This document shows, piece by piece, positions 1-64,000 of a stretch of 64,000 nt of DNA. A program made the translations under genes and the position numbers. A model generated the notes under the pieces. The model made no database searches. It was not told the origin of the DNA and worked only from the letters and a program-made list of their open reading frames with translations. The DNA lies in assembly GCF_008806975.1 (NCBI RefSeq), contig NZ_CP031728.1, positions 3,369,501 to 3,433,500 of the forward strand. The letters are read 5' to 3'. The DNA is from Cellvibrio sp. KY-GH-1 (lineage in GTDB: Bacteria; Pseudomonadota; Gammaproteobacteria; Pseudomonadales; Cellvibrionaceae). The first letter of the stretch is position 1. Each line of letters starts with the position of its first letter.

Positions 1-993
1 GAAAAGGTGCCGGTGTTAATTGACCTGTTCCACGAAGCCAATGCGCCCTGGTACGACTGGGGGCCCTGTAAACACGGCGAAACCTGGGCGCGCTTTCGCA
101 GCGCATACAAATACGTAGTAGATCGTTTCCGCGCGGTAGGTGCCACCAACGTGAAATTCGGCACCTCGGTATGGCCGGATTCCGTGTGCTGGACAGACGC
201 AGGCCCCTGGGGTACAGGCGCCATTTTTGCGGACCTCTATGTGCCCGGCTACATGGACTGGGTGGGAGTTGATATTTACGGCGGCGAAGGCGAAGGTGGA
301 AAATTCACGACGCAACTGAATAAGTGGTACAGCCAGTTGGCCGCAACTGGTCGCCCGATTGTGGTTGGTGAAATGGCGGTTACTCCGGGCGCCCACAAAG
401 AACAATGGCTGAAGGATTTTGCCAGCGCGTTGACCAGCGGCGCCTACCCTATGTTGCGTGCCTTCAACTGGTTTGATATCGATAAGCCGGGTGAAGCTAA
501 CTGGCGTATTGACGCGGGCGGTACCGGTCCGCTATTCGATAGCTTAATGAAACACCCCAAGCTTATCGGCAGCTTCGGTACCTATGAACTGAAAAATAAA
601 GCCAGCGGCAAATGCCTGGACGTCACCGGCGCCAGTACCGCCAACGGGGCAAAAATGCAGGTATACACCTGTAACGGCACCGATGCCCAGACCTTCACTT
701 TATCCGACCTCACGGGTTACAAGATGGAACTTCGCGCACTCAACAGCGGCAAGTGTGTGGATGTAGCCGCAGCCGGCACGACAGACGGCACCCTTGTCCA
801 GCAATGGGACTGCAACGCCACCAATGCCCAGGTCTGGACCATGAAGGTCATCACCTGGAACCCGCTGGAAGTCGAATTGGTTGCCGCCCACTCCAACAAA
901 TGCCTGGACGTAGACATGGGCATCGGCCCCAAAATACACCAGTGGTGGTGTACCGGCGGCAACGCGCAGCGTTTCGTCATGACCAAACGTTAA
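1..993 (+). CDS. Secreted GH26-like glycosidase with C-terminal ricin-type (CBM13) domain, 5' end cut off
   Basis: The reading frame is open from the first base, so the N-terminus and any signal peptide lie outside the window. The catalytic part has the clan GH-A layout: FHEAN with the likely acid/base Glu at residue 12 of the visible part, a YMDWVGVDIYG strand, and VGEM with the likely nucleophile at residue 124. The HE-N-W--WG pattern and the spacing fit GH26 (mannanases and related enzymes) best; GH5-like families are the alternative. Residues about 195-330 form a beta-trefoil with three QxF/QxW repeats (QTF, QVW, QRF) and paired CLDV/CVDV motifs, a galactose/xylan-binding type of module. 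It presumably acts outside the cell on plant hemicellulose. A secreted protease gene follows after a terminator. Confidence 0.72.
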   Translation, partial: EKVPVLIDLFHEANAPWYDWGPCKHGETWARFRSAYKYVVDRFRAVGATNVKFGTSVWPDSVCWTDAGPWGTGAIFADLYVPGYMDWVGVDIYGGEGEGGKFTTQLNKWYSQLAATGRPIVVGEMAVTPGAHKEQWLKDFASALTSGAYPMLRAFNWFDIDKPGEANWRIDAGGTGPLFDSLMKHPKLIGSFGTYELKNKASGKCLDVTGASTANGAKMQVYTCNGTDAQTFTLSDLTGYKMELRALNSGKCVDVAAAGTTDGTLVQQWDCNATNAQVWTMKVITWNPLEVELVAAHSNKCLDVDMGIGPKIHQWWCTGGNAQRFVMTKR

Positions 994-1001
994 TTCCCAT
1001 C

Positions 1002-1042
1002 GCGAGGGCCCAATACTCTGCACGGAGTAGGCCCTCGCTTTT
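1002..1042 (+). terminator. Rho-independent terminator of the GH26-like gene
   Basis: A 9-bp perfect GC-rich stem (GCGAGGGCC / GGCCCTCGC) encloses a second short stem (TACTC / GAGTA) and is followed by TTTT. It starts 9 bp after the stop codon and separates the glycosidase from the protease gene. Confidence 0.75.
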
Positions 1043-1075
1043 CCCAAAAATAAAATCATTTGAAGGAATACCACT

Positions 1076-3019
1076 ATGTTGAAATCCATTTTTCGTTTGT
1101 CCGCATTGGGCATGATAATGCTCGGCGCCAATCTCCAGGCACAAACCGCCCACATTCAATCCCCCGCGGCTAGCGCTGAATACACCAAGTTCAAAACCCA
1201 AAATTACGGCGAGATACTGCTGGAAACGGGTACACGCTTGCGCTTTGAGGTAACACAGCGCGAAACGCGCGGTTCGGTAGAAATCGTTACAGCGCGATTA
1301 CTGGACCCCTACTCAGCCACCGATACTAATTACCGCAATTTAATCGTCACTCTGTCTCCTGAAAAGGGCGAATTAGTAGCCTTCGCTGAAACCACCGAAG
1401 GTCACTTCGATTTCAACCCGGAGGGCGATGCAACGCGGCTATGGCGCAAATCAACGCCGCCTGCAACACTGGATGAGATTCTCCATACCAAAACCAGCCG
1501 TAACCTCAAATCGGCAAAAGCCGGCACTACTGTCGCTCCGCTGGTGGTGGGCGAGCAGGATGGCTCAGGGCGTTACGTGGTCGATGTATTTATTGGTTTT
1601 TCTACTTCTGCGGCCAATTCCCAATATGTCCGCAACAATCTGGAGGCCACAGCTCAGTCCTACATTCAACAAGTTAACACGGCATTGAAAAACAGTAAGG
1701 TTGATAACGTGTATTTGCGCTTGGTAGGTACAGGGACATCGCCGAATAACCCCGGCGTAGTGACCTCCGTATTGAGCGATGTTAAAACCTGGTTCGCGGC
1801 TGATATCGAGCGCACCGCGCCGGATCTGGTGGGCATGGTACAAATGCCTACTGACGCACCCGGTAGCGCAGGTGGCTGGGCCGGCGTGGGCGGCGACACT
1901 CACGTAATAGGTGCCCCCTGGCCCTTTGCTTATCGCCACGAGGTTGGCCACAACGTCGGGGGTGTCCACTGCCCTGACGGCAGTGGCTACCACTTCGGGC
2001 ATACCCTTGGCGAGGGACGCGGCACGATCCAATGCGGTAACGATTTGGCCTACTACTCATCCCCCCTCATAAAAGATGAGCAAGGTAATGTGCTCGGCGA
2101 TGCGCAAAACAGTGATATGGCGCGTAAGTGGCGCGAGCGCGCGGCAGAGATGTCGGCTAACCGGATCCACAAGGTCCCCTTCCCCGATACACCGGCCTCC
2201 AGCATCACCCTGCAAGCGGAGGATTACACAGGCTACTACGACACCACAGCAGGCAACACCGGCGGCCGCTATCGCCAGGATAATGTTGATATTCAGGCAA
2301 CCACCGACACTGGCGGCGGCCATAACGTCGGCTGGATTGCCAGCGGGGAATGGCTCGCCTACAAAGTCAATATTCCATCCGCCGGGCGCTACCAGGTTTC
2401 CTACCGCGTCGCCAGTTTGAATACCCAGGGTCTGATCCAATTTGAAAAGCAGGGGGGAGTTCCGGTGTACGGCCAAATTCAGGTACCGGTTACGGGTGAC
2501 TGGCAAAAGTGGACCACGATTAGCCATGAAGTCGATCTGCAAGCTGGTGAGCAATATGTCGCCCTGGCGATCAAAAGCGGCAATTTCAACCTGAACTGGA
2601 TCAAGCTGGAAAAAGCAGCAACCAACCTCGGGACTTTCCGCCTGCAAAACGTCTGGCAAACCAGCCAGTTCATTAATATCGAAAACGGCGCCCCGGTCGC
2701 CTCCAACCTGTCTGCGGATGCTTTGAGTTCGCATTGGGTATTGGAGCCCGTCAGCGGCTCGGCGGTTGTTAGATTGGTAAATCGCTGGAAACCGGAACAG
2801 GTTCTGACCATTGCCAATGGCAATCTGGTTGCGGCTAGCGCCAGTAAAACGGACAACAACAGCCACTGGGAATTGGAAGGCGCGGGGAATGAGGAATATC
2901 GCTTGAAAAACCGCGCACAGCCAACCCAATATATCCACGTGGAATACGGCCGGTTACAGACAGGTACAATTCAACCGGGCTGGTGGAGTGCACGCTGGAA
3001 GTTCGTCCCCATTAATTAA
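1076..3019 (+). CDS. Secreted zinc metalloprotease (metzincin-like) with CBM6 and C-terminal trefoil-like domain
   Basis: The 647-residue protein starts with a Sec signal peptide (MLKSIFRLSALGMIM..., cleavage near AQA/AQT). The zinc motif HEVGHNVGGVH (His288, Glu289, His292, His298) is the extended HExxHxxGxxH signature of reprolysin/metzincin peptidases. Residues about 374-515 are a CBM6: an AEDY start, TTDTGGGHNVGWI, and a closing NFNLNWIKLE. The last 130 residues contain three repeats (FRLQNVW, VRLVNRW, YRLKNRA) with SxxWxxE endings, which looks like a beta-trefoil. The start is supported by GAAGGA 8 bp upstream. A protease tethered to polysaccharide would act on cell-wall protein or glycoprotein. 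Substrate is not predictable from the sequence. Confidence 0.85.
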   Translation: MLKSIFRLSALGMIMLGANLQAQTAHIQSPAASAEYTKFKTQNYGEILLETGTRLRFEVTQRETRGSVEIVTARLLDPYSATDTNYRNLIVTLSPEKGELVAFAETTEGHFDFNPEGDATRLWRKSTPPATLDEILHTKTSRNLKSAKAGTTVAPLVVGEQDGSGRYVVDVFIGFSTSAANSQYVRNNLEATAQSYIQQVNTALKNSKVDNVYLRLVGTGTSPNNPGVVTSVLSDVKTWFAADIERTAPDLVGMVQMPTDAPGSAGGWAGVGGDTHVIGAPWPFAYRHEVGHNVGGVHCPDGSGYHFGHTLGEGRGTIQCGNDLAYYSSPLIKDEQGNVLGDAQNSDMARKWRERAAEMSANRIHKVPFPDTPASSITLQAEDYTGYYDTTAGNTGGRYRQDNVDIQATTDTGGGHNVGWIASGEWLAYKVNIPSAGRYQVSYRVASLNTQGLIQFEKQGGVPVYGQIQVPVTGDWQKWTTISHEVDLQAGEQYVALAIKSGNFNLNWIKLEKAATNLGTFRLQNVWQTSQFINIENGAPVASNLSADALSSHWVLEPVSGSAVVRLVNRWKPEQVLTIANGNLVAASASKTDNNSHWELEGAGNEEYRLKNRAQPTQYIHVEYGRLQTGTIQPGWWSARWKFVPIN

Positions 3020-3041
3020 TACGACGGAGGGGCGCATGAAA

Positions 3042-3067
3042 CGCCTTGCGGATTACTCCGCAAGGCG
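3042..3067. terminator. Convergent terminator hairpin
   Basis: A perfect 11-bp inverted repeat (CGCCTTGCGGA, loop TTAC, TCCGCAAGGCG) lies between the plus-strand protease gene and the minus-strand gene whose stop codon it overlaps. T-runs on either side are short, so it may act as a weak bidirectional terminator or as a 3' protective stem. Confidence 0.6.
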
Positions 3068-3814
3068 TAGTTTGCTGATATCAGGGATAACCGGTTTGAC
3101 GCTTACTCTGAGCTGGCCGAGATCACTTCCCGCCGGCGCCAACCCAAAATCGCTATTGGCCACGGCGACAGGCACGACCACCGGCCGCTCCGCTGCACTT
3201 AACAAATCGCTGCCCGCATCTGCGATTCCCCAGTCTTCCAGTTCAATCTCTACCAGTGGCAATTCAAGCTTTTCATCGGCACCAATCAGATCCTCGCCGA
3301 TTGCTGCCAATCCCAGATCAGGGGCAATAACAACTGCCTCCCGCTCATGACGCACTTCCGCAGTATCCACCAGATTTCCCTCCGCCGGGCGCAAGCTCAG
3401 GCCACTGGTATCCACAGCAACCGCTGCAGGCTTCGCAGGGCGCTCACTGGCAGGCAGCAAATCCGCCCCTACCGGGGCCAAAGTCCAGGCCGCATAGGCC
3501 GGAGCCACTCGTGCGATGGGCGCCATGGGTTGGCTACGAACAGGCACAGCAGGTTTACTGGGCGAATTGGCCGGGCTTTTATGGCTCGAGCAGACCTCAA
3601 CCATCGCGCCCGCCTTCAACAGCACATCGCGGTACTTGTTCGCCGTAGCTTCATCCAAATTGCGTTTGAGCGGAACCGGACGACCGGTAAAGAGGGCGTC
3701 GATCTTGGCAGCATCGACCTTAAAGAGTTGTTGCAGCTTTACCTTCACCTCAGACAGTTGATGGCCAAAAACAATATCGCCGCGGAAGATAATATCGAAA
3801 TCAGAATTGCTCAT
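3053..3814 (-). CDS. Cytoplasmic protein with N-terminal FRGDIVFG-type domain and degenerate C-terminal repeats
   Basis: I chose the ATG at 3814 (MSNSDFDIIFRGDIVFG) over the longer frame because the 28 extra residues are low in conserved character; the protein is then 253 residues. The first 70 residues (FRGDIVFGHQL..., KLFKVDAAKIDALFTG, ...LLKAGAMVEV) resemble a small domain seen at the N-terminus of many gammaproteobacterial proteins of unknown function, in which an alpha/beta unit ends with a cysteine/valine strand. The remaining 180 residues are Ala/Pro-rich and carry at least four degenerate copies of a unit resembling LAPVGADLLPASERP (GADLLPASERP, GEDLIGADEK, GSDLLSAAERP, GSDLGQL). No signal peptide or membrane segment is visible. 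Function unknown. Confidence 0.7.
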   Translation of the reverse strand: MSNSDFDIIFRGDIVFGHQLSEVKVKLQQLFKVDAAKIDALFTGRPVPLKRNLDEATANKYRDVLLKAGAMVEVCSSHKSPANSPSKPAVPVRSQPMAPIARVAPAYAAWTLAPVGADLLPASERPAKPAAVAVDTSGLSLRPAEGNLVDTAEVRHEREAVVIAPDLGLAAIGEDLIGADEKLELPLVEIELEDWGIADAGSDLLSAAERPVVVPVAVANSDFGLAPAGSDLGQLRVSVKPVIPDISKLRLAE

Positions 3815-3881
3815 GACGTTAACCAAATCGGGCCAGATCCCTGACGAAAACAGTAATGAAAACTGTGATGTAGATCTGATA

Positions 3882-3920
3882 ATAGCACCGCTTGGCAAAA
3901 AGTCAGGTTTTCGGTGCTAT
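3882..3920. repeat. Inverted repeat upstream of two divergent genes
   Basis: ATAGCACCG and CGGTGCTAT form a perfect 9-bp inverted repeat separated by 21 bp, in the 214-bp gap between the minus-strand gene (start 3814) and the plus-strand gene (start 4029). It could be an operator or a leader stem. Confidence 0.4.
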
Positions 3921-4028
3921 AAGCCGATCAAACGCAATAAGCAGTGCTCAGGATGTAACCATTCAATCTTTGGGTTTTCTTCAAGCCACTTCCATACTTG
4001 AATGGCCTATTCCCGAAGGAGTGTGTTT

Positions 4029-4298
4029 ATGTTGCCGTTCATTGAAAAGAAGCTGCAAGACAATCGCCTGGTGGTTGACGGTGCCCTCAGTCAGCATGGC
4101 AATGCGCGCGTGAAGGTCGAGCAAGACATTGCTTTTCTTTCCGATCGAATCAGCGCCATGCAGTCGCACCCACGCCCTAACACCATGCTGATTGAGCACT
4201 ATCAATCCATGCTCAAGAGTCGCGAGTCGGTGTTGAAGTGGTTACTGGATGGCTGCGACGATGAAACCAGCAGCCTCCCAAGCAAGCGCACCGCCTGA
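4029..4298 (+). CDS. Small hypothetical protein (89 aa)
   Basis: The ATG at 4029 has a strong ribosome binding site (GAAGGAG, 7 bp upstream), which is absent from the upstream in-frame ATG at 4002. The product begins MLPFIEKKLQDN and is mainly alpha-helical and charged, with two helices either side of SHPRPNTMLIEHYQ; the C-terminus is polar. There is no signal peptide or membrane segment. I do not recognise the family. It converges on cysE with only 9 bp between stop codons. Confidence 0.65.
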   Translation: MLPFIEKKLQDNRLVVDGALSQHGNARVKVEQDIAFLSDRISAMQSHPRPNTMLIEHYQSMLKSRESVLKWLLDGCDDETSSLPSKRTA

Positions 4299-4307
4299 TT
4301 GCTGGAT

Positions 4308-5120
4308 TTAACAGTCATCACCTTCAATAAGGTGATGATCCATGTCCAGTGCCGGTGATTCCCCTTTGGGCCTGCCAACCAGTTTGGCGGGCACGCCGGC
4401 TACTGTTGTGTGCGGCGCCACCGGCTCCAGTACCACGCTGCCAGCACCAATTTTCGCCCCCTCGCCCACTTCAATATTGCCCAGGATTTTAGCGCCTACA
4501 CCAATCAAAACCCCACGGCGAATTTTGGGGTGACGATCCGTTTTCAGGCAGCCGCTCCCACCCAAGGTCACGCTGTGCAGCATGGATACGTCGTCATCTA
4601 TCACCGCCGTTTCACCAATCACTACACCGGTAGCGTGGTCAATCATAATTCCCTTGCCAATACGCGCCCTAGGGTGGATGTCCACGTCGAAAGCCTGAGA
4701 TATTTGATTCTGAAAATAAAGCGCCAACGCATTGCGCCCCTGTAGCCACAACCAGTGCGCAATGCGCCAGGATTGCAACGCGTGATAGCCCTTAAAAAAC
4801 AGGAACGGCATGAAAAAGAATTTACAGGCCGGGTCACGCTCGCGATGGGCGCGAATATCCGCGCGCATCGCAACCTCAATACCGGCGTCCGCTCTCATTG
4901 CTTCTTCAAACACTTCGCGCAACATCATCGCTGGCAGCGCCTGACTGTCCAGCTTGTTCGCGAGGTGAAACGAAATTGCGGACGCAAAAGATTGATGATT
5001 CAAAATACTGGCGTGATAAAAACTCGCCAGCACTGGCTCGGTAGCACTGGCCTGCTGAGCCTCATTGCGGATTTCCTGCCACACATCAAGATGGGCAAAA
5101 TTTTGTTGGGCGGTCTGCAT
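4308..5120 (-). CDS. cysE: Serine O-acetyltransferase
   Basis: CysE (EC 2.3.1.30) transfers acetyl from acetyl-CoA to L-serine, the first step of cysteine synthesis. The 270-residue protein has the helical N-terminal SATase domain (about 10-140) and then the left-handed beta-helix made of hexapeptide repeats, including the signature DIHPRARIGKGIMIDHATGVV (split here for length: DIHPRARIGKG, then IMIDHATGVV) and GVGAKILGNIEVGEGAKIGAGS, also typical. The active-site His is in the DHATG motif. A flexible tail follows VAGVPAKLVG. It lies 11 bp downstream of a HAD phosphatase gene on the same strand and is probably co-transcribed with it. Confidence 0.95.
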   Translation of the reverse strand: MQTAQQNFAHLDVWQEIRNEAQQASATEPVLASFYHASILNHQSFASAISFHLANKLDSQALPAMMLREVFEEAMRADAGIEVAMRADIRAHRERDPACKFFFMPFLFFKGYHALQSWRIAHWLWLQGRNALALYFQNQISQAFDVDIHPRARIGKGIMIDHATGVVIGETAVIDDDVSMLHSVTLGGSGCLKTDRHPKIRRGVLIGVGAKILGNIEVGEGAKIGAGSVVLEPVAPHTTVAGVPAKLVGRPKGESPALDMDHHLIEGDDC

Positions 5121-5131
5121 ATTTGATCAGG

Positions 5132-5833
5132 CTATTGCTTCAAAATTAACGGAATCAACTCGTCCATCGAAAAAAACACTTCAGCACCCAAGCGGCGCAT
5201 TTCAGCGAGCAAAATATTATCGCTGCCGTTGGCATTCGGTGGGCAATACCCCAGTGGGCGCATACCAGCGGCCAACGCTGCTTGAATTCCCGTGAGCGAA
5301 TCTTCTACTACTATGGACTGCGTCGGCGTTACATTCAATGTTTTTGCCGCGTGCAAAAATAAATCCGGGGCCGGTTTACCGCGAGTGACATCTTCAAAGC
5401 TAAACACACGCCCCTGTACATAAGGCATGATGCCGGTTTTGGCGAGCGTCATACGCATTTTTTCATGCTTGCCATTAGAGGCTACACAAAATGGAATTTG
5501 CTGATCACGCAAATAATCCAGCACCGGCATAATCCCCTTTATCGGCTCCAGTTGTTGCTCACATACCACCAGTGTTTGCAATTGCACCTGCCGCCAGAAA
5601 CTCGCCCCTTGCTGTGCTTTTTGTTCATCAGTCAAGGATTTCCAAGAATCTTGTTGCGATAATTCTTCGGTAATCATGCGAATACAATCGGCAACCGATT
5701 TACCGCGATAGGTTTCCAAAAAATACTCCGCACTTATCTCAATGCCTATTTCTTTTAGGCAATCACTGGTCACCTGCGCAGAGATAATTTCACTGTCAAC
5801 CAACACACCATCGCAATCAAAAATTACTAACAT
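5132..5833 (-). CDS. HAD-superfamily hydrolase (subfamily IA phosphatase / phosphoglucomutase-like)
   Basis: A 233-residue haloacid-dehalogenase-fold enzyme. Motif I is DCDGVLVDSE with the nucleophile Asp6 and the general acid Asp8; motif II is CVASNGK; motif III Lys lies in TRGKPAPDLFLHAA; motif IV is VVEDSLTGIQAA. The helical cap between residues 15 and 90 puts it in subfamily IA, near beta-phosphoglucomutase-like and 6-phosphogluconate phosphatase-like proteins. The substrate cannot be read from the sequence. It precedes cysE in the same transcription unit. Confidence 0.85.
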   Translation of the reverse strand: MLVIFDCDGVLVDSEIISAQVTSDCLKEIGIEISAEYFLETYRGKSVADCIRMITEELSQQDSWKSLTDEQKAQQGASFWRQVQLQTLVVCEQQLEPIKGIMPVLDYLRDQQIPFCVASNGKHEKMRMTLAKTGIMPYVQGRVFSFEDVTRGKPAPDLFLHAAKTLNVTPTQSIVVEDSLTGIQAALAAGMRPLGYCPPNANGSDNILLAEMRRLGAEVFFSMDELIPLILKQ

Positions 5834-5903
5834 GCCTACCTCAAAATTGCTACCGAGAAAAAGTTACTTCCAAAAAATTTTCTACCACTAAACATTTAGA
5901 AAA

Positions 5904-7304
5904 CTAGCTGCGCGCCGGATAAGAAACTTTCCGCAGCAACACAAAACCAACCAGCAAAAAAACAATTAAGGCAACCATACCGAGGCGCGCCGAATCTGTC
6001 AGTGTGGTTACCGTGGCAACCGTCATAGGTGCAAGAAATGAGGTGGCGCGTCCGGCGAGTGCATAGATACCGAAATATTTCCCCGCTTCTTCAACATCTA
6101 CGCTGCGCGCCATGTAAGAACGCGACGATGCCTGCACAGGACCGAAGGCCACACCGATCAACAAACCAAACACGATATAAGCCTTTTCAGCCGCCGTAGC
6201 GAACAGCCCACTACCATCCTGCGTTGATAGCTGAATCAAACCAAACAGCGTATAACCCGGGCCAGTAGAAATAATTCCAACAGTCGCCACAATCAAACAC
6301 ACCAAACTTAATTGCACTACTTTTTTGGACCCCCAACGCGCATCCAATTTGCCCGCATAAGCGCAACCACCAATCGCAACGACCAACAACAAAATGCCAT
6401 ACACCCCCATTTCAATAGTTTGCCAGGCAAACATGCCCGCAGCGAATGTTCCACCTAATGCGAGCAATCCATTCACTCCGTCTTGATAAATCATGCGCGC
6501 AATTAAAAAGCGCAACAAACTTTGACGCTCTTTTAGTTCGCGTAAGGTATTTTGTAATTCGCGCACGCTACTACTGATTGCTTGCAGAATCGGCGCCCCC
6601 TTGCTGGCGTCGGGCGTCAGCAAAAACATGGGCAAGATAAATATGGCATACCAAATCGCGGCGAATGGGCCGGTAATGCGCGCATCTTCCCCCTGACTCG
6701 CATCCAAACCAAACAGTGGTGCTATTCCCGCGAGGGTTTTTCCGGTCTGCGGATTACCAGCCAGCAACAACAGCACACTGAATAAAACAATCAAACCGCC
6801 CGCATACCCCAACCCCCATGCGAGATTGGAAACGCGACCAATATCCTGTGCAGGAATTAAACGCGGCATCATGGAATCGTTAAACACAATTGAGAATTCC
6901 GCCGCAACCATCGCCAGAATAATACACAGCATCGGCAGCCATAACGGTGAGCCTGGCGCTGCCTGCCACAGCAATAACAGGGCGCTTATTTTGAAAACTG
7001 CAAAAAACGCGATCCAGGGTTTTCGTCGTCCAGTTGCATCCGCAATTGCACCTAAAATCGGTGATAACAACGCAATTAAAATACCTCCCACAGTGATCGT
7101 ATAACCCCATGCAGCCTGCCCTGCAACCGCATCAGTCGCTAGCCGGGACACAAAATAAGGCCCGAAAATAAACGTGATAGTCACAGTAAAAAAAGGCTGC
7201 GCGGCCCAATCGAATAACATCCAGGCGCGAATGCCGGATTTCGATACGGAAGCAGGCGAACCTGAAGGGGAGTAGTCACTCAACGTAGTTAGTCTCGGAA
7301 TCAT
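5904..7304 (-). CDS. MFS transporter of the UMF1 (Atg22-like) family
   Basis: The 466-residue membrane protein has about 12 hydrophobic segments. The N-terminal WMLFDWAAQPFFTVTITFIF motif and the ADATGRRKPWI loop between TM2 and TM3 are typical of the UMF1/Atg22-type branch of the major facilitator superfamily, which in bacteria includes uncharacterised sugar or peptide permeases. Its ATG overlaps the stop codon of the upstream M15 peptidase gene by one base (TAATG), which indicates translational coupling. Pairing with a cell-wall peptidase suggests, but does not show, uptake of a peptidoglycan-derived compound. Confidence 0.85.
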   Translation of the reverse strand: MIPRLTTLSDYSPSGSPASVSKSGIRAWMLFDWAAQPFFTVTITFIFGPYFVSRLATDAVAGQAAWGYTITVGGILIALLSPILGAIADATGRRKPWIAFFAVFKISALLLLWQAAPGSPLWLPMLCIILAMVAAEFSIVFNDSMMPRLIPAQDIGRVSNLAWGLGYAGGLIVLFSVLLLLAGNPQTGKTLAGIAPLFGLDASQGEDARITGPFAAIWYAIFILPMFLLTPDASKGAPILQAISSSVRELQNTLRELKERQSLLRFLIARMIYQDGVNGLLALGGTFAAGMFAWQTIEMGVYGILLLVVAIGGCAYAGKLDARWGSKKVVQLSLVCLIVATVGIISTGPGYTLFGLIQLSTQDGSGLFATAAEKAYIVFGLLIGVAFGPVQASSRSYMARSVDVEEAGKYFGIYALAGRATSFLAPMTVATVTTLTDSARLGMVALIVFLLVGFVLLRKVSYPARS

Positions 7305-7984
7305 TAATTAACACAAATAAAGCGCTGGAAAATTTCGTCCAGATGCGCCAACACAGTTTCTTTTAGTTGCAGCGGCGCCAGCTCGAGCTGCTCACGCAAA
7401 ATGTCACAGGTAAATATCTGTGCATAATTTTTTGCCAAAGGCGCGTAACTTAAATGCCAGGGCTCAGGGGCAATGCCGCCACAATCCTGCGCGTAAGGGC
7501 GATAAAATGGCGTGCCCCGCTGCTGCAATTCAGTATCTAACCAGCGATGAAAATCCGCAAAAGGGCCACCCTCCTGCGTTTCCGCCAGAGTGAGCTGAAC
7601 CTGATAATCCGGATTAACATTCACCGCGCCATAGACATCCAAATCGGTTCCCCAATGATGGCGCGATGCTCCCGGCAAAGCAGACCAGCGCAAAATCGCG
7701 AAGACTTTATCGCGCTCGGTCAAGCAGTGAATATCCAATGGGGCCCCGCTGGAATCCAACACCGGGCGAAGACCCAACGCCTTATTGTTCCAGATCAGCA
7801 ACTGCCGCTCAAAGCTGCGAAAACTGCTGGCAATTCGCAAATCTAAACCAAAATTGGCCGCGCGCGCGCGCAAATCCAAAACTGCTGCTAGAGTTTCCGG
7901 GTGAAGACGGCAATTTAATTCCGGATCGTTGACTAACAGGTTTTCATCCAGCCCTAACAATTGACGTTTTGTCTGATCAATCAC
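7304..7984 (-). CDS. M15 family D-alanyl-D-alanine carboxypeptidase-like protein (VanY type)
   Basis: A 226-residue LD/DD-peptidase of family M15. Zinc and catalytic motifs are SRHHWGTDLD (His109, Asp116) and, near the C-terminus, EPWHLSY. The preceding IASSFRSFERQLLIW strand and helix are also typical. No signal peptide is seen, so the enzyme may be cytoplasmic and act on recycled muropeptides, or be exported by another route. It is followed by, and translationally coupled to, the UMF1-type MFS gene. Confidence 0.82.
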   Translation of the reverse strand: MIDQTKRQLLGLDENLLVNDPELNCRLHPETLAAVLDLRARAANFGLDLRIASSFRSFERQLLIWNNKALGLRPVLDSSGAPLDIHCLTERDKVFAILRWSALPGASRHHWGTDLDVYGAVNVNPDYQVQLTLAETQEGGPFADFHRWLDTELQQRGTPFYRPYAQDCGGIAPEPWHLSYAPLAKNYAQIFTCDILREQLELAPLQLKETVLAHLDEIFQRFICVN

Positions 7985-8194
7985 CTAAATTCTCCAGCAA
8001 ATAGATTCCATAAATAAAAAAAGCTGTACCGAAATGCGCCAAAATATAAAAAAAGCGGAAACTATTGATCCTAACTTTTAGCGGTTTCGATAGAAAGGTA
8101 TTGCACAAGACATGCAAGTATGTAAGATAAGCCCGCACTGTAAACGGAAATTTTAAACACAACATCCGATAATAATAAATGGAGATTGCATAGT

Positions 8195-8488
8195 ATGACC
8201 GCCTGTCATAGTGAGTTATTGCAATTAAAGAACCTTGGAATGGCATCGGTAAACATCCTGCGTGCAATAGGGATTAACACCCACGCCGACCTCAAACGAA
8301 TGGGCGCTGTCGAAGCTTATCGACGAATCAAAGCCCGCGACATCAACGTATCCAAAGTCATGCTCTACGCCTTGCAAGGGGCGCTGCTGGATGTGCATTG
8401 GAATGATCTTGCTCCAGATCTGAAAGCCCAGCTGGTACTTGAAGCTGAACTGCCAGACACGGGTGGATACAATCAGGCAACTGCCTGA
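8195..8488 (+). CDS. TfoX/Sxy C-terminal-domain protein
   Basis: The 97-residue product matches the C-terminal (TfoX_C) helical domain of competence regulators: LLQLKNLGMASVNILRAIGI and then DLKRMGAVEAYRRIKA, a helix-hairpin-helix-like fold. There is no N-terminal TfoX domain. The ATG at 8195 is placed 10 bp after GGAG; a TTG three codons earlier has almost no space for that site. Stand-alone proteins of this type are common in gammaproteobacteria and mostly uncharacterised. Confidence 0.8.
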   Translation: MTACHSELLQLKNLGMASVNILRAIGINTHADLKRMGAVEAYRRIKARDINVSKVMLYALQGALLDVHWNDLAPDLKAQLVLEAELPDTGGYNQATA

Positions 8489-8603
8489 TTCACCCCAAAA
8501 TGGCATCAGGTTCACAGGCCGAAACGGGAAATGCAAATTTTCCGGCGGCACAGGCTACACTAAAAAACGTGTTATCGACGCCATTTTAGTGACGAGAGGC
8601 CCT

Positions 8604-9398
8604 ATGCATTTCCCCATTAAGCAGTCCGAACTTATGTCTGAGCTGGTCGCCAAAGTGCGCGGCTTGAGCGAGCTTTTGTGTGCAGCAATATCCCCGGAAG
8701 AAACCTTCCTGGTTCCCGCCAGCGATGACATCTTTGCCGACATCCCCCCGACTCGCCTGTTGCGCGTCAGTGAAGGCCAAGTGGATTACGTGTTAAATGG
8801 CAAGCGGGTAATGCATTTCGAAGAGGGGGACTTGCTCGGCCTGCCGAGATCCCTCAATTTGCCGCAAGGTCAATTTTCCTGCAAAGCACCTATTACTGTG
8901 ATCGCCTACGAGCGCGATGCGCTGATGGCTGCCGTCAATGCGGACCTGAAAAGCCAGCGTAATTGGGCCTATTACCTTTTGTGCAACCTCAGTCTGTACG
9001 AATTGGCGTTCACCCAGGAACTGCGCGCCGAATTCCAGCCAGCAGCCGGATTTATGCATTACCGCACAGGAGAAACCATCATCCAGCAAGGCGACTCAGC
9101 ACATAAGGTTTACACATTACTTGAAGGTGCCGCCGACGCGGTCTGCGATGGTGTTACGGTCGGAGAAATCCACGCCAATGAAATTTTCGGAGCCCTGGCC
9201 GTGTTCACCCGCCAACCGCGTATGGCCTCGGTAATCGCTACCAGTGATTGCACGGTTCTGGCGGTACGCAAGGAAGAGTTTATTACCCTGATCGAACACC
9301 AGCCGCAGATTTGCCTTGGTCTAATTGAAGAAATGGCCGCCAAAATTAATCAGCTGAACACCCAGCTTTTGCAACTGAAGACGCCCAAAACAGCATAA
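8604..9398 (+). CDS. Cyclic-nucleotide-binding-domain-like protein (two cupin-like cNMP folds)
   Basis: The likely start is the ATG at 8604 after GAGAGG; the frame is open 55 codons further upstream but that part has low complexity and no second ribosome binding site. The 264-residue protein contains two cNMP-binding beta-barrels. The first (about 30-110) is degenerate (LLRVSEGQVDYVLNGKRV, EEGDLLGLPRSL); the second (about 150-250) has FMHYRTGETIIQQGDSAHKV in two pieces and EIHANEIFGALAVFTRQPRMASV, which retains the glycine-rich and FG(A) positions of the phosphate-binding cassette but with R-MASV at the arginine/Ser site. No DNA-binding helix-turn-helix follows, so it is probably a sensor or adaptor and not a CRP-type activator. 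Confidence 0.7.
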   Translation: MHFPIKQSELMSELVAKVRGLSELLCAAISPEETFLVPASDDIFADIPPTRLLRVSEGQVDYVLNGKRVMHFEEGDLLGLPRSLNLPQGQFSCKAPITVIAYERDALMAAVNADLKSQRNWAYYLLCNLSLYELAFTQELRAEFQPAAGFMHYRTGETIIQQGDSAHKVYTLLEGAADAVCDGVTVGEIHANEIFGALAVFTRQPRMASVIATSDCTVLAVRKEEFITLIEHQPQICLGLIEEMAAKINQLNTQLLQLKTPKTA

Positions 9399-9402
9399 AT
9401 AA

Positions 9403-9452
9403 GAATAATTCTCAAAAATTATTTGACTTTTAAATGAGAAATATTATTATTA
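9403..9452 (+). promoter_or_regulatory. Sigma-70 promoter flanked by Fur-box-like sequences
   Basis: TTGACT (9423-9428) and TATTAT (9445-9450) are separated by 16 bp, a strong sigma-70 promoter on the plus strand. Two AT-rich elements resemble halves of the Fur box GATAATGATAATCATTATC: GAATAATTCTC (9403-9413, upstream of -35) and ATGAGAAATATTATTATTA (9434-9452, over the spacer and -10). Repression by Fur-iron is the inference; neither site is a full consensus match. Confidence 0.5.
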
Positions 9453-9456
9453 ACTC

Positions 9457-9610
9457 ACTGGCATGCAGTTTCACTGCAAATCAGTTGAGTAGTATCCTTA
9501 ATCGCCCTGCAAGTCGGTTAAAGAGTTTGCTCACCCCCTTGGGGCTTTCCTCTCCGAAGGTCTCTCGGCTAACACGGTTGCTTGGGCCGCCCTTGAGGCG
9601 GCCATTTTTA
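9457..9610 (+). ncRNA. Candidate small RNA, possibly Fur-regulated
   Basis: No open reading frame of note is found between the promoter at 9423-9450 and the terminator at 9585-9609, giving a predicted transcript of about 150 nt. Its 5' end can fold into TGCAGT-TTC-ACTGCA (9464-9478); an unpaired stretch with GTTTGCTCACCCCC follows, then two small stems, and the terminator. The layout (iron-box promoter, short non-coding body, strong terminator with U-run) is that of RyhB/PrrF-type RNAs. I cannot show sequence homology to those families. Confidence 0.45.
9585..9609 (+). terminator. Rho-independent terminator of the candidate small RNA
   Basis: A 7-bp perfect stem GGCCGCC / GGCGGCC with a CTTGA loop is followed by ATTTTTA. 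No annotated gene ends here, so it must end a short transcript or one reading through from 9398. Confidence 0.8.
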
Positions 9611-9739
9611 TAAACGCGACTGCAGTTTTTCCTTTCTTAACATCGCCCGCAATTGAAATCCCGAGTACCTGTACACATATATTCCCACGTGACCGTCATT
9701 CAGACGGTAAACCTTACCTAACTCATGGGAGATAATATC

Positions 9740-10615
9740 GTGTTACGCATAGGCTTGTTTTTACTCACTAACCTCGCGGTAATGCTGGTGGCTGGTGTAG
9801 TTTTAAGCTTACTCGGGGTTGGCAGTTATCGCACTGCAGGCGGACTTGACCTGCAAAACCTGCTGATTTTCTGCGCCGTGTTCGGATTTGTCGGCTCCTT
9901 TATTTCCCTGTTTTTATCCAAGTGGATGGCCAAGAAAACCATGGGTGTGCAGCTGATAGAACAGCCGCGCAACGCCGACGAAAAATGGCTGGTCGACACC
10001 GTGGTTGAGTTATCTGAGAAAGCCGGAATTAAAACGCCGGAAATTGGCGTGTTTGCGGCTCAAGAATCTAACGCATTTGCTACGGGCTGGAATCGCAATG
10101 ATGCCCTGGTCGCCGTAAGCCTCGGGCTCTTACAACGCTTTGAGCGCGATGAAGTAAAGGCGGTACTAGCGCACGAGATTGGGCACGTAGCCAACGGCGA
10201 TATGATCACCTTGAGTCTGATCCAAGGTGTGGTAAATACCTTTGTCATGTTCTTCGCCCGCATCATTGGCGATCTGGTTGACCGGGTCCTGCTGAAAAAT
10301 GAAGATGGTCGCGGCATCGCCTTTATGGTCACTACCTTTATCGCCGAGATTGTTCTGGGCATTCTGGCCTCTATGATTGTGGCGGCTTTCTCGCGCTACC
10401 GCGAATATCGCGCCGATGAGGCTGGCGCGACTCTGGCCGATCGCGGCGCAATGATCCGCGCCCTGCAACGCCTGCAAGCCGAGACAAGTGCCGGAGTGGA
10501 AAGCCCATTACCGAGCAGCATGCGCGCCTTTGGTATTAGTGGTGGCATGAGCAATCTGTTTGCGAGCCATCCTCCCTTGGAAGCGCGTATTCAAGCGCTG
10601 CGCAACGCTGCTTAA
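9740..10615 (+). CDS. htpX: Membrane zinc protease HtpX
   Basis: HtpX is a heat-shock-associated inner-membrane M48 protease of membrane protein quality control. The GTG at 9740 has GGGAG 8 bp upstream and gives the family's normal start ([15 protein letters not shown]); the ATG at 9725 has no ribosome binding site. The 291-residue product has two N-terminal membrane segments (about 1-27, 38-60), the zinc motif HEIGH (His145, Glu146, His149) followed by NGD, two further hydrophobic segments (about 170-225), and the downstream [11 protein letters not shown] motif with the third zinc ligand. The next gene, another stress protease, begins 18 bp after the stop. Confidence 0.95.
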
Positions 10616-10633
10616 TCGCTGGAGACTGACACT

Positions 10634-11680
10634 ATGAAGCTCTGGCGCTGGTTTTTACTCAGCTTCCTGACCGGCGCCAGCACCTTGAGTGCGGCAACCG
10701 TTCAGGCGTTTTCTACCGATGACGAACAAAACAGCATGGAGGTGTTTGAATCCTCACGCCCCAGCGTAGTGTTCGTCACTAACCAACAACTCGCTCGCGA
10801 TCCCTACTCTTTTGATCTCGTGACCGTACCACGCGGCTCAGGTACCGGTTTTGTATGGGACGAAAAAGGTTACATTGTGACCAACTACCACGTGGTCGAA
10901 GGTGCTCGCAAAATCACTATTACTTTGCAAGATCAGTCCAATTGGCCTGCAGAGGTGGTGGGATTAGCGCCCGAACGCGATATTGCCGTACTGAAAATCG
11001 ACGGGCAAAAAGCCAAACTTAAAGCCTTGCCTTTGGGGGATTCAGGTAATTTGCGTGTCGGGCGTAAAGTATTGGCGATCGGTAATCCATTTGGCTTGGA
11101 CGCCACCCTTACCACCGGAGTGGTGAGCGCGTTGGGGCGCGAAATTGAATCCCCCAATCAGCGCAAAATCACCAATGTCATTCAGACGGATGCGGCAATT
11201 AACCCCGGCAATTCGGGCGGCCCGTTGCTTAATTCTGAAGGGCGCCTCATAGGGGTCAACACAATGATCTACAGCCCCAGCGGCGCCAGCGCCGGAATTG
11301 GCTTTGCGATTCCCGTCAATACGGTGAAAGAAGTTGTTCCAGAGTTAATTACTCATGGACGCATAGTGCGCCCAGTGCTTGGAATTGCGGTAGCGCCTGA
11401 TCAATGGGCGCAACAGGTTGGCATTCAAGGTGTACCTATTTTACGTGTAGAACCCAACTCTCCAGCCGCGGAGGCTGGCTTGCAAGGTGCGAAACGCAAT
11501 AACTGGGGGCAAATCAGTCTGGGCGATGTCATAGTCGCCATTGAGGACTACCCGGTCGCCAACGATGATCAGCTCTTAAGTGCCCTGGAGCATTACAAAC
11601 CAGGCGACAAGGTAAACGTGAGCGTGATGCGCGATAGCAAGCTGCTCACGCGCAAAGTGCGATTGATTGCACCGCAATGA
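10634..11680 (+). CDS. Periplasmic HtrA-family serine protease with one PDZ domain (DegS/DegQ-like)
   Basis: The 348-residue protein has a signal peptide or anchor (MKLWRWFLLSFLTGASTLS..., cleavage near VQA), a chymotrypsin-like S1C domain with the triad His86 (TNYHVVEG), Asp116 (ERDIAVL) and Ser194 (NPGNSGGPLL), and a single PDZ domain (about 245-345). One PDZ and this length match DegS-type regulators or short plant/cyanobacterial-type HtrA proteases; the presumed cleavable signal makes a soluble protease likely. It follows htpX and shares a 4-bp overlap with the next gene, so the three may form one envelope-stress operon. Confidence 0.85.
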   Translation: MKLWRWFLLSFLTGASTLSAATVQAFSTDDEQNSMEVFESSRPSVVFVTNQQLARDPYSFDLVTVPRGSGTGFVWDEKGYIVTNYHVVEGARKITITLQDQSNWPAEVVGLAPERDIAVLKIDGQKAKLKALPLGDSGNLRVGRKVLAIGNPFGLDATLTTGVVSALGREIESPNQRKITNVIQTDAAINPGNSGGPLLNSEGRLIGVNTMIYSPSGASAGIGFAIPVNTVKEVVPELITHGRIVRPVLGIAVAPDQWAQQVGIQGVPILRVEPNSPAAEAGLQGAKRNNWGQISLGDVIVAIEDYPVANDDQLLSALEHYKPGDKVNVSVMRDSKLLTRKVRLIAPQ

Positions 11681-12018
11681 CAGCAACCGATGGCAGCCTG
11701 CTCGCCCTTTGTGATCTCGAGGATTTGGATGAAGGTTCGAGCCGCGGTTTTACACTGGGCAAGCTGAATGTTTTTGTTGTCAAAAAACGCGGACTGATCT
11801 TCGTCTTCAACAACGCCTGCCCCCATTTGGGAATTCCGCTGGAATGGGTAGAACACCAGTTTCTGGACAACAGCGGCACCATGATCCAATGCGCCAATCA
11901 CGGCGCACAATTTGTGATTCAATCCGGGCTCTGCGTTGCGGGCCCGTGCCTAGGGCGAAGCCTGCAGGCCATCCCCCATCTAATCATTGATAACCGTATT
12001 TGGATTAAGTCTGCGTAA
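11677..12018 (+). CDS. Rieske [2Fe-2S] ferredoxin-like protein
   Basis: A 113-residue small Rieske protein. The cluster ligands are in CPHLG (Cys48, His50) and CANHG (Cys72, His75). No signal peptide is present, so it is cytoplasmic. Its ATG overlaps the stop codon of the HtrA-like gene (ATGA), indicating translational coupling. Homologues are annotated as Rieske-type electron carriers or assimilatory nitrite reductase small-subunit-like proteins; no oxygenase partner is present nearby, so its redox partner is unknown. Confidence 0.85.
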   Translation: MTATDGSLLALCDLEDLDEGSSRGFTLGKLNVFVVKKRGLIFVFNNACPHLGIPLEWVEHQFLDNSGTMIQCANHGAQFVIQSGLCVAGPCLGRSLQAIPHLIIDNRIWIKSA

Positions 12019-12100
12019 ATTTACGCAAGCGCCCTTGAATTAATGATTCGAGGCCGCCAGATTCACGCCCACTAGTACACAACACTCGGAGAGCTACCTC

Positions 12101-13255
12101 ATGCAAAATTTCACTTTCTCCAATCCCACCAAAATCGTTTTTGGCGAGGGGCAAATTAAAGAGCTGGCAAACCTTGTCCCCAAGGATGCGCGCATACTCG
12201 TAACCTACGGCGGCGGCTCAATTAAGAAAAACGGTGTTTATGACCAAGTAGTCAAAGCACTGGAAGGAAAAACCTGGTTTGAATTTGGGGGAATTGAACC
12301 CAACCCCCACTATGAAACGCTGATGAAAGCGGTGGAATTCGTTAAAAAAGAAAATATCGACTTCCTTTTACCCGTTGGTGGAGGAAGTGTGATCGATGGC
12401 ACCAAGTTAATCGCCGCAGCGATAAATTTTGACGGTGAGCCTTGGGATATCATGGCGAAGAGCCAGCCATTTTTTTCTGCACTCCCTATCGGTTGTGTAC
12501 TGACGCTTCCAGCTACCGGAACCGAGAGCAACGGCAATTCAGTCATCACCAAAGCGGCGACCCAAGAGAAGCTAGCGTTTGGCAGCCCATTAGTGTACCC
12601 ACAGTTTGCGATCCTCGACCCGACCACCACCTACAGCCTGCCACCTCGCCAAATCGCCAATGGAGCTGTAGACGCATTCGTCCACATTATGGAGCAATAC
12701 CTCACTTATCCGGTGGACGCCAAAGTTCAGGATCGTTTTGCTGAAGGCCTGCTGATGACATTGATCGAAGAAGGACCGCGCTCACTTAAAGAACCCAACA
12801 ATTACGCCGTGCGTGCCAATGTTATGTGGGCAGCAACCATGGCCCTTAATGGGCTTATTGGCGTCGGAGTGCCGCAAGACTGGGCGACGCATATGATCGG
12901 ACACGAAATTACCGCTATGCATGGTCTGGATCATGCCCAAACCCTGGCAGTAGTCCTGCCCGCTGTGATGCAGCACCAACGCGACAAAAAGCGCGGCAAG
13001 TTGCTTCAGTATGGTCGTCGTGTGTGGGGGCTGAACCAGACCAATGACGATGAACTTATCGATGCAGCCATCGCGGCAACACGCGGCTTCTTCGAGCAGA
13101 TGGGAACCCCAACTACCCTGAGTGGTTACGGTGTTGGACGGGACTCTATTCCCAAGCTGGTTGATATGTTGGTGAAGCACGAATTGCTCGCACTGGGCGA
13201 ACACGGCGTGATTACGCCCGAGGCGTCGCGCGAGATCCTTGAGCTCGCCGCCTGA
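12101..13255 (+). CDS. yqhD: Iron-type alcohol dehydrogenase / NADPH-dependent aldehyde reductase YqhD
   Basis: This 384-residue group III alcohol dehydrogenase has the YqhD start (MQNFTFSNPTKIVFGEGQI), the NADP-binding GGGSIKKNGVYD and GGGSVIDGTK motifs, and metal ligands in NGAVDAFVHIMEQY and GHEITAMHGLDHAQ. YqhD reduces short-chain and lipid-peroxide-derived aldehydes in the cytoplasm with NADPH. An ATG with GGAGAG upstream supports the start. A bidirectional terminator separates it from hldE. Confidence 0.92.
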   Translation: MQNFTFSNPTKIVFGEGQIKELANLVPKDARILVTYGGGSIKKNGVYDQVVKALEGKTWFEFGGIEPNPHYETLMKAVEFVKKENIDFLLPVGGGSVIDGTKLIAAAINFDGEPWDIMAKSQPFFSALPIGCVLTLPATGTESNGNSVITKAATQEKLAFGSPLVYPQFAILDPTTTYSLPPRQIANGAVDAFVHIMEQYLTYPVDAKVQDRFAEGLLMTLIEEGPRSLKEPNNYAVRANVMWAATMALNGLIGVGVPQDWATHMIGHEITAMHGLDHAQTLAVVLPAVMQHQRDKKRGKLLQYGRRVWGLNQTNDDELIDAAIAATRGFFEQMGTPTTLSGYGVGRDSIPKLVDMLVKHELLALGEHGVITPEASREILELAA

Positions 13256-13270
13256 TCATTTCTTTGTTCC

Positions 13271-13303
13271 AAAAAAAATGCCACCCATTGGGCGGCATTT
13301 TTT
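13271..13303. terminator. Bidirectional terminator between yqhD and hldE
   Basis: ATGCCACCC and GGGCGGCAT form a stem with one C-A mismatch, flanked by an A-run of 8 on the left and a T-run of 6 on the right, so it can act in both directions between the convergent genes. Confidence 0.85.
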
Positions 13304-13320
13304 AGGTCATTATGCGGTGT

Positions 13321-14745
13321 TTACTGTTTGCGAATTTTGTTCACAATCGAGGTGGTTGAACAGTTGTCGTAAAAGCTAAGCACTTTTACCTTACCGCCAT
13401 AGGGCTTTACGATATTACCCCCCACTACCTGGTCTTCACTGTAGTCGCCGCCTTTTACCAGCACATCTGGTTTTACCCGCCGAAGCAATCGCTCCGGGGT
13501 ATCCTCATCAAACGATACAACCCAATCCACCGCCTCCAAACCCGCCAATACTGCCATACGTCGATCCAAAGGATTAATTGGCCGGCCGCTGCCTTTAAGG
13601 CGACGAATTGAAGCATCAGAATTAACGGCGACTATCAGACGATCACCCTGTTTACGCGCCTCTTCCAAATAACCCACATGACCCGCGTGGATAATATCGA
13701 AACAGCCGTTGGTAAATACCAACCGCTCGCCGCTGGCACGCGCATCTTCAATCGCCATGAGCAATTGCTCTTCTGAAACCACTCCGCGTTGCGCACCTTG
13801 TTCCGCGATAATGGCGCGGCGCAATTCAGGGGCACTTACCGCGGCGGTACCCAGTTTGCCAACCACGATACCCGCCGCCAGGTTTGCCAGTGCTGTCGCT
13901 TCCGGCATCGAATGCCCTGCGGCTATGGCAGCCGCGAGGGTTGCAATCACCGTATCACCGGCACCAGTCACATCAAATACTTCACGCCCGCGCGCTGGTA
14001 GATGCAGCTCCGGCTGGCTGGGGCGTAACAGCGTCATACCCTGCTCCCCGCGGGTAATCAGCAAGGCTTGCAAACCCAGATCCTGCATAAGGGCTTTGCC
14101 TTTCTGTACCAGGTCCTGCTCACTGGTACATTTGCCAACCACGGTTTCAAATTCATGGAAATTCGGCGTCAATATGTTTGCGCCACGATAGCGAACAAAA
14201 TCATGCCCCTTGGGGTCAACCAATACCGGGACGCCTGCGTCACGCGCAATGCGAATGAGGGTTTGGCAATCCTGCAGACTGCCCTTGGCATAATCGGACA
14301 ACACCAGTACATCACAATTACGAATTGCAGCTCTAACCTTACCGATAAAATCGGCACTGTCCGAGAGATCGAACTTGTCTTCAAAATCCATGCGTAGCAA
14401 TTGCTGATGACGGCTAATCACACGCAGCTTTGTGATCGTGGGTTTGGTGGTAGAAACCAGAAAATCTATATCGATTTTGGCTGCCCGCAGACGATGTTGC
14501 AAAATCTGGCCCGCCTCATCGTTACCGACAATGCCGATTAGCGACACACTTGAACCCAAGGCCGCCATGTTCAGCGCCACGTTACCGGCGCCGCCGGGGC
14601 GATCTTCCGTCTGGCTGACCTTAACTACCGGAACCGGCGCCTCGGGCGAGATACGTGAACTCATGCCGTGCCAATAGCGATCCAGCATGACATCCCCCAC
14701 CACCAGGATATGGGCACTTTCAAAGTTAGGCATAGTTAGATGCAT
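13321..14745 (-). CDS. hldE: Bifunctional D-beta-heptose-7-phosphate kinase / heptose-1-phosphate adenylyltransferase
   Basis: HldE carries out two steps of ADP-heptose synthesis for the LPS inner core. The N-terminal ribokinase-like domain (1 to about 318) starts HILVVGDVMLDRYW and ends with the GAGDT motif in DVTGAGDTVIATLAA. The C-terminal cytidylyltransferase-like domain begins VFTNGCFDIIHAGHVGYL. The ATG at 14745 (MHLTMPNFE) matches the family start (MKVTLPEFE in E. coli); the ATG seven codons earlier is less likely. It is the last gene of the LPS run, 63 bp after msbA. Confidence 0.95.
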   Translation of the reverse strand: MHLTMPNFESAHILVVGDVMLDRYWHGMSSRISPEAPVPVVKVSQTEDRPGGAGNVALNMAALGSSVSLIGIVGNDEAGQILQHRLRAAKIDIDFLVSTTKPTITKLRVISRHQQLLRMDFEDKFDLSDSADFIGKVRAAIRNCDVLVLSDYAKGSLQDCQTLIRIARDAGVPVLVDPKGHDFVRYRGANILTPNFHEFETVVGKCTSEQDLVQKGKALMQDLGLQALLITRGEQGMTLLRPSQPELHLPARGREVFDVTGAGDTVIATLAAAIAAGHSMPEATALANLAAGIVVGKLGTAAVSAPELRRAIIAEQGAQRGVVSEEQLLMAIEDARASGERLVFTNGCFDIIHAGHVGYLEEARKQGDRLIVAVNSDASIRRLKGSGRPINPLDRRMAVLAGLEAVDWVVSFDEDTPERLLRRVKPDVLVKGGDYSEDQVVGGNIVKPYGGKVKVLSFYDNCSTTSIVNKIRKQ

Positions 14746-14808
14746 AGTCTCTACTCTGTTTAACATCCGTTAGACGGGCACCCTGCGCGGGTCCTTGCTC
14801 CACGCCGG

Positions 14809-16602
14809 CTAGTGCGCCGGCACTTCAGGTAAATCATCAGCATCATTGTGGAACTGCTTAGCATGTAGCCGAGCATAAACCCCTTTTGCAGACAAAAGCT
14901 GCATATGAGTTCCCTGTTCCACTATTTCCCCCTGCTCCATCACCAATATCCGATCAGCGTTCTCAATCGTAGATAGTCGATGGGCGACAACGAAGGTAGT
15001 GCGACCTTTCATTACTTGCTCCATGGCCGCCTGGATATAGCGCTCAGACTCGTTATCCAGCGCAGAAGTTGCCTCATCCAGAATTAATATTGGCGCATCT
15101 TTCAGGATTGCCCGTGCAATCGCCAAGCGCTGCCGCTGACCGCCAGATAGGCGCGCACCCGATTCCCCGATTAGTGTATTAAAACCCTCGGGCAATTGCT
15201 CGATAAATTCTGTCGCATAGGCAGCATCGGCGGCTTTGCGAATTTCATCCATCGATTTTATTTGCAGGCTGCCGTATGCGATATTGCCAGCAACCGTATC
15301 ATTAAACAAAGTTACCTGTTGATTAACCAAGGCAATTTGTTCGCGTAAATTGCGCAATTGATAGGCTTGAACGGGAACATTATCGATACAAATTTCACCG
15401 GCGCTGGCATCGTGAAAACGATTCAACAAACTCACCAGTGTAGATTTTCCACTGCCCGACTTGCCAACCAACGCAATGACTTCGCCGGACTTTACTTGCA
15501 AATTTATCTTATTTAATGCCGGGCTAGATTGATTGGGATAAATAAAGGTTGCATCGGCAAACCTCACATCACCCTTTACACGCGGCACTTGATAAGTCCC
15601 CGTATCGGTTTCAGTAGCTGAATCCAACATGGTAAAAACACTGTCTGCCGCAGCCACGCCTTTCAAAATAGTAGGAGCCACTTCACCCAGTTTGCGCATG
15701 GCAGGAAGGATTCCGGCAACCGACGTCATGTAGGCGATAAAACTGGCAGGATCTTTCAACTCCATAAAAGTTAAGGCAACAAAAATCAGCAGGCCAATCG
15801 CACAGGCAATAATCAGTTGAATCAGAGGTGTATTAGCTGCAGACGTCACGACAATTTTCATATTCTGTTGCAAGTTTTTTTTGCTCACAGATTCAAAGCG
15901 TTGCTTCTCATACTCTTCACCGCCAAAACTGCGCATCACTTTAAAACCATTGATCATTTCGCCAGTGACCTGCGTTAAATCGCCCACTGTGTTTTGCACC
16001 CGGTTGCTCAACCGACGCAATCGTTTACCCACAGTAGTCACAATTACACCGATTAGCGGCGCAATTAAAATAAAAACCAGTGTGAGTCGCCAATCGGTAT
16101 AAAGCAGGTATCCAAAGAGCGCTATAACCGTCAAACCTTCGCGCAATGAAATCTTTATCGCATCAGTTGCCGCGGCAGTAACACCGTTGATGTTATAAGT
16201 AATAATCGAAATTAAATTGCCAGAATTTTTTTCATCAAAGGTCGCATTAGGTAATTGCGTCATATGATTAAAAACATCGACGCGCAGACGATGTACAACG
16301 TTGAACGCGATACGCGACATTAAATAGATGCCGACAAACGCCCCCAGGCTACGCAACAAAGTCGCACCTATAACTTGCAGAGGAACCCAATAGCGATCCG
16401 TCGGATCATTTGCCGCAATAACGTTGACCAGATTCTCCAGAATTTTTACAAACATCACGCTGGACGCTGCCAATAAGCCAAACCCGAGCATGCTCAGTAC
16501 AAAAAAGCCTACATAAGGTTTTACATATCCCAATAAGCGCTTGTAAACCGTCCAGGCGGAAGCATCCCCTACAGCGCTATTTTTTTTTGCTACAGAACTC
16601 AT
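14809..16602 (-). CDS. msbA: Lipid A export ATP-binding/permease MsbA
   Basis: The 597-residue half-transporter has six N-terminal membrane segments (to about 320) and an ABC ATPase domain with Walker A GKSGSGKST, signature LSGGQRQRLAIARA and Walker B ILILDEATSALD. MsbA flips lipid A-core across the inner membrane. It lies 3 bp after the O-antigen-ligase-like gene and before hldE, in the LPS core operon. Confidence 0.93.
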   Translation of the reverse strand: MSSVAKKNSAVGDASAWTVYKRLLGYVKPYVGFFVLSMLGFGLLAASSVMFVKILENLVNVIAANDPTDRYWVPLQVIGATLLRSLGAFVGIYLMSRIAFNVVHRLRVDVFNHMTQLPNATFDEKNSGNLISIITYNINGVTAAATDAIKISLREGLTVIALFGYLLYTDWRLTLVFILIAPLIGVIVTTVGKRLRRLSNRVQNTVGDLTQVTGEMINGFKVMRSFGGEEYEKQRFESVSKKNLQQNMKIVVTSAANTPLIQLIIACAIGLLIFVALTFMELKDPASFIAYMTSVAGILPAMRKLGEVAPTILKGVAAADSVFTMLDSATETDTGTYQVPRVKGDVRFADATFIYPNQSSPALNKINLQVKSGEVIALVGKSGSGKSTLVSLLNRFHDASAGEICIDNVPVQAYQLRNLREQIALVNQQVTLFNDTVAGNIAYGSLQIKSMDEIRKAADAAYATEFIEQLPEGFNTLIGESGARLSGGQRQRLAIARAILKDAPILILDEATSALDNESERYIQAAMEQVMKGRTTFVVAHRLSTIENADRILVMEQGEIVEQGTHMQLLSAKGVYARLHAKQFHNDADDLPEVPAH

Positions 16603-16605
16603 AGT

Positions 16606-17784
16606 TTATCCATTCAGTGGCGCACGCACGGGTACACTTTTGCGAGGCATTAAAGCCGCAGCAAGAAGCCCGGCAGGAACCCAATAAAGCAGCCATTTCA
16701 CATCAATTTCCCAAAACAGGGTACGCGAATCGACTAACAGACAACCGCAACCATAAAGCAACCAGAGCGTAAGTGGCGCTAAGGGCAGGTGACGACGAGC
16801 GGCCCAGAGTAACAGCACTAGATGAACCACAGCCAAACTCAGGCCGATCATTCCCGTGCGATAAACGATATCCAACCAGGCGTTGTGAGCATGATGATAT
16901 TCACCAATGCTGGTTTGAATATCGGTGACCTCACTCATGCCAATGCCCCACAAAAACAGACCGGGGTCCGCAATCATTTGGCGGATCACGTCCAGCCAGA
17001 TTTGATCGCGAAATGAAGCTCCACGCTCCAACAACAATTGATCCAGCGGAAAAATCACAAAGAGCGACAACAGCCCCACCAGGGAAGCACTGAGTTGCAC
17101 CAGCAGGATTTTCCAACCTGGACGCAACCAACACAATCCAATCAGCAGCGCCAATACGAGTGACAGCAATGGCCCGCGACTTTGGGATAAGCCTAGCGCA
17201 GCTAACGCAGGAATACAGGCGAGCGACAGACCTAATGCGCATTTAAAGCAGTCGGTACGCCAGGACAATAAAATCCCCAGCAATACCACAACCCCATACA
17301 CTTGCCCAACCAGCGTAGGTGCACGCGCGACAGTGACACCTTCCATGCGCGCCGCCAGTGGATGGTTCCAATAAAACACGGCAATATTCAACAAGGCAGA
17401 TAGCGCACCAATAACTACTAACCAGCGCAAAATTTGATCCCAGTCGATGGATTTTTTTTGCAGCACCCACGCAGTGCCAGCCAGCCAGACTACCAACACC
17501 AACCACTGCACAACCAGATACCCTAAATCACCACCCCATAGACCGGATACGAGAGCCCAACTTGCATAGGCTAAGGCTGCAGCGGTAAACCAACCACCGT
17601 AGACTGCAAGCTCTGGCCGACGCCAAGGCAGTACCATTAACAGAGGAATAAAAAACGCAAGCGCATAGATTCCTTCTAATCCATCGCGCGAAGGCGCCCA
17701 CAAAAAAGCGCTCACAAAAACCCACAAACCACCATAGGCCCAGGCCAACATTTTTTGTTCACGTTGTGCGGAATTCAATAACAT
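16606..17784 (-). CDS. O-antigen ligase / WaaL-like polymerase-ligase membrane protein
   Basis: I place the start at the ATG 17784 (MLLNSAQREQKMLAWAYGG), which avoids overlap with the upstream gene; the frame is open further but unlikely coding. The product (392 residues) has about ten hydrophobic segments and the long periplasmic loop with the H-AHN motif (GEYHHAHNAWLDIVYRTG) characteristic of the Wzy_C/WaaL family, in which the His is needed for ligation. The neighbouring core genes favour a role in attaching O-antigen or capping sugar to lipid A-core, but polymerase activity is also possible. Confidence 0.82.
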   Translation of the reverse strand: MLLNSAQREQKMLAWAYGGLWVFVSAFLWAPSRDGLEGIYALAFFIPLLMVLPWRRPELAVYGGWFTAAALAYASWALVSGLWGGDLGYLVVQWLVLVVWLAGTAWVLQKKSIDWDQILRWLVVIGALSALLNIAVFYWNHPLAARMEGVTVARAPTLVGQVYGVVVLLGILLSWRTDCFKCALGLSLACIPALAALGLSQSRGPLLSLVLALLIGLCWLRPGWKILLVQLSASLVGLLSLFVIFPLDQLLLERGASFRDQIWLDVIRQMIADPGLFLWGIGMSEVTDIQTSIGEYHHAHNAWLDIVYRTGMIGLSLAVVHLVLLLWAARRHLPLAPLTLWLLYGCGCLLVDSRTLFWEIDVKWLLYWVPAGLLAAALMPRKSVPVRAPLNG

Positions 17785-17806
17785 AAAATCACACTGATCT
17801 CTGTAT

Positions 17807-19762
17807 TTAAATGCTCGGCCAATGGCCAAAATCGCGTTTGTAGGTAGTGCGTGCACGCAGCCGTATTTTTTGCAGCAGCGATAAATGCTCGCGCAAAATA
17901 CTGCGCAGGTCTGAGGCAAAGTAAACCCGTAAAAAACGCAAGTAATCGCGCCGACTAAAACCGAGATTCAAACTGGAAAACAATAATCCGCCAATATCTT
18001 TAACGCGCCACCGTTCAGGCACTTGTGCACGCAGTTGCGCACGATGCAAATCCACCAGAGTTACATCTGGCACGCCTGTCGCTAACGACGACTCGCGCAA
18101 CATAAAATGGCATAAATAAAAATCGCGATGATTAATGCCAGCGGCATGTAGCTCGCGCGCTATCATTGCCACCTTGTTAATCAAAACGCGCTTAATTGTC
18201 GGCGGCAGCTCGCGCTGTTCAAACAAATGATCCAATTGAATGACATTATTTAATTCGCGCGTAACTACAAACGATTGTCGCGTTGCCGGGTTTTTGCCCC
18301 GCTCACCAAATGCCACTGGAATTAAACCCGGAATAGACAGCGCACGCATTTTATTCAGGGCAGCCCACTCATTGCGCGCACCCAATACCGGCAAACGCAA
18401 GCGGAGTAAATTTTTGACTATTTCCGCCCAACCTACACCGCGATGCCATTTGCGGTAGTAAACCTGCCCATTGTGTTCAAATCGCAGTGTTTGGCGGTCT
18501 GGCATTTCTCGCGCGACTTTGCCGGTCAAGTGCAACATCAGATCGAATACGGGCTCGTCTTTCCAGGATTCCACCAGCTCATCGCGCAAAATAACCGTCG
18601 TATCATTCGCGGTATTGCGCCATTCAAGACTTTTAAAGAGTGACGTTTTTTGCTGCACAACAGTTTCAACCGCAGCCAACGCCGCCGGTGCGCGCGAATA
18701 AAATTCACCATGCCGATTTAGCGTCGCTGCCTGTGCTTGCCAACGCGCGTTATCAACCGCCAATAGTTTTTGCAGTTGTGCCGCAATGTCGGCAGGTGCT
18801 GCGCCCAATGCGATCACTTCACCCATCTGATGCTCAACGATGTAGTGCGCGTAACCGCAAAGATCGCTCGCAATGACCGGGCAACCACAAAGTATTGCTT
18901 CCAGCAACACATTGCCCGCCAGCTCTTTGCGCGCTGGGTGTAGCAATATATCCACACCATGCAACAATTCACCAACCGGGCTGCGCGCACCCAGGAAAAA
19001 AACCTTGTGTGCAATACCCAGTGCACCAGCCTGCTTAGAATATTTGCCGGGCTTGTCATTGCCAACAACAAGCAACACGCTATCTACACAGTATTGTTGT
19101 AGCTCGGCAAAGGCCGCAATACTGATATCCACGCCCTTGGTATGGAAGCCGGACCCCAAACATAAAACAATTCGCGTAGTCTCGCGCAAATTCAAGTCGC
19201 GCCGCAGCTTGCTATAAGCGGCCTGAGAGTCAGCACAGGCTATGTGCTCGTATTCTATGCCCGGCGGCAACGGACAAAAGCGCTCTGGAGGAGTGGTATA
19301 AAAGCGCGCAAATTTTTTTCGTTCCTGTTCAACAAGAGAAAGAATTTTTGTTGCACTTTTCTCACCAAAAACATCCGCCTCATACTGCAAGTACAAGCGC
19401 GCACGCGGCGCCAGGCGATACAGCCAATTGCGCTCACAATAGGCTTTGTCAGCAAAACAGGTATCGCCGGCAAAATAGATATCCAAGCCTGGCATTTTAT
19501 TAAAGCCAATAAGCGCATCAAACTCGGCACGAGGGAATTGCAATTGGAATTGATCGACAAAACACTTTACGCCCGCAACATCCAAAAATCCGCGCGCTTG
19601 AATCTCGACCACATCGATGCCGGCCTTTTTTTCGCCCTGCCAGTGCTTGCAAAATACCGTTATAGAATGACCTTGTTGCTGAAAATAATGGGCCAACGCC
19701 AGCATATCGCGCTGCAAGCCACCGAATGGAAAATAACGAAAGATAACAAAGGCAAGCTTCAT
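17807..19762 (-). CDS. Fused LPS core glucosyltransferase WaaG and heptose kinase WaaP
   Basis: This 651-residue protein joins two enzymes normally encoded separately. Residues 1-370 are a GT4 transferase of WaaG type (MKLAFVIFRYFPFGGLQRDM, GSGFHTKGVDISIAAF, and ELAGNVLLEAILCGCPVIAS), which adds the first hexose to heptose II. Residues about 400-651 are WaaP: LRFEHNGQVYYRKWHRGVGW with the ATP-contacting lysine and the catalytic GINHRDFYLCHFML loop with Asp near residue 546, then VTLVDLHRAQLR. The region between is a continuous frame with no internal start signal. In Pseudomonas the order is waaF-waaC-waaG-waaP; here the last two are one polypeptide and waaC is missing. Confidence 0.88.
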   Translation of the reverse strand: MKLAFVIFRYFPFGGLQRDMLALAHYFQQQGHSITVFCKHWQGEKKAGIDVVEIQARGFLDVAGVKCFVDQFQLQFPRAEFDALIGFNKMPGLDIYFAGDTCFADKAYCERNWLYRLAPRARLYLQYEADVFGEKSATKILSLVEQERKKFARFYTTPPERFCPLPPGIEYEHIACADSQAAYSKLRRDLNLRETTRIVLCLGSGFHTKGVDISIAAFAELQQYCVDSVLLVVGNDKPGKYSKQAGALGIAHKVFFLGARSPVGELLHGVDILLHPARKELAGNVLLEAILCGCPVIASDLCGYAHYIVEHQMGEVIALGAAPADIAAQLQKLLAVDNARWQAQAATLNRHGEFYSRAPAALAAVETVVQQKTSLFKSLEWRNTANDTTVILRDELVESWKDEPVFDLMLHLTGKVAREMPDRQTLRFEHNGQVYYRKWHRGVGWAEIVKNLLRLRLPVLGARNEWAALNKMRALSIPGLIPVAFGERGKNPATRQSFVVTRELNNVIQLDHLFEQRELPPTIKRVLINKVAMIARELHAAGINHRDFYLCHFMLRESSLATGVPDVTLVDLHRAQLRAQVPERWRVKDIGGLLFSSLNLGFSRRDYLRFLRVYFASDLRSILREHLSLLQKIRLRARTTYKRDFGHWPSI

Positions 19763-19767
19763 GCGCG

Positions 19768-20850
19768 TTATTCAGCGATGGGCGTAAGCGGCAGGGGAAT
19801 TAATGCATCCAGCGCATTCAGTACCTGCGGCGGCATTAAATCACGCAAGCACTTGTGATGCACCTTGGGGCATTCACGTTCAAAGCAAGGTGCGCAATCA
19901 ATCGGCTTGCTAATAATTGTCACGCGCTCAGCCAGCGGCGGTGTATGCTCCGGCGACGTAGAGCCATAAATAACCGCTAGCGGTTTTTGCAATGCTGCGG
20001 CGATATGCATTAACCCGGAGTCATTGCTCAACACAGCATCCGCGCAATCCATGAGATCAATGGCTTCGCCGAGGTTGGTACTACCGGCGAGATTAAAACA
20101 ATACTCGCGCTCTTCTTCCAATAACAATTGACGAATTGCTTCAGTGACTTCACGATCTTTTGCTGAACCCATCAACCACACCTGCCAACCAGCGCGAATT
20201 TTTTCATCGACGACTTCCGCAAAATAGTGCTCAGGCCAACGTTTTGCGGGGCCATATTCTGCGCCTGGGCAAATTATTAATAGCGGTCGATTCAACTGCA
20301 ATGCAAATTTTGTTAACAATTGTGGTCGCAGACTTTTATCTACAACTAAATGCGGATACGAAAATTGCGTTAACGGCTCACTGTTTTTTGGCAACGCCAA
20401 CGCCGTATAACGCTGCACCATCAATGGAAAACGAGGCTTATCCAGCACACGCATATCATTAACCAAACCATAGCGCATCTCGCCGCGCCAGCCAGTGCGC
20501 ACCGGAATATTGGCAAAGAAAGGAATAAACGCGGACTTAAAAGAGTTAGGCAATAAAATCGCCTGATCATAGTGATGCGACGCTAATTCTTTTCCTAGCG
20601 CGCGCCGGTCGGCAAACGCCAGACTGCCATGGCCAATTGGCATATCAATCGCTTGATGCACTTCGGGCATACGAATTAACAATTGCCTTGTCCAACTCGA
20701 CGCTAATACATCGATTTGCACAGTGGGGTTGCGCTGCTTCAACAATTGAAACAGGCTATGTGCCATCATCATATCGCCAATCCACGCAGGGCCGATCACC
20801 AAAATTTTTTGGATTTGTTTCAGCTCGGGCGGGAATTGAATGTCGATCAT
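19768..20850 (-). CDS. waaF: ADP-heptose:LPS heptosyltransferase II
   Basis: A 360-residue GT9 enzyme with KILVIGPAWIGDMMMAHSLF near the N-terminus, LIICPGAEYGPAKRWPEHYF (nucleotide-sugar binding) and DLMDCADAVLSNDSGLMHIA. The WPxxxF and DSGLMH motifs define ADP-heptose heptosyltransferases, and GPAKRWP matches heptosyltransferase II (WaaF). I use ATG 20850 (MIDIQ); a TTG four codons upstream is the alternative. It is followed after 5 bp by the WaaG-WaaP fusion and no waaC follows. Confidence 0.92.
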   Translation of the reverse strand: MIDIQFPPELKQIQKILVIGPAWIGDMMMAHSLFQLLKQRNPTVQIDVLASSWTRQLLIRMPEVHQAIDMPIGHGSLAFADRRALGKELASHHYDQAILLPNSFKSAFIPFFANIPVRTGWRGEMRYGLVNDMRVLDKPRFPLMVQRYTALALPKNSEPLTQFSYPHLVVDKSLRPQLLTKFALQLNRPLLIICPGAEYGPAKRWPEHYFAEVVDEKIRAGWQVWLMGSAKDREVTEAIRQLLLEEEREYCFNLAGSTNLGEAIDLMDCADAVLSNDSGLMHIAAALQKPLAVIYGSTSPEHTPPLAERVTIISKPIDCAPCFERECPKVHHKCLRDLMPPQVLNALDALIPLPLTPIAE

Positions 20851-20885
20851 AGCGGCAATCAAAAGTTACGAAAGGCAAAAATAAT

Positions 20886-20907
20886 AACGGAGCCATTTGG
20901 CTCCGTT
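20886..20907 (-). terminator. Terminator after ilvE
   Basis: AACGGAGCC and GGCTCCGTT form a perfect 9-bp stem with a 4-nt loop; on the minus strand it is followed by ATTATTTTTG. It lies 10 bp after the ilvE stop and before waaF, so expression of the LPS genes either reads through or needs its own promoter. Confidence 0.8.
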
Positions 20908-20917
20908 AAAGTGGCGA

Positions 20918-21847
20918 TTATTTTGCAACCGGCGCCAACCAGTTGGTGTGCTCGGGCAATTCGCCGCGCACTGATTTGAAATACAAATCTTGCAAACGCG
21001 TAGTGATTGGACCGCGACGACCTTCGCCAATTTGACGACCATCGAGTTCGCGAATCGGCAACACTTCAGCAGCGGTACCAGTAAAGAATGCTTCGTCAGC
21101 AACATACACTTCATCGCGGGTAATACGCTTTTCTTTGATGGTATAACCGCAGTCTGCAGCTAAGTGGAAAATGGTGTTACGCGTAATGCCGTCCAGACAA
21201 GAAGTCAGCTCTGGGGTGTAGATGATGCCATCGCGCACCAGGAAGAAGTTTTCACCGCTACCTTCTGCCACATAGCCTTCGTTATCCAGCAACAGTGCTT
21301 CTTCGCAACCGCTATCCAGGGCTTCTTGCAGCGCCAGCAGCGAGTTAATGTAGTGACCATTGGCTTTCGCTTTACACATGGAAATATTCACATGGTGGCG
21401 AGTGTAACTGGAAGTGCGGATACGGATACCCAGATCGCGCGCTTCCGGTGACATATAAGACGGCCAGTGCCAGGCGGCAACCATCACATGCACTTTCAGG
21501 TTATCGGCACGCAGGCCCATACCTTCGGAACCGTAGAACGCCATTGGGCGCAGGTAGGCTTCTGCCAAACCATTTTCACGCACCACCATTTTGTGCGCTT
21601 CGTTCACCACATCTTTAGCGTAGGGCATTTTCATACGCATGATGTGGGCAGAGCGGAATAAACGATCAGTGTGTTCTTGCAAACGGAAAATGCTGGTGCC
21701 CAACGAATCGCTTTTGTATGCACGAACGCCTTCAAAAACGCCCATACCGTAATGCAGAGTATGAGTTAAAACGTGAACCTTGGCATCGCGCCATGGAATG
21801 AGTTCACCATCGAGCCATATAACGCCGTCGCGATCGGCAAAAGACAT
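20918..21847 (-). CDS. ilvE: Branched-chain-amino-acid aminotransferase
   Basis: Class IV PLP transaminase of 309 residues (EC 2.6.1.42). Typical motifs are HTLHYGMGVFEGVRAY, the PLP lysine in CKAKANGHYINSLLAL, and EGSGENFFLVRDG, TGTAAEVLPI. The ATG 21847 has GGAG 7 bp upstream; the longer frame would run into glnE. The gene sits between glnE and waaF, the same order as in pseudomonads. Confidence 0.95.
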   Translation of the reverse strand: MSFADRDGVIWLDGELIPWRDAKVHVLTHTLHYGMGVFEGVRAYKSDSLGTSIFRLQEHTDRLFRSAHIMRMKMPYAKDVVNEAHKMVVRENGLAEAYLRPMAFYGSEGMGLRADNLKVHVMVAAWHWPSYMSPEARDLGIRIRTSSYTRHHVNISMCKAKANGHYINSLLALQEALDSGCEEALLLDNEGYVAEGSGENFFLVRDGIIYTPELTSCLDGITRNTIFHLAADCGYTIKEKRITRDEVYVADEAFFTGTAAEVLPIRELDGRQIGEGRRGPITTRLQDLYFKSVRGELPEHTNWLAPVAK

Positions 21848-21885
21848 AGCTAACTCCAAATTCTTTATCAAAAAAGTCTGTGTAA

Positions 21886-24852
21886 TCAGGGGTGACCGAT
21901 CACGCGATCCCAAATCGCCGTGACCTGCGCACGTTCTTCAGTAAAGTGATTGTCACCTTCCAGCACTGCCTCCTGTCGCTGTAGCGCAAGGCGGTGACCG
22001 GTGGATCGGTATGCTTTGTAAGCGGCGATCAGGTGGGCCACGGAGTCGGCATCCAGTAAGCCAGCCTCTTCCAGTGATCCGAGTATGCGAATGTTGTCCG
22101 TGTACCGGATAATATCGGGCGATTTAGACGCCCAAGCTAAAGCCGCGTATTGAACCATAAATTCAATATCCACGATACCACCGGCATCCTGTTTCAAATT
22201 AAATAGCGCGGTGTTTTTGCTTTTTGCCTTGGCTTCACTGCCCAGCTGTTCGCGCATTTTGCGGCGCATATCAGCCACATCCTTACGCAATTGTTCCAGA
22301 TCCCGCGCGCGGCTCAGAATTCGCTGTCGCACCGCCTCGAACTGCGCACCTAGCGCGGCACTACCCGCCACTACCCGGGCGCGCACCAGCGCCTGATGCT
22401 CCCAAGTCCAGGCCTCATTCGCTTGATACTTTTCAAAGGCTGCCAGCGAAGACACCAACATGCCTGAATTACCCGAGGGTCGCAGACGCATATCTACTTC
22501 GTAGAGCTTTCCGGTGGGCGTATAGGTATTGAGCACATGGATAATCCGCTGACCCAAACGGGTGTAAAACGTGAGGTTATCAATACTGCGTTCGCCATCA
22601 GTAGAAAAGCTCGCATCGCTGTTGTGGATAAACACCAAATCCAGATCCGAACCATGGCTCAGCTCGATTCCACCCAGCTTGCCGTAGCCAACAATCACAA
22701 AATCGGCGACCGTATCTACCGAACCATCCGCACGACGCGGGCGCCCGTGGCGTTCCACCATATACTCCCAGGAGAGCTGCAATACATGCTCCAGTACTAC
22801 CTCGGCGATAAACGTGAGGTAGTCGCTTACCTTCATTAACGGCAAAGCGCCGGTGACCTCACTTGCCGCCACGCGCAAACCGTGGGCGAGCCGGAAATAG
22901 CGCAAGGCTTCCATATGCCCTTCCAGATCATCCCACGTCAGCCGCAGCACATCGCGGCGCAATTCATCGCGCAACAGCGCCTTATCCGGCGGAGCGTAGA
23001 GACTTTCAGGGGTCAGCAATTCGTCGAGCAATGCCGGAAACTGGGTGAGCTGGTCGGCGATCCAGGGGCTGGCGGCGCACAGGCGAATTAATTGTTGCAA
23101 GGCGGTGGGGTTTTCCACCAGAAGCACCAGGTATGCTGTGCGCCGCGCTACCGCTTCAATGAACGGGACAATGCGGCCAAAGGTTTCCGCAATAGTTAGT
23201 GGTAACTTACCAGCGCCCGCCTGGGTAAATAAACCATGCAACAAGCGCGGAATAAATACATCCAGCCGGGTGCGACCACTCGCCTGCATAGAGAGAACCG
23301 CACGGCTAGCGCGCAAATCAGCCAGGTTTTTTACCAACCCGGGCGCCGCCTCCACATCGCGCGCCTCGAGTGCATGTATGGCATCCTCACCGTGCAAACT
23401 GCCTTCCCATAAGCTGAGGCAAAAGGTGAGGGCTTTTTGATCGATGGACTCCTCTTCATCCGGCGCGGCAATTACCGCTTTAAACTCGGCATTTACCCGT
23501 TGGCGATAATTGCTCAACACGGTGAAAAACCCATCCCAACTTTCAAACCCCATCGCCCAGGCCAATCGCTGCTGGCCGAGCGGATCAATCGGCAAAGCCT
23601 GGGTCTGCTTATCCTGAAACCCCTGAATGGCATGCTCGGTATTGCGCAGGAAAATATAGGCCTCCAGCAAGGCACTGCCAGCACCAGGCGGCAGGTAATT
23701 TTCTTGCTCGAGAATGGGCAACAACACCGGCACTTTGCGTTTACGCAAAAGCGCATCGCGCCCCCCGCGAATTAACTGGAAAACCTGCACCACGAATTCA
23801 ACTTCACGAATCCCGCCCTCGCCGAGTTTCACATCCAGATTCATACCCTTGCGCTGCACCTGCCGCGCAATCAACCCCTTCATCTCGCGCAAAGATTCAA
23901 TCGCGCTGAAATCGATATATTGACGATAAGTAAACGGCTGCAGCATTTTGCGCAGGGTCTTGCGCGCCTGTTCCTGCTGCTCGCCACCCGCCATGGCCAC
24001 CGTGCGGGCCTTGATCATGGCATAGCGCTCCCACTCGCGCCCCTGGGTTTGGTAGTAATCCTCCATCCCCACAAAGCTCATGGCAAGCGAGCCACTTTCG
24101 CCGTGGGGACGCAAACGCATATCCACACGGAACACAAAGCCCTCAGCAGTGATGGTATCCAAACTCTTGATCAAGCGCTGGCCGAGTTTGACGAAAAACT
24201 CCTGATTGCTAATGGCACGGCTGGCGTGATTGGTTTCACCGCCCTCGGGAAAGGTAAAAATCAGGTCGATATCGGAGGAAATATTCAACTCACCGGCACC
24301 CAATTTCCCCATGCCCAACACCATAAATGGCTGGGTCTTACCAGACTCGCGACCGATCGGCGTTCCGTAAATTTTTTCCAGCGCACGATAGTGATATTCC
24401 GCCGCGAGTTGAATCGATGTGTCCGCAAAGCGCGATAACTCAGCAGTCACTTCGCTCATGCTGGCGAGGCGATTCAGATCGCGCCAGATCACCCGGATCA
24501 TCGCCTTGTTGCGCGCGCGGCGCAGTCGCGCATCGACATCCGCTTCGTTAATTCCAGCATTGATGTTTACCGCAAACGCCGCCAGATCTTCATCGTTCTG
24601 TGCACGGAAGAGCGCGCCGGATTCAATTAACTCCAATAACAACGCCGGTGTCCGGGCCGAGGTCTTGGCGATAAATTCACTCGCCACAAAGGCGCGCGTC
24701 AGTTGACGAAAAAACTCCTCGGCGAGGATAGACTCGGGTAACAGCGTTTGCGGGTCAGACAAATTCTGACTCTGGATAGCAGTGGAAAATTGCTCCCAAA
24801 AACGCTGGGCAGCGGGCTGCAGTTCGACGGGCACGCCGGTGAAATTCAGCAT
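21886..24852 (-). CDS. glnE: Bifunctional glutamine-synthetase adenylyltransferase/adenylyl-removing enzyme
   Basis: The 988-residue protein has the two nucleotidyltransferase halves of GlnE: an N-terminal de-adenylylating domain with VLGMGKLGAGELNISSDIDL and a C-terminal adenylylating domain with VGYGKLGGIELSHGSDLDLV, each followed by a helical PII-uridylyl-transferase-like domain (RMLRLRPHGESGSLAMSF-type and DMRLRPSGNSGML). It modifies the glutamine synthetase tyrosine in response to PII. Length and order fit the family. ilvE follows after 38 bp. Confidence 0.95.
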   Translation of the reverse strand: MLNFTGVPVELQPAAQRFWEQFSTAIQSQNLSDPQTLLPESILAEEFFRQLTRAFVASEFIAKTSARTPALLLELIESGALFRAQNDEDLAAFAVNINAGINEADVDARLRRARNKAMIRVIWRDLNRLASMSEVTAELSRFADTSIQLAAEYHYRALEKIYGTPIGRESGKTQPFMVLGMGKLGAGELNISSDIDLIFTFPEGGETNHASRAISNQEFFVKLGQRLIKSLDTITAEGFVFRVDMRLRPHGESGSLAMSFVGMEDYYQTQGREWERYAMIKARTVAMAGGEQQEQARKTLRKMLQPFTYRQYIDFSAIESLREMKGLIARQVQRKGMNLDVKLGEGGIREVEFVVQVFQLIRGGRDALLRKRKVPVLLPILEQENYLPPGAGSALLEAYIFLRNTEHAIQGFQDKQTQALPIDPLGQQRLAWAMGFESWDGFFTVLSNYRQRVNAEFKAVIAAPDEEESIDQKALTFCLSLWEGSLHGEDAIHALEARDVEAAPGLVKNLADLRASRAVLSMQASGRTRLDVFIPRLLHGLFTQAGAGKLPLTIAETFGRIVPFIEAVARRTAYLVLLVENPTALQQLIRLCAASPWIADQLTQFPALLDELLTPESLYAPPDKALLRDELRRDVLRLTWDDLEGHMEALRYFRLAHGLRVAASEVTGALPLMKVSDYLTFIAEVVLEHVLQLSWEYMVERHGRPRRADGSVDTVADFVIVGYGKLGGIELSHGSDLDLVFIHNSDASFSTDGERSIDNLTFYTRLGQRIIHVLNTYTPTGKLYEVDMRLRPSGNSGMLVSSLAAFEKYQANEAWTWEHQALVRARVVAGSAALGAQFEAVRQRILSRARDLEQLRKDVADMRRKMREQLGSEAKAKSKNTALFNLKQDAGGIVDIEFMVQYAALAWASKSPDIIRYTDNIRILGSLEEAGLLDADSVAHLIAAYKAYRSTGHRLALQRQEAVLEGDNHFTEERAQVTAIWDRVIGHP

Positions 24853-24964
24853 AAAGGCAACTCGTGTAAGGGTTATCGATTGAAGGGAATACTAGCAGCT
24901 TGGCAGACTGACCCGCTGAAACGGATCAAATAAACGAACCAATCCAGTGCAATAATCAGCGGAG

Positions 24965-25396
24965 CTAGGCACCCTCGTCCGCCTCCATTGGCAGGTTAAT
25001 CCGCCCCAGATTCTGCTGTATCCAATCCACCAGGCTGCGCACCTGTTCGGCCACCTCCACACCCAGAGGCGTCAGGCTGTACTCCACGTGCGGCGGCACT
25101 ACCGGCAGCGAGCGACGCTCAACAAAACCATCTGCCTCCAGCACCTGTAGCGTCTGTGCCAGCATCCGCTCACTGACGCCTTTAATCTTGCGGCGCAACT
25201 CACTAAAGCGATGAGTACCCGCCAACAGAGCAACCAGCACCAATACTCCCCAGCGGCTGGTGATGTGATTGAGGATCAAACGCGACGGGCACTTGTCGGC
25301 AAACACATCGCCCGCCGCCAAAGCATCACTGATTGAGCTGTAGGTCCCACCCGGTGCCTTCACGCCTGATTCAACCTCTGGATTCATTTTTTTCAT
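24965..25396 (-). CDS. HxlR-family transcriptional regulator
   Basis: A 143-residue winged-helix regulator with the HxlR core: ITSRWGVLVLVALLAGTHRF, ELRRKIKGVSERMLAQTL and VEYSLTPLGVEVAEQV. A conserved cysteine near the start of the domain (ADKCPSRLI) could sense oxidants or quinones, as in the YodB/QorR subgroup. The start is at 25396 after AAGG. It is transcribed away from the quinone-reductase-like gene at 25499, the usual arrangement for such regulators with their targets. Confidence 0.9.
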   Translation of the reverse strand: MKKMNPEVESGVKAPGGTYSSISDALAAGDVFADKCPSRLILNHITSRWGVLVLVALLAGTHRFSELRRKIKGVSERMLAQTLQVLEADGFVERRSLPVVPPHVEYSLTPLGVEVAEQVRSLVDWIQQNLGRINLPMEADEGA

Positions 25397-25498
25397 ACTT
25401 ACCTTTTTGTGCGTACTTACTAAAAGTTAGCTTGATTGCTATTCTGCCTCCAACCTGGTGCACAGGCAAGCATCCACATTCACGTTATGAGGTTCATC
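25397..25498. promoter_or_regulatory. Divergent promoter region of the HxlR regulator and its likely target
   Basis: The 102-bp gap holds GTACTTACTAAAAGTTAGC (25411-25429), with ACT-N7-AGT half-sites like the palindromes bound by HxlR/YodB-type regulators. Autoregulation and control of the 25499 gene are inferred from position. Confidence 0.4.
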
Positions 25499-26371
25499 AT
25501 GATTGCTATTACCGGCGCTACCGGCCAACTGGGCCGTTTGGTTATCGACCAATTACTGCAAAAGATTCCTGCGGATCAGGTTATCGCCCTGGTGCGCGAC
25601 CCGTCCAAAGCGGAGGAACTGCGCGCACGCGGCGTGCAAGTTCGCCAAGCAGATTACACACAACCAAGCGCACTGGAAGCGGCACTCAAGGGTGTCGATA
25701 AATTGCTACTTATCAGCAGCAGCGAGGTCGGCCAGCGCTTGGCGCAACACCGCAATGTGATTAACGCCGCGAAAAATGCCAAGGTTAAATTGCTCGCCTA
25801 CACCAGTATTCTAAATGCAGACGTCTCGATTATGGATCTCGCGTTTGAGCACAAAGAAACCGAGCAAGAAATCAAAGCCTCGGGGGTTCCATTTGTGCTC
25901 TTACGCAATGGCTGGTACAGCGAAAATTACACCGCGGCAATTCCCACCGCACTACAACTCAAGGCACTGATTGGCAGTACAGGCAACGGTAAAATTTCGT
26001 CAGCAGCACGCATAGATTACGCCGCCGCTGCGGCAGAAGTTTTGGTACGCGAAAACCAGGCAGGAAAAATTTACGAACTAGCCGGCGATCAAGCTTATAC
26101 ACTGGCAGAGTTTGCTGCGGAGTTATCCAAGCAAAGCGGTGAGCAAATTCCTTTCAACAATTTGCCCGTTGCGGAATACAAGGCAGTGTTGCAAAGCGCC
26201 GGCTTACCGGATTGGTTAGCAGAATTGTTGGCCTCCTCCGATGGCAGTGCCGCACAGGGCGCATTGTTTGACGACTCACATCAACTCAGCCAATTGATTG
26301 GTCGCGCTACCACACCACTGAGCGAATCCATCACGGCGGCACTAGCTGGAGCTAATCATGCTGCGCATTGA
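25499..26371 (+). CDS. NmrA-family NAD(P)-binding oxidoreductase (QorB-like quinone reductase)
   Basis: The 290-residue product starts at ATG 25499 with GAGG 6 bp upstream (MIAITGATGQLGRLVIDQLL). It has the GATGQLG Rossmann motif, a Lys/Thr-rich SDR-like middle, and YELAGDQAYTLAEFAAEL in the C-terminal part, which are typical of QorB/NmrA-like NADPH:quinone oxidoreductases (cytoplasmic, detoxifying). It overlaps the following thiol oxidoreductase by 14 bp. Divergent transcription from an HxlR regulator supports an electrophile- or quinone-response role. Confidence 0.85.
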   Translation: MIAITGATGQLGRLVIDQLLQKIPADQVIALVRDPSKAEELRARGVQVRQADYTQPSALEAALKGVDKLLLISSSEVGQRLAQHRNVINAAKNAKVKLLAYTSILNADVSIMDLAFEHKETEQEIKASGVPFVLLRNGWYSENYTAAIPTALQLKALIGSTGNGKISSAARIDYAAAAAEVLVRENQAGKIYELAGDQAYTLAEFAAELSKQSGEQIPFNNLPVAEYKAVLQSAGLPDWLAELLASSDGSAAQGALFDDSHQLSQLIGRATTPLSESITAALAGANHAAH

Positions 26372-27005
26372 TTTTATTTCGGATATTAATTGCCCCTGGT
26401 GCGCACTGGGGCTGGCAGCATTGGACGCTGCCATTCGGCAACTGGGCGATGAAATCCTGGTGGAGGTTTACTGCCAGCCGTTTGAACTAAATCCGCAATT
26501 ACCGGCTGAAGGCGTGAAATTAAAAGATTATCTGCAGCAAAAATATGGCATGGGTGATGCGCAAATTCGCAGCGTACACGACACCATCGCTACTCGCGGG
26601 CGCGAATTAAGTTTCACCTTTGCCGAGCGCGAATTCTTATGGAATAGCTTTAATTGCCACCGTTTGCTGTATTGGGCCGAGCAAGAATATTCCGCCGCTA
26701 CGCAATGGGAATTAAAGCGCGCCCTGATGCAAGCCTATCAAGGTGAAGGGCGCGATATCAACCAGCCTGATGTCTTGCTGGCTATCGTCGACCACGTTGG
26801 CCTTAATAAAAATCGCGCAATGGAAATACTCGCCGGCGATGAATTTGCGCAAGCCGTACGCAACCTGCAACAAGAATGGATTAATGCCGGTATTAGTGCG
26901 GTACCCAGCGTGGTGATCAACCGCCAGCATTTATTGCAAGGTGCGCAAACAGTGGAAACTTATATCCAAGCGTTGCGCGAGATTGCCCAACTGCCTTCCG
27001 ACTAA
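26358..27005 (+). CDS. DsbA-superfamily cytoplasmic oxidoreductase (FrnE-like)
   Basis: A 215-residue thioredoxin-fold protein with an N-terminal CPWC motif (Cys12, Cys15 in DINCPWCALGL), a helical insertion, and the cis-proline region ISAVPSVVINRQ. The lack of a signal peptide and the FrnE/2-hydroxychromene isomerase-like insertion point to a cytoplasmic FrnE-type dithiol isomerase. It overlaps the preceding reductase, so both probably form one stress-response operon. Confidence 0.88.
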   Translation: MLRIDFISDINCPWCALGLAALDAAIRQLGDEILVEVYCQPFELNPQLPAEGVKLKDYLQQKYGMGDAQIRSVHDTIATRGRELSFTFAEREFLWNSFNCHRLLYWAEQEYSAATQWELKRALMQAYQGEGRDINQPDVLLAIVDHVGLNKNRAMEILAGDEFAQAVRNLQQEWINAGISAVPSVVINRQHLLQGAQTVETYIQALREIAQLPSD

Positions 27006-27037
27006 TTGCCGCAACCAAACCTATTTACTAACTCACA

Positions 27038-27075
27038 AAAAAGCCGCACAAAAACACTGTGCGGCTTTTATTTTT
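27038..27075. terminator. Bidirectional terminator
   Basis: AAAAAGCCGCACA and TGTGCGGCTTTTATTTTT form a long stem with A- and T-runs on the two sides. It separates the DsbA-like gene from the convergent GH53 gene. Confidence 0.9.
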
Positions 27076-27102
27076 CAAATCAAACTGTTTAGTTGATCGA
27101 GT

Positions 27103-28107
27103 TTATTTAAACGCATCCCACACGGCAGTGGCCTTGCCGTTATTATCCATTGCGCCGAGCGTGTAACCTTTCCAACCCGGGCGCGCTTCCGGCTCCCAGT
27201 AAAAAATTGCCGCGCCTTTGCCGCCACTAACCTGACCGAGTTTGGTGATCATGTCGGCAACAATTGTTTTTGCTTGCGCATGATCCCAGGGCACGCCGAT
27301 TTCAGAAATCATTACCGGCACACCGTATCGGCTCACCATATCATTGAGGTTATTTAAACAGGCGATGTTGGCATTTTGCCAAGTGTAGCCGCTCGCATTC
27401 GTCGGATAAGAGGACGCGCCGATAATATCGAACTTGGCGCCGTTGTTTTTCAAACCATCAAAAATCCAGCGAAAGTTGGCGTTATCGTGACAATTTGCCA
27501 AATGCACAACAACTTTGGCGCTGGCGTAAATGCTTTTAACCGCGTTGTAGCCGGTGTTGGTCAACCAGGCATAATTTTGCATGCTGGTCGATGCCTTACC
27601 ATCATTCCATAACATACCGTTGTTGGTTTCGTTACCCACCTGTACCCAATCGACCGTTACGCCTGCATCTTTGATGGCTTGCAGGGTAAAACGAGTCGAG
27701 TTCCACACCGCATCCATCAACTGCTGAAATGTATAACCACTCCAGGCGGTCGGCTTGGTTTGCTGGCCAGGGTCGGCCCAAGAATCGCTGTAGTGAAAAT
27801 CCACCATCAGCTTCATGCCCGCCGCTTTTACGCGCTTGGCTTTGGCAACGACATCTTGAGTGCCGCTATACCAACCGTCAGCAGGATTAACCCACACGCG
27901 CAAGCGCACAGCCGTCATGCCCTGCTCTTTCATTATCGCCAATATGTCTTTCTTAACACCGCTACGGTTGTAATAGCTGTAACCGTTAGCTTCAATTTCG
28001 GAGGTCCAGCTGACATCCGCCCCCTTAACCGGTGCGGCAATGCTGGCTTGAGTGGAACAAAGTAATGCCGCACCAATAAAGGCGGCCAGGAGTTTTCCAA
28101 GTTTCAT
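27103..28107 (-). CDS. Secreted GH53 endo-beta-1,4-galactanase
   Basis: The 334-residue protein has a Sec signal peptide (MKLGKLLAAFIGAALLCSTQASIA) and a single GH53 domain. Typical motifs are RLRVWVNP near residue 70, the acid/base Glu160 in VQVGNET, and the nucleophile Glu269 in MISEIGVPW, followed by YWEPEARPGWKGY. GH53 enzymes cut beta-1,4-galactan in arabinogalactan/pectin side chains. It is monocistronic on the minus strand with no linker or CBM. Confidence 0.95.
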   Translation of the reverse strand: MKLGKLLAAFIGAALLCSTQASIAAPVKGADVSWTSEIEANGYSYYNRSGVKKDILAIMKEQGMTAVRLRVWVNPADGWYSGTQDVVAKAKRVKAAGMKLMVDFHYSDSWADPGQQTKPTAWSGYTFQQLMDAVWNSTRFTLQAIKDAGVTVDWVQVGNETNNGMLWNDGKASTSMQNYAWLTNTGYNAVKSIYASAKVVVHLANCHDNANFRWIFDGLKNNGAKFDIIGASSYPTNASGYTWQNANIACLNNLNDMVSRYGVPVMISEIGVPWDHAQAKTIVADMITKLGQVSGGKGAAIFYWEPEARPGWKGYTLGAMDNNGKATAVWDAFK

Positions 28108-28430
28108 AGTTGATCACCCATTATTGTTATTTAGGTGTTTTAGGTTTGCGCGTGCCGATAACCACCGGAACAACAAGCAGCCGGCAAGCCCCTCTGATCT
28201 CACAACGTCAGAACTTAATTTATAATATAAATAATAATTAAAAGCAAATTATTGCGGCGGTACATTTTTTCGCGAGCCATCTGCAAAAAAGCCAAACCAG
28301 CTCACACCGGCCAGGAAAACTACGTCTCAGGCCGGAATACTGCGCGCCGCCGTTAAGTTATTGTTCATAAAAAACCTGCTTAAACTGGCCTCATGCAAGA
28401 CAACACGGCAACAGGCCGGAGGAGAACACC
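28108..28430. promoter_or_regulatory. Intergenic promoter region between GH53 and the glycine-zipper gene
   Basis: A 323-bp gap between divergent genes. It contains a very AT-rich block at about 28212-28250 (runs of TTTATAATATAAATAATAATT), the likely promoter region for the GH53 gene, and the ribosome binding site GGAGGAG just before 28431. I see no palindromic operator in it that I would trust. Confidence 0.4.
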
Positions 28431-28985
28431 ATGAACAAATCCATGATAATCGGCACAGTATTGGGAATGGGCATTGCGACTGCAGGTGGCGCCATCGGCA
28501 GCTATCAATTGTTGAAAGAGCCGGATTACGCCGAAGTACTCAGCAGCACCCCAATCACCAAGCAAACCAAAATTCCACAACAGGAATGCCGCGATGAAAC
28601 AGTGGTGCACAAAAAACCAGTGAAAGACGAAAACCGGCTAGCAGGTAAAGCGGTGGGTGCAGTCATCGGCGGCGTGCTTGGTCATCAGGTCGGCGGCGGT
28701 AATGGTAAAAAAGTTGCCACAGTCGCGGGCGCTGTCGCCGGTGGCTATGCAGGTGATCGCGTGCAAAAAAATATGCAGGATAAAGACACCTACACCACCG
28801 TCGAAAAACGCTGCAAAACCGTTTATGAAACCCGCGAAGATATTACCGGCTACAACGTGGTGTATCGCTTGAAAGGCAAAGAATCACAAGTACGTATGGA
28901 TCACGACCCAGGCCAGCGTATTCCGCTGCAGGATGGTCAGCTGATGATTTTATCCACCAATGACGATGGCACTAAATTTAAATAG
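28431..28985 (+). CDS. Glycine-zipper 2TM-domain envelope protein
   Basis: The 184-residue product starts with a hydrophobic signal/anchor (MIIGTVLGMGIATAGGAIGSY). The centre (about 66-105) is a glycine zipper with GAVIGGVLGHQVGGGNGKKVA and GAVAGGYAGDRV, the hallmark of the Rickettsia-17-kDa-antigen/YMGG group. Two cysteines lie in QECRD and KRCKTV, and the C-terminus (GYNVVYRLKGKESQVRMDH) matches the domain found in such proteins. It is probably located in the outer membrane or periplasm. Function is unknown. Confidence 0.85.
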   Translation: MNKSMIIGTVLGMGIATAGGAIGSYQLLKEPDYAEVLSSTPITKQTKIPQQECRDETVVHKKPVKDENRLAGKAVGAVIGGVLGHQVGGGNGKKVATVAGAVAGGYAGDRVQKNMQDKDTYTTVEKRCKTVYETREDITGYNVVYRLKGKESQVRMDHDPGQRIPLQDGQLMILSTNDDGTKFK

Positions 28986-29009
28986 ATTCAATGTTTAATC
29001 TACATCAAT

Positions 29010-29042
29010 AAAAAATGGCGACCACCGGGTCGCCATTTTTTT
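29010..29042. terminator. Bidirectional terminator
   Basis: AAAAAATGGCGACC and GGTCGCCATTTTTT form a perfect 14-bp stem with a 4-nt loop and flanking A/T runs, between the glycine-zipper gene and xerC, which are convergent. Confidence 0.92.
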
Positions 29043-29049
29043 GCACCGA

Positions 29050-29985
29050 TTACTCATCATCCTTTTTCCGCCCTGCACGCGGATGCGCCTTGTCATAAAC
29101 TTTGGCGAGATGCTGAAAATCCAGATGGGTATATACCTGGGTCGTGGAAATATTGGCGTGACCGAGCAGTTCCTGCACCAACCGCAAATCACCGCTGGAT
29201 TCCAGCATATGGCTAGCGAAAGAGTGACGCAGCATATGCGGATGTACTGGTGTATCCATCCCCTGCTGCACGCTTAACTGCTGCAACCGGATTTGCACAG
29301 CGCGATGGCCGATTCGCGTACCGCGCTGGGTGATGAATAACGCAGGCTCTGCCGCAGATGTAAAAAGTTTGCGTGCGGGAAGCCAGTTTTTTAAGGCGCT
29401 CATGGCTGCAGAACCAATCGGCAGTACGCGCGACTTATCGCCTTTACCGGCGACCACACGCAGCATGGCATCGCTCCAGTCAATATCACTCACATTGAGG
29501 GCTACCACTTCCGCCAACCGCAATCCCGACGAATAAATTAATTCCACCAGGGCGCGATCACGCTGCAATATAAAATCATCGCCTTCAATTTCAACAAATT
29601 GAATAGCCTGATCCACATCAAGGGTCTTAGGTAATTTTTTAGGGGATTTGGGGGCAGCGATACCATCCGCAACATTGCTACTCATCCACTGGCGTTTGAT
29701 ACAAAACTGGAAAAAACTGCGCAGCGATGACAGCCAGCGCTGCAAACTTTTACCGCCCAAACCATCGCGATGCAAGTGCGCCACAGCCAGCCGAATATGG
29801 TTTGCCGTCAATTTATCTAACGCAGATAAATGCTTTTCCAAACAGTACTTTTGGAACTTTCCCAGATCGCGTGCGTAGTTGGTTTGAGTGTGCAGGGAGA
29901 GTTGTTTTTCGCTGCGCATGTAGATAAAAAAATCATCCAGCGCAGCTTGGAAAGGCAGATGTTCAGGTGGAGAAAAATCGCTCAT
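29050..29985 (-). CDS. xerC: Tyrosine recombinase XerC
   Basis: The 311-residue site-specific recombinase has the SAM-like N-terminal domain and the catalytic core with Arg156 (SSGLRLAE), Lys181, His250 and Arg253 (HMLRHSF), His276 (LLGHANIS) and nucleophile Tyr285 (TQVYTHLDF). With XerD it resolves chromosome dimers at dif. It is the last gene of the lptM-lysA-dapF-DUF484-xerC operon; it starts 22 bp after the DUF484 gene. Confidence 0.95.
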   Translation of the reverse strand: MSDFSPPEHLPFQAALDDFFIYMRSEKQLSLHTQTNYARDLGKFQKYCLEKHLSALDKLTANHIRLAVAHLHRDGLGGKSLQRWLSSLRSFFQFCIKRQWMSSNVADGIAAPKSPKKLPKTLDVDQAIQFVEIEGDDFILQRDRALVELIYSSGLRLAEVVALNVSDIDWSDAMLRVVAGKGDKSRVLPIGSAAMSALKNWLPARKLFTSAAEPALFITQRGTRIGHRAVQIRLQQLSVQQGMDTPVHPHMLRHSFASHMLESSGDLRLVQELLGHANISTTQVYTHLDFQHLAKVYDKAHPRAGRKKDDE

Positions 29986-30007
29986 GGACTCTCCGGAAAG
30001 CTAAAAA

Positions 30008-30700
30008 CTAGCGTGGCAAATATTTCGGCAGCAAACGGTTTAACACTTCCGCAATGTAACTCAAAAACAAAGTGCCCATACTGGAGCGGTAATATTGCGG
30101 ATCCCGGTTGCCAATTGTGAGCAGGCCGAAGGCGCTGCCATGCACAAGGGGCACAGTGGCAACGGAACCAATGTTGGCAGCGTGTTCGCCGAATAAAAAC
30201 ATCAGCTCCTTTTCGCCCAAGGTGCCGCACACCGCGCGACTATTTTTTAGCAAGGGGCCAATGTACTCACGCGCATCGGCGATGGAAACCACGCGCGCCT
30301 GACTGCTGGGAACCTTGTCCGGGTTGCCGATTAATATCACGCTGGTGAAATGAATATTAAAGTCTTTATCGAAGCTGTAATGCAGCGCATCGATAATATC
30401 GCCCATATCCTGACCCTCGAGCAGGCTCAGCACCAGGCGCTTGCTTTTATCAAAAAGTTTGTCGTTCTCACGCGCATTGTCGAGCAATTTGCTCAGGCGA
30501 TTGCGCATATCGATATTGCGCTCACGCAGAATGGCCACCTGCCGCTCCACCAGGGACACCGCCGAACCAGACTCATGGGGCAGAGTTAATTCAGCGAGTA
30601 AATCTGCATGTTGCGCAAAAAAATCCGGATGTTCGCGCAAATAGGCTTCGATTTGTTCGGGCTCGAGCGGATCAGCAAGAGTGGCGATATGTTCGTTCAT
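30008..30700 (-). CDS. DUF484 family protein (GAF-like)
   Basis: The 230-residue cytoplasmic protein has the family's N-terminal helical segment (LREHPDFFAQHADLLAELTLPH, GSAVSLVERQVAILRERN) followed by a GAF-like domain ending ...FGLLTIGNRDPQYY. It sits between dapF and xerC, as in most gammaproteobacteria. No biochemical function is established. Confidence 0.92.
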   Translation of the reverse strand: MNEHIATLADPLEPEQIEAYLREHPDFFAQHADLLAELTLPHESGSAVSLVERQVAILRERNIDMRNRLSKLLDNARENDKLFDKSKRLVLSLLEGQDMGDIIDALHYSFDKDFNIHFTSVILIGNPDKVPSSQARVVSIADAREYIGPLLKNSRAVCGTLGEKELMFLFGEHAANIGSVATVPLVHGSAFGLLTIGNRDPQYYRSSMGTLFLSYIAEVLNRLLPKYLPR

Positions 30701-30724
30701 AACAGTCTGCTTATTGAAGAGCGA

Positions 30725-31558
30725 TCAAATTTTTATTTGTCCATGAAATACGGTAACAGCTGGCCCCGTCATAATTACCGACTGACCTTCACCCGGCCAA
30801 TAAATTTGCAAACTGCCGCCCGGTAAATTTACTTTTACTTTTTCATCCAACAATCCACGCAAACGGCCGGACACGACTGCACCGCAAGCGCCGGTTCCGC
30901 ACGCAAGCGTTTCACCCACACCGCGCTCGAACACGCGTAGATTAATTTCATTGCGCGACAGAATTTGCATAAAGCCCGCATTCACGCGCGCCGGAAAACG
31001 CGCGTGACTTTCAATCAACGGCCCCAGTTCGGCAACTGGTGCAGTTTTTACATTGTCGACCACCAACACACCGTGGGGATTGCCCATGGATACAGCTGAA
31101 ATGTCATAAGCTTTTCCAGCCACTTCGATGGGATAAGTAATTGCACGCGCATCGGCCACAAACGGAACTTGCGCCGGCTCAAGGCGCGGTGCCCCCATAT
31201 CCACACTAACTTGTTCGTCCTGCTGCACACGCAATTCAATCAAGCCGCCGGCAGTTTCTACTTTAATCACGCTTTTGCCGGTGAGTTTACGCTCGCGCAC
31301 AAACACTGCAAAACAGCGCGCGCCATTGCCACAGTTTTCCACTTCGCTGCCATCGCAATTAAAAATGCGATAGCGAAAATCCACATCAGGCGTCTCCGGG
31401 GTTTCGACCAGCAAAATCTGATCGCACCCCACACCGAAATTGCGGTCGGCGATGTAACGGATTTTTTCCGGTGTCAAACGCACACTTTGGCTCACGCCAT
31501 CGATAACGACAAAATCATTACCCAAGCCGTGCATTTTGCTAAAACGTAAACGCATCAT
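30725..31558 (-). CDS. dapF: Diaminopimelate epimerase
   Basis: DapF converts LL- to meso-diaminopimelate for lysine and peptidoglycan. The 277-residue product has [14 protein letters not shown] near the start and the two catalytic cysteines in NCGNGARC and [10 protein letters not shown] use ATG 31558; the tandem ATG at 31555 is equally possible, and a GTG at 31567 less so. lysA lies 35 bp upstream. Confidence 0.95.
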
Positions 31559-31593
31559 ATGTCCCACAAATCGGTTGTTTATTCCGGCCGCTC

Positions 31594-32841
31594 TTACTCT
31601 GGTAGCAACTGTTCGCCGCGAATCATGTCTTCAAAGGTTTCGCGCGCACGCGCCAAATGCATCTGATCGCCATCAACGACAACTTCCGCTGCACGGCCGC
31701 GGGTGTTGTAGTTGGAACTCATGCTGAAACCATAGGCGCCAGCGGACATTACCGCCAGTAAATCACCCGGCTCAATATTTAAATCGCGGTCTTTGCCCAG
31801 GAAATCGCCAGTTTCGCAGATGGGGCCAACCAGATCCCATTTTTTGGCTTCGCCATCGCGCGGCTTAACGGCACGAATGTCTTGCCAGGCTTGATAGAGC
31901 GACGGGCGAATATTGTCGTTCATGGCGGCATCAATCACCGCGAAATTTTTATGCTCGGTCGGCTTCAGGAACATGACTTTAGTGAGCAACACACCCGAGT
32001 TGGCGGAAATAGACCGACCCGGCTCAAACATCAGCGATAATTTGCGATCGCCCAATTTAGCTTTGATGGCCGCCATGTAATCCGCCACCGGCGGCGGAGT
32101 TTCATTGCGATAGGTCACGCCCAAACCGCCACCCAGATCCAGATGGGAAATGTGAATACCTTTACCTGCCAGCTCATCGACCAAAATTAATAAGCGATCC
32201 AACGCGTCGAGGAAAGGAGTCAACTGGGTCAATTGTGAGCCGATATGGCAATCCAAACCTTTAATGGCCAAGCTCGGCAATTCAGCGGCGCGCGCGTAAA
32301 CCGCCGGTGCACGCTCAATGGCAATACCGAATTTGTTTTCTTTCAAACCGGTAGAAATATAGGGATGGGTATTGGCATCCACATCCGGGTTTACGCGCAA
32401 CGAAATATGAGCCACTTTGCCTTTTTGCGCGGCAACTTGCGCCAGCAATTCCAGCTCCGCTTCAGATTCCACATTGAAACAAAAAATGCCTACATCTAAC
32501 GCGCGCGCCATTTCCTCAGCGGTTTTGCCCACACCAGAAAATACAATACGCGATGGATTGCCACCGGCGCGCAGCACACGCTCCAGCTCACCGCCGGAAA
32601 CAATATCGAAGCCCGCACCGAGTTTGGCGAGCATATTTAATACCGCAAGATTGGAGTTGGCTTTAATCGCGTAGCAAATCATGCCGGGATGCGAACCCAA
32701 TGCCTGCGCATAGGAAAGATACTGCTGGGTAAACGCCGCGCGGCTGTACACATAACAGGGCGTGCCGAAACGTTCGGCAACAGCGCTCAGGGGAGTATCT
32801 TCAACGTAGAGTTCGCCATTGCGAGGAGTGAAATGCTGCAT
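31594..32841 (-). CDS. lysA: Diaminopimelate decarboxylase
   Basis: The 415-residue fold-III PLP enzyme (EC 4.1.1.20) has the PLP lysine Lys60 in CYAIKANSN, the HIGSQLT motif, GGGLGVTY and the late CETGDFLG motif with the active-site cysteine. It makes L-lysine from meso-DAP. It follows lptM by 58 bp and precedes dapF. Confidence 0.96.
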
Positions 32842-32899
32842 AAACCAATCTCAATCAACAATCAGTGAAAAATAGGCCCAACAAAATAGGGATAAAAAA

Positions 32900-33064
32900 T
32901 CAGGGGGCATCCGCCGGTTTTTCGGTTTTGGCCGGTGCCTCTGTTTCTGGCTCGCCGCTGCCCTGCTCCGGATTTTCCGAGGGCAAATAGAGTGGGCCTT
33001 TCTGGCCACAAGCAACAAGGCCTAAACCGAGGCAAGCTAACAGCAACAACACGGGGAGTTTCAT
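32900..33064 (-). CDS. lptM: Small lipoprotein LptM (YifL-like)
   Basis: This 54-residue frame is short but clear: a signal peptide MKLPVLLLLACLGLGLVAC with the lipobox LVAC (acylated Cys19), then GQKGPLYLPSE, the conserved motif of the family, and an acidic, proline-rich tail. LptM assists disulfide-controlled maturation of the LPS translocon (LptD) in E. coli. It always sits upstream of lysA in pseudomonads, as here. Confidence 0.9.
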   Translation of the reverse strand: MKLPVLLLLACLGLGLVACGQKGPLYLPSENPEQGSGEPETEAPAKTEKPADAP

Positions 33065-33110
33065 AAGCACAGATCCGAATACACCCGGAAGGTCAGGCTT
33101 CAGGGGCGGG

Positions 33111-33135
33111 TAAAAGACGGGGCAGTATAACCCCG
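33111..33135 (-). terminator. Possible terminator of the 33213-34421 gene
   Basis: On the minus strand CGGGG-TTATACT-GCCCCG is followed by TCTTTT. It lies 80 bp downstream of the stop codon and about 50 bp before the lptM start, so it may insulate the two transcripts. Confidence 0.5.
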
Positions 33136-33212
33136 CCCCCGCAGGTGAACAACAAAGCAGGGAGACTAATAGAACGTCAGGGGAAAGAGGGATAAAAATG
33201 CGGAATTAACGA

Positions 33213-34421
33213 TCAGTGCTGCCCCAGCAGCGGGCGCAGCTCAGCGGCAGACACCAAAGTGCCATCGGCCACCAGCACCAGTTTTTTGATTAACTCTTTC
33301 AGCTCCTCGACCTGACCCGGCCAAGGGGCGCTTTCCAGCAGGCACCAAGCCTCCTCGGTTAAATCGAAGGCTTCACCCAAAGCAAACTCTTGAATAAAAA
33401 ACTGGGTGAGATCGCGAATGTCTTCCCGCCGCTCGCTCAGGCTGGGCAGATACAATTCCTGGGCGTGTTGCGCCAACCAATGCTGCTGGGCAGCACCCAG
33501 TGCACAATGTACCCGACTCAAGCTGAGGATCAACTTCAGGCTGTAGCTGCCATCAAATTCGGCCTTGGACGCACTGCGCCAGAATTCGTGCAAACTGTGA
33601 AAATCGCTTGACGAGAGTGCATCCAGATTGCGCAAAAACAAAGTCCCGCCGTTGGCAAAACTGTGCAGCGATTGCAGGATACTGGCCGCATTACCGACCT
33701 CCCACTCACTGCAATCCGATTCAATAAACGGAGCCAGCTCCGGCCGCCCCAAGCAGTGCAGACTGCGCGCCGCGATCACTTTACCGGTTCCTTTATCAGC
33801 GCGCACCAGCACCGGCAAATTCCCTTTGGCCAAGAGATCCATCCTTTGATCCAGCTGGCGCAATGCTTTGCTGTTGCCGATCCAAAAACTTTGGTCGCCA
33901 TAAACATGGATTGCGCGATAACGCGTTTGGTAGCGACCAATGGTGCGTACAATCTCTTCCGCCACCAACGCCAGATCGTTCAACAGTGGGTCACGCTTGA
34001 TGACGCCTTGAGGGCGGCACTGCGCGACCAAATATCCCAAGCGCTGCCCATTTCCCTGCGAAAGCTTAAAGTCGAGCGGCAAACTAAACGTGGTTTCCGC
34101 CTTAAAATTGGCAAAGGGTGCTGCAATAGTGTCCTGCGAGGAAATAATAAACTCCTCCACCTGCCCCACTGCAGCCACCTGTAAATCGTGCTCGTCATTA
34201 ACCAGCAACAAATGGCGATACCCCTGGTGGGTAACGCAGCGCAAAGTTACCGCAATCTGCGCAAGATTTAAGCGCTCACTGGCTGCGCGCAAAATAATTT
34301 TGGTCAGCGTAATAAAGCTTTTATTCAGCGGAACCCACTTGGCCGTGGAAGACTGATTAAATTTATGAATAGCGCGCGCAACCGGCCGATGGGTGGAAGA
34401 TGCTCTAAACAGACCAATCAT
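33213..34421 (-). CDS. Degenerate sigma-54-activator-like AAA+ protein
   Basis: A 402-residue protein starting at ATG 34421. The first 165 residues resemble a GAF-like sensory domain. Residues about 180-400 align with the AAA+ domain of sigma-54 activators (WIGNSKALRQLDQRMDLLA; PVLVRADKGTGKVIAARSLH; GGTLFLRNLDALS; LPSLSERREDIRDLTQFF; PWPGQVEEL). Key residues are lost: Walker A is ADKGTGK, the Walker B DE is RN (263-265), the GAFTGA loop region is shortened away, and the PWPGNVREL arginine is Glu. No C-terminal Fis-type DNA-binding domain follows. It is therefore unlikely to hydrolyse ATP or open promoters and looks like a pseudo-ATPase sensor. It is divergent from the FHA/kinase genes. Confidence 0.75.
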   Translation of the reverse strand: MIGLFRASSTHRPVARAIHKFNQSSTAKWVPLNKSFITLTKIILRAASERLNLAQIAVTLRCVTHQGYRHLLLVNDEHDLQVAAVGQVEEFIISSQDTIAAPFANFKAETTFSLPLDFKLSQGNGQRLGYLVAQCRPQGVIKRDPLLNDLALVAEEIVRTIGRYQTRYRAIHVYGDQSFWIGNSKALRQLDQRMDLLAKGNLPVLVRADKGTGKVIAARSLHCLGRPELAPFIESDCSEWEVGNAASILQSLHSFANGGTLFLRNLDALSSSDFHSLHEFWRSASKAEFDGSYSLKLILSLSRVHCALGAAQQHWLAQHAQELYLPSLSERREDIRDLTQFFIQEFALGEAFDLTEEAWCLLESAPWPGQVEELKELIKKLVLVADGTLVSAAELRPLLGQH

Positions 34422-34707
34422 AGTCACAACCCCGTGCTACCATTCGTGCATTTCAGGCTCATCGTGTATCCAGGGCGATAGGAAAACACTGCCATATTGT
34501 GGCAATCTATAGCCCGGCTCGATAATTGCCTATTACACAGAATTACAACTACCCTGAAAGCAATAACAAGCAGGCCCCCAGCGTCTGTATTAAAGGATCA
34601 TCACCGGAGCCAGGAACTAGCGCCCACTACGCTGCGACCGCACTTGTCTGCAAAGAGATTGCCCACAAAGCAATTGCACATAAATAAATAGTTGCACGGA
34701 AATTGTT

Positions 34708-35679
34708 ATGGCCTATTTGCTGGATGTCACTGCAGAGACCTATTTTCCGCTGGCGCCCCACCACACTTTTGGTCGGCTGGCGACCAGTGTCGATACCCAC
34801 ATCGATAAACCCTATGTGTCCAAATTGCATGCGGCGATTGAATGGAATGGCCGTCACTGGCGCATAAAAAACCTCGGCCTCAACGGCACCTGGATTAATG
34901 GCGTTAGCCTCGGCCAGGGCGACAGCCGCGATCTGGTTGCTGGCGATGAAATTCATTTTGCCGAACAGAGCGACCCGGGCTTTAAAGTAATCGATATTGC
35001 CGCCCCGGCCGATATGCTCTGGCCGCTGGACAAAAATCCGCTCCAGACCGCGCCCATTTATTTAAGCCGCTATCATTTACTGCCCGACGCCAATACTCCG
35101 GAGCTGGCACTTTTTTTCAATGAAGATTCGCAACACTGGCGCCGCGAGCCATTGCATCAACAACACGAAGAGCCATTTGAATTAAACGATGGCGACCTGG
35201 TGCAATTTTGCAACAGCCATTGGCAATTTGTGCGCGCGCAAATTGTTGGCCCCACCGAAGCCAAGGCCTCGCGTCACATTAACGATTACGAATTTATTTT
35301 TAATATGAGCCTGGATGAAGAAACTACCCAGCTCGAATTGCATCACCAGCAAACGCTCGACCTCGCTGTGCGCACCCATCACTACCTGTTATTGCAACTC
35401 GCCCGCCATCGCGCCGAAGATGCTACGCGCGGGCTGGACAGCAAAAGCCAGGGCTGGGTTTATGCCGACCAACTTGCGGCAGAATTGGGGCTGGATAGCA
35501 CCCACATGAATATCCAGATTTTCCGCGCGCGCAAACAACTGGCTGATTCGCTGCCCGATGCCCTGGGGCAACAATGCCTGCTGGAACGGCGCGGCGGCAA
35601 GATTCGTTTTGGTTGCGAGAAATTTAAAATTTACAAAGGCGACAAGCTCACCCTCGCCTCATCCTGTTGCTCCCAATAA
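34708..35679 (+). CDS. FHA-domain protein with C-terminal winged-helix-like domain
   Basis: The 323-residue protein opens with a forkhead-associated domain (about 5-95): GRLATSVDT, SKLHAAIEW, and NLGLNGTWING, covering the conserved Gly-Arg, Ser-x-x-His and Asn residues that bind phosphothreonine. Residues about 100-210 look like a second beta-rich domain. The last 110 residues (THMNIQIFRARKQLADSLP, then LLERRGGKIRFGCEKFKI) resemble the winged-helix DNA-binding domain of OmpR-type regulators. It could be a phosphothreonine-controlled transcription factor for the kinase that follows 18 bp later. Confidence 0.75.
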   Translation: MAYLLDVTAETYFPLAPHHTFGRLATSVDTHIDKPYVSKLHAAIEWNGRHWRIKNLGLNGTWINGVSLGQGDSRDLVAGDEIHFAEQSDPGFKVIDIAAPADMLWPLDKNPLQTAPIYLSRYHLLPDANTPELALFFNEDSQHWRREPLHQQHEEPFELNDGDLVQFCNSHWQFVRAQIVGPTEAKASRHINDYEFIFNMSLDEETTQLELHHQQTLDLAVRTHHYLLLQLARHRAEDATRGLDSKSQGWVYADQLAAELGLDSTHMNIQIFRARKQLADSLPDALGQQCLLERRGGKIRFGCEKFKIYKGDKLTLASSCCSQ

Positions 35680-35697
35680 TCGGGTAATGAGAGATTA

Positions 35698-38004
35698 ATG
35701 ACCCAGGCTACGCCCGATAACAACACTGCCCCACTGCCCCGCTTGGGGCACTACCAGTTGCTGGAAATTATCGGCCGCGGCGGTATGGGTTTGGTGTACC
35801 GCGCGCGCGATACCCGCTTGGAGCGCGATGTCGCCGTTAAATGCCTGCGCACTGAATTATTCGAAGCCCACTATATTGAACGCTTCAAGCGCGAAGCCCT
35901 GCTGCTTGCCAAATTGAATCACCCCAACATTGTTCAAATTTACGATCTGATTGAAACCGCTGATCAAATGGCCTTGATCATGGAATTGGTAGATGGCCAA
36001 AACCTGCAAACTTATTTGCGCGAACACATTGTCCCCATCAAGCAGCGCTTGCAGTGGCTGACGCAAATCAGCGAGGGTCTGGCCATTGCGCACGATACCG
36101 GCATTATTCACCGGGATTTAAAAGCGGAAAATATTCTGATCAACAAACGCGGCCAGGCAAAAATTACCGATCTGGGTATCGCCAAATCGCAAGACTTTAA
36201 AGGAACCCTAACGGATCACGTGGCTGGCAGCTATTGCTCCATGTCGCCCGAGCAGGCGGTAGGCGATCCTATCAGTTTTAAAAGCGATTTATTTTCGCTC
36301 GGAATTCTCGCGTACCAATTGCTTTGCGGCGCTCATCCCTTTGGTGACACCAGCAACAAACTGCAAACCATGCAGCGGATCATCTCCCATCCACCCACCG
36401 CACCCCAGCAACACAACCCGGATTTGCCAGCAGAATTTATTGACCTGCTCGGCCAGCTGTTATCCAAAGACCCGGATAAACGCCCGGACAATACCCACTG
36501 GGTAGCGGCGCAATTTGAAAAGTTGAAAGATCTGGGTTGGCGAGAAGAGTCCCTTACCGACGACACCCAGGCACTCGCCATACCCCTGACAGCCGTCAAC
36601 AAACCCGTACGCACGCAGGACCACCCAACCTTTGAAACACGTTTTGTTGCCGCCAATAAAATGCAACCGCATTCGCGCGGGCAAGCCATTAAAAATTATC
36701 TACGCGAAAATAAAATTAGCGCCGGTGTTGGGTTATTTAGTGTTTTGATTATTGCCGCTGTTGCGATTTGGCAACTACCACTTAAGCAATTGCCAAGTGA
36801 ACAAACCGCAGCGGATGAAACCACCGAAACCAGCACGCCCTCCGAACCCTATTCGCAAGCACGTGAATTTAATAAGGGCCTGGAAGCACTCAAACTGTTT
36901 GATCGTCCGGGCAGTCTAGAGGCAGCTGAAAAAAGTTTTAACACTATTCTTTCTCACGCACCCAACAACGCTGCAGCGGTTGCGGGTTTATCGCTGGTGT
37001 ATAGCTATCGTTACAGTGGCGATAGTGAAGACCCGATTTGGATGCAAAAGGCAGATGCAAGTGCCCAGCAAGCGCTAAAACTAAACCCTCAGCTTGCGTT
37101 GGTTCATGTTGCATTAGGGCGCTTATTTACCATCAAGTCCGAGCATGAAAAAGCCTTCACAGCCTTTGCACAAGCACTAACCCTTGAGCCGAAAAACATT
37201 TTTGCATGGCGTGGCAAGGTGTCAGTATTACGATCCGCGCAGCGTTATGACGAAGCAATCGAGTTTGCCCAACAAGGGCTAAAACAATTCCCAAAAGAAC
37301 GATTTTTGTTGGACGAATTAGGCAATGTTTATATCGATTCAAACAACTACGCACAAGCAGAAGAAATTTTCCGGCTAAGCATCCAATTGCATCCTGATGC
37401 GGTTACCTCCTATGCTGGCCTTTTTATTTCACTGGAGCGTCAAAATCGTGCAGACGAAGCCATGGAGGTATTGCAGCAAGGCCTACAAATACGCTCCAGT
37501 GCTGCACTATACGGAAATTTGGGCAACGCCTTATTTATCCGAGGAGATTATTTAGGAGCTGCTTCCGCATTTGAGGCGGCAGTATCTCCCCACAAAGGCA
37601 ATCCAGGTAACTATTTAGCTTGGGCTAATTTAGCAGATGTCTTGTTATGGATTCCGGGACGGGAAGCCGAAGCGCAAAAAGCCTACCGTAAAGCACACGA
37701 CCTATTAGCACCCATTCTGTCGAGAAGCCCAAACGATGTAACAATGACTTCACGTATGGCACTCTATCTTGCTCGCCTGAATGAGCGCCAAAAGGCAGAA
37801 TTAATGTTAGAGCGTGTAATTGCACTTTCGCCAAAAAATGCCTATGTTCATTTTCGTGCAGGTTTAGCTTATGAGCTATTGGGGAACCGCGACGCAGCAG
37901 TTGCTGCATTGAAAAAAGCAATTGAACTGGGTTTTCCGACCAAGCTCATTGAAGCTGAGCCCGACCTGCTGGACTTGCGTCGCACCAGCGACATTTTTCA
38001 CTAG
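35698..38004 (+). CDS. Transmembrane Ser/Thr protein kinase with C-terminal TPR repeats
   Basis: The 768-residue protein has a Hanks-type kinase domain (about 18-280): glycine loop IIGRGGMGLVYRARD, Lys48 in VAVKCL, HRD with Asp140 (IIHRDLKAENILI), and DLG (158-160) in place of DFG; SPEQ and GILAYQLLCG are present. A single membrane segment lies near 342-362, and residues 385-760 are TPRs (e.g. FTAFAQALTLEPKNIFAWRG). This is the PknB-like layout with a periplasmic TPR domain, or an inverted arrangement. It follows the FHA gene closely and is its likely partner. Confidence 0.88.
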   Translation: MTQATPDNNTAPLPRLGHYQLLEIIGRGGMGLVYRARDTRLERDVAVKCLRTELFEAHYIERFKREALLLAKLNHPNIVQIYDLIETADQMALIMELVDGQNLQTYLREHIVPIKQRLQWLTQISEGLAIAHDTGIIHRDLKAENILINKRGQAKITDLGIAKSQDFKGTLTDHVAGSYCSMSPEQAVGDPISFKSDLFSLGILAYQLLCGAHPFGDTSNKLQTMQRIISHPPTAPQQHNPDLPAEFIDLLGQLLSKDPDKRPDNTHWVAAQFEKLKDLGWREESLTDDTQALAIPLTAVNKPVRTQDHPTFETRFVAANKMQPHSRGQAIKNYLRENKISAGVGLFSVLIIAAVAIWQLPLKQLPSEQTAADETTETSTPSEPYSQAREFNKGLEALKLFDRPGSLEAAEKSFNTILSHAPNNAAAVAGLSLVYSYRYSGDSEDPIWMQKADASAQQALKLNPQLALVHVALGRLFTIKSEHEKAFTAFAQALTLEPKNIFAWRGKVSVLRSAQRYDEAIEFAQQGLKQFPKERFLLDELGNVYIDSNNYAQAEEIFRLSIQLHPDAVTSYAGLFISLERQNRADEAMEVLQQGLQIRSSAALYGNLGNALFIRGDYLGAASAFEAAVSPHKGNPGNYLAWANLADVLLWIPGREAEAQKAYRKAHDLLAPILSRSPNDVTMTSRMALYLARLNERQKAELMLERVIALSPKNAYVHFRAGLAYELLGNRDAAVAALKKAIELGFPTKLIEAEPDLLDLRRTSDIFH

Positions 38005-38066
38005 TTGATCGCTATTCAAGAATAGTAACTGTCAGTAATCAACACCCAATAAAGAAGGAAAAAGAA

Positions 38067-38486
38067 ATGGCCGATTATAGTTTTGCATTACTTTTCAATA
38101 AAAAACCCAAGAAAAATGTAGTCACCGATACCGATTTTCAGGTAACTAATTTAACAACAAAAGAGCCTCTACCAACCAATCAAATGCCGGAGGAGTTTTT
38201 ACCTGGCGACACCATTACATTTGTTGTAGCTAACAGCACCAAGTGCAGCGAAATCAATAGCGCGTTATATACATCTTATCCGGTCAACGGCTCTCTGGGC
38301 CCAAGCCCCTTTGCACCACCTTATGACAGAGCAAGCATTGATTTTATTGCGGAAGATTTATTTGGAAAACCGCTGGAAGTTGCTCGCGAGCGCAAGGGGT
38401 CTTGGATATTTCATCTACTTGGGCTATACACATACAAGGGCAAAAAAGCTGCCTATTACCTTGATCCTGAAGTAACGACGGGTTAA
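38067..38486 (+). CDS. Hypothetical protein downstream of the Ser/Thr kinase
   Basis: A 139-residue protein with no signal peptide and no family I recognise. It is beta-rich with a charged N-terminus (MADYSFALLFNKKPKKNVV) and a conserved-looking middle (SSYPVNGSLGPSPF-like, PFAPPYDRASIDF). It begins 62 bp after the kinase with AAGGAAAAAG upstream and is more AT-rich than its neighbours. It may be a substrate or partner of the kinase/FHA pair. Confidence 0.6.
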   Translation: MADYSFALLFNKKPKKNVVTDTDFQVTNLTTKEPLPTNQMPEEFLPGDTITFVVANSTKCSEINSALYTSYPVNGSLGPSPFAPPYDRASIDFIAEDLFGKPLEVARERKGSWIFHLLGLYTYKGKKAAYYLDPEVTTG

Positions 38487-38513
38487 TCAGCCCCGTAATT
38501 GATTAGTTCCGTA

Positions 38514-38537
38514 TGCACTCGCTTACTCAGGAGTGCA
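38514..38537. repeat. Inverted repeat between convergent genes
   Basis: TGCACTC and GAGTGCA form a 7-bp stem with a 10-nt loop at the convergent ends of the 38067 and 38527 genes. There is no T-run, so a terminator role is weak. Confidence 0.35.
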
Positions 38538-39807
38538 CTGCGGCCTCACCCACCAAACTTACAGGTTTTATTTTTAACTCCCGCTCAATCACATCACAGG
38601 CATCTACAATCGCGCGGCTGTTGTTAACATCTTCCGCGTAGAAGCGCAGGGCTTTAGAGCTTTTAGCTTTCTGCAGCATATTGCCGATCATTGGCGCAAC
38701 CACCTCTGCCTTAAATTGCTCCGGCATTACATAAGTGCCCAAGCCTAATTTATAGATGCGATCCGCATTATCCGGTTGATCGTATTTGATCGGGCGAATC
38801 AACTGCGGGATTCCGGCTTTAATGGCTTGTGCGGTGGTGCCCATGCCACCGTGATGAACAATTGCCAGGGCTTTTGAGAGGGCGTGTTCAAAATCGATGT
38901 AATCCAGATGCAGGCAGAGTGAAGAACCTTGCAAAATTTCTGCACCGCTGGCGCCACCGACAAATACACCGGGCACTTGCAGTTGCTCGCAAATTTTTCG
39001 TCCTTCGGTAAATAATTCCACCACATCTTTCACACCGGTGCCAGACGTAAAAATCAGCGGTGCGCCCTGCTGTTCAATGAAGCGATCCAACTCATTGCGG
39101 CTCTGATTACTCGCGCGATTTTGTAGCGGGAAGCCCACCAGTTTTAAATTGGTTGGCCAATCCTTAGCAGGCATACCAAACCATTCCGGAAAAAAACCGA
39201 GCTGTAAAACCGCATTGGATTGCGTTTGAAAGGTCAGCGAGCAACCCAGGCGTTGGCGGGTAGCCAAATAGGCTTGGGTATGTTCCATCCGGCAAAATAC
39301 CTTAAAGCGGGTTTTGCGATTGCGGCGTAACAAAAAGCGCACGATAAAGCGCGGGATACGTTTGGGAATAGCCCACTTCATCGGTGCCGGTGGGCTGTAG
39401 GCAGAAAAAACAATATTGGGCGATAACAACATTTTTACATAAGGAAGGCGAAACTTTTCTGCCGCTGCCGCTGCACCGTTTTCTTCACCCAGCGCAAGAA
39501 CCAGTACGTTCTTTCCGACCAGGCTTTTCACAAAGTTAAATGCCGGTTCAAACGCAGGAGCATGATAGTGCTCAAAGTTATCCACGTGATTTCTGGATTC
39601 CCAGGCCGTCACGCTGTTACCCAGGTGATATTGCTCAAGCGTGCCCACCGAAATAAATTCAAGGCCCGCCGCGGACACTCGCGCTTGAAAGTAATCATTG
39701 GTTAAAAAACTGACGCGATACCCGCGCCGCATTAACTCAATTCCCAGCGCGACCATGGGGTCTATATCTCCGCCGGTGCCCAGCGCATAAATCACAACCT
39801 GTTCCAT
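38527..39807 (-). CDS. GT1-family glycosyltransferase (UGT/MGT-like)
   Basis: A 426-residue GT-B enzyme with ATG 39807 placed after AGGAG (5 bp) and an N-terminal VVIYALGTGGDIDP motif; the longer start is not needed. The C-terminal nucleotide-sugar binding motif is AIVHHGGMGTTAQAIKAGIPQLIRP with DQPDNADRIYKLGLG, typical of sterol/macrolide-type glucosyltransferases and rhamnosyltransferases such as RhlB. Acceptor unknown; a hydrophobic small molecule is most likely. Confidence 0.85.
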   Translation of the reverse strand: MEQVVIYALGTGGDIDPMVALGIELMRRGYRVSFLTNDYFQARVSAAGLEFISVGTLEQYHLGNSVTAWESRNHVDNFEHYHAPAFEPAFNFVKSLVGKNVLVLALGEENGAAAAAEKFRLPYVKMLLSPNIVFSAYSPPAPMKWAIPKRIPRFIVRFLLRRNRKTRFKVFCRMEHTQAYLATRQRLGCSLTFQTQSNAVLQLGFFPEWFGMPAKDWPTNLKLVGFPLQNRASNQSRNELDRFIEQQGAPLIFTSGTGVKDVVELFTEGRKICEQLQVPGVFVGGASGAEILQGSSLCLHLDYIDFEHALSKALAIVHHGGMGTTAQAIKAGIPQLIRPIKYDQPDNADRIYKLGLGTYVMPEQFKAEVVAPMIGNMLQKAKSSKALRFYAEDVNNSRAIVDACDVIERELKIKPVSLVGEAAVHS

Positions 39808-39892
39808 AAGACTCCTGAAGGCCTGCACACGGGTGGTGTTTCTAACAAATATTTGCCACTAATAAACCTTTACCTGCGGTATCCACCTGGCA

Positions 39893-41098
39893 TTACCCTT
39901 CGGCCACTACCGGTTCCGGATTTTGACGATATTCCGACGGCGTTTTGCCGACCAATTTTTTAAAGAAGGTGTTGAATACCGATTTGCTGTTAAAGCCTAC
40001 TTCCAGATAAATATCGGTAATGGTTTTTTCTTTGTTGGCGGGATCCAGCAACCGCTTTTGCGCTTCTTCGATGCGATAACCATTCACGAACTCGTAAAAA
40101 TTCAAATTGAAGTGGCGGTTGATGATCATGGATAAATCTTTCGCAGCTATGCCGAGGGTATCCGCCAGCATATCCAGCGTTAGCTCTGGATTGAGGTAGG
40201 TTTTCTGGCTGCGCATAATGCCATCGATTTTGGCCGCATATTCTGGATTGAGCAGTTTTTCCTGGGTAGATTTTTTCGGCGGCTCTTTGACCTCCTTTTG
40301 TTTCACCGCTTCAAAATTGCTGAAGTAGCGCATGCTGGTAAACACCAGGGTACACACCAGGAAGAAGAGCGTGTAGTTGCCACTCAGGCCGATGTATTCA
40401 ATGGCATTCCCTTTCGGATTGGGGTGTTGGAAGTCGTACCCGGTGAGGTAACCGATCACCTTGGCGAAGGCGAGTACTTCGTGCATAAGGGTGATCACCA
40501 TAAACCCAACCACCAGAATCTTAAGCCAGAGGATATCCACCTTTTCCACGTTGGAGTGGGTGGTTTTGAGAATATCCTTGTATTTGAAGATCAACAGCAA
40601 GGCGGCAGCGCAGTAAATGATGCGCAGGGTTTTGCACAGTAGCTCAGCGGTGATGTAGCCGCCGCTGTAAACAAAGGCCTCGGTATTGATCCACTCCAGC
40701 CGCACCTGCGCCGGGTAGCGGTAAAACCCCACCACCATAAAGAGGGCAAATAACCCCAGTGGAATCAGGTGCAGGTAATCTTTGGGGCGCAGATGGAAAT
40801 CGCGAAACACCAGCGATTTCACATAAAAATAAAGCAGTACCGCATCCAGAAAGTAGGCAAAACCACCAATAAAGTAGATACCCGGAACATTTTCCCGTAC
40901 GTGCAACTTAAATTCGGCGCCCCAGAGAATGAGTTCGTGCAACGGAATGAAGGCGTGCGCGACCAGAAAAGCCGCAAGGAAATAGTTGCTGGTGTTGTGC
41001 GGCGGGTTAGTCACTATGAGTAGTAACGCGAATAGACAGCATAGTGTCGCTGTCATTAGCAGGATTACGTCGTGAAAGTTAAATACGACAAAGTTCAT
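39893..41098 (-). CDS. AraC-family regulator with N-terminal membrane domain
   Basis: The 401-residue protein has about seven hydrophobic segments in residues 1-265 and an AraC-type double helix-turn-helix at about 290-390 (LTLDMLADTLGIAAKDLSMI, then ITDIYLEVGFNSKSVFNTFF and KKLVGKTPSEYR). Membrane-anchored AraC regulators of this type occur in carbohydrate-degrading gammaproteobacteria and Bacteroidetes. It is divergent from the GH5 gene at 41461 with a 362-bp gap and is a plausible regulator of it. Confidence 0.85.
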   Translation of the reverse strand: MNFVVFNFHDVILLMTATLCCLFALLLIVTNPPHNTSNYFLAAFLVAHAFIPLHELILWGAEFKLHVRENVPGIYFIGGFAYFLDAVLLYFYVKSLVFRDFHLRPKDYLHLIPLGLFALFMVVGFYRYPAQVRLEWINTEAFVYSGGYITAELLCKTLRIIYCAAALLLIFKYKDILKTTHSNVEKVDILWLKILVVGFMVITLMHEVLAFAKVIGYLTGYDFQHPNPKGNAIEYIGLSGNYTLFFLVCTLVFTSMRYFSNFEAVKQKEVKEPPKKSTQEKLLNPEYAAKIDGIMRSQKTYLNPELTLDMLADTLGIAAKDLSMIINRHFNLNFYEFVNGYRIEEAQKRLLDPANKEKTITDIYLEVGFNSKSVFNTFFKKLVGKTPSEYRQNPEPVVAEG

Positions 41099-41216
41099 TG
41101 AAGCTCCCCTGTGTTTCTTATAGCGCGCGAATGTGGCGTGTGTTTGGGTTGATCGCGCTTTGGTTTTGTCACCGGGATACTATAGAAGATAACTGACAGG
41201 GGCTAGCGGAAATGAG

Positions 41217-41288
41217 GTTCGAGGTTTTTTCCCCTGCTCGAACCCGTTCGCATCGTGATTTTTTTGAGTATCACTTTTGCTCTCGAAC
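41217..41288. promoter_or_regulatory. GTTCGAG/CTCGAAC palindromic element upstream of GH5
   Basis: GTTCGAG (41217-41223) and CTCGAAC (41237-41243) form a spaced inverted repeat, and CTCGAAC recurs at 41282-41288. The 8-mer GGTTCGAG is shared with the region upstream of the second GH5 gene at 49556. A binding site for a common regulator is inferred. Confidence 0.45.
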
Positions 41289-41460
41289 GACAGGCGCCCC
41301 GGCTCCCACCTAGATTTGCACCCAACGAAAACCAGACCAGAACAATAACGGAGTGGTGCAGGTCCAGGGATAGATGTACTTAGGCGCGAGCAGCGCAGAA
41401 GAGCAATCGGCAGCGGGCTTTCGTACTCATGCAATAACAATAACTTTATGGGTATCAACT

Positions 41461-43581
41461 ATGAACACAACCCTGATCGGCCGTTTGCCTGGCAAATGGT
41501 CTGCGCTCGCACTGGGCCTAAGCAGTGCACTCCTCGGTCAAACCGCCTTCGCCCAAGCAACATTACCGGCCACCATTCAGGCGGAAGCCTATAGCCATAT
41601 GAATGGCGTGCAGTTGGAAACCACCAGCGATACCGGTGGCGGCCAAAACGTAGGTTGGATCGATACCAACGACTGGCTCTCCTATGCCAACAACCCGGTC
41701 AATATCCCCACCAGTGGTGCTTATGATGTGGAATACCGGGTAGCGAGCCTGGGCGGTGGCGGCACCATCCGCCTGGAAGAAGCCGGTGGTTCAGCTAATT
41801 ACGGCACCATTAATGTCGCCAGCACCGGTGGCTGGCAGACCTGGACGACCATCAAGCAACGCGTGACCCTGAGTGCCGGCACGCATCGCTTTGGAGTGGC
41901 CGTTCCAGCCGGCGGTTTTAACCTCAACTGGTTCAAAATCGTCCCGGTACAGACCCAAAGCTGGACGCCGCTGCCGCGCGTAAAACAAAGTGGTCACCTG
42001 TGGGTAAATGCGGCAACCAACCAACGTGTAGACCTGCGCGGTACCAATCTGGGCAACTGGTTGATCCAGGAGTTCTGGATGATGGGCGGCATTATGTCCA
42101 CCAACAACGGCGGTATTAACGACCAGTGCACCCTCGAATCGACGCTCGCCCAGCGCTTCGGCAATACCGAAAAAGAGCGCTTGATGAAGGTATTCCGCAG
42201 CAATTACATCACCACCCGCGACTTCGACATGATGAAGGCGATGGGCATGAACGTAATCCGCATTCCCTTCCTTTACAGCTTGATCGAAGACGAATACAAC
42301 CCTTACAACCTGCGCTCAGACGCATGGCAGTATCTGGATTGGGCGATTGATGAAGCCGAAAAACGCGGCATGTACACCATCATCGATCTGCACGGTGCCG
42401 TGGGCGGCCAAGCAGCAGCCTCTGAACAGCACGACGGTTGTATAGGTGCGGCGCAACTCTGGACCAACGCCAACTACTGGGATAGAACCAAGTGGCTGTG
42501 GGACATGATCGCGCAGAAATATCGCGGCCGCTCTGCAGTCGTTGCTTATGACTTGCTCAACGAGCCATGGGGCACTGATGCGACCACGCTTGCCAACCGT
42601 TCTTACGAACTGTTTAACGTAGTGCGCGCGAAAGATCCGGACACCATCATTCTGTTGCCAGGCCACAACTCGGGTATTGATGCCTATGGCAACCCCAACA
42701 GTCGCGGCCTAACCAACGTCTCTACCTGGATGCACTTCTACCCTGGCTTGTGGGGCTGGAATGACACAGCCGCTTACGGCGCTGGCCAAGCCAACATGTA
42801 CGCCAATTGGCTGCACTGCAATCAGAACGGTTCAGGGGAAAGCTGCGACTGGCGCAACAAGATCACCGGAATTTCAACACCCTTCTTAGTGGGTGAATTC
42901 CAGCCATGGACCCTGCTCGGCTCTTACGGCGGCCAAATGACGCGCAAAGCCTACGACATTTACAACAGCTACGGCTGGGCCGCCACCAACTGGGCCTGGA
43001 AAACCACTTCTTCCGGTGGCTCCAACGGCGATACCAGCGGCTGGGCTTGGGGCATGATCACCAACGCCAGCAATGGCGGTGGCATGAGCGGCATCAACGT
43101 AAGCACGGCGAGCGCCGCGCAAATCGAAAGTTGGTTTAAACAATTCAGCACCCAACCCTTAGTGCGCAATGAAAGCATCGCCTATTGGATGAACTGGAAA
43201 GCGCAAACTGGTCAACGCGTCGAAGCAGAAATGTTTAAAGATCACAGCGGCATTCGTATGGAAACCACCACCGATGCCGGCGGCGGTTTTAACGCGGGCA
43301 GCACTGACGATAACGATTGGATGAGCTATCCCATCAACATTCCAACTGCCGGCAACTACACCTTTGAGGTGCGCGTTGCATCGCCCTACAGCGGCGGTAC
43401 TTTGGTGCTGAGCAGAAACGGATCTGACCTGGGTGTGGTAACTGTGCCCAACACCGGCGGCTGGCAAAACTGGCAGACGGTTTCCATCACCGTGAACTTG
43501 CAAGCGGGTCAGCAGGACCTGGCGATCTTCGTGAGAAAGGGCGGTTGGAATATCAACTGGTGGCAGCTCACTAAACAGTAA
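41461..43581 (+). CDS. Secreted GH5 glycoside hydrolase with N- and C-terminal CBM6
   Basis: The ATG at 41461 begins a Sec signal peptide (MNTTLIGRLPGKWSALAL..., ending AFAQA); the frame is open further upstream but not coding. Residues about 30-165 are a CBM6 (QAEAYSHMNGVQLE, TSDTGGGQNVGWI, GFNLNWFKI). Residues about 170-615 are a GH5 barrel with acid/base Glu368 (LNEPWG) and nucleophile Glu479 (VGEFQPW). RGTNLGNWLIQEFWMMGG at the start resembles exo-beta-glucanase-type GH5 enzymes. A second CBM6 (about 585-706) ends NINWWQLTKQ. The substrate is probably a beta-1,3/1,6-glucan, inferred from the GH30 neighbour. Confidence 0.88.
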   Translation: MNTTLIGRLPGKWSALALGLSSALLGQTAFAQATLPATIQAEAYSHMNGVQLETTSDTGGGQNVGWIDTNDWLSYANNPVNIPTSGAYDVEYRVASLGGGGTIRLEEAGGSANYGTINVASTGGWQTWTTIKQRVTLSAGTHRFGVAVPAGGFNLNWFKIVPVQTQSWTPLPRVKQSGHLWVNAATNQRVDLRGTNLGNWLIQEFWMMGGIMSTNNGGINDQCTLESTLAQRFGNTEKERLMKVFRSNYITTRDFDMMKAMGMNVIRIPFLYSLIEDEYNPYNLRSDAWQYLDWAIDEAEKRGMYTIIDLHGAVGGQAAASEQHDGCIGAAQLWTNANYWDRTKWLWDMIAQKYRGRSAVVAYDLLNEPWGTDATTLANRSYELFNVVRAKDPDTIILLPGHNSGIDAYGNPNSRGLTNVSTWMHFYPGLWGWNDTAAYGAGQANMYANWLHCNQNGSGESCDWRNKITGISTPFLVGEFQPWTLLGSYGGQMTRKAYDIYNSYGWAATNWAWKTTSSGGSNGDTSGWAWGMITNASNGGGMSGINVSTASAAQIESWFKQFSTQPLVRNESIAYWMNWKAQTGQRVEAEMFKDHSGIRMETTTDAGGGFNAGSTDDNDWMSYPINIPTAGNYTFEVRVASPYSGGTLVLSRNGSDLGVVTVPNTGGWQNWQTVSITVNLQAGQQDLAIFVRKGGWNINWWQLTKQ

Positions 43582-43609
43582 TCCTCTCGATTAGTGTCAG
43601 GTTGCTTTG

Positions 43610-43638
43610 ACCGGCGTAGCAATGCGCCGGTTGTTTTT
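43610..43638 (+). terminator. Terminator after the first GH5 gene
   Basis: ACCGGCG and CGCCGGT enclose an 8-nt loop and are followed by TGTTTTT, 28 bp after the GH5 stop codon. Confidence 0.7.
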
Positions 43639-43736
43639 ACCCCTGGCTTGAAGTGTTTTTTCGTTAATGTTTTTCTCCATGGCCTTTCGTTACATAGGGT
43701 TGATTGAAGCCAACCCCTTTTGTAATGAGCTCTCTT

Positions 43737-43762
43737 GCCGGTGCTTGCACCGGCTTTTTTTT
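43737..43762 (+). terminator. Second terminator, 100 bp further downstream
   Basis: GCCGGTG and CACCGGC form a stem with a 4-nt loop, followed by TTTTTTTT. The 100-bp stretch between the two terminators has a GGGTTG/CAACCC hairpin and no ORF; either the second is a back-up terminator or a small RNA ends here. Within the 335-bp gap to the next gene I see nothing else. Confidence 0.8.
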
Positions 43763-43916
43763 GCCCATTATTCGCGTGTAAGCATTTGTACTAAACTGCG
43801 CCGCCCGTTGCTAAAGAATCGTATCAAGTTCGCAATTTCGATCAGGACAGAAGCGCCTAACGAGCGCACTATGATCCTCACCTAAAGCGCCACCCAAGAA
43901 TGTCTGAACGATCGCT

Positions 43917-44792
43917 ATGAACGAAAACAGAAAATCCATCTACAGCTACGACCAACGCATCGCTCGCGTGTGCGAATTCGTTTATCAGAACCTCGATAAG
44001 GAATTAACCCTTGAGCAAATGAGTGAGGTAGCTGCATTTTCCAAATTCCATTTTCACCGCGTGTTTTCTGCCTACACGGGGATGAGCGCAACCAAATTTC
44101 TTCAGCTGGCGCGACTCAGGCGCGCATCATTTCGTCTGGCGTTCGAACCGCAGAAAAAGATAATCGATATTGCTTATGAAGCAGGTTTCGACAGCCCCGA
44201 AGCTTTTGCGCGCGCATTCAAACGCACCTTTGATCAATCGCCAACAGACTTCAGGGCAGAACCTAAATGGCCCGAATGGCATTTGCGCTTTCAATTCCAA
44301 CCCCAACCGAGCGGAGAAATTCCGATGAACGTCACTATTGTCAATTTTGAAACCACCACAGTGGCACTGATCGAACACTTGGGCCCACCAGAAAAGGTCT
44401 TGGAGACAGCGGGAAAATTTATTGCGTGGCGCAAAGCTACCGGGCTTTCACCCGTTAAGACCAGTAAAACCTTTGGCATTCCCTACAGCGACCCGAGCAA
44501 TACCGAACCGGAAAAATTTCGTTGGGATGTTTGCGGCAGTATCGATACCGATGTTCCCGCCAACGATTACGGCGTAAAAGCCGGTGTTATTCCCGGCGGC
44601 AAATGCGCCGTGATTCGCCACCAGGGCAGCCACAGCACACTGGGCACCAGCATCTACGCGTTTTATCGCGAATGGCTACCAAACAGCGGCGAAGAAGTGC
44701 GGGACTTTCCCTGCTTTTTTCACTACCTCAATTTTGTTCACGAAGTTGATGAATGTGATCTACAAACGGATATTTATTTTCCCCTCAGGTAA
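43917..44792 (+). CDS. AraC-family regulator with GyrI-like effector domain
   Basis: The 291-residue protein begins with the AraC double helix-turn-helix (residues about 10-115: LEQMSEVAAFSKFHFHRVF, IDIAYEAGFDSPEAFARAFK). Residues 135-291 are a GyrI/Rob-type effector-binding domain (VTIVNFETTTVALIEHLGPP and GGKCAVIRHQGSH), which binds amphipathic drugs or small ligands. It may control the neighbouring transport-sensing or glucanase genes, or a detoxification response. Confidence 0.85.
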   Translation: MNENRKSIYSYDQRIARVCEFVYQNLDKELTLEQMSEVAAFSKFHFHRVFSAYTGMSATKFLQLARLRRASFRLAFEPQKKIIDIAYEAGFDSPEAFARAFKRTFDQSPTDFRAEPKWPEWHLRFQFQPQPSGEIPMNVTIVNFETTTVALIEHLGPPEKVLETAGKFIAWRKATGLSPVKTSKTFGIPYSDPSNTEPEKFRWDVCGSIDTDVPANDYGVKAGVIPGGKCAVIRHQGSHSTLGTSIYAFYREWLPNSGEEVRDFPCFFHYLNFVHEVDECDLQTDIYFPLR

Positions 44793-44946
44793 TCCCTGGC
44801 TTGCTGGAAACCCTATGGGCCAAGATTCGTAGCGCCTAACAGCAATCACCTGCGGCAACCAAAAATGCGCCGCCACCACCCGGCGGCGGCCCTCGCACAA
44901 ACGGTTAAGTTGCATTCAACCTGCCAGCAACTAGACTCAAAAACAC

Positions 44947-46242
44947 ATGGCCGTCGCGCAGGTAAATGACATGGTTGCTGATACCTATTCCCGCCGCAAA
45001 TTTCTCAAAACTTCCGCGGCACTCACCGGTGGTGGTTTAGCACTGGTGAAGGCGCCTTACGTATTCACCAAAACGCCAGTCACACTCAAGGTGATGGGTA
45101 CCCACGTAACCCTGCAGGAAGAAATTCGCCAAAAAGCCATGGCGGATTTAGGGATTACGCTGGAGTTTGAAGCCAAGGGCGAAAGTGAACTGGTGCAAAA
45201 GGCCACCACTCACCCGGACCAGTTCGATCTTTACGAGCAATGGACCGATAGTATTCGCACCCTCTGGCATGCGAAAGTCATTCAACCTATTGAAACCGAA
45301 CGACTTACCTATTGGAAAGAAATTAACGATATCTCCAGAAAAGGCCGCATTACTCCCAGTGCGCCGATCGGATTGGGCGATGCACCTTACAAAATATTGA
45401 ACGTACAAAACGATGGCAGCCTGGGGGCAAATTTTACCGGCCAGATTAGCTTTTTGCCCTATGTCCACAACGTGGACTCCTTTGGTTACAACACCAAAGT
45501 GATTCCCAAGGGCATCCCCTATGAAACAGAAAGTTGGGGCTGGTTGTTGGACCCAAAATACAAAGGCAAGGTGGGAATAGTTAATGCACCCACCATCGGC
45601 CTGTTTGACTTGGCCCTTGCCGCCCAGGCACGCGGCTTAATGTCATTTGGCGATATGGGCAATATGACCATCGAAGAAATCGACAAACTGTTCAATATTT
45701 TGATGGAACTGAAAAAGCAAAAACATTTCGCCGGCTTTTGGAACACGGTTCCCCAATCCGCCGACTTTATGACCTCGGGCAGGATGCTGCTGGGCAGTAT
45801 GTTTTCCCCCGGCATATCCATGGCCAATGGCAGTGGCACTCCGGTGACTTATGCCGCGCCCAAAGAAGGCTATCGCGCGTGGCACGGCGTAATGTGTCTG
45901 TCGAGCGAGTGTCAAGGCAGCAAAAAAGAGGCAGCTTACGACTATATGAATTGGTGGTTAAGTGGATGGGCCGGCGCATTTATCGCGCGTCAGGGCTACT
46001 ACATTTCCAACCCAGAACGCTCACGCCCACTACTGAGCACAACGGAATGGGATTATTGGTACGACGGCAAAGCAACTAACCAACCTTTAAAAGGCACCGA
46101 CGGACGCGTGTCTGTTCCCGCTGGAGATATTCGCACAGGAGGCTCTTACATTAATCGCTTTAGCCACGTCGCCATCTGGAATACGGTAATGGAAAACTAC
46201 GAGTACTCGCTGGATCGCTGGTACGAATTTTTATTAGCCTGA
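44947..46242 (+). CDS. Tat-exported extracellular solute-binding protein
   Basis: A 431-residue PotD-type (family 1) binding protein. The N-terminus carries the twin-arginine motif SRRKFLK followed by a hydrophobic stretch (TSAALTGGGLALVKAP), so it is exported folded. The start is ambiguous: ATG 44971 (MVADTYSRRKFLK) has AGG with better spacing than ATG 44947. No ABC permease or ATPase gene is nearby. It ends 7 bp before a hybrid histidine kinase, which suggests that it senses rather than imports. Ligand unknown. Confidence 0.85.
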   Translation: MAVAQVNDMVADTYSRRKFLKTSAALTGGGLALVKAPYVFTKTPVTLKVMGTHVTLQEEIRQKAMADLGITLEFEAKGESELVQKATTHPDQFDLYEQWTDSIRTLWHAKVIQPIETERLTYWKEINDISRKGRITPSAPIGLGDAPYKILNVQNDGSLGANFTGQISFLPYVHNVDSFGYNTKVIPKGIPYETESWGWLLDPKYKGKVGIVNAPTIGLFDLALAAQARGLMSFGDMGNMTIEEIDKLFNILMELKKQKHFAGFWNTVPQSADFMTSGRMLLGSMFSPGISMANGSGTPVTYAAPKEGYRAWHGVMCLSSECQGSKKEAAYDYMNWWLSGWAGAFIARQGYYISNPERSRPLLSTTEWDYWYDGKATNQPLKGTDGRVSVPAGDIRTGGSYINRFSHVAIWNTVMENYEYSLDRWYEFLLA

Positions 46243-46249
46243 TATCACC

Positions 46250-49141
46250 ATGCCATCGACCTCAGCAATTACCAAAGGACTCAGCATTCGGCAGCGCATT
46301 ATGCTGGGCTTTCTGTTGCTGATTGTAATGAGCATTGCAATTACCACGCTCAATATTTATCACCTGCGCGATTTTCACTCGCTGTTTAAGCAGCACCAGC
46401 AAGTGAGTCGCGACGCCAATGGCATGCTGCAAGTCGATGCCGATATTGCGGAACTGCAACGCCAAATCCTGGCTTTCGCTCATACGGATCGCGAGGGAGA
46501 TATTAGCAACCTGCTCGCCTTGCACGCTAACATTTTGGAGCAGATTACCAAACTGATTACCAGCCAGCAGGGGTTATCCTCCGCCAACGAACAGTTGCTC
46601 AAGCAGCTTGAATCGCTAGTGAAAAATTTACGCGAGAAAATTGAAAGCTTGTACAGTCAGCGCATTGACAGGGAAAAAATGATCACGAATAAATTAGTGA
46701 TTTCATTCAACACCACTGACAAATTTCTGCATGAACTGTACAACTCCCTTAGCGATAACTTTAGCAAGGAGCTGCGTACGCTCTGGCATGCCCAGCATCT
46801 TTTAGCGACCATCCAAACCTACAGCGCCCAATACTTTAATACGCACGAGTACGCGGACAAAAAAACCATACAAGACACCTTCAAAGAGCTGAAAAGTGAC
46901 CTAAACGGATTAAGATCTACTTTGGAAACGCCAGCACAACGGCAGACACTGGACCTTATTCTGGAAAACGTTAATGCAGCTGATCAAAATTTTCACACCA
47001 CTGTTCAGGCCGATAGAAACTATTTGTTTTTGCTCAACATAGTTATTGCCGGAGAAACCGCAGAAATCGCCACTGTATCCGACGAGTTGAAAAAACAATT
47101 TATCTTAGCCGAGCACGAGGTTTATGAGACAGCGGAAAAACAAAGTGCAGCCAATGAACGCATCGCTATTAGCGCATCGATTAGTGGATCCTTACTCGCC
47201 ATCTTGATCGCATTTTTTATTGGCAAGAAAATCAGCGAGCCGTTGATTTCTATCACCAACACCTTTAGCAAACTCGCCAATGAAGAAAATGTAACGACTA
47301 TTCCTGGCACCGAACGTACCGATGAGATAGGTCGTTTAGCGAACGCCGCCAACGTTTTTCGGGAAACGAATAGACGCACCCAGGATTTACTGGAGCGCAC
47401 CGAAAATTTTGCAGCCGAATTAAAACAACGTGAAATCGCCCTCGAGCAAGCTGTCGCCAAAGCCCAGGAAGCCAGTGTTGCCAAAAGCCAATTCCTCGCC
47501 AACATGAGTCACGAATTGCGCACACCGATGAACGCAATTTTAGGCATGTTGGCGCTGCTGAAAAAAACCGCGCTCAATGCACGGCAAACGGATTACATGC
47601 AAAAATCCGAAGCGGCGGCACGCACACTGTTGAGTCTATTGAATGATATTTTGGATTTATCCAAAGCAGAGGCTGGCAAAATTGAACTGGACCCTATTCC
47701 CTTTAGCCTCGACCAACTTCAGCAGGATTTAAAAGTTATCCTCACGCCGCTGGCGTCCAACAAAGATATTCAATTGGATCTCACTATCGCCCCTGAGCTG
47801 CCACGGGTTTATTTGGGCGATGCACTGCGCTTGCAACAAATATTGATTAACCTGGGCAGCAACGCGATAAAATTTACCCAGGAAGGCGGTGTAAGTATCG
47901 CGATAGAACCCATCACCAACGAGCGCAACCAACATCGGCTGAAATTTAGCGTACGCGATACCGGTATTGGTATTGCGCCAGAAAATATTGTGAAAATTTT
48001 TACCGGATTTACCCAGGCGGAAGCCTCCACCACCCGGCGCTTTGGTGGTACTGGCCTGGGGCTGGCGATTAGCCAATATCTGGTATCGCTCATGGGCGGG
48101 CAGCTACAAGTAGAAAGCGAAGTAGGCACAGGCAGCCTTTTTTATTTTACCCTGGAGCTACCGGAACTGGACGAGACGGAAATTGAACGCTTTCAGGCCA
48201 CTGAAGAACCAAGTTGCCTGGCGGACAGCGCCCAACACCTGCAGGGCATTCAGATACTGCTCGTCGAAGACAACCTGACGAATCAGCAAATTGCCAAAGA
48301 ACTTCTCGAACTGGAAGGTGCGGAGATTGTAACGGCCAATCACGGGCAGGAAGCGCTGGACATCCTTTGTCAGTACACCGAGGAATCAGTCCCCTTTCAG
48401 ATTGTATTGATGGATTTACAAATGCCGGTAATGGACGGCATTTCAGCAACCCACGCAATTCGCCAGCGATTAAATTTCCCAAGGCTGCCAATTATCGCCA
48501 TGACGGCCAATGCCATGAGCTCGGACCGCGAGGCGTGCCTTAATGCGGGAATGAATGACCACGTGGGCAAGCCCTTCGATATCGCCCAGCTGGTCAGTGT
48601 GCTGAATCAATATGCCAGCACGCCAACATCAAACAGCCAGATTGCAGCGTCCCACGCGGAGCAAAACGACCAGTTGGAGCAAAACAACCAGCTGGAACAA
48701 ACTGGCGCCCCACCCCATTCACCCATCCCTGTTACAACGGTAGATCAAACGCAGAAAGACGCACAAGAACCGGAACTTGAGAATACCGTGGAAATGGATA
48801 TCAAAGGCGCGATTGGCCGCATGGGGGGCAACAAAGACATCTATTTTCGAATGGCACTCAAGTTTATTCAGAGCCTCGACAAGATTCCTGCAGAACTCAA
48901 CGCACTCCTTGAAAAGCACGATTTCGCGGCACTCGCTAAAGCATGCCATTCACTCAAGGGAGTATCGGCGACTTTTGGTTTTATGCAGCTTTCCGAGCGA
49001 GCATCACGCGCCGAGAAACGTTGCAGTCAAACTATTGAACACGAGCAAGCGGCACAGCTAATCGCCGATCTCTGTGCAGCTGCCACTCGCGCCGAGCAGT
49101 TATTCGCCCAGGCTGAAACCAATAAAAGTGCGGCTATCTAG
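46250..49141 (+). CDS. Hybrid sensor histidine kinase with HAMP, HisKA, HATPase, receiver and Hpt domains
   Basis: A 963-residue kinase. TM1 is near 15-36 and TM2 near 302-325, enclosing a helical periplasmic sensor of about 265 residues; HAMP follows (ISEPLISITNTFSKLANEEN). Phospho-acceptor His421 lies in ANMSHELRTPMNAI, the ATPase has NLGSNAIKF and GGTGLGLAIS, the receiver Asp722 in LMDLQMPVMDG, and Hpt His900 in ACHSLKGVSATF. The sensor lacks a ligand pocket I recognise, so the adjacent solute-binding protein is its likely ligand carrier, as in TorT-TorS. The response regulator is not in this window. A repeated EQNDQLEQNNQLEQ linker joins receiver and Hpt. Confidence 0.88.
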   Translation: MPSTSAITKGLSIRQRIMLGFLLLIVMSIAITTLNIYHLRDFHSLFKQHQQVSRDANGMLQVDADIAELQRQILAFAHTDREGDISNLLALHANILEQITKLITSQQGLSSANEQLLKQLESLVKNLREKIESLYSQRIDREKMITNKLVISFNTTDKFLHELYNSLSDNFSKELRTLWHAQHLLATIQTYSAQYFNTHEYADKKTIQDTFKELKSDLNGLRSTLETPAQRQTLDLILENVNAADQNFHTTVQADRNYLFLLNIVIAGETAEIATVSDELKKQFILAEHEVYETAEKQSAANERIAISASISGSLLAILIAFFIGKKISEPLISITNTFSKLANEENVTTIPGTERTDEIGRLANAANVFRETNRRTQDLLERTENFAAELKQREIALEQAVAKAQEASVAKSQFLANMSHELRTPMNAILGMLALLKKTALNARQTDYMQKSEAAARTLLSLLNDILDLSKAEAGKIELDPIPFSLDQLQQDLKVILTPLASNKDIQLDLTIAPELPRVYLGDALRLQQILINLGSNAIKFTQEGGVSIAIEPITNERNQHRLKFSVRDTGIGIAPENIVKIFTGFTQAEASTTRRFGGTGLGLAISQYLVSLMGGQLQVESEVGTGSLFYFTLELPELDETEIERFQATEEPSCLADSAQHLQGIQILLVEDNLTNQQIAKELLELEGAEIVTANHGQEALDILCQYTEESVPFQIVLMDLQMPVMDGISATHAIRQRLNFPRLPIIAMTANAMSSDREACLNAGMNDHVGKPFDIAQLVSVLNQYASTPTSNSQIAASHAEQNDQLEQNNQLEQTGAPPHSPIPVTTVDQTQKDAQEPELENTVEMDIKGAIGRMGGNKDIYFRMALKFIQSLDKIPAELNALLEKHDFAALAKACHSLKGVSATFGFMQLSERASRAEKRCSQTIEHEQAAQLIADLCAAATRAEQLFAQAETNKSAAI

Positions 49142-49555
49142 CACCGACAGCAGATGCGCTAGTCACGCTCACGCGACCGTTCCCGTTTGTATTTTGTTCA
49201 AGGGTTCAACACTTGTTGAGTAAATGAACCCCGTAACGGTAATTTCGGCGTTCGAATAAATCATCCGAACCTTTTTGTTTATCCGTTGTGCTCCAATCCG
49301 CGTGCAATCACCACCTGTCCCGTTAGGGAATCGTCCTGCCTTCAAGCACCAAAGGCCGCCAATGGCGAGGACTTTTCTTTCGCCCGGAATCAGGTTCGAG
49401 CAAAACCGGTTCCCATTTTAAGTGACCTCCAAGGTGAACCGGTTCGAGTAAATTTAGTCGGGCGCAGCAGTGCGCCTTTTGGGTAACCATTCAGCGGCAA
49501 TACCGATAAACCCGCTCGCTCTGTGAGCATTATTAATAAATATAAGAGAACCGCT
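49142..49555. promoter_or_regulatory. Regulatory region upstream of the GH5 lipoprotein gene
   Basis: A 414-bp gap with several inverted repeats: GGGTTCA/TGAACCC (49202-49231), GTTCG-N11-CGAAC (49250-49270) followed by CTTTTTG, which could end the kinase transcript, and two AACCGGTT palindromes (49404-49411 and 49437-49444). The downstream end holds AAGAGAA as ribosome binding site before ATG 49556. No ORF above background. Confidence 0.5.
49394..49448. promoter_or_regulatory. Repeated GGTTCGAG and AACCGGTT elements
   Basis: GGTTCGAG occurs at 49393-49400 and at 49441-49448, 48 bp apart, each beside an AACCGGTT palindrome. The same GGTTCGAG core is found upstream of the GH5 gene at 41461. 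Operator for a shared regulator is inferred. Confidence 0.45.
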
Positions 49556-52207
49556 ATGAACCCAAATAACGCACATCCCAACGGCAAGCACCCCAACAGC
49601 AAGCGCCCCATGGGCACGAACAATCCGATCAATCACCCGCTCAAACTCAGTGTGTTAACCCTAAGTCTGCTCGGCCTGGTCGCCTGCGGCGGAGGCAATG
49701 GTGGGGGAAGCAAATCCTCCAGCAGTGTGACCAGCTCGCTGGCGTCATCCAGCGCTCCGGCATCCTCCAGCGCAGCCAGTAGCTCAGTACCACCGGAAGG
49801 GCTCACCATGCTGAAAACCGATGGCAGCAAATGGGTAAAGGCCTCGGGCAATCAAGTACATTTAAAAGGCACCAACCTGGGCAACTGGCTGGTGCAGGAA
49901 TTCTGGATGATGGGTCAGGGCGGCAATGGTGTAAACGACCAATGCACCCTGGAGGCCAAACTCACCGAACGTTTTGGTTACGACGAAAAAGAGCGCCTGA
50001 TCAAACTCTTCCGCGACAACTGGATTAAGGAGCGCGATTGGGATCAGTTGCAGGCCTTCGGATTTAACATCGTGCGCCTGCCCATTTTGTGGAATGTGAT
50101 AGAAGACGAGAAGAATCCCAAGACCCTGCGCGCCGATGCATGGCATTACCTTGATTGGTCTATTGCCGAAGCGAAAAAACGCGGTATTTATGTGATCCTG
50201 GATTTGCACGGCGCACTCGGCGGCCAAACCCCCAACGATCACACCGGCTGCTCTGGTCAAAATAAATATTGGACCACCCCGGAATACCAGGAACGCACCA
50301 AATGGTTGTGGGAACAAATCGCCACCCGCTACAAAGACGAGCCTGTTGTTGCCGCCTACGACCCACTCAACGAGCCCTGGGGTTCAACCGCGGAAGATAT
50401 GGCAGCGCGCGTAACGGAACTCTACGACGTCATTCGCAAGATCGATAGCAAACACATCGTGATGCTACCCAGTCACTACGGCAATATCGAGGTCTATGGT
50501 GATCCAGTTGCCAAAGGCATGACCAACGTCGCCTTTGAATTGCACCCCTACCCTGGTTTGTTCGGAGACAGACCGGGCGACAGCCACTACGACGTGCATC
50601 GCGATTGGTTGAAGTGCGGACAAACCGGTACCGGCGGCGTCTGCGATTGGGATAAAAAAATCTCCGCACTCAAAACACCGATGTTGATGGGGGAATTTCA
50701 ACCCTGGCAATCGGCCGGTTTGGAATTGGGTGGAAAAATTGGCCGCGCCACTTACGATATTTTTGCGGGTTACAACTGGGCATCCACCAGTTGGGCGTAC
50801 AAGCTAGTGAGCGTTGCCGGCGGGCAAGGCAAAGGCACCTGGGGTATGGTGACCAACGAAATCAACACCAACCTCGACACAGGTGTAGGTTTAATCACCA
50901 AAGCCAGTACCTGGGATTGCGCCAATTGGAATTCCACCTTCGCCAATGCCTGCGCGAAAAAAGCGGGCGTGATTACCGCCAATGGCACCGGCAGTAAAAA
51001 TTATTATCTGGTGATTAAAACCGGTGCTAACAGCGGTGCAAATCCCGATGTGACGTACGACAGCATCAGCCTGAAAAATAACACGACTAACGAAGAAGTA
51101 TTGGTCAATGGTGGATTCGGAAGTGGCAGCGGCTGGACTGAACTAACCATCAGCGGCTCACTGAATGTCGATTACAACAACAGCGATACGAGCAAGCAAC
51201 CCACCGGTGGTGCAGGCGCGGCTCTGCGTATCAGCCGGCCAGCGGGTGTCACCGGAGAAATCAACGGTGCTGTATATCAGCAAATTACTCTGCAAGCGGG
51301 CCAAAGCTACACCTTCAGCGGTACATTTAAAGATAACGGCAGCGTGAACACCTGGGCCGAAATCTATTTAATTGAAGATGCACCTGTCGCCGGTAAAGAT
51401 GTGGTTGATAACGCAGGTAAAGTGGATTTCACCACGGCACCGCTCGCCGATATCGAAAAATTATTTAAGAGTTACGGCGATGTCGGTTACGACGTTCATT
51501 CAGGTCTGGCCAAATGGTTAGTTACCAACGAGCATAACGATGTGTTTGATTACCCGGCCAAACCGGCAGGCCTTACCCTGACGCAATCCGGAACCGATGT
51601 TGCACTCAGCTGGAATGCCGTTGCAGGTATTGATATTACTTACAACGTCTATCGCTCCACCGTGGCCGGAGTAAAAGGCACATTACTCGGTGAAAACCTC
51701 ACAGCCAGCATTTTTGCTGATTCCGGTATTAGTGAAGAAGAAACCTACTACTACTCGGTCACTGCCAAAAATAAAATTGCCGAAGGTTATGCGAGTAATC
51801 CAGCCAATACTAAACTGTTATTTGTACCGGTACCGGCAAAAATTGAAGCGGAAAAGTACACGGGTATGAGCGGCATCCAATTGGAGAACTCTTCCGATAC
51901 TGGTGGCGGCCAAAACGTCGGACATTTTGACGCGGGCGACTTTATTGAGTTCAAAATCAAAACCGAAACGGCGGGCAACTACAGCATTGATTACCGCCTC
52001 GCCACGCAAACAGGCAGCACAGGTTTTGAAGTGTTGATTGATGATGTGGTAGTGGACACCCGCAGTGTCGATGCTACCGGCGGCTGGCAAACCTGGGTTA
52101 CCAAAAGCAGCAACACATTCGCACTAAGCGCTGGCAACCATACATTGCGTTTCCGCTCCGTTGGCAAGGAGTGGAATATCAATTGGTTTGAAATTAAAAA
52201 GCAATAA
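49556..52207 (+). CDS. Lipoprotein GH5 glycoside hydrolase with internal beta-sandwich insertion, FN3 and CBM6
   Basis: The ATG at 49556 (after AAGAGAA) begins a lipoprotein signal with lipobox LVAC (Cys44) and a poly-Ser linker (about 53-80), a Cellvibrio trait. The GH5 barrel has KGTNLGNWLVQEFWMMGQ, acid/base Glu273 (LNEPWG) and nucleophile Glu380 (MGEFQPW). Between about residues 452 and 625 a CBM4/9-like beta-sandwich (EEVLVNGGFGSGSGWTE, ITLQAGQSYTFSGTF) interrupts the barrel before its last helix (PLADIEKLFKSYGDVGYDVH), which matches AAQIESWFKQFS in the paralogue at 41461. An FN3-like domain (about 660-750) and a CBM6 (about 755-883) end the protein. It is a surface-anchored glucanase of the same type as the 41461 enzyme. 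Confidence 0.85.
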   Translation: MNPNNAHPNGKHPNSKRPMGTNNPINHPLKLSVLTLSLLGLVACGGGNGGGSKSSSSVTSSLASSSAPASSSAASSSVPPEGLTMLKTDGSKWVKASGNQVHLKGTNLGNWLVQEFWMMGQGGNGVNDQCTLEAKLTERFGYDEKERLIKLFRDNWIKERDWDQLQAFGFNIVRLPILWNVIEDEKNPKTLRADAWHYLDWSIAEAKKRGIYVILDLHGALGGQTPNDHTGCSGQNKYWTTPEYQERTKWLWEQIATRYKDEPVVAAYDPLNEPWGSTAEDMAARVTELYDVIRKIDSKHIVMLPSHYGNIEVYGDPVAKGMTNVAFELHPYPGLFGDRPGDSHYDVHRDWLKCGQTGTGGVCDWDKKISALKTPMLMGEFQPWQSAGLELGGKIGRATYDIFAGYNWASTSWAYKLVSVAGGQGKGTWGMVTNEINTNLDTGVGLITKASTWDCANWNSTFANACAKKAGVITANGTGSKNYYLVIKTGANSGANPDVTYDSISLKNNTTNEEVLVNGGFGSGSGWTELTISGSLNVDYNNSDTSKQPTGGAGAALRISRPAGVTGEINGAVYQQITLQAGQSYTFSGTFKDNGSVNTWAEIYLIEDAPVAGKDVVDNAGKVDFTTAPLADIEKLFKSYGDVGYDVHSGLAKWLVTNEHNDVFDYPAKPAGLTLTQSGTDVALSWNAVAGIDITYNVYRSTVAGVKGTLLGENLTASIFADSGISEEETYYYSVTAKNKIAEGYASNPANTKLLFVPVPAKIEAEKYTGMSGIQLENSSDTGGGQNVGHFDAGDFIEFKIKTETAGNYSIDYRLATQTGSTGFEVLIDDVVVDTRSVDATGGWQTWVTKSSNTFALSAGNHTLRFRSVGKEWNINWFEIKKQ

Positions 52208-52245
52208 GTTGTTCCATTCGATTTTCGCCCAATGTGAGTTGGACC

Positions 52246-52277
52246 TTGGGTTTAGTGTTTCGCAACACTAAACCCAA
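52246..52277. repeat. Perfect 14-bp inverted repeat between GH5 and GH30 genes
   Basis: TTGGGTTTAGTGTT and AACACTAAACCCAA are separated by 4 bases. There is no T-run, so this is more likely an mRNA-stabilising stem, an attenuator part or an operator than a terminator. Confidence 0.6.
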
Positions 52278-52321
52278 TGGCAAACGCTATCAAAGTGCGA
52301 AACGAAAGTATCTGAAAATAG

Positions 52322-52367
52322 GCACCGATAAACAAAGCACCAATAAACAAAAGCACCAATAAACAAG
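52322..52367 (+). repeat. Three tandem 15-16-bp repeats in the GH30 leader
   Basis: GCACCGATAAACAAA, GCACCAATAAACAAAA and GCACCAATAAACAAG follow each other directly and end 10 bp before the GH30 start. The last copy contains the likely ribosome binding site (AAGAGA overlapping its end). Confidence 0.8.
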
Positions 52368-52377
52368 AGATATTAAA

Positions 52378-53808
52378 ATGCAAAGACATTTAAAACACTG
52401 GCTGCTCGCTACCGCGATAGCCAGTTCTAGCTTCTACTCACTCGCCGCCGACAAACAAGTCAGCGTTTACACCACCGCCAAGGATTCCAACCTGCGCCTT
52501 AGCCTGAGCGATACACTAAGCCTGAAACCCGCGCAGCAATATCCGGAAACGGATATTGCTGTTATTGTAAACCCAGACATTCGCTATCAAAAGTTTATTG
52601 GTATTGGTGGCGCAGTGACCGATGCCAGCGCCGAAGTGTTTGCTAAATTAAATCGCAAAAAGCAGAATGAATTTCTGCAAGCCTATTACAACAGTGACAA
52701 AGGTATTGGCTACACCCTGTTGCGCACCACTATTCACAGTTCAGATTTCAGCAGCGGTAGCTACACCTATATCAAGGAAGGCGATAAAGAATTAACAAGC
52801 TTCAGCATTGATCACGATCGCAAATACCGTTTACCGCTGATTAAGAAAGTACTCAAAGCGGCGGGCGGCGAAATCACGACTTATGTAAGTCCCTGGTCTG
52901 CCCCTGCATTTATGAAAGACACCAACAACATGTTGCGCGGCGGAAAATTATTGCCCGAATACAATGCCGCTTGGGCGCTTTACTACACCAAATTTATTAA
53001 AGCCTACGAAAAAGAAGGCGTTCCTATTTGGGGCCTTACCGTGCAAAACGAACCCATGGCCAAACAAACCTGGGAGTCAATGATTTACACAGCGGAAGAC
53101 GAACGAGATTTCTTAAAGAATCACTTGGGTCCAACCTTAAAAAATGAAGGTCTGGGCGATAAAAAAATTATTGTCTGGGACCACAACCGCGATTTAATTA
53201 GCCATCGCGCCCACACCATCATGAGCGACCCGGAAGCCGCAAAATACGTGTGGGGTATTGGTTTCCACTGGTATGAAACCTGGACCGGTGGCCAGCCCAT
53301 GTACAAAAACGTCGCCGACGTAGGCAAGGCTTACCCGAATGTAAATTTAATGCTCACCGAAGCTACGGTAGAAAAATTTAATCCGGAACGTTACCAATAC
53401 TGGCCCAACGGAGAACGCTATGGCGATTCTTTAATTAACGATTTTAATGCGGGAGCGGTAGCTTGGACTGACTGGAATATTTTGCTGGATGACAAAGGCG
53501 GCCCCAACCACGTTGGCAACTTCTGCTTTTCACCCATCCACGCCGACGCTAAAGGGGAATTAATTTATACCCCCAGTTACTATTATCTGGGGCATTTCTC
53601 CAAATTTATTAAGCCTTCTGCCCAGCGAGTCAGCGCAGTTGCCAGCCGCAGTGTGTTACAAACCACATCATTTATCAATCAAGATAACAAACTCGCTACT
53701 GTAGTCATGAACAATAGTGATGCCGCAGTTTCCTACCGTTATTACATCGGCACACTTGAAACAAACGTTACTATTCCCGCCCACGCGATTCAAACGCTTG
53801 TTTACTAA
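52378..53808 (+). CDS. Secreted GH30 glycoside hydrolase
   Basis: The 476-residue protein has a Sec signal (MQRHLKHWLLATAIASSSFYSLAA) and the GH30 pattern of a TIM barrel and beta-sandwich: IGIGGAVTDASAEVF, TYVSPWSAPAFMKD, acid/base Glu225 in TVQNEPMAK, nucleophile Glu328 in MLTEATVE, and a beta-sandwich to the end. Residue pattern is nearer to the glucosylceramidase/beta-1,6-glucanase subfamilies than to GH30 xylanases. It follows the GH5 gene by 170 bp on the same strand, so the pair probably handles a beta-glucan such as fungal cell wall. Confidence 0.88.
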   Translation: MQRHLKHWLLATAIASSSFYSLAADKQVSVYTTAKDSNLRLSLSDTLSLKPAQQYPETDIAVIVNPDIRYQKFIGIGGAVTDASAEVFAKLNRKKQNEFLQAYYNSDKGIGYTLLRTTIHSSDFSSGSYTYIKEGDKELTSFSIDHDRKYRLPLIKKVLKAAGGEITTYVSPWSAPAFMKDTNNMLRGGKLLPEYNAAWALYYTKFIKAYEKEGVPIWGLTVQNEPMAKQTWESMIYTAEDERDFLKNHLGPTLKNEGLGDKKIIVWDHNRDLISHRAHTIMSDPEAAKYVWGIGFHWYETWTGGQPMYKNVADVGKAYPNVNLMLTEATVEKFNPERYQYWPNGERYGDSLINDFNAGAVAWTDWNILLDDKGGPNHVGNFCFSPIHADAKGELIYTPSYYYLGHFSKFIKPSAQRVSAVASRSVLQTTSFINQDNKLATVVMNNSDAAVSYRYYIGTLETNVTIPAHAIQTLVY

Positions 53809-53824
53809 TAACTTTTTTGACGCA

Positions 53825-53853
53825 TAAAAAAACCCGCCGCAGCGGGTTTTTTT
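53825..53853. terminator. Bidirectional terminator
   Basis: AAAAAAACCCGC and GCGGGTTTTTTT form a stem with a 4-nt loop and A/T runs on both sides, between GH30 and the convergent small lipoprotein gene. Confidence 0.9.
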
Positions 53854-53892
53854 ATTTTATCTACAGAGAAAACCCAGTAGATTCCACATGCA

Positions 53893-54234
53893 TTATGCAC
53901 ATTTCTTCTTCTGCTTTTCCGTTTCAATGGCGTTTACTTCGCCTTTCCAATTTGCAACTTCTTTTTCATAATCACCGGTAACCTTACTCAGCGGCACTAT
54001 TGACAATATCAACAACCAAGCATCGGTATTGGCAGCAGAATTCTGCTTTTCTGTAGCAACGGCAAGTTCAGATTGCGCTTTTTTCAACTCAGAATCAAGC
54101 AGGGAACACTCGTGCGATTGATACTTATCTTGCGGCAAAGTTGTTGCTGCGATTTTATCCGGACGAGTTGCACATGAAGCAAGCCCCATTAAAACTATCA
54201 TCGGAATAACTTTTAATACTTTAGGACAAATCAT
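53893..54234 (-). CDS. Small lipoprotein with coiled-coil, unknown function
   Basis: A 113-residue protein with a signal peptide and lipobox LASC (cysteine near residue 22). The rest is charged and helical with heptad-like Leu/Glu/Lys patterns (ECSLLDSELKKAQSELAVATE) and a second cysteine at the C-terminus (KKCA). The family is not recognisable to me. It stands alone between the GH30 gene and the biosynthetic cluster. Confidence 0.7.
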   Translation of the reverse strand: MICPKVLKVIPMIVLMGLASCATRPDKIAATTLPQDKYQSHECSLLDSELKKAQSELAVATEKQNSAANTDAWLLILSIVPLSKVTGDYEKEVANWKGEVNAIETEKQKKKCA

Positions 54235-54371
54235 ACACCCTCCTTATTAGACCTTTTGAGAATACGGCAATGGTTAGCACGAGAAAACCGAGGCAGTATA
54301 CATAAGGCAAGTTGCAGCTCAATTAAAGATCCCATTTCCGCATAAAAATAGTCGCCAGAAATTTCATTTAG

Positions 54372-55253
54372 CTAGGCAACTTGTCGATTTAATTCAGAAT
54401 CCAAACTCAAGTGTGTCAATTTAATCGAATCAATCAACTTCGTTAGTACGTTGCCAGGGCCGACTTCTTTGAATTCAAACGCACCTTGATCCAACAAATA
54501 GTAAACAGTATCCAACCACCGGACAGAGTTTGTAATTTGATCGCCAAGGTAAAATTTAAGGCTATCGCTGGTATGTGGGCGTGCAGTCACATTAGAAATT
54601 ACAGGCGCACCCATTGGACAAAAGGTGAAATTATCCAAAAAAGCCTCAAACTCTTTCTTGGCATCGTTCATATACCGTGAGTGAAACGCAGCACTAACTG
54701 GTAACACAATATAACGAGCCTTGTTGCGTTCAAACACTTTAGCTGCCGCGTTAATTTCTGCCAAGTCTCCCGACAACACCGTTTGAGTACCTGAATTAAA
54801 ATTGGCGACATCAATATTAATAAAATTACTGTCGCGCAGAATGTTATTAATTTCCTGAACGGATATCCCCAATACAGCTGCCATGCCACCACTATTTGCC
54901 CTTCCCATGAGCTCGCCTCTTTTTTTAACTAGTTTCAAACCAGTCTCAAAGTCAAATGCACCTGCCGCAAAAAGCGCGTTGTATTCCCCCAAGCTGTGTC
55001 CGGCCAAATAGTCTGCTTTACGACTAGAGTCTTCATAACACTTGAGATAACTCAGCGCTGAAACAACATAAATAGCAGGCTGGGTAAATTGTGTCTTATT
55101 GAGTTGATTCTGAGGATCATCTACGCACAATTCTCTTAACGAATAACCTAAAACACTATCAGCGACATCACTGAGCGTTTTAAAATCGTCAAACAACTCT
55201 TTTCCCATACCTTTAAATTGCGATCCTTGTCCTGGAAAAACATAAGTTAACAT
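54372..55253 (-). CDS. Free-standing malonyl-type acyltransferase of a trans-AT system
   Basis: A 293-residue FabD-like acyltransferase: FPGQGSQ at the N-terminus, nucleophile Ser in AGHSLGEYNALFA, Arg in KKRGELMGRANSGGM (the residue that anchors the malonyl carboxylate), and catalytic His in SAAFHSRYM. It loads malonyl-CoA onto carrier proteins. A free-standing AT next to a second AT and an NRPS gene indicates a trans-AT polyketide assembly line. Its start overlaps the stop of the neighbouring AT by 7 bp. Confidence 0.85.
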   Translation of the reverse strand: MLTYVFPGQGSQFKGMGKELFDDFKTLSDVADSVLGYSLRELCVDDPQNQLNKTQFTQPAIYVVSALSYLKCYEDSSRKADYLAGHSLGEYNALFAAGAFDFETGLKLVKKRGELMGRANSGGMAAVLGISVQEINNILRDSNFINIDVANFNSGTQTVLSGDLAEINAAAKVFERNKARYIVLPVSAAFHSRYMNDAKKEFEAFLDNFTFCPMGAPVISNVTARPHTSDSLKFYLGDQITNSVRWLDTVYYLLDQGAFEFKEVGPGNVLTKLIDSIKLTHLSLDSELNRQVA

Positions 55254-56233
55254 TTAGCAACTCCTTTAAACGTCATTGATGGATTTAAACTATTTATACA
55301 TGTTTCGTAATTACTAACACTTCGCCCCATGGGGGACATAATTGAAAAGATGCTGTGGTATGCTTCTCGTGGCAGGCTGTACTTAACAAAATTTGCGAGC
55401 GACCCAGAGGGGCCAACGTCCACATAAGTCATATCGCGGTCCGGAATCAAGCCTTGCATCGTTTGATAAAACAATATGGGATTTCGCTTAACACGCCACA
55501 TGTGCAACGCATTATAATTATCATTATTTGTAGCCGACATGGCCGACACTATCTCAGTTGTACTCTCCTTAAATTTTAAGCCAGAAAATATACTAATAAA
55601 TCTTTCGCGCAGAGGCTCAAGATGTGCGCTATGAAATGGCTGACGTAAAGGAAGCCGTTCATATACAACATTACCATCCTTCAGCTTTTTCTCAGCAATA
55701 TCGAGCGCCGCCTGCTTTGCAGATATACAAATCAACTGCGGCATATTTACTGCCGCCAACTCACAACCAGAAAACACGTCAGGATGTGAATAAAAGTAAT
55801 CAACTCCTTTTAATACAGCTATCATCCCTCCATCAGAACACTCGCGCTCAATTAAATTTGCCTGTTTGATTAAAGTATCTAACATATCCTCTGGCGAAAC
55901 GACACCTCCAACTGCCATGGACACGCACTCACCCAGGCTCAACCCTATTAAACGCGACGGACGGACACCATCCTCCATCAACGATTGAGCAAGAGCGTAC
56001 TGAATTACAAACAGCGCGGGATGCGAATAACGTAGCTCATCAAACCTATCGGCCGGAGACATATTTGTGTCATACAATACTTCTATAAGCGAATAGCCTG
56101 TCCTGGACTTAAACACCCGATCAAGCAAATCAACGTTTGCTTTAAAAACTGGCAATTTCATATAGAGCTCACGGCCCATTTGATAGTATTGCGATCCTTG
56201 ACCAGAAAACAAAAACGTAATCTTGCTGCTCAT
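55247..56233 (-). CDS. Second free-standing acyltransferase-like protein, probably an acyl hydrolase
   Basis: A 328-residue AT homologue: FLFSGQGSQYYQMG, GLSLGECVSMAVGG with the Ser nucleophile but Leu in place of the His before it, and catalytic His in PFHSAHLEPL. The position aligned with the malonate-binding Arg is LIKQANLIERE (Ala/Asn in place of Arg), so malonyl binding is unlikely. In trans-AT clusters such a second AT often removes stalled acyl chains from carrier proteins (acyl hydrolase, PedC type). Co-transcribed with the AT at 54372. Confidence 0.8.
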   Translation of the reverse strand: MSSKITFLFSGQGSQYYQMGRELYMKLPVFKANVDLLDRVFKSRTGYSLIEVLYDTNMSPADRFDELRYSHPALFVIQYALAQSLMEDGVRPSRLIGLSLGECVSMAVGGVVSPEDMLDTLIKQANLIERECSDGGMIAVLKGVDYFYSHPDVFSGCELAAVNMPQLICISAKQAALDIAEKKLKDGNVVYERLPLRQPFHSAHLEPLRERFISIFSGLKFKESTTEIVSAMSATNNDNYNALHMWRVKRNPILFYQTMQGLIPDRDMTYVDVGPSGSLANFVKYSLPREAYHSIFSIMSPMGRSVSNYETCINSLNPSMTFKGVAKC

Positions 56234-56261
56234 AACATTAATAATCCTTCAACTAAAAAAA

Positions 56262-57419
56262 TTAAACGATGATATCGCTTAAGGGTAATCTTACTGATTT
56301 TTCACACAATTCCGCCTTGCCCATCCTAAAAACCATCAACAGCTCATCTGTCTTGGGAATCCGAAACTGTTCTTTAAATTTATTCGCGTATTCTTGTTGC
56401 TCGGAAACGTAGTTAATTGCCTGCATTCGATAATTTTGTCGCGTCGCATCCAGAAAGATGCGCTCAAACAACTGCCCGGATTGCAACCTTGAAGCATTGC
56501 TAACGTCGCTCGCTGTGATTACACCCCACAACGGAGTAGCTGCGAAAAGATTTTTCATCAAATCTATTTCACCCTGCCTACCAAAATCTCCCGCCATATC
56601 TTCCGGTGACACGCCGTATTGAAAATATTGTTTGATTGCAGAAGGAGCGGCCGATGTGAAAATCGAAATGCCATCCCGCTTTTTAAGAATTTCTTCCCGC
56701 GAGTAACGCCACCATTTCAAACTATCGAGATAGGCTGAATCATCTTTCGTAAAGGCCACACACGCGGCGTCGTTAATTTCAGCCATTGCAGCGAGATCCG
56801 CTGAATCGTCAAACCAGCGCAGAGATATATTTGAAAAATCATTAAGTCCCATCATCGATGACTTGATAATCTCAGGTGTAGGCTCTGCAAGATAAGGTGA
56901 ACGGGTCGTTTGTCGCTTGAAGATTGAATCGAAGAGGGGGTTTCCCTGAGGCTGATCTTCCGACACCAAACTTACTTTGGCGCACATCCCGGTTTTTTCA
57001 TATTCAGCATTGGGGGTTAACGAAATATCCGCACGATATCCCAATTGATTGGCCGCCACCCTAATATTTTCCAACGCGCAACCAACCGACATCTGTATCA
57101 ATCTATGCTCCGCATCGGCACTGCCAAGACTTCGATTGGAATCCGCAAACACACTAATTTCCTTTTCCTTGATCGAAAACTTCCACGGCTGGGTATTGTG
57201 TGCACTGGGAGCCAATGACCCACACAGAATCAGATAGTTTTCGAGATTTAAACTACCCTGTGTAAATTTATTCCAGTACAAATAGGCGGGATCAGAGTAA
57301 TTAACAGCACCGCCCTCTTCACAAAATAGATACAAACCCACAGCTGATGTACCTACTCCAGCAAGGGTCAACTTTAAAAAATTTCTGCGTGTTATGATAT
57401 TTCCTTTAGGCGCGTTCAT
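56262..57419 (-). CDS. Tat-exported nitroreductase-family protein (Acg-like)
   Basis: The 385-residue protein has a Tat signal (ITRRNFLKLTLAGVGTSAV) and then two nitroreductase-like halves: SLAPSAHNTQPWKFSI and ENIRVAANQLGYRAD in the first, YRMQAINYVSEQQEY and RMGKAELCEKS in the second. Acg/Rv2032-type proteins have this tandem layout and bind FMN. In the cluster it may oxidise or reduce the product outside the cytoplasm, or act in self-protection. Confidence 0.78.
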   Translation of the reverse strand: MNAPKGNIITRRNFLKLTLAGVGTSAVGLYLFCEEGGAVNYSDPAYLYWNKFTQGSLNLENYLILCGSLAPSAHNTQPWKFSIKEKEISVFADSNRSLGSADAEHRLIQMSVGCALENIRVAANQLGYRADISLTPNAEYEKTGMCAKVSLVSEDQPQGNPLFDSIFKRQTTRSPYLAEPTPEIIKSSMMGLNDFSNISLRWFDDSADLAAMAEINDAACVAFTKDDSAYLDSLKWWRYSREEILKKRDGISIFTSAAPSAIKQYFQYGVSPEDMAGDFGRQGEIDLMKNLFAATPLWGVITASDVSNASRLQSGQLFERIFLDATRQNYRMQAINYVSEQQEYANKFKEQFRIPKTDELLMVFRMGKAELCEKSVRLPLSDIIV

Positions 57420-57428
57420 GTTTTTAAC

Positions 57429-58610
57429 CTATTTATTTACCGGGAGCTGAAAACGGTTTGAAGATGTGACCATCATGTTGATTGCCTGACACAACAGCAG
57501 AATGATGATTAGACTGAAGATATGTTTGTCACCCAATACAGACATAAACAGGGAGGCAATAAAAGGTCCGGCAGCGCAGCCGTAACTGAACGACGCAGTG
57601 AACAGAGCGCTACCTGTCGGCATTTCTGGTTTCGACAATTGATTCCCAATCATCGCAAGCGTTATCGGAAAAAACGTTCCTACGCTTAATCCCAATAAAA
57701 CTGCACCCACTGCAATCACGTGATCGTAATCAATTGTGAGCATGAGGAATAATGTGGCAATTCCAACTAGCGCCGATATCAGCAATATTTTCCAATGCCC
57801 ATACCTATCCCCAAAATAGGAAACAGGAATCATTCCCACCCCAGATGCGATCATAAATAACGGCAAGGGCAAAGAAGATATTTCTACTGGCAGGGATTGA
57901 TTGATTAAATATACGGGCAACAAGGTAACCACAATGCCTTCAAGTGCGCCGTATATAAACACCCCAAATAAAGCTATCTGCACCTTTTTAAATACAGTAA
58001 AAAAATTAATGTATTTTTCAACCGGTATGGTTTTATTGAGCGCAAACACAACAAAAACACCAAAAGAAATAACGCAGCTACCAAATACAAAGGCGTACTG
58101 CGGATAATGTGCATATAGGAATGATCCAATCAGCGGGCTGACAATAAACCCAACGCCAAACGCGGCGCCGTGCATAGCAACAATTACTCCTCGCTTCTTT
58201 GAGTTTGCATATAGGTTCAAGCCAGTTTGTCCTGCAACCATGTACAAGCAAATACCAACGCCCATTAAGATCCGCAAAATAAACCAGGTTGCAACACTAT
58301 CCGTTCGAGGGAACATGGCAGTAGCAATGGCGGTGATAAAAATCCCCGCAAAAATTACCCAATGAATACCGAAACGACGAATCAAAGCGCCTGCAAATGG
58401 TGAAAATAGTGCAATAGACAAGTAATAAACACTTGCATTCGCGCCAATCATCACTTCACTAACGCCGTGCTGCTTCATCAATATGGATATCAATGGATTA
58501 AAAATTCCCATTGAAAAACCTGACAATAACGAGATGAAATACAACGCAAACAACGGGCTAGAAAACGTTTTTTCTGTATCCCTCATAATATTCGTAGCCA
58601 TAATCATCAT
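57429..58610 (-). CDS. MFS exporter
   Basis: A 393-residue permease with about 12 hydrophobic segments, the RRFG loop motif between TM2 and TM3 (GALIRRFGIHWVIFAG) and a matching C-terminal motif (SYFGDRYGHWKILL). It is probably a drug:H+ antiporter-type exporter for the cluster product. It lies 9 bp before the nitroreductase gene and 4 bp after the barrel gene, so all are on one transcript. Confidence 0.85.
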   Translation of the reverse strand: MMIMATNIMRDTEKTFSSPLFALYFISLLSGFSMGIFNPLISILMKQHGVSEVMIGANASVYYLSIALFSPFAGALIRRFGIHWVIFAGIFITAIATAMFPRTDSVATWFILRILMGVGICLYMVAGQTGLNLYANSKKRGVIVAMHGAAFGVGFIVSPLIGSFLYAHYPQYAFVFGSCVISFGVFVVFALNKTIPVEKYINFFTVFKKVQIALFGVFIYGALEGIVVTLLPVYLINQSLPVEISSLPLPLFMIASGVGMIPVSYFGDRYGHWKILLISALVGIATLFLMLTIDYDHVIAVGAVLLGLSVGTFFPITLAMIGNQLSKPEMPTGSALFTASFSYGCAAGPFIASLFMSVLGDKHIFSLIIILLLCQAINMMVTSSNRFQLPVNK

Positions 58611-58614
58611 TTCC

Positions 58615-59949
58615 CTAAAATGACACTTTCACGCCAACGGAGAATCTATCTACCTCGTCGTAATCGTAATAATAGGCCCCCTTCTTTGCCCCCTCGATCC
58701 CACTTAGCGCGATAAAGAACTTTACGTCATCATCGTAGCTATAGGAGACATCAACCCTGAAAATATTGGCGTTATCGCTAATTAGATGATTCATCCAAAG
58801 CGAGGCGGAAATATTTCCATTTGAAAATGTGCGAGATATGTAGGTTGATATTTTTCTTTCATACTTGCCCTCCCTTAACATTTCAGTGTGATCTTCTATG
58901 TAGCTTGCAATGTACTCTAATGAAACCTGAGTATCGGAAAAGCCACTGTATTCAATACCGAGCATACCTTTATCCAAGTTTTTTTCTTGAAAGGATATGA
59001 CAGAGTCTATTGGCTCTGTTTGTAACTGCGGCACCACATACTCAACAACTTTTACATCGTGAGGCATGTTTAACGTACGCGCAAAATCATATTTCAACTG
59101 CCACGAGCCTTCGATTAAGTTGCCAAAAAAACCGTAGGAATTAAGCTGGTTATACTCTGGCTGGAACACCAACTGTTGGGTACTTGCATTCACCCCTTTA
59201 AAGACCAATAGCGGAAAGCCTTCAAATTGGCGGGCGGCAAAAAAGCTGATGTCTCCCCAATCATTTGACATATACAACCTGCTCAGCACTCCCGTGTTAT
59301 CAAGATCTGAGTCAGGCTCATCGGCCGACAAAATCATAACGCGTTCGCGAAAGGCCAAAAACGGATCAAACTCTGAACCTTCCGCACCCAGTTCATCCAC
59401 TCGAGCCTCGTGAACTGCAATAAGGTTGTATTCCCATGACGCGTTGTACACAGTTAACTTAGTCGCCCCGACAGGGAGTCGAATATCCTTAACATTCTGT
59501 AAGCCCAGTTCGCGCAGATCGCGGGGATTGCCGATATCACTTATTTGCTCGCTATTACTTTCGCCCCACCCAAAAAACTGACGTCCAAAGCGAACGTTCA
59601 ACCAGGAGTTGATATCTATATCGGTATAAGCCTCATTAATACGAAAGTCTTTCTCATAGATATCCAGAGTGTCTTGCGAGAACTCGCCGCGCCCTTCTAA
59701 TTTGTACGCCGCATCATAGGTTCCTTGGAAATTTAACTTCGCACTCCAGGACGATGAAAAATATGCATCTACATTTAAATTTGCTGTGGAGCTTATTTTT
59801 GACCACTTAAACTCCTCGTGCTGATAGCTATTACCTACCTCTTCTACTAAAAATCCACTGTAGGAAAGTGCGGTGTCATCCGCGCTAACAAGAGGCGCAA
59901 TTACAAAAAGCAGGGCGCCGACAGAAAAATTTTTACTTCGAAAGATCAT
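58615..59949 (-). CDS. Outer-membrane beta-barrel protein (DUF1302-like)
   Basis: The 444-residue protein has a signal peptide (VGALLFVIAPLVSA) and alternating amphipathic strands to a C-terminal aromatic end (FSVGVKVSF), as expected for an outer-membrane barrel. GRQFFGWGESNSEQISDI and NPRDLRELG are typical of the DUF1302 family, whose members are found beside LolA-like proteins. It overlaps the start of the LolA-like gene by 4 bp, and is probably the outer-membrane part of an export or lipid-transfer route. Confidence 0.78.
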   Translation of the reverse strand: MIFRSKNFSVGALLFVIAPLVSADDTALSYSGFLVEEVGNSYQHEEFKWSKISSTANLNVDAYFSSSWSAKLNFQGTYDAAYKLEGRGEFSQDTLDIYEKDFRINEAYTDIDINSWLNVRFGRQFFGWGESNSEQISDIGNPRDLRELGLQNVKDIRLPVGATKLTVYNASWEYNLIAVHEARVDELGAEGSEFDPFLAFRERVMILSADEPDSDLDNTGVLSRLYMSNDWGDISFFAARQFEGFPLLVFKGVNASTQQLVFQPEYNQLNSYGFFGNLIEGSWQLKYDFARTLNMPHDVKVVEYVVPQLQTEPIDSVISFQEKNLDKGMLGIEYSGFSDTQVSLEYIASYIEDHTEMLREGKYERKISTYISRTFSNGNISASLWMNHLISDNANIFRVDVSYSYDDDVKFFIALSGIEGAKKGAYYYDYDEVDRFSVGVKVSF

Positions 59950-60785
59950 TTAGCAATGCCTCGCGACATTTTTAATGGCGTGAAATTGGCATCATCAACA
60001 TCTTCCTCGTAGCGCACATTCTCAATTTTTATTACGGTCGAGTGTTCAGTAGCCCCCCCTTTAGTGGTGGTAATTTTATTTACCTTGGCCGTCCAAATGT
60101 CATTAATCTTCTCAACTTCCTTCGCTTCGAAATATTTTACCCTTTTCCCTTTCACGACCCAGAAAGTACCTTTTACCTTAATAAAGTTATCCTTTCTAAC
60201 CCAGAGGTGGATTTTGTTATACCCTGTTTCCTTAATGACCTTATCGTCATCTCCATTTTTTGGCAGTCCCTCAAGGACCCAGCAATCATGTCCATCAATC
60301 ACTTCACTTGTTTTAATGATTGAATAATCCCAATAGTTATTGCGCGAAGTCTTTATATCAGCATAGGTAAAATCGCTTCCCAGAAATGGATCCGATTGGT
60401 CTGCCGCCGCTAGTCGCTTTACTTTTTTAAGCGCCGGCAAGTACAGCCAAGAATCATCATCTTTCCCCTCCTCAATCCAGTCAAAACTCAAGTAACTCGT
60501 ATCTTTAATATCTTCAGGATAATTAAAGAAATATATTGCTTTCTGATCCTTCAGATTTTCCCCGAAATTTTTCCTAATCATACTCATTCGTCTAACTCGT
60601 TCTTTTCCATCTGAGTTAATCATAATCATCGTTGAGTCAGACTTTTGCGTTTTACCTATATACCGATCCTCGGACGTAGCAACGATATCATTGCCAGACA
60701 TTTGTTCCGCAGTAGCGGCTTGCTGCACCGCAAAAAAACACATAAAACCCAGCATTCCGCCTTTGAATAACTTTTTCATTTCCAC
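59946..60785 (-). CDS. Periplasmic LolA-like outer-membrane lipoprotein-sorting protein
   Basis: A 279-residue protein with a signal peptide (GMLGFMCFFAVQQAATA). The mature part has the LolA-type beta-barrel motifs MIMINSDGKERVRRM, DWIEEGKDDDSWLYLPALKK and LAAADQSDPFLGSDFTYADI (conserved GSDFTYAD). GTG 60785 has AAGG 8 bp upstream; ATG 60779 two codons later is the alternative. With the DUF1302-like barrel it may carry a lipophilic product across the periplasm. Confidence 0.85.
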   Translation of the reverse strand: MEMKKLFKGGMLGFMCFFAVQQAATAEQMSGNDIVATSEDRYIGKTQKSDSTMIMINSDGKERVRRMSMIRKNFGENLKDQKAIYFFNYPEDIKDTSYLSFDWIEEGKDDDSWLYLPALKKVKRLAAADQSDPFLGSDFTYADIKTSRNNYWDYSIIKTSEVIDGHDCWVLEGLPKNGDDDKVIKETGYNKIHLWVRKDNFIKVKGTFWVVKGKRVKYFEAKEVEKINDIWTAKVNKITTTKGGATEHSTVIKIENVRYEEDVDDANFTPLKMSRGIAK

Positions 60786-60833
60786 GATAGAGACCTTAAT
60801 TTGTTAATTGTGAAAGCCAATTTCATTCATTTG

Positions 60834-63800
60834 TTAGTCTACGGAGGTGGTTGTAGTCGCTTTAACTTCGGCGACCAAGTCTCTCAAAATAGACTGATAT
60901 TGCACGCCAACTTCCTCTATTGTTTGTGATGTATAGAAATTGTTGGAGTAGGATATTTCAAGATAAGTTACTTTATTTTTGGTATAGAAGAAGAACTCCA
61001 CCAAACTGGTTCGCTTTTGATCAGCAAACGATAACCGTTGATTTAATTCCTTTTCATTTGCGTAGAAGTCTTCACTTTCCACAGCGGTCACATCACCCAA
61101 ATAATTTATTCGAATGTTTGTCAGCTTATGATCAGGATACATATCTTTGGGAAGCGCAGCGGACACCCAGTCATAACTGGCACCACTCATCGGCATATCA
61201 GCCAGACCGTTCTTAATTGCATTGATCGCAACACCAAGCCGATCCTGCTTTTTAATGCTGATAGTGAGCGGGGCATTAACAGCGAAATTTCCAACACAAC
61301 TAAAGTAGTTTTTGGTTGGGCCGCCAACATTTCGAGCATTTAGCTTGTGGCTGATAGCTATCTGCGGACGTTTGAGTATGTTCGCCATCAATTTGTAAAC
61401 GGGTGCGCACAACAACGAATAGAAATTACACTCATAGTGTTCGCATGCATTTCGCTGCAGGAAATCCACGGCATTTTTTTCTAAAGGCACAACCAATCGC
61501 GCATCAGAACTCTCTATGTTTTCTCCACCACGATAATCATAGGGAATTTCCACACATTTCTTGATTCCACCTAGCTGCTTCTTCCAGTAGCTCAGGAGGT
61601 TTGTGTACTCAGATGAATCTGCTGCGAATGCCGATTGAAGCTCCTCTACATAACCGGGATAGGAAGCCGACGAGGCAAATATAGACTGATCATAGGCGGA
61701 TTTATTAATCAGGCTCGCGTACACAGACCATAGCTGCCGGCTCAGCAACTGCCCAGAGACCAGGTCGGACACTAAGTGATGGGCAACCCACAATATCTTG
61801 CTCGACCCATCTGCCAAGCTAACTACCGCAAATTTACACAACGGCCATTGATCAACTCGCAGACTTTCCGCCATTGCATAGGCGAGCTCCTGAATGGATT
61901 CAGCCAATTCGTCGCCACTTAATGTGGTTTGATGGTGAATCACTTCAAGCCCCGGACAATGTGAATGAATTTTCTGAACCCAGGCTCCGTTTTCCTGACC
62001 GAACACGGTTCGCAATTCCGCATGTTTTTCCACTAATACGTTCACAGCCGCTTGGAAACTGTCGATATGCAGGACCTTACGATAATGAAGCTGACTGATG
62101 CCGAACCATTTAAAAGGCGCATCGAAATAAGAGAAAATCCAATTTTGTGCAGGCCCAACCGGAAGCACTTTCTCAATCACAGGCACTGCTGTCGATTCAG
62201 ATTTCTTTTCTGAATTAGCCGTCAATTGGTTCAGAAGCACTTTCCGATCGAGTTTTCCGTTGCTATTTTTCGGCAACGCACTGTCTGACCAGAAGATAAA
62301 ATGGGGCACCATGTAATCCGGACAGCGCTCGTTGATAAACGACTTAATCTCTGCTTCGGCGGTTTGCGCTCCCGCGTACCACATGATCAACTTATCAGTA
62401 CCGCCCTGATTAACAAGCAACACCGCCGCTTCATTAATGTTTTTGTGGCTGGACGCGATATTTTCTATCTCACCCAGCTCAACCCGGAAACCGCGAATTT
62501 TTACCTGACTATCAATACGGCCATGATAGTTAAACGAACCATCTTCGTTTTCCGTTGCAAGGTCTCCCGTTCTGTACAGAGTAGCTCCGGGAACTGAGGC
62601 AAACTTGTTGGCAATAAATGCCTTAGCGGTCAATTGCGGTTCATACAGATATTCTTTGGCAACCTGGATACCACCAATGCATAACTCGCCCATTTCACCC
62701 GGCTTAACTTGATTACCATCTTGATCGATAATTACCAGAGAAACGTTGTCAATCGCCTTTCCAATCGGGATAGGAACTGCATCCCCGGGACGCTCACTAA
62801 TAACGTGATAAGTAACATCGATAGACGCTTCGGTAGGACCATATAAATTGCACAACCCTACATTTAATTGATAGGCATCTATCCATTGCTGAACGGTATT
62901 GGTAGCCAGAGCTTCACCAGAGAATGCCAGCCAACGCAAGGATTTAAATTGGTGTTTATCCGTATCAATATTGGAAATAAAAGCACCAAACATCGACGGG
63001 ACAAAATGAGCAATATTAATTGACTCCGCTTCAAGCCAATCCGCAAATTCCCAAGGGTTCGATACAGTGTCTTTCTCCACCGCGCTTACGATGCCGCCGA
63101 ACATCAGCGGCCAAAACAATTCCCACAAAGAAACATCAAAACAGCAAGATGTCTTCTGGGCAACTTTTTCGCCCGGACGCAATTGGAATAGTTTCTGATG
63201 CCATTCAAGACGATTGTTGTAACCTTCATGATTCAACACTACGCCTTTTGGATTACCGGTAGAGCCAGAGGTAAATAGGACTACCATGTTATCCCGTGGA
63301 TCTATGGATTGTTCTAGTCGCTCGCCGGGTTGAGTGATCCAAGTGGATGCAGGTACAACATTTTTGACAATTTTTCCAAAACTTTCGCATTGCACCTGAT
63401 TCGCATCGCCCAACAATACAATCGATTCAAGTACCGTGCCTTCGGTTCTATTTGCTCTATCCGCTGGAAACAAATCATCGAGTACGTCAAGCAGCGCAGG
63501 ATCTGTCACCAACGTTTTAATCCGCGCGTGCTTTAAAATGTAGCTCATTCTTCCTGCAGGATAGGTTGGGTCGATAGGCACATAGGCTGCACCGGATTTT
63601 AAAATCGCCAGTATCCCCACCAGCATTAAAGGTCCGCGGTTGGAAATAACGCCTACAAAATCGCCGGTGCTAATCCCCTGTTCTTTTAGCACGCGAGCGA
63701 TCTTATTGGATTGAGTGTCCAACTCTCGATACGAGATGGATTGCCCCTGCTGATTAGTAACGGCTACCGCATCCGGTGTTACTTGAGCCTGATGCACGAT

Positions 63801-64000
63801 GCGTTCAATCGGGGTGAGAAATGATTCGTCACAGCTCACTCTCGTTTCTGCGACTGCCACCGACTTGCTCAACACAGTAGCGGGCGTTGCTTGTGCACTA
63901 ATGATTGACGCGCTGCGTTGGATGGCCGCAATCATTTCGCTTAAACTACGACACTTGATTAATGCAGAGCGATTGATAGTTTTATTCCAGGTATACAGCT
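60834..64000 (-). CDS. Non-ribosomal peptide synthetase with adenylation and condensation domains, continuing past the right edge
   Basis: The frame is open from the right edge (residues before Met 63935 read ...RSLSEMIAAIQRS), so the visible ATG is probably internal. Counted from 63935: an adenylation domain (about 45-575) with FTSGSTGNPKGV, FDVSLWELFW, LYGPTEASID, YRTGDL and NSNGKLDRK, then directly a condensation domain (about 590-1030) with the active HHLVSDL motif near 718. Reading the substrate-pocket residues by eye gives D-V-W-H-A-S-L-I-D-K, close to serine codes. No carrier-protein motif (GGHS) is present between the two domains. Carrier protein must act in trans or lie outside the window. 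Confidence 0.88.
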   Translation of the reverse strand, partial: LYTWNKTINRSALIKCRSLSEMIAAIQRSASIISAQATPATVLSKSVAVAETRVSCDESFLTPIERIVHQAQVTPDAVAVTNQQGQSISYRELDTQSNKIARVLKEQGISTGDFVGVISNRGPLMLVGILAILKSGAAYVPIDPTYPAGRMSYILKHARIKTLVTDPALLDVLDDLFPADRANRTEGTVLESIVLLGDANQVQCESFGKIVKNVVPASTWITQPGERLEQSIDPRDNMVVLFTSGSTGNPKGVVLNHEGYNNRLEWHQKLFQLRPGEKVAQKTSCCFDVSLWELFWPLMFGGIVSAVEKDTVSNPWEFADWLEAESINIAHFVPSMFGAFISNIDTDKHQFKSLRWLAFSGEALATNTVQQWIDAYQLNVGLCNLYGPTEASIDVTYHVISERPGDAVPIPIGKAIDNVSLVIIDQDGNQVKPGEMGELCIGGIQVAKEYLYEPQLTAKAFIANKFASVPGATLYRTGDLATENEDGSFNYHGRIDSQVKIRGFRVELGEIENIASSHKNINEAAVLLVNQGGTDKLIMWYAGAQTAEAEIKSFINERCPDYMVPHFIFWSDSALPKNSNGKLDRKVLLNQLTANSEKKSESTAVPVIEKVLPVGPAQNWIFSYFDAPFKWFGISQLHYRKVLHIDSFQAAVNVLVEKHAELRTVFGQENGAWVQKIHSHCPGLEVIHHQTTLSGDELAESIQELAYAMAESLRVDQWPLCKFAVVSLADGSSKILWVAHHLVSDLVSGQLLSRQLWSVYASLINKSAYDQSIFASSASYPGYVEELQSAFAADSSEYTNLLSYWKKQLGGIKKCVEIPYDYRGGENIESSDARLVVPLEKNAVDFLQRNACEHYECNFYSLLCAPVYKLMANILKRPQIAISHKLNARNVGGPTKNYFSCVGNFAVNAPLTISIKKQDRLGVAINAIKNGLADMPMSGASYDWVSAALPKDMYPDHKLTNIRINYLGDVTAVESEDFYANEKELNQRLSFADQKRTSLVEFFFYTKNKVTYLEISYSNNFYTSQTIEEVGVQYQSILRDLVAEVKATTTTSVD

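Follow-up and report, generated by a model that had tools for sequence, protein, structure and literature searches.

A nine-gene trans-AT PKS/NRPS operon of Cellvibrio sp. KY-GH-1 ending in an ACP-C1-PCP-A-E* cassette with an epimerase-like last domain

The right end of the window (the whole stretch of 64,000 nucleotides that was analysed, positions 3369501-3433500 of a source genome consisting of a single contig of 5.76 Mb) carries a tight run of biosynthesis and transport genes that ends inside a megasynthase gene. This raises the question of what the complete locus encodes, how its assembly line ends, and how a product might leave the cell. The operon is real and intact-looking, and what sets it apart is the cassette at its end. 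Overall, we consider it rather probable that two megasynthases assemble a polyketide and couple it to serine, that a terminal epimerase-like domain (here E*), likely no longer an active epimerase, then processes this intermediate, and that the result goes to a likely envelope-spanning exporter.

Operon layout and assembly line

Together with its continuation beyond the window, the operon occupies window-equivalent positions 54372-83018 (28,647 bp, or 28.6 kb) and comprises nine genes, seven of which lie within positions 54372-64000 (Table 1). As the initial annotation had described, these seven are packed on one strand with overlaps or gaps under 50 bp, the intergenic distances being -7, 28, 9, 4, -4, and 48 bp. 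Its assignments of a DUF1302-like barrel, a LolA-like protein, and an MFS exporter are all borne out by the Pfam scores, and in the first case by a confident beta-barrel model as well. The gene that it called a Tat nitroreductase does encode a nitroreductase-family protein, which scores 194.1 bits with NF047509, just under the cut-off of 199, and has a Tat-like motif recognized by eye, the Pfam TAT_signal match being under its cut-off. Two other assignments could be kept only in part. The tandem free-standing ATs are both Acyl_transf_1 proteins by Pfam, but only the first passes the FabD cut-off; the second is AH-like and has GLSLGE around its active-site serine, compared with GHSLGE in the FabD protein, and after the pattern of trans-AT clusters we take it to be a putative acyl hydrolase (AH). 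The supposed NRPS gene has the expected AMP-binding and "Condensation" domains, but what it encodes is the C-terminal stretch of a larger PKS/NRPS megasynthase of 3598 aa (P0001), the last domain of which is nearer to epimerization domains.

Table 1. Features of the operon within the window
Feature	Position	Strand	Evidence
Free-standing malonyl-type AT (FabD)	54372-55253	-	Acyl_transf_1; TIGR00128 333.7 bits (cut-off 260.9)
Second free-standing AT-fold protein, AH-like	55247-56233	-	PF00698 (Acyl_transf_1); FabD 103.9 bits, under cut-off
Acg-like FMN oxidoreductase (nitroreductase family), Tat-like signal	56262-57419	-	NF047509; TRRNFLK motif
MFS transporter	57429-58610	-	PF07690 148.7 bits
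DUF1302 protein, predicted outer-membrane beta barrel	58615-59949	-	PF06980 57 bits (cut-off 23.2)
LolA-like periplasmic carrier	59946-60785	-	PF17131 167 bits (cut-off 30), E 4.7e-49
C-terminal part of 3598-aa PKS/NRPS megasynthase (AMP-binding + Pfam "Condensation")	60834-64000	-	
E*, terminal epimerase-like domain (Pfam: Condensation)	60846-62183	-	
Adenylation domain, predicted for serine	62253-63794	-	PF00501/PF13193; specificity letters DVWHASLIDK
End of PCP preceding A domain	63951-64000	-	Motif and alignment

The P0001 frame extends past the window to window-equivalent 71630, with a likely ATG start at 71588 that gives a protein of 3584 aa, as in P0089. The gene for a second megasynthase (P0002, 2953 aa) stops 1 bp ahead of this ATG, and 218 bp beyond it an RND/MMPL gene (782 aa) completes the operon, its product scoring 116.5 bits with PF03176 (cut-off 20.5) and 180.5 bits with TIGR00921 (HAE3/MMPL; cut-off 351.9). 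A divergent PPTase gene adjoins the operon beyond the RND/MMPL gene. The cluster core that the initial annotation had placed to the right of the window is indeed found there, in the form of the two megasynthases and the RND/MMPL gene, and it is small. Within the next 50 kb, where a PKS or carrier-protein gene was to be expected, 4 KS, 2 KR, 2 DH, and 7 carrier sites were found, all of them at most 17 kb to the right.

By Pfam and motif scans, the domain order of P0002 is KS-DH-KR-ACP-ACP-KS-DH-ACP-ACP, while that of P0001 is KS-KR-ACP-KS-ACP-C1-PCP-A(Ser)-E*. Pfam calls five of the carriers, four in P0002 and one in P0001; the two other P0001 carriers, an ACP ahead of C1 and a PCP ahead of the A domain, were identified by motif and alignment only, the PCP serine (GFDSI, residue 2532 motif) lying just right of the window edge. 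In two homologs, Pfam itself calls a carrier right before the A domain (Shouchella, PCP 582-645 and A from 664; G026, PCP 625-691 and A from 743). The synthase is trans-AT by architecture because Pfam finds no AT domain (PF00698) inside either megasynthase, and its KS modules lacking a cis-AT, the free AT, and the NRPS part agree with the trans-AT hybrid cluster that had been proposed. The RhiE-like KS linker PF22336 is present in the megasynthases, and each of the four KS domains retains its active-site triad of one cysteine and two histidines, one second histidine reading ANIGHL. The second DH has the motif DGALR, compared with DGALQ in the first. Neither P0001 nor P0002 has a TE, a reductase, or any other recognized release domain in the Pfam scan. 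P0002 begins with a KS and has no visible loading module; because SolA of the solanimycin pathway also begins with a KS and is proposed to be iterative, an iterative first PKS module is possible by analogy. Without iteration, the four modules would yield a short chain.

The terminal cassette and its epimerase-like domain

We did not find the ACP-C1-PCP-A-E* cassette described in the open PMC literature, including when searching by domain order, terminal condensation domains, Clostridium hybrids, and tetramate/Dieckmann chemistry; "undescribed" is used here in this sense because the literature search covered only that body of papers. When the E* segment of the Shouchella homolog was used as query, 83 proteins were returned at E ≤ 1e-30, 71 of them at 311 bits or more, after which scores drop to 213, while a search from P0001 returned 19 proteins, including 12 full-length relatives of 3370-3717 aa (the window's own among them). 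The cassette is spread over Bacillota, cyanobacteria, Pseudomonadota, and others, the named hosts being Clostridium, Paenibacillus, Bacillus cytotoxicus, and other Bacillota along with Nostoc, Stigonema, Merismopedia, Methylocaldum, a Desulfobacterales MAG, and Pendulispora. In genome searches whose absences are soft because only 2-11 candidates were scored per genome, the A-E* part was detected at 1e-90 in 4/144 family genomes and 1/369 class genomes (own genome counted), and a ten-row cassette profile at 1e-150 matched 10/398 phylum genomes, with the whole cassette only in G000 (the window's genome) and G806 and the A domain only in the other eight; a Shouchella-side search at 1e-200, subject to the same limit, matched 2/41 family genomes and 1/299 phylum genomes (Shouchella counted). 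G806 probably carries a mis-binned L018 contig, described below.

Conservation was assessed in an alignment of 87 tails (G000, L019, G133, G026, P0006-P0076, and P0090-P0101), the rows of which were used without de-duplication, G133 and P0100 being near copies. The ACP serine is conserved in 85/85 rows with a residue at that position, the PCP serine in 86/86, and the C1 His and Asp in 85/85. The A-domain specificity positions, which we placed as the known code positions, read D, I/V, W, H, variable, S, L, I, D, and K, each holding in 85-87 of the 87 rows except the variable one, and this reading matches the known serine code. Among product-specific NCBIfam models, the A domain scores best with SolG, at 348.4 bits, and EntF, at 334.5 bits, neither of which reaches its whole-protein cut-off. 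EntF is a serine enzyme. SolG is likewise given as a serine enzyme in its description (PMC10204066). From its sequence, the A domain is predicted to activate serine.

C1 forms a separate clade, its HMM scoring at least 414 bits in 73/75 family rows and at most 77.5 bits in 124 domain matches in canonical NRPSs, while the E* HMM scores at least 440 bits in 75/75 family rows versus at most 194 bits in 96 canonical matches, in-family scores being inflated in both cases because the HMMs were built from the same family rows. The two rows that score low for C1, at 74 and 78 bits, contain hardly any of this domain or none, and the 18 proteins used as controls were drawn from the searches that also gave the family rows. 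Pfam labels E* a plain condensation domain, which would lead to wrong product predictions for this cluster family. When compared with solved structures as a single sequence, E* matches TycA over residues 6-438 at 76 bits, the aligned stretches of TycA and PvdL both containing HHLVVDG and LEGHGRE, and that of TycA also NYLG; within PvdL, the E stretch scores 64.9 bits and the C stretch 5.7 bits. With a four-row E* profile, the top ten chains score 154.6-235.4 bits and include bacitracin synthase 3, PvdL, tyrocidine synthases, and gramicidin S synthase 1, the next chain scoring 90.5 bits. By these scores E* is nearer to epimerization than to condensation domains, so an ordinary releasing C domain of the lasonolide style was not our first choice for it. 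In a tree of 64 domains (18/87 E*, 15/73 C1, 18/23 E, and all 13 C), each group forms one clade with full support in bootstrap trees, and the order of C, E, and E* is left open, E* being sister to E or to C. An AlphaFold model of E* from a three-row alignment is of low confidence, with a pLDDT of 38.9.

The motifs of E* that correspond to the E-domain active site are partly retained and partly replaced. His-His-Asp of HHxxxD and the Asn-Tyr pair are invariant in 87/87 rows, as is the Ser-His that precedes the site of the LEGHGR Glu. This Glu is catalytic in E domains, for which Stachelhaus and Walsh 2000 is reportedly the source. In E* its place is taken by Arg in 73/87 rows and by Lys in 14/87 and never by Glu (0/87), while in the control set 22/24 canonical-NRPS domains (at least 110 bits over more than 300 residues) keep it, the exceptions being in P0104 and P0081. 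The Gly of HHxxxDG is never Gly in the 87 E* rows (V in 33, L in 31, M in 15, and I in 8), and none of the 87 rows has a carrier motif in the 90 residues ahead of E*. Twenty-two rows, the window's protein included, stop at most 11 residues after E*, and the other 65 continue for 90-324 residues, 64 of them with SDR families after E* by Pfam.

These features can be combined into a proposal for how the assembly line ends. The A domain would load serine back onto the upstream PCP, and C1 would join to the seryl-PCP the beta-ketoacyl chain delivered by the KR-less last PKS module. Such a KR-less KS-ACP step ahead of C1 is present in P0001 and in its G133 ortholog and is split over two proteins in Shouchella, where the PKS ends in a KS without an ACP and the partner protein opens with an ACP; the G026 PKS (10451 aa) also has a KS near its end, consistent with the same step. 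Because this step recurs before C1, a beta-ketoacyl-serine intermediate is predicted. E* would then work on the acyl-seryl-PCP, its His-His-Asp site helping the beta-ketoacyl-serine to cyclize off the PCP as a 5-hydroxymethyl tetramate. Chain termination by this cyclization is the role that we prefer for E*, although it must be called doubtful. E* need not end the chain in every relative, because an SDR follows it in 64/87 rows and, in G026, a further NRPS-like gene carrying a partial C domain comes next. More generally, it is conceivable, though less likely than not, that the cassette is an undescribed type of NRPS module with swapped A/carrier order that serves as a cross-phylum polyketide-terminating unit. 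Its epimerase scaffold would then have been remodelled, by exchange of Glu for Arg/Lys next to Ser-His, into a new catalyst that cyclizes or dehydrates beta-ketoacyl-serine. If E* is catalytic, it would be a new member of the C-domain superfamily, with its chemistry accessible on one tri-domain protein. Serine A domains also feed an aminomalonyl route for zwittermicin and colibactin; this use was dropped, there being no matching dehydrogenase genes among the nine operon genes.

Three other roles for E* were weighed, each of which we regard as unlikely. The scaffold of E domains handles the alpha proton of a PCP-bound residue, so E* might instead take this proton from PCP-bound serine and expel the hydroxyl to give dehydroalanine, leaving release to another enzyme such as the AH-like protein. 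The strict serine code and the retained His-His-Asp and Asn-Tyr residues fit such a dehydration, and C-superfamily domains are discussed as serine dehydratases in PMC10204066, but the Glu of the alpha-proton site is missing in all 87 rows and we found no precedent for an E-type dehydratase. That E* remains an epimerase, giving D-serine via a re-tooled acid/base pair, would suit its nearest solved relatives and the invariance of His-His-Asp, Asn, and Tyr; it is made improbable by the loss of both the Glu and the HHxxxDG Gly throughout the alignment, by the lack of a carrier directly ahead of E* in every row, and by an operon that has no full downstream C domain. A non-catalytic platform that docks a partner enzyme has a precedent in the X domains of glycopeptide NRPSs, which are presented in PMC11546977 and PMC8949500 as C-superfamily docking domains with altered HHxxxDG. 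The SDR fused behind E* in most rows speaks for this role, but E*, unlike X domains, keeps His-His-Asp invariant, and we assign this role a low probability as well.

Relatives of the operon and the export genes

L018 and L019 are a single contig filed in two MAGs, without a difference across the 22,280 bp compared, and this contig carries relatives of the operon genes with 76-94% identity in those parts that it covers; it stops within the P0002 relative, so the RND gene lies beyond its end. In a second genus, G133 carries one run with relatives of the synthase (45% identity), RND (59%), LolA (60%), DUF1302 (42%), MFS (51%), oxidoreductase (49%), AH (40%), and AT (60%), in which the RND/MMPL gene directly adjoins LolA/DUF1302. 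Four further contigs, matched by identical length, appear to carry a megasynthase and a DUF1302 relative together, and among 20 other genomes of the host genus a close DUF1302 copy was found only in G015, which has the cluster. In the Bacillota, Shouchella (G888) and a second genome, G904, have the cassette with a fused SDR beside a PKS starting with an AMP-binding domain and an MFS gene related to that of the window (30% in Shouchella, 28% in G904). Close to the Shouchella cassette there is also an AH-like gene (32%), as well as a gene that by eye looks MMPL-like.

The AlphaFold model of the DUF1302 protein has a mean pLDDT of 87.9 and about 18 long strands, and its Foldseek matches are porins, AlgE, and OccAB1 at a query TM of about 0.4-0.53, from which a general outer-membrane barrel is predicted. 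Two genera have retained the RND/MMPL, LolA-like, and barrel genes as neighbours, and this is most simply read as a likely path by which a hydrophobic product would cross the envelope. In it, the RND/MMPL protein at the inner membrane would hand the product to the LolA-like carrier in the periplasm and this to the DUF1302 barrel in the outer membrane, while the MFS protein would offer a second export route and the Tat oxidoreductase would modify the product outside the cytoplasm. The export path that the initial annotation had suggested from the LolA/DUF1302 pair thus gains from the RND/MMPL gene of the same operon and from the barrel model, with cargo and route remaining conjectural, and its caution about the product also stands, no product having been found for this operon's family. 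It is quite improbable that the LolA, DUF1302, and RND genes are chance neighbours of the cluster with a general role in envelope lipid traffic, the MFS alone exporting the product: the MFS is the transporter that the operon shares with the two Bacillota clusters, and Gram-positives need no outer-membrane path, but synteny with the synthase is kept in two genera, and both the four further contigs and the confinement of the close DUF1302 copy to cluster-bearing G015 speak against it. In the open PMC literature we found neither a trans-AT cluster with MMPL and LolA nor, in searches for DUF1302 alongside MMPL or outer membrane lipoprotein-sorting protein, a case with DUF1302. The operon is also a compact case for asking whether an RND protein, a LolA-like carrier, and an outer-membrane barrel jointly export a natural product from Gram-negative bacteria.

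Comparison with known systems

According to its descriptions (PMC9765074, PMC10204066), the solanimycin cluster of Dickeya solani (solA-L) shares with the operon a trans-AT PKS whose first module begins with a KS and is proposed to be iterative, an AT-AH pair, and a serine-activating NRPS module. However, SolG is C-A-P where the operon has PCP-A-E*, and solanimycin alone has the A-P-C-A-ox-P and C-A-P-C-TE proteins, a P450, an aminotransferase, and a MATE exporter; SolF/SolH-type modules, P450, aminotransferase, and TE are all absent from the nine operon genes, and the operon in turn has MFS, RND, LolA, and DUF1302 genes. Membership of the solanimycin family, considered from the SolG match, was dropped, since this match extends over nothing but the serine A domain and the domain order of SolG is different, as noted above.

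At the level of single domains, E* resembles NRPS E domains (TycA, PvdL) in full-length similarity and in the HHxxxD and NYLG motifs but differs in having Arg or Lys for the catalytic-site Glu and no PCP directly ahead. A terminal C (CT) domain is proposed for the trans-AT lasonolide line in PMC9600693, and there too a C-superfamily domain comes last with no TE; by score, however, E* lies closer to E domains than to C domains, and what precedes it is an A domain rather than a carrier.

Aryl polyene clusters have LolA-like and MMPL-type genes beside a polyketide/fatty synthase and in this resemble the operon's carrier and exporter genes, but their synthases are type II-like and have no NRPS parts. 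Finally, G133 is probably the shipworm isolate 2753L (Alteromonadaceae bacterium 2753L.S.0a.02), a Cellvibrionaceae strain with uncharacterised PKS/NRPS families, of which those not common to T. turnerae are said in PMC7329324 to be without close relatives. This isolate would then hold a syntenic relative of the present operon, which is larger, with three more PKS genes and its own PPTase.

Genes flanking the operon

The GH5/CBM6 and GH30 genes (41374-53808 of the window) lie to the left of the operon, and their predicted role is in plant-polymer degradation. The lipoprotein-like ORF has a counterpart of 85% identity in L019, a MAG contig, and a Pfam search assigned it to no family. On the other side, the Sfp-type PPTase has a homolog of 70% identity in G015, the other genome of the genus with the cluster, and weaker matches in four of the 19 remaining genomes of the genus. 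Its 342-aa neighbor likewise matched no Pfam family.

Features around the operon and its relatives
Feature	Location	Strand	Remarks
Two GH5 with CBM6 modules; GH30 enzyme	window 41374-43581, 49523-52207, 52378-53808		
Lipoprotein-like ORF	window 53893-54234		113 aa; adjoins operon
Sfp-type PPTase	L017:12585-13448	+	divergent; adjoins operon
ORF	L017:13490-14518	+	342 aa; adjoins PPTase
Open frame	G000:C1:1772229-1787447 (L002-L004, L006)		5021 aa; four A-domain matches
Protein following cassette in G026	L045:6087-10265		half C domain, A domain, PLP-dependent decarboxylase domain
Very large ORFs in G133	G133:C2:1925645-1960000 (L040, L041)	opposite to related cluster

A probably mis-binned contig

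L018 (JAGKXB010000026.1) and L019 (JAGKXD010000047.1) are identical over 22,280 bp; of the two MAGs to which this stretch is assigned, one belongs to Oxalobacteraceae and the other to Cellvibrionaceae. A near-identical cassette is present in G806:C24, from a genome classed in another family. The stretch is probably a mis-binned contig.

Other biosynthetic genes

The 5021-aa frame is a predicted second NRPS of the KY-GH-1 genome, separate from the operon. The large-ORF run of G133, a genome of the second genus with a syntenic cluster, starts beside that cluster with a 2210-aa ORF that is PKS-like by BLAST, followed by ORFs of 3089, 2006, and at least 2655 aa; this run is perhaps a second biosynthetic cluster.
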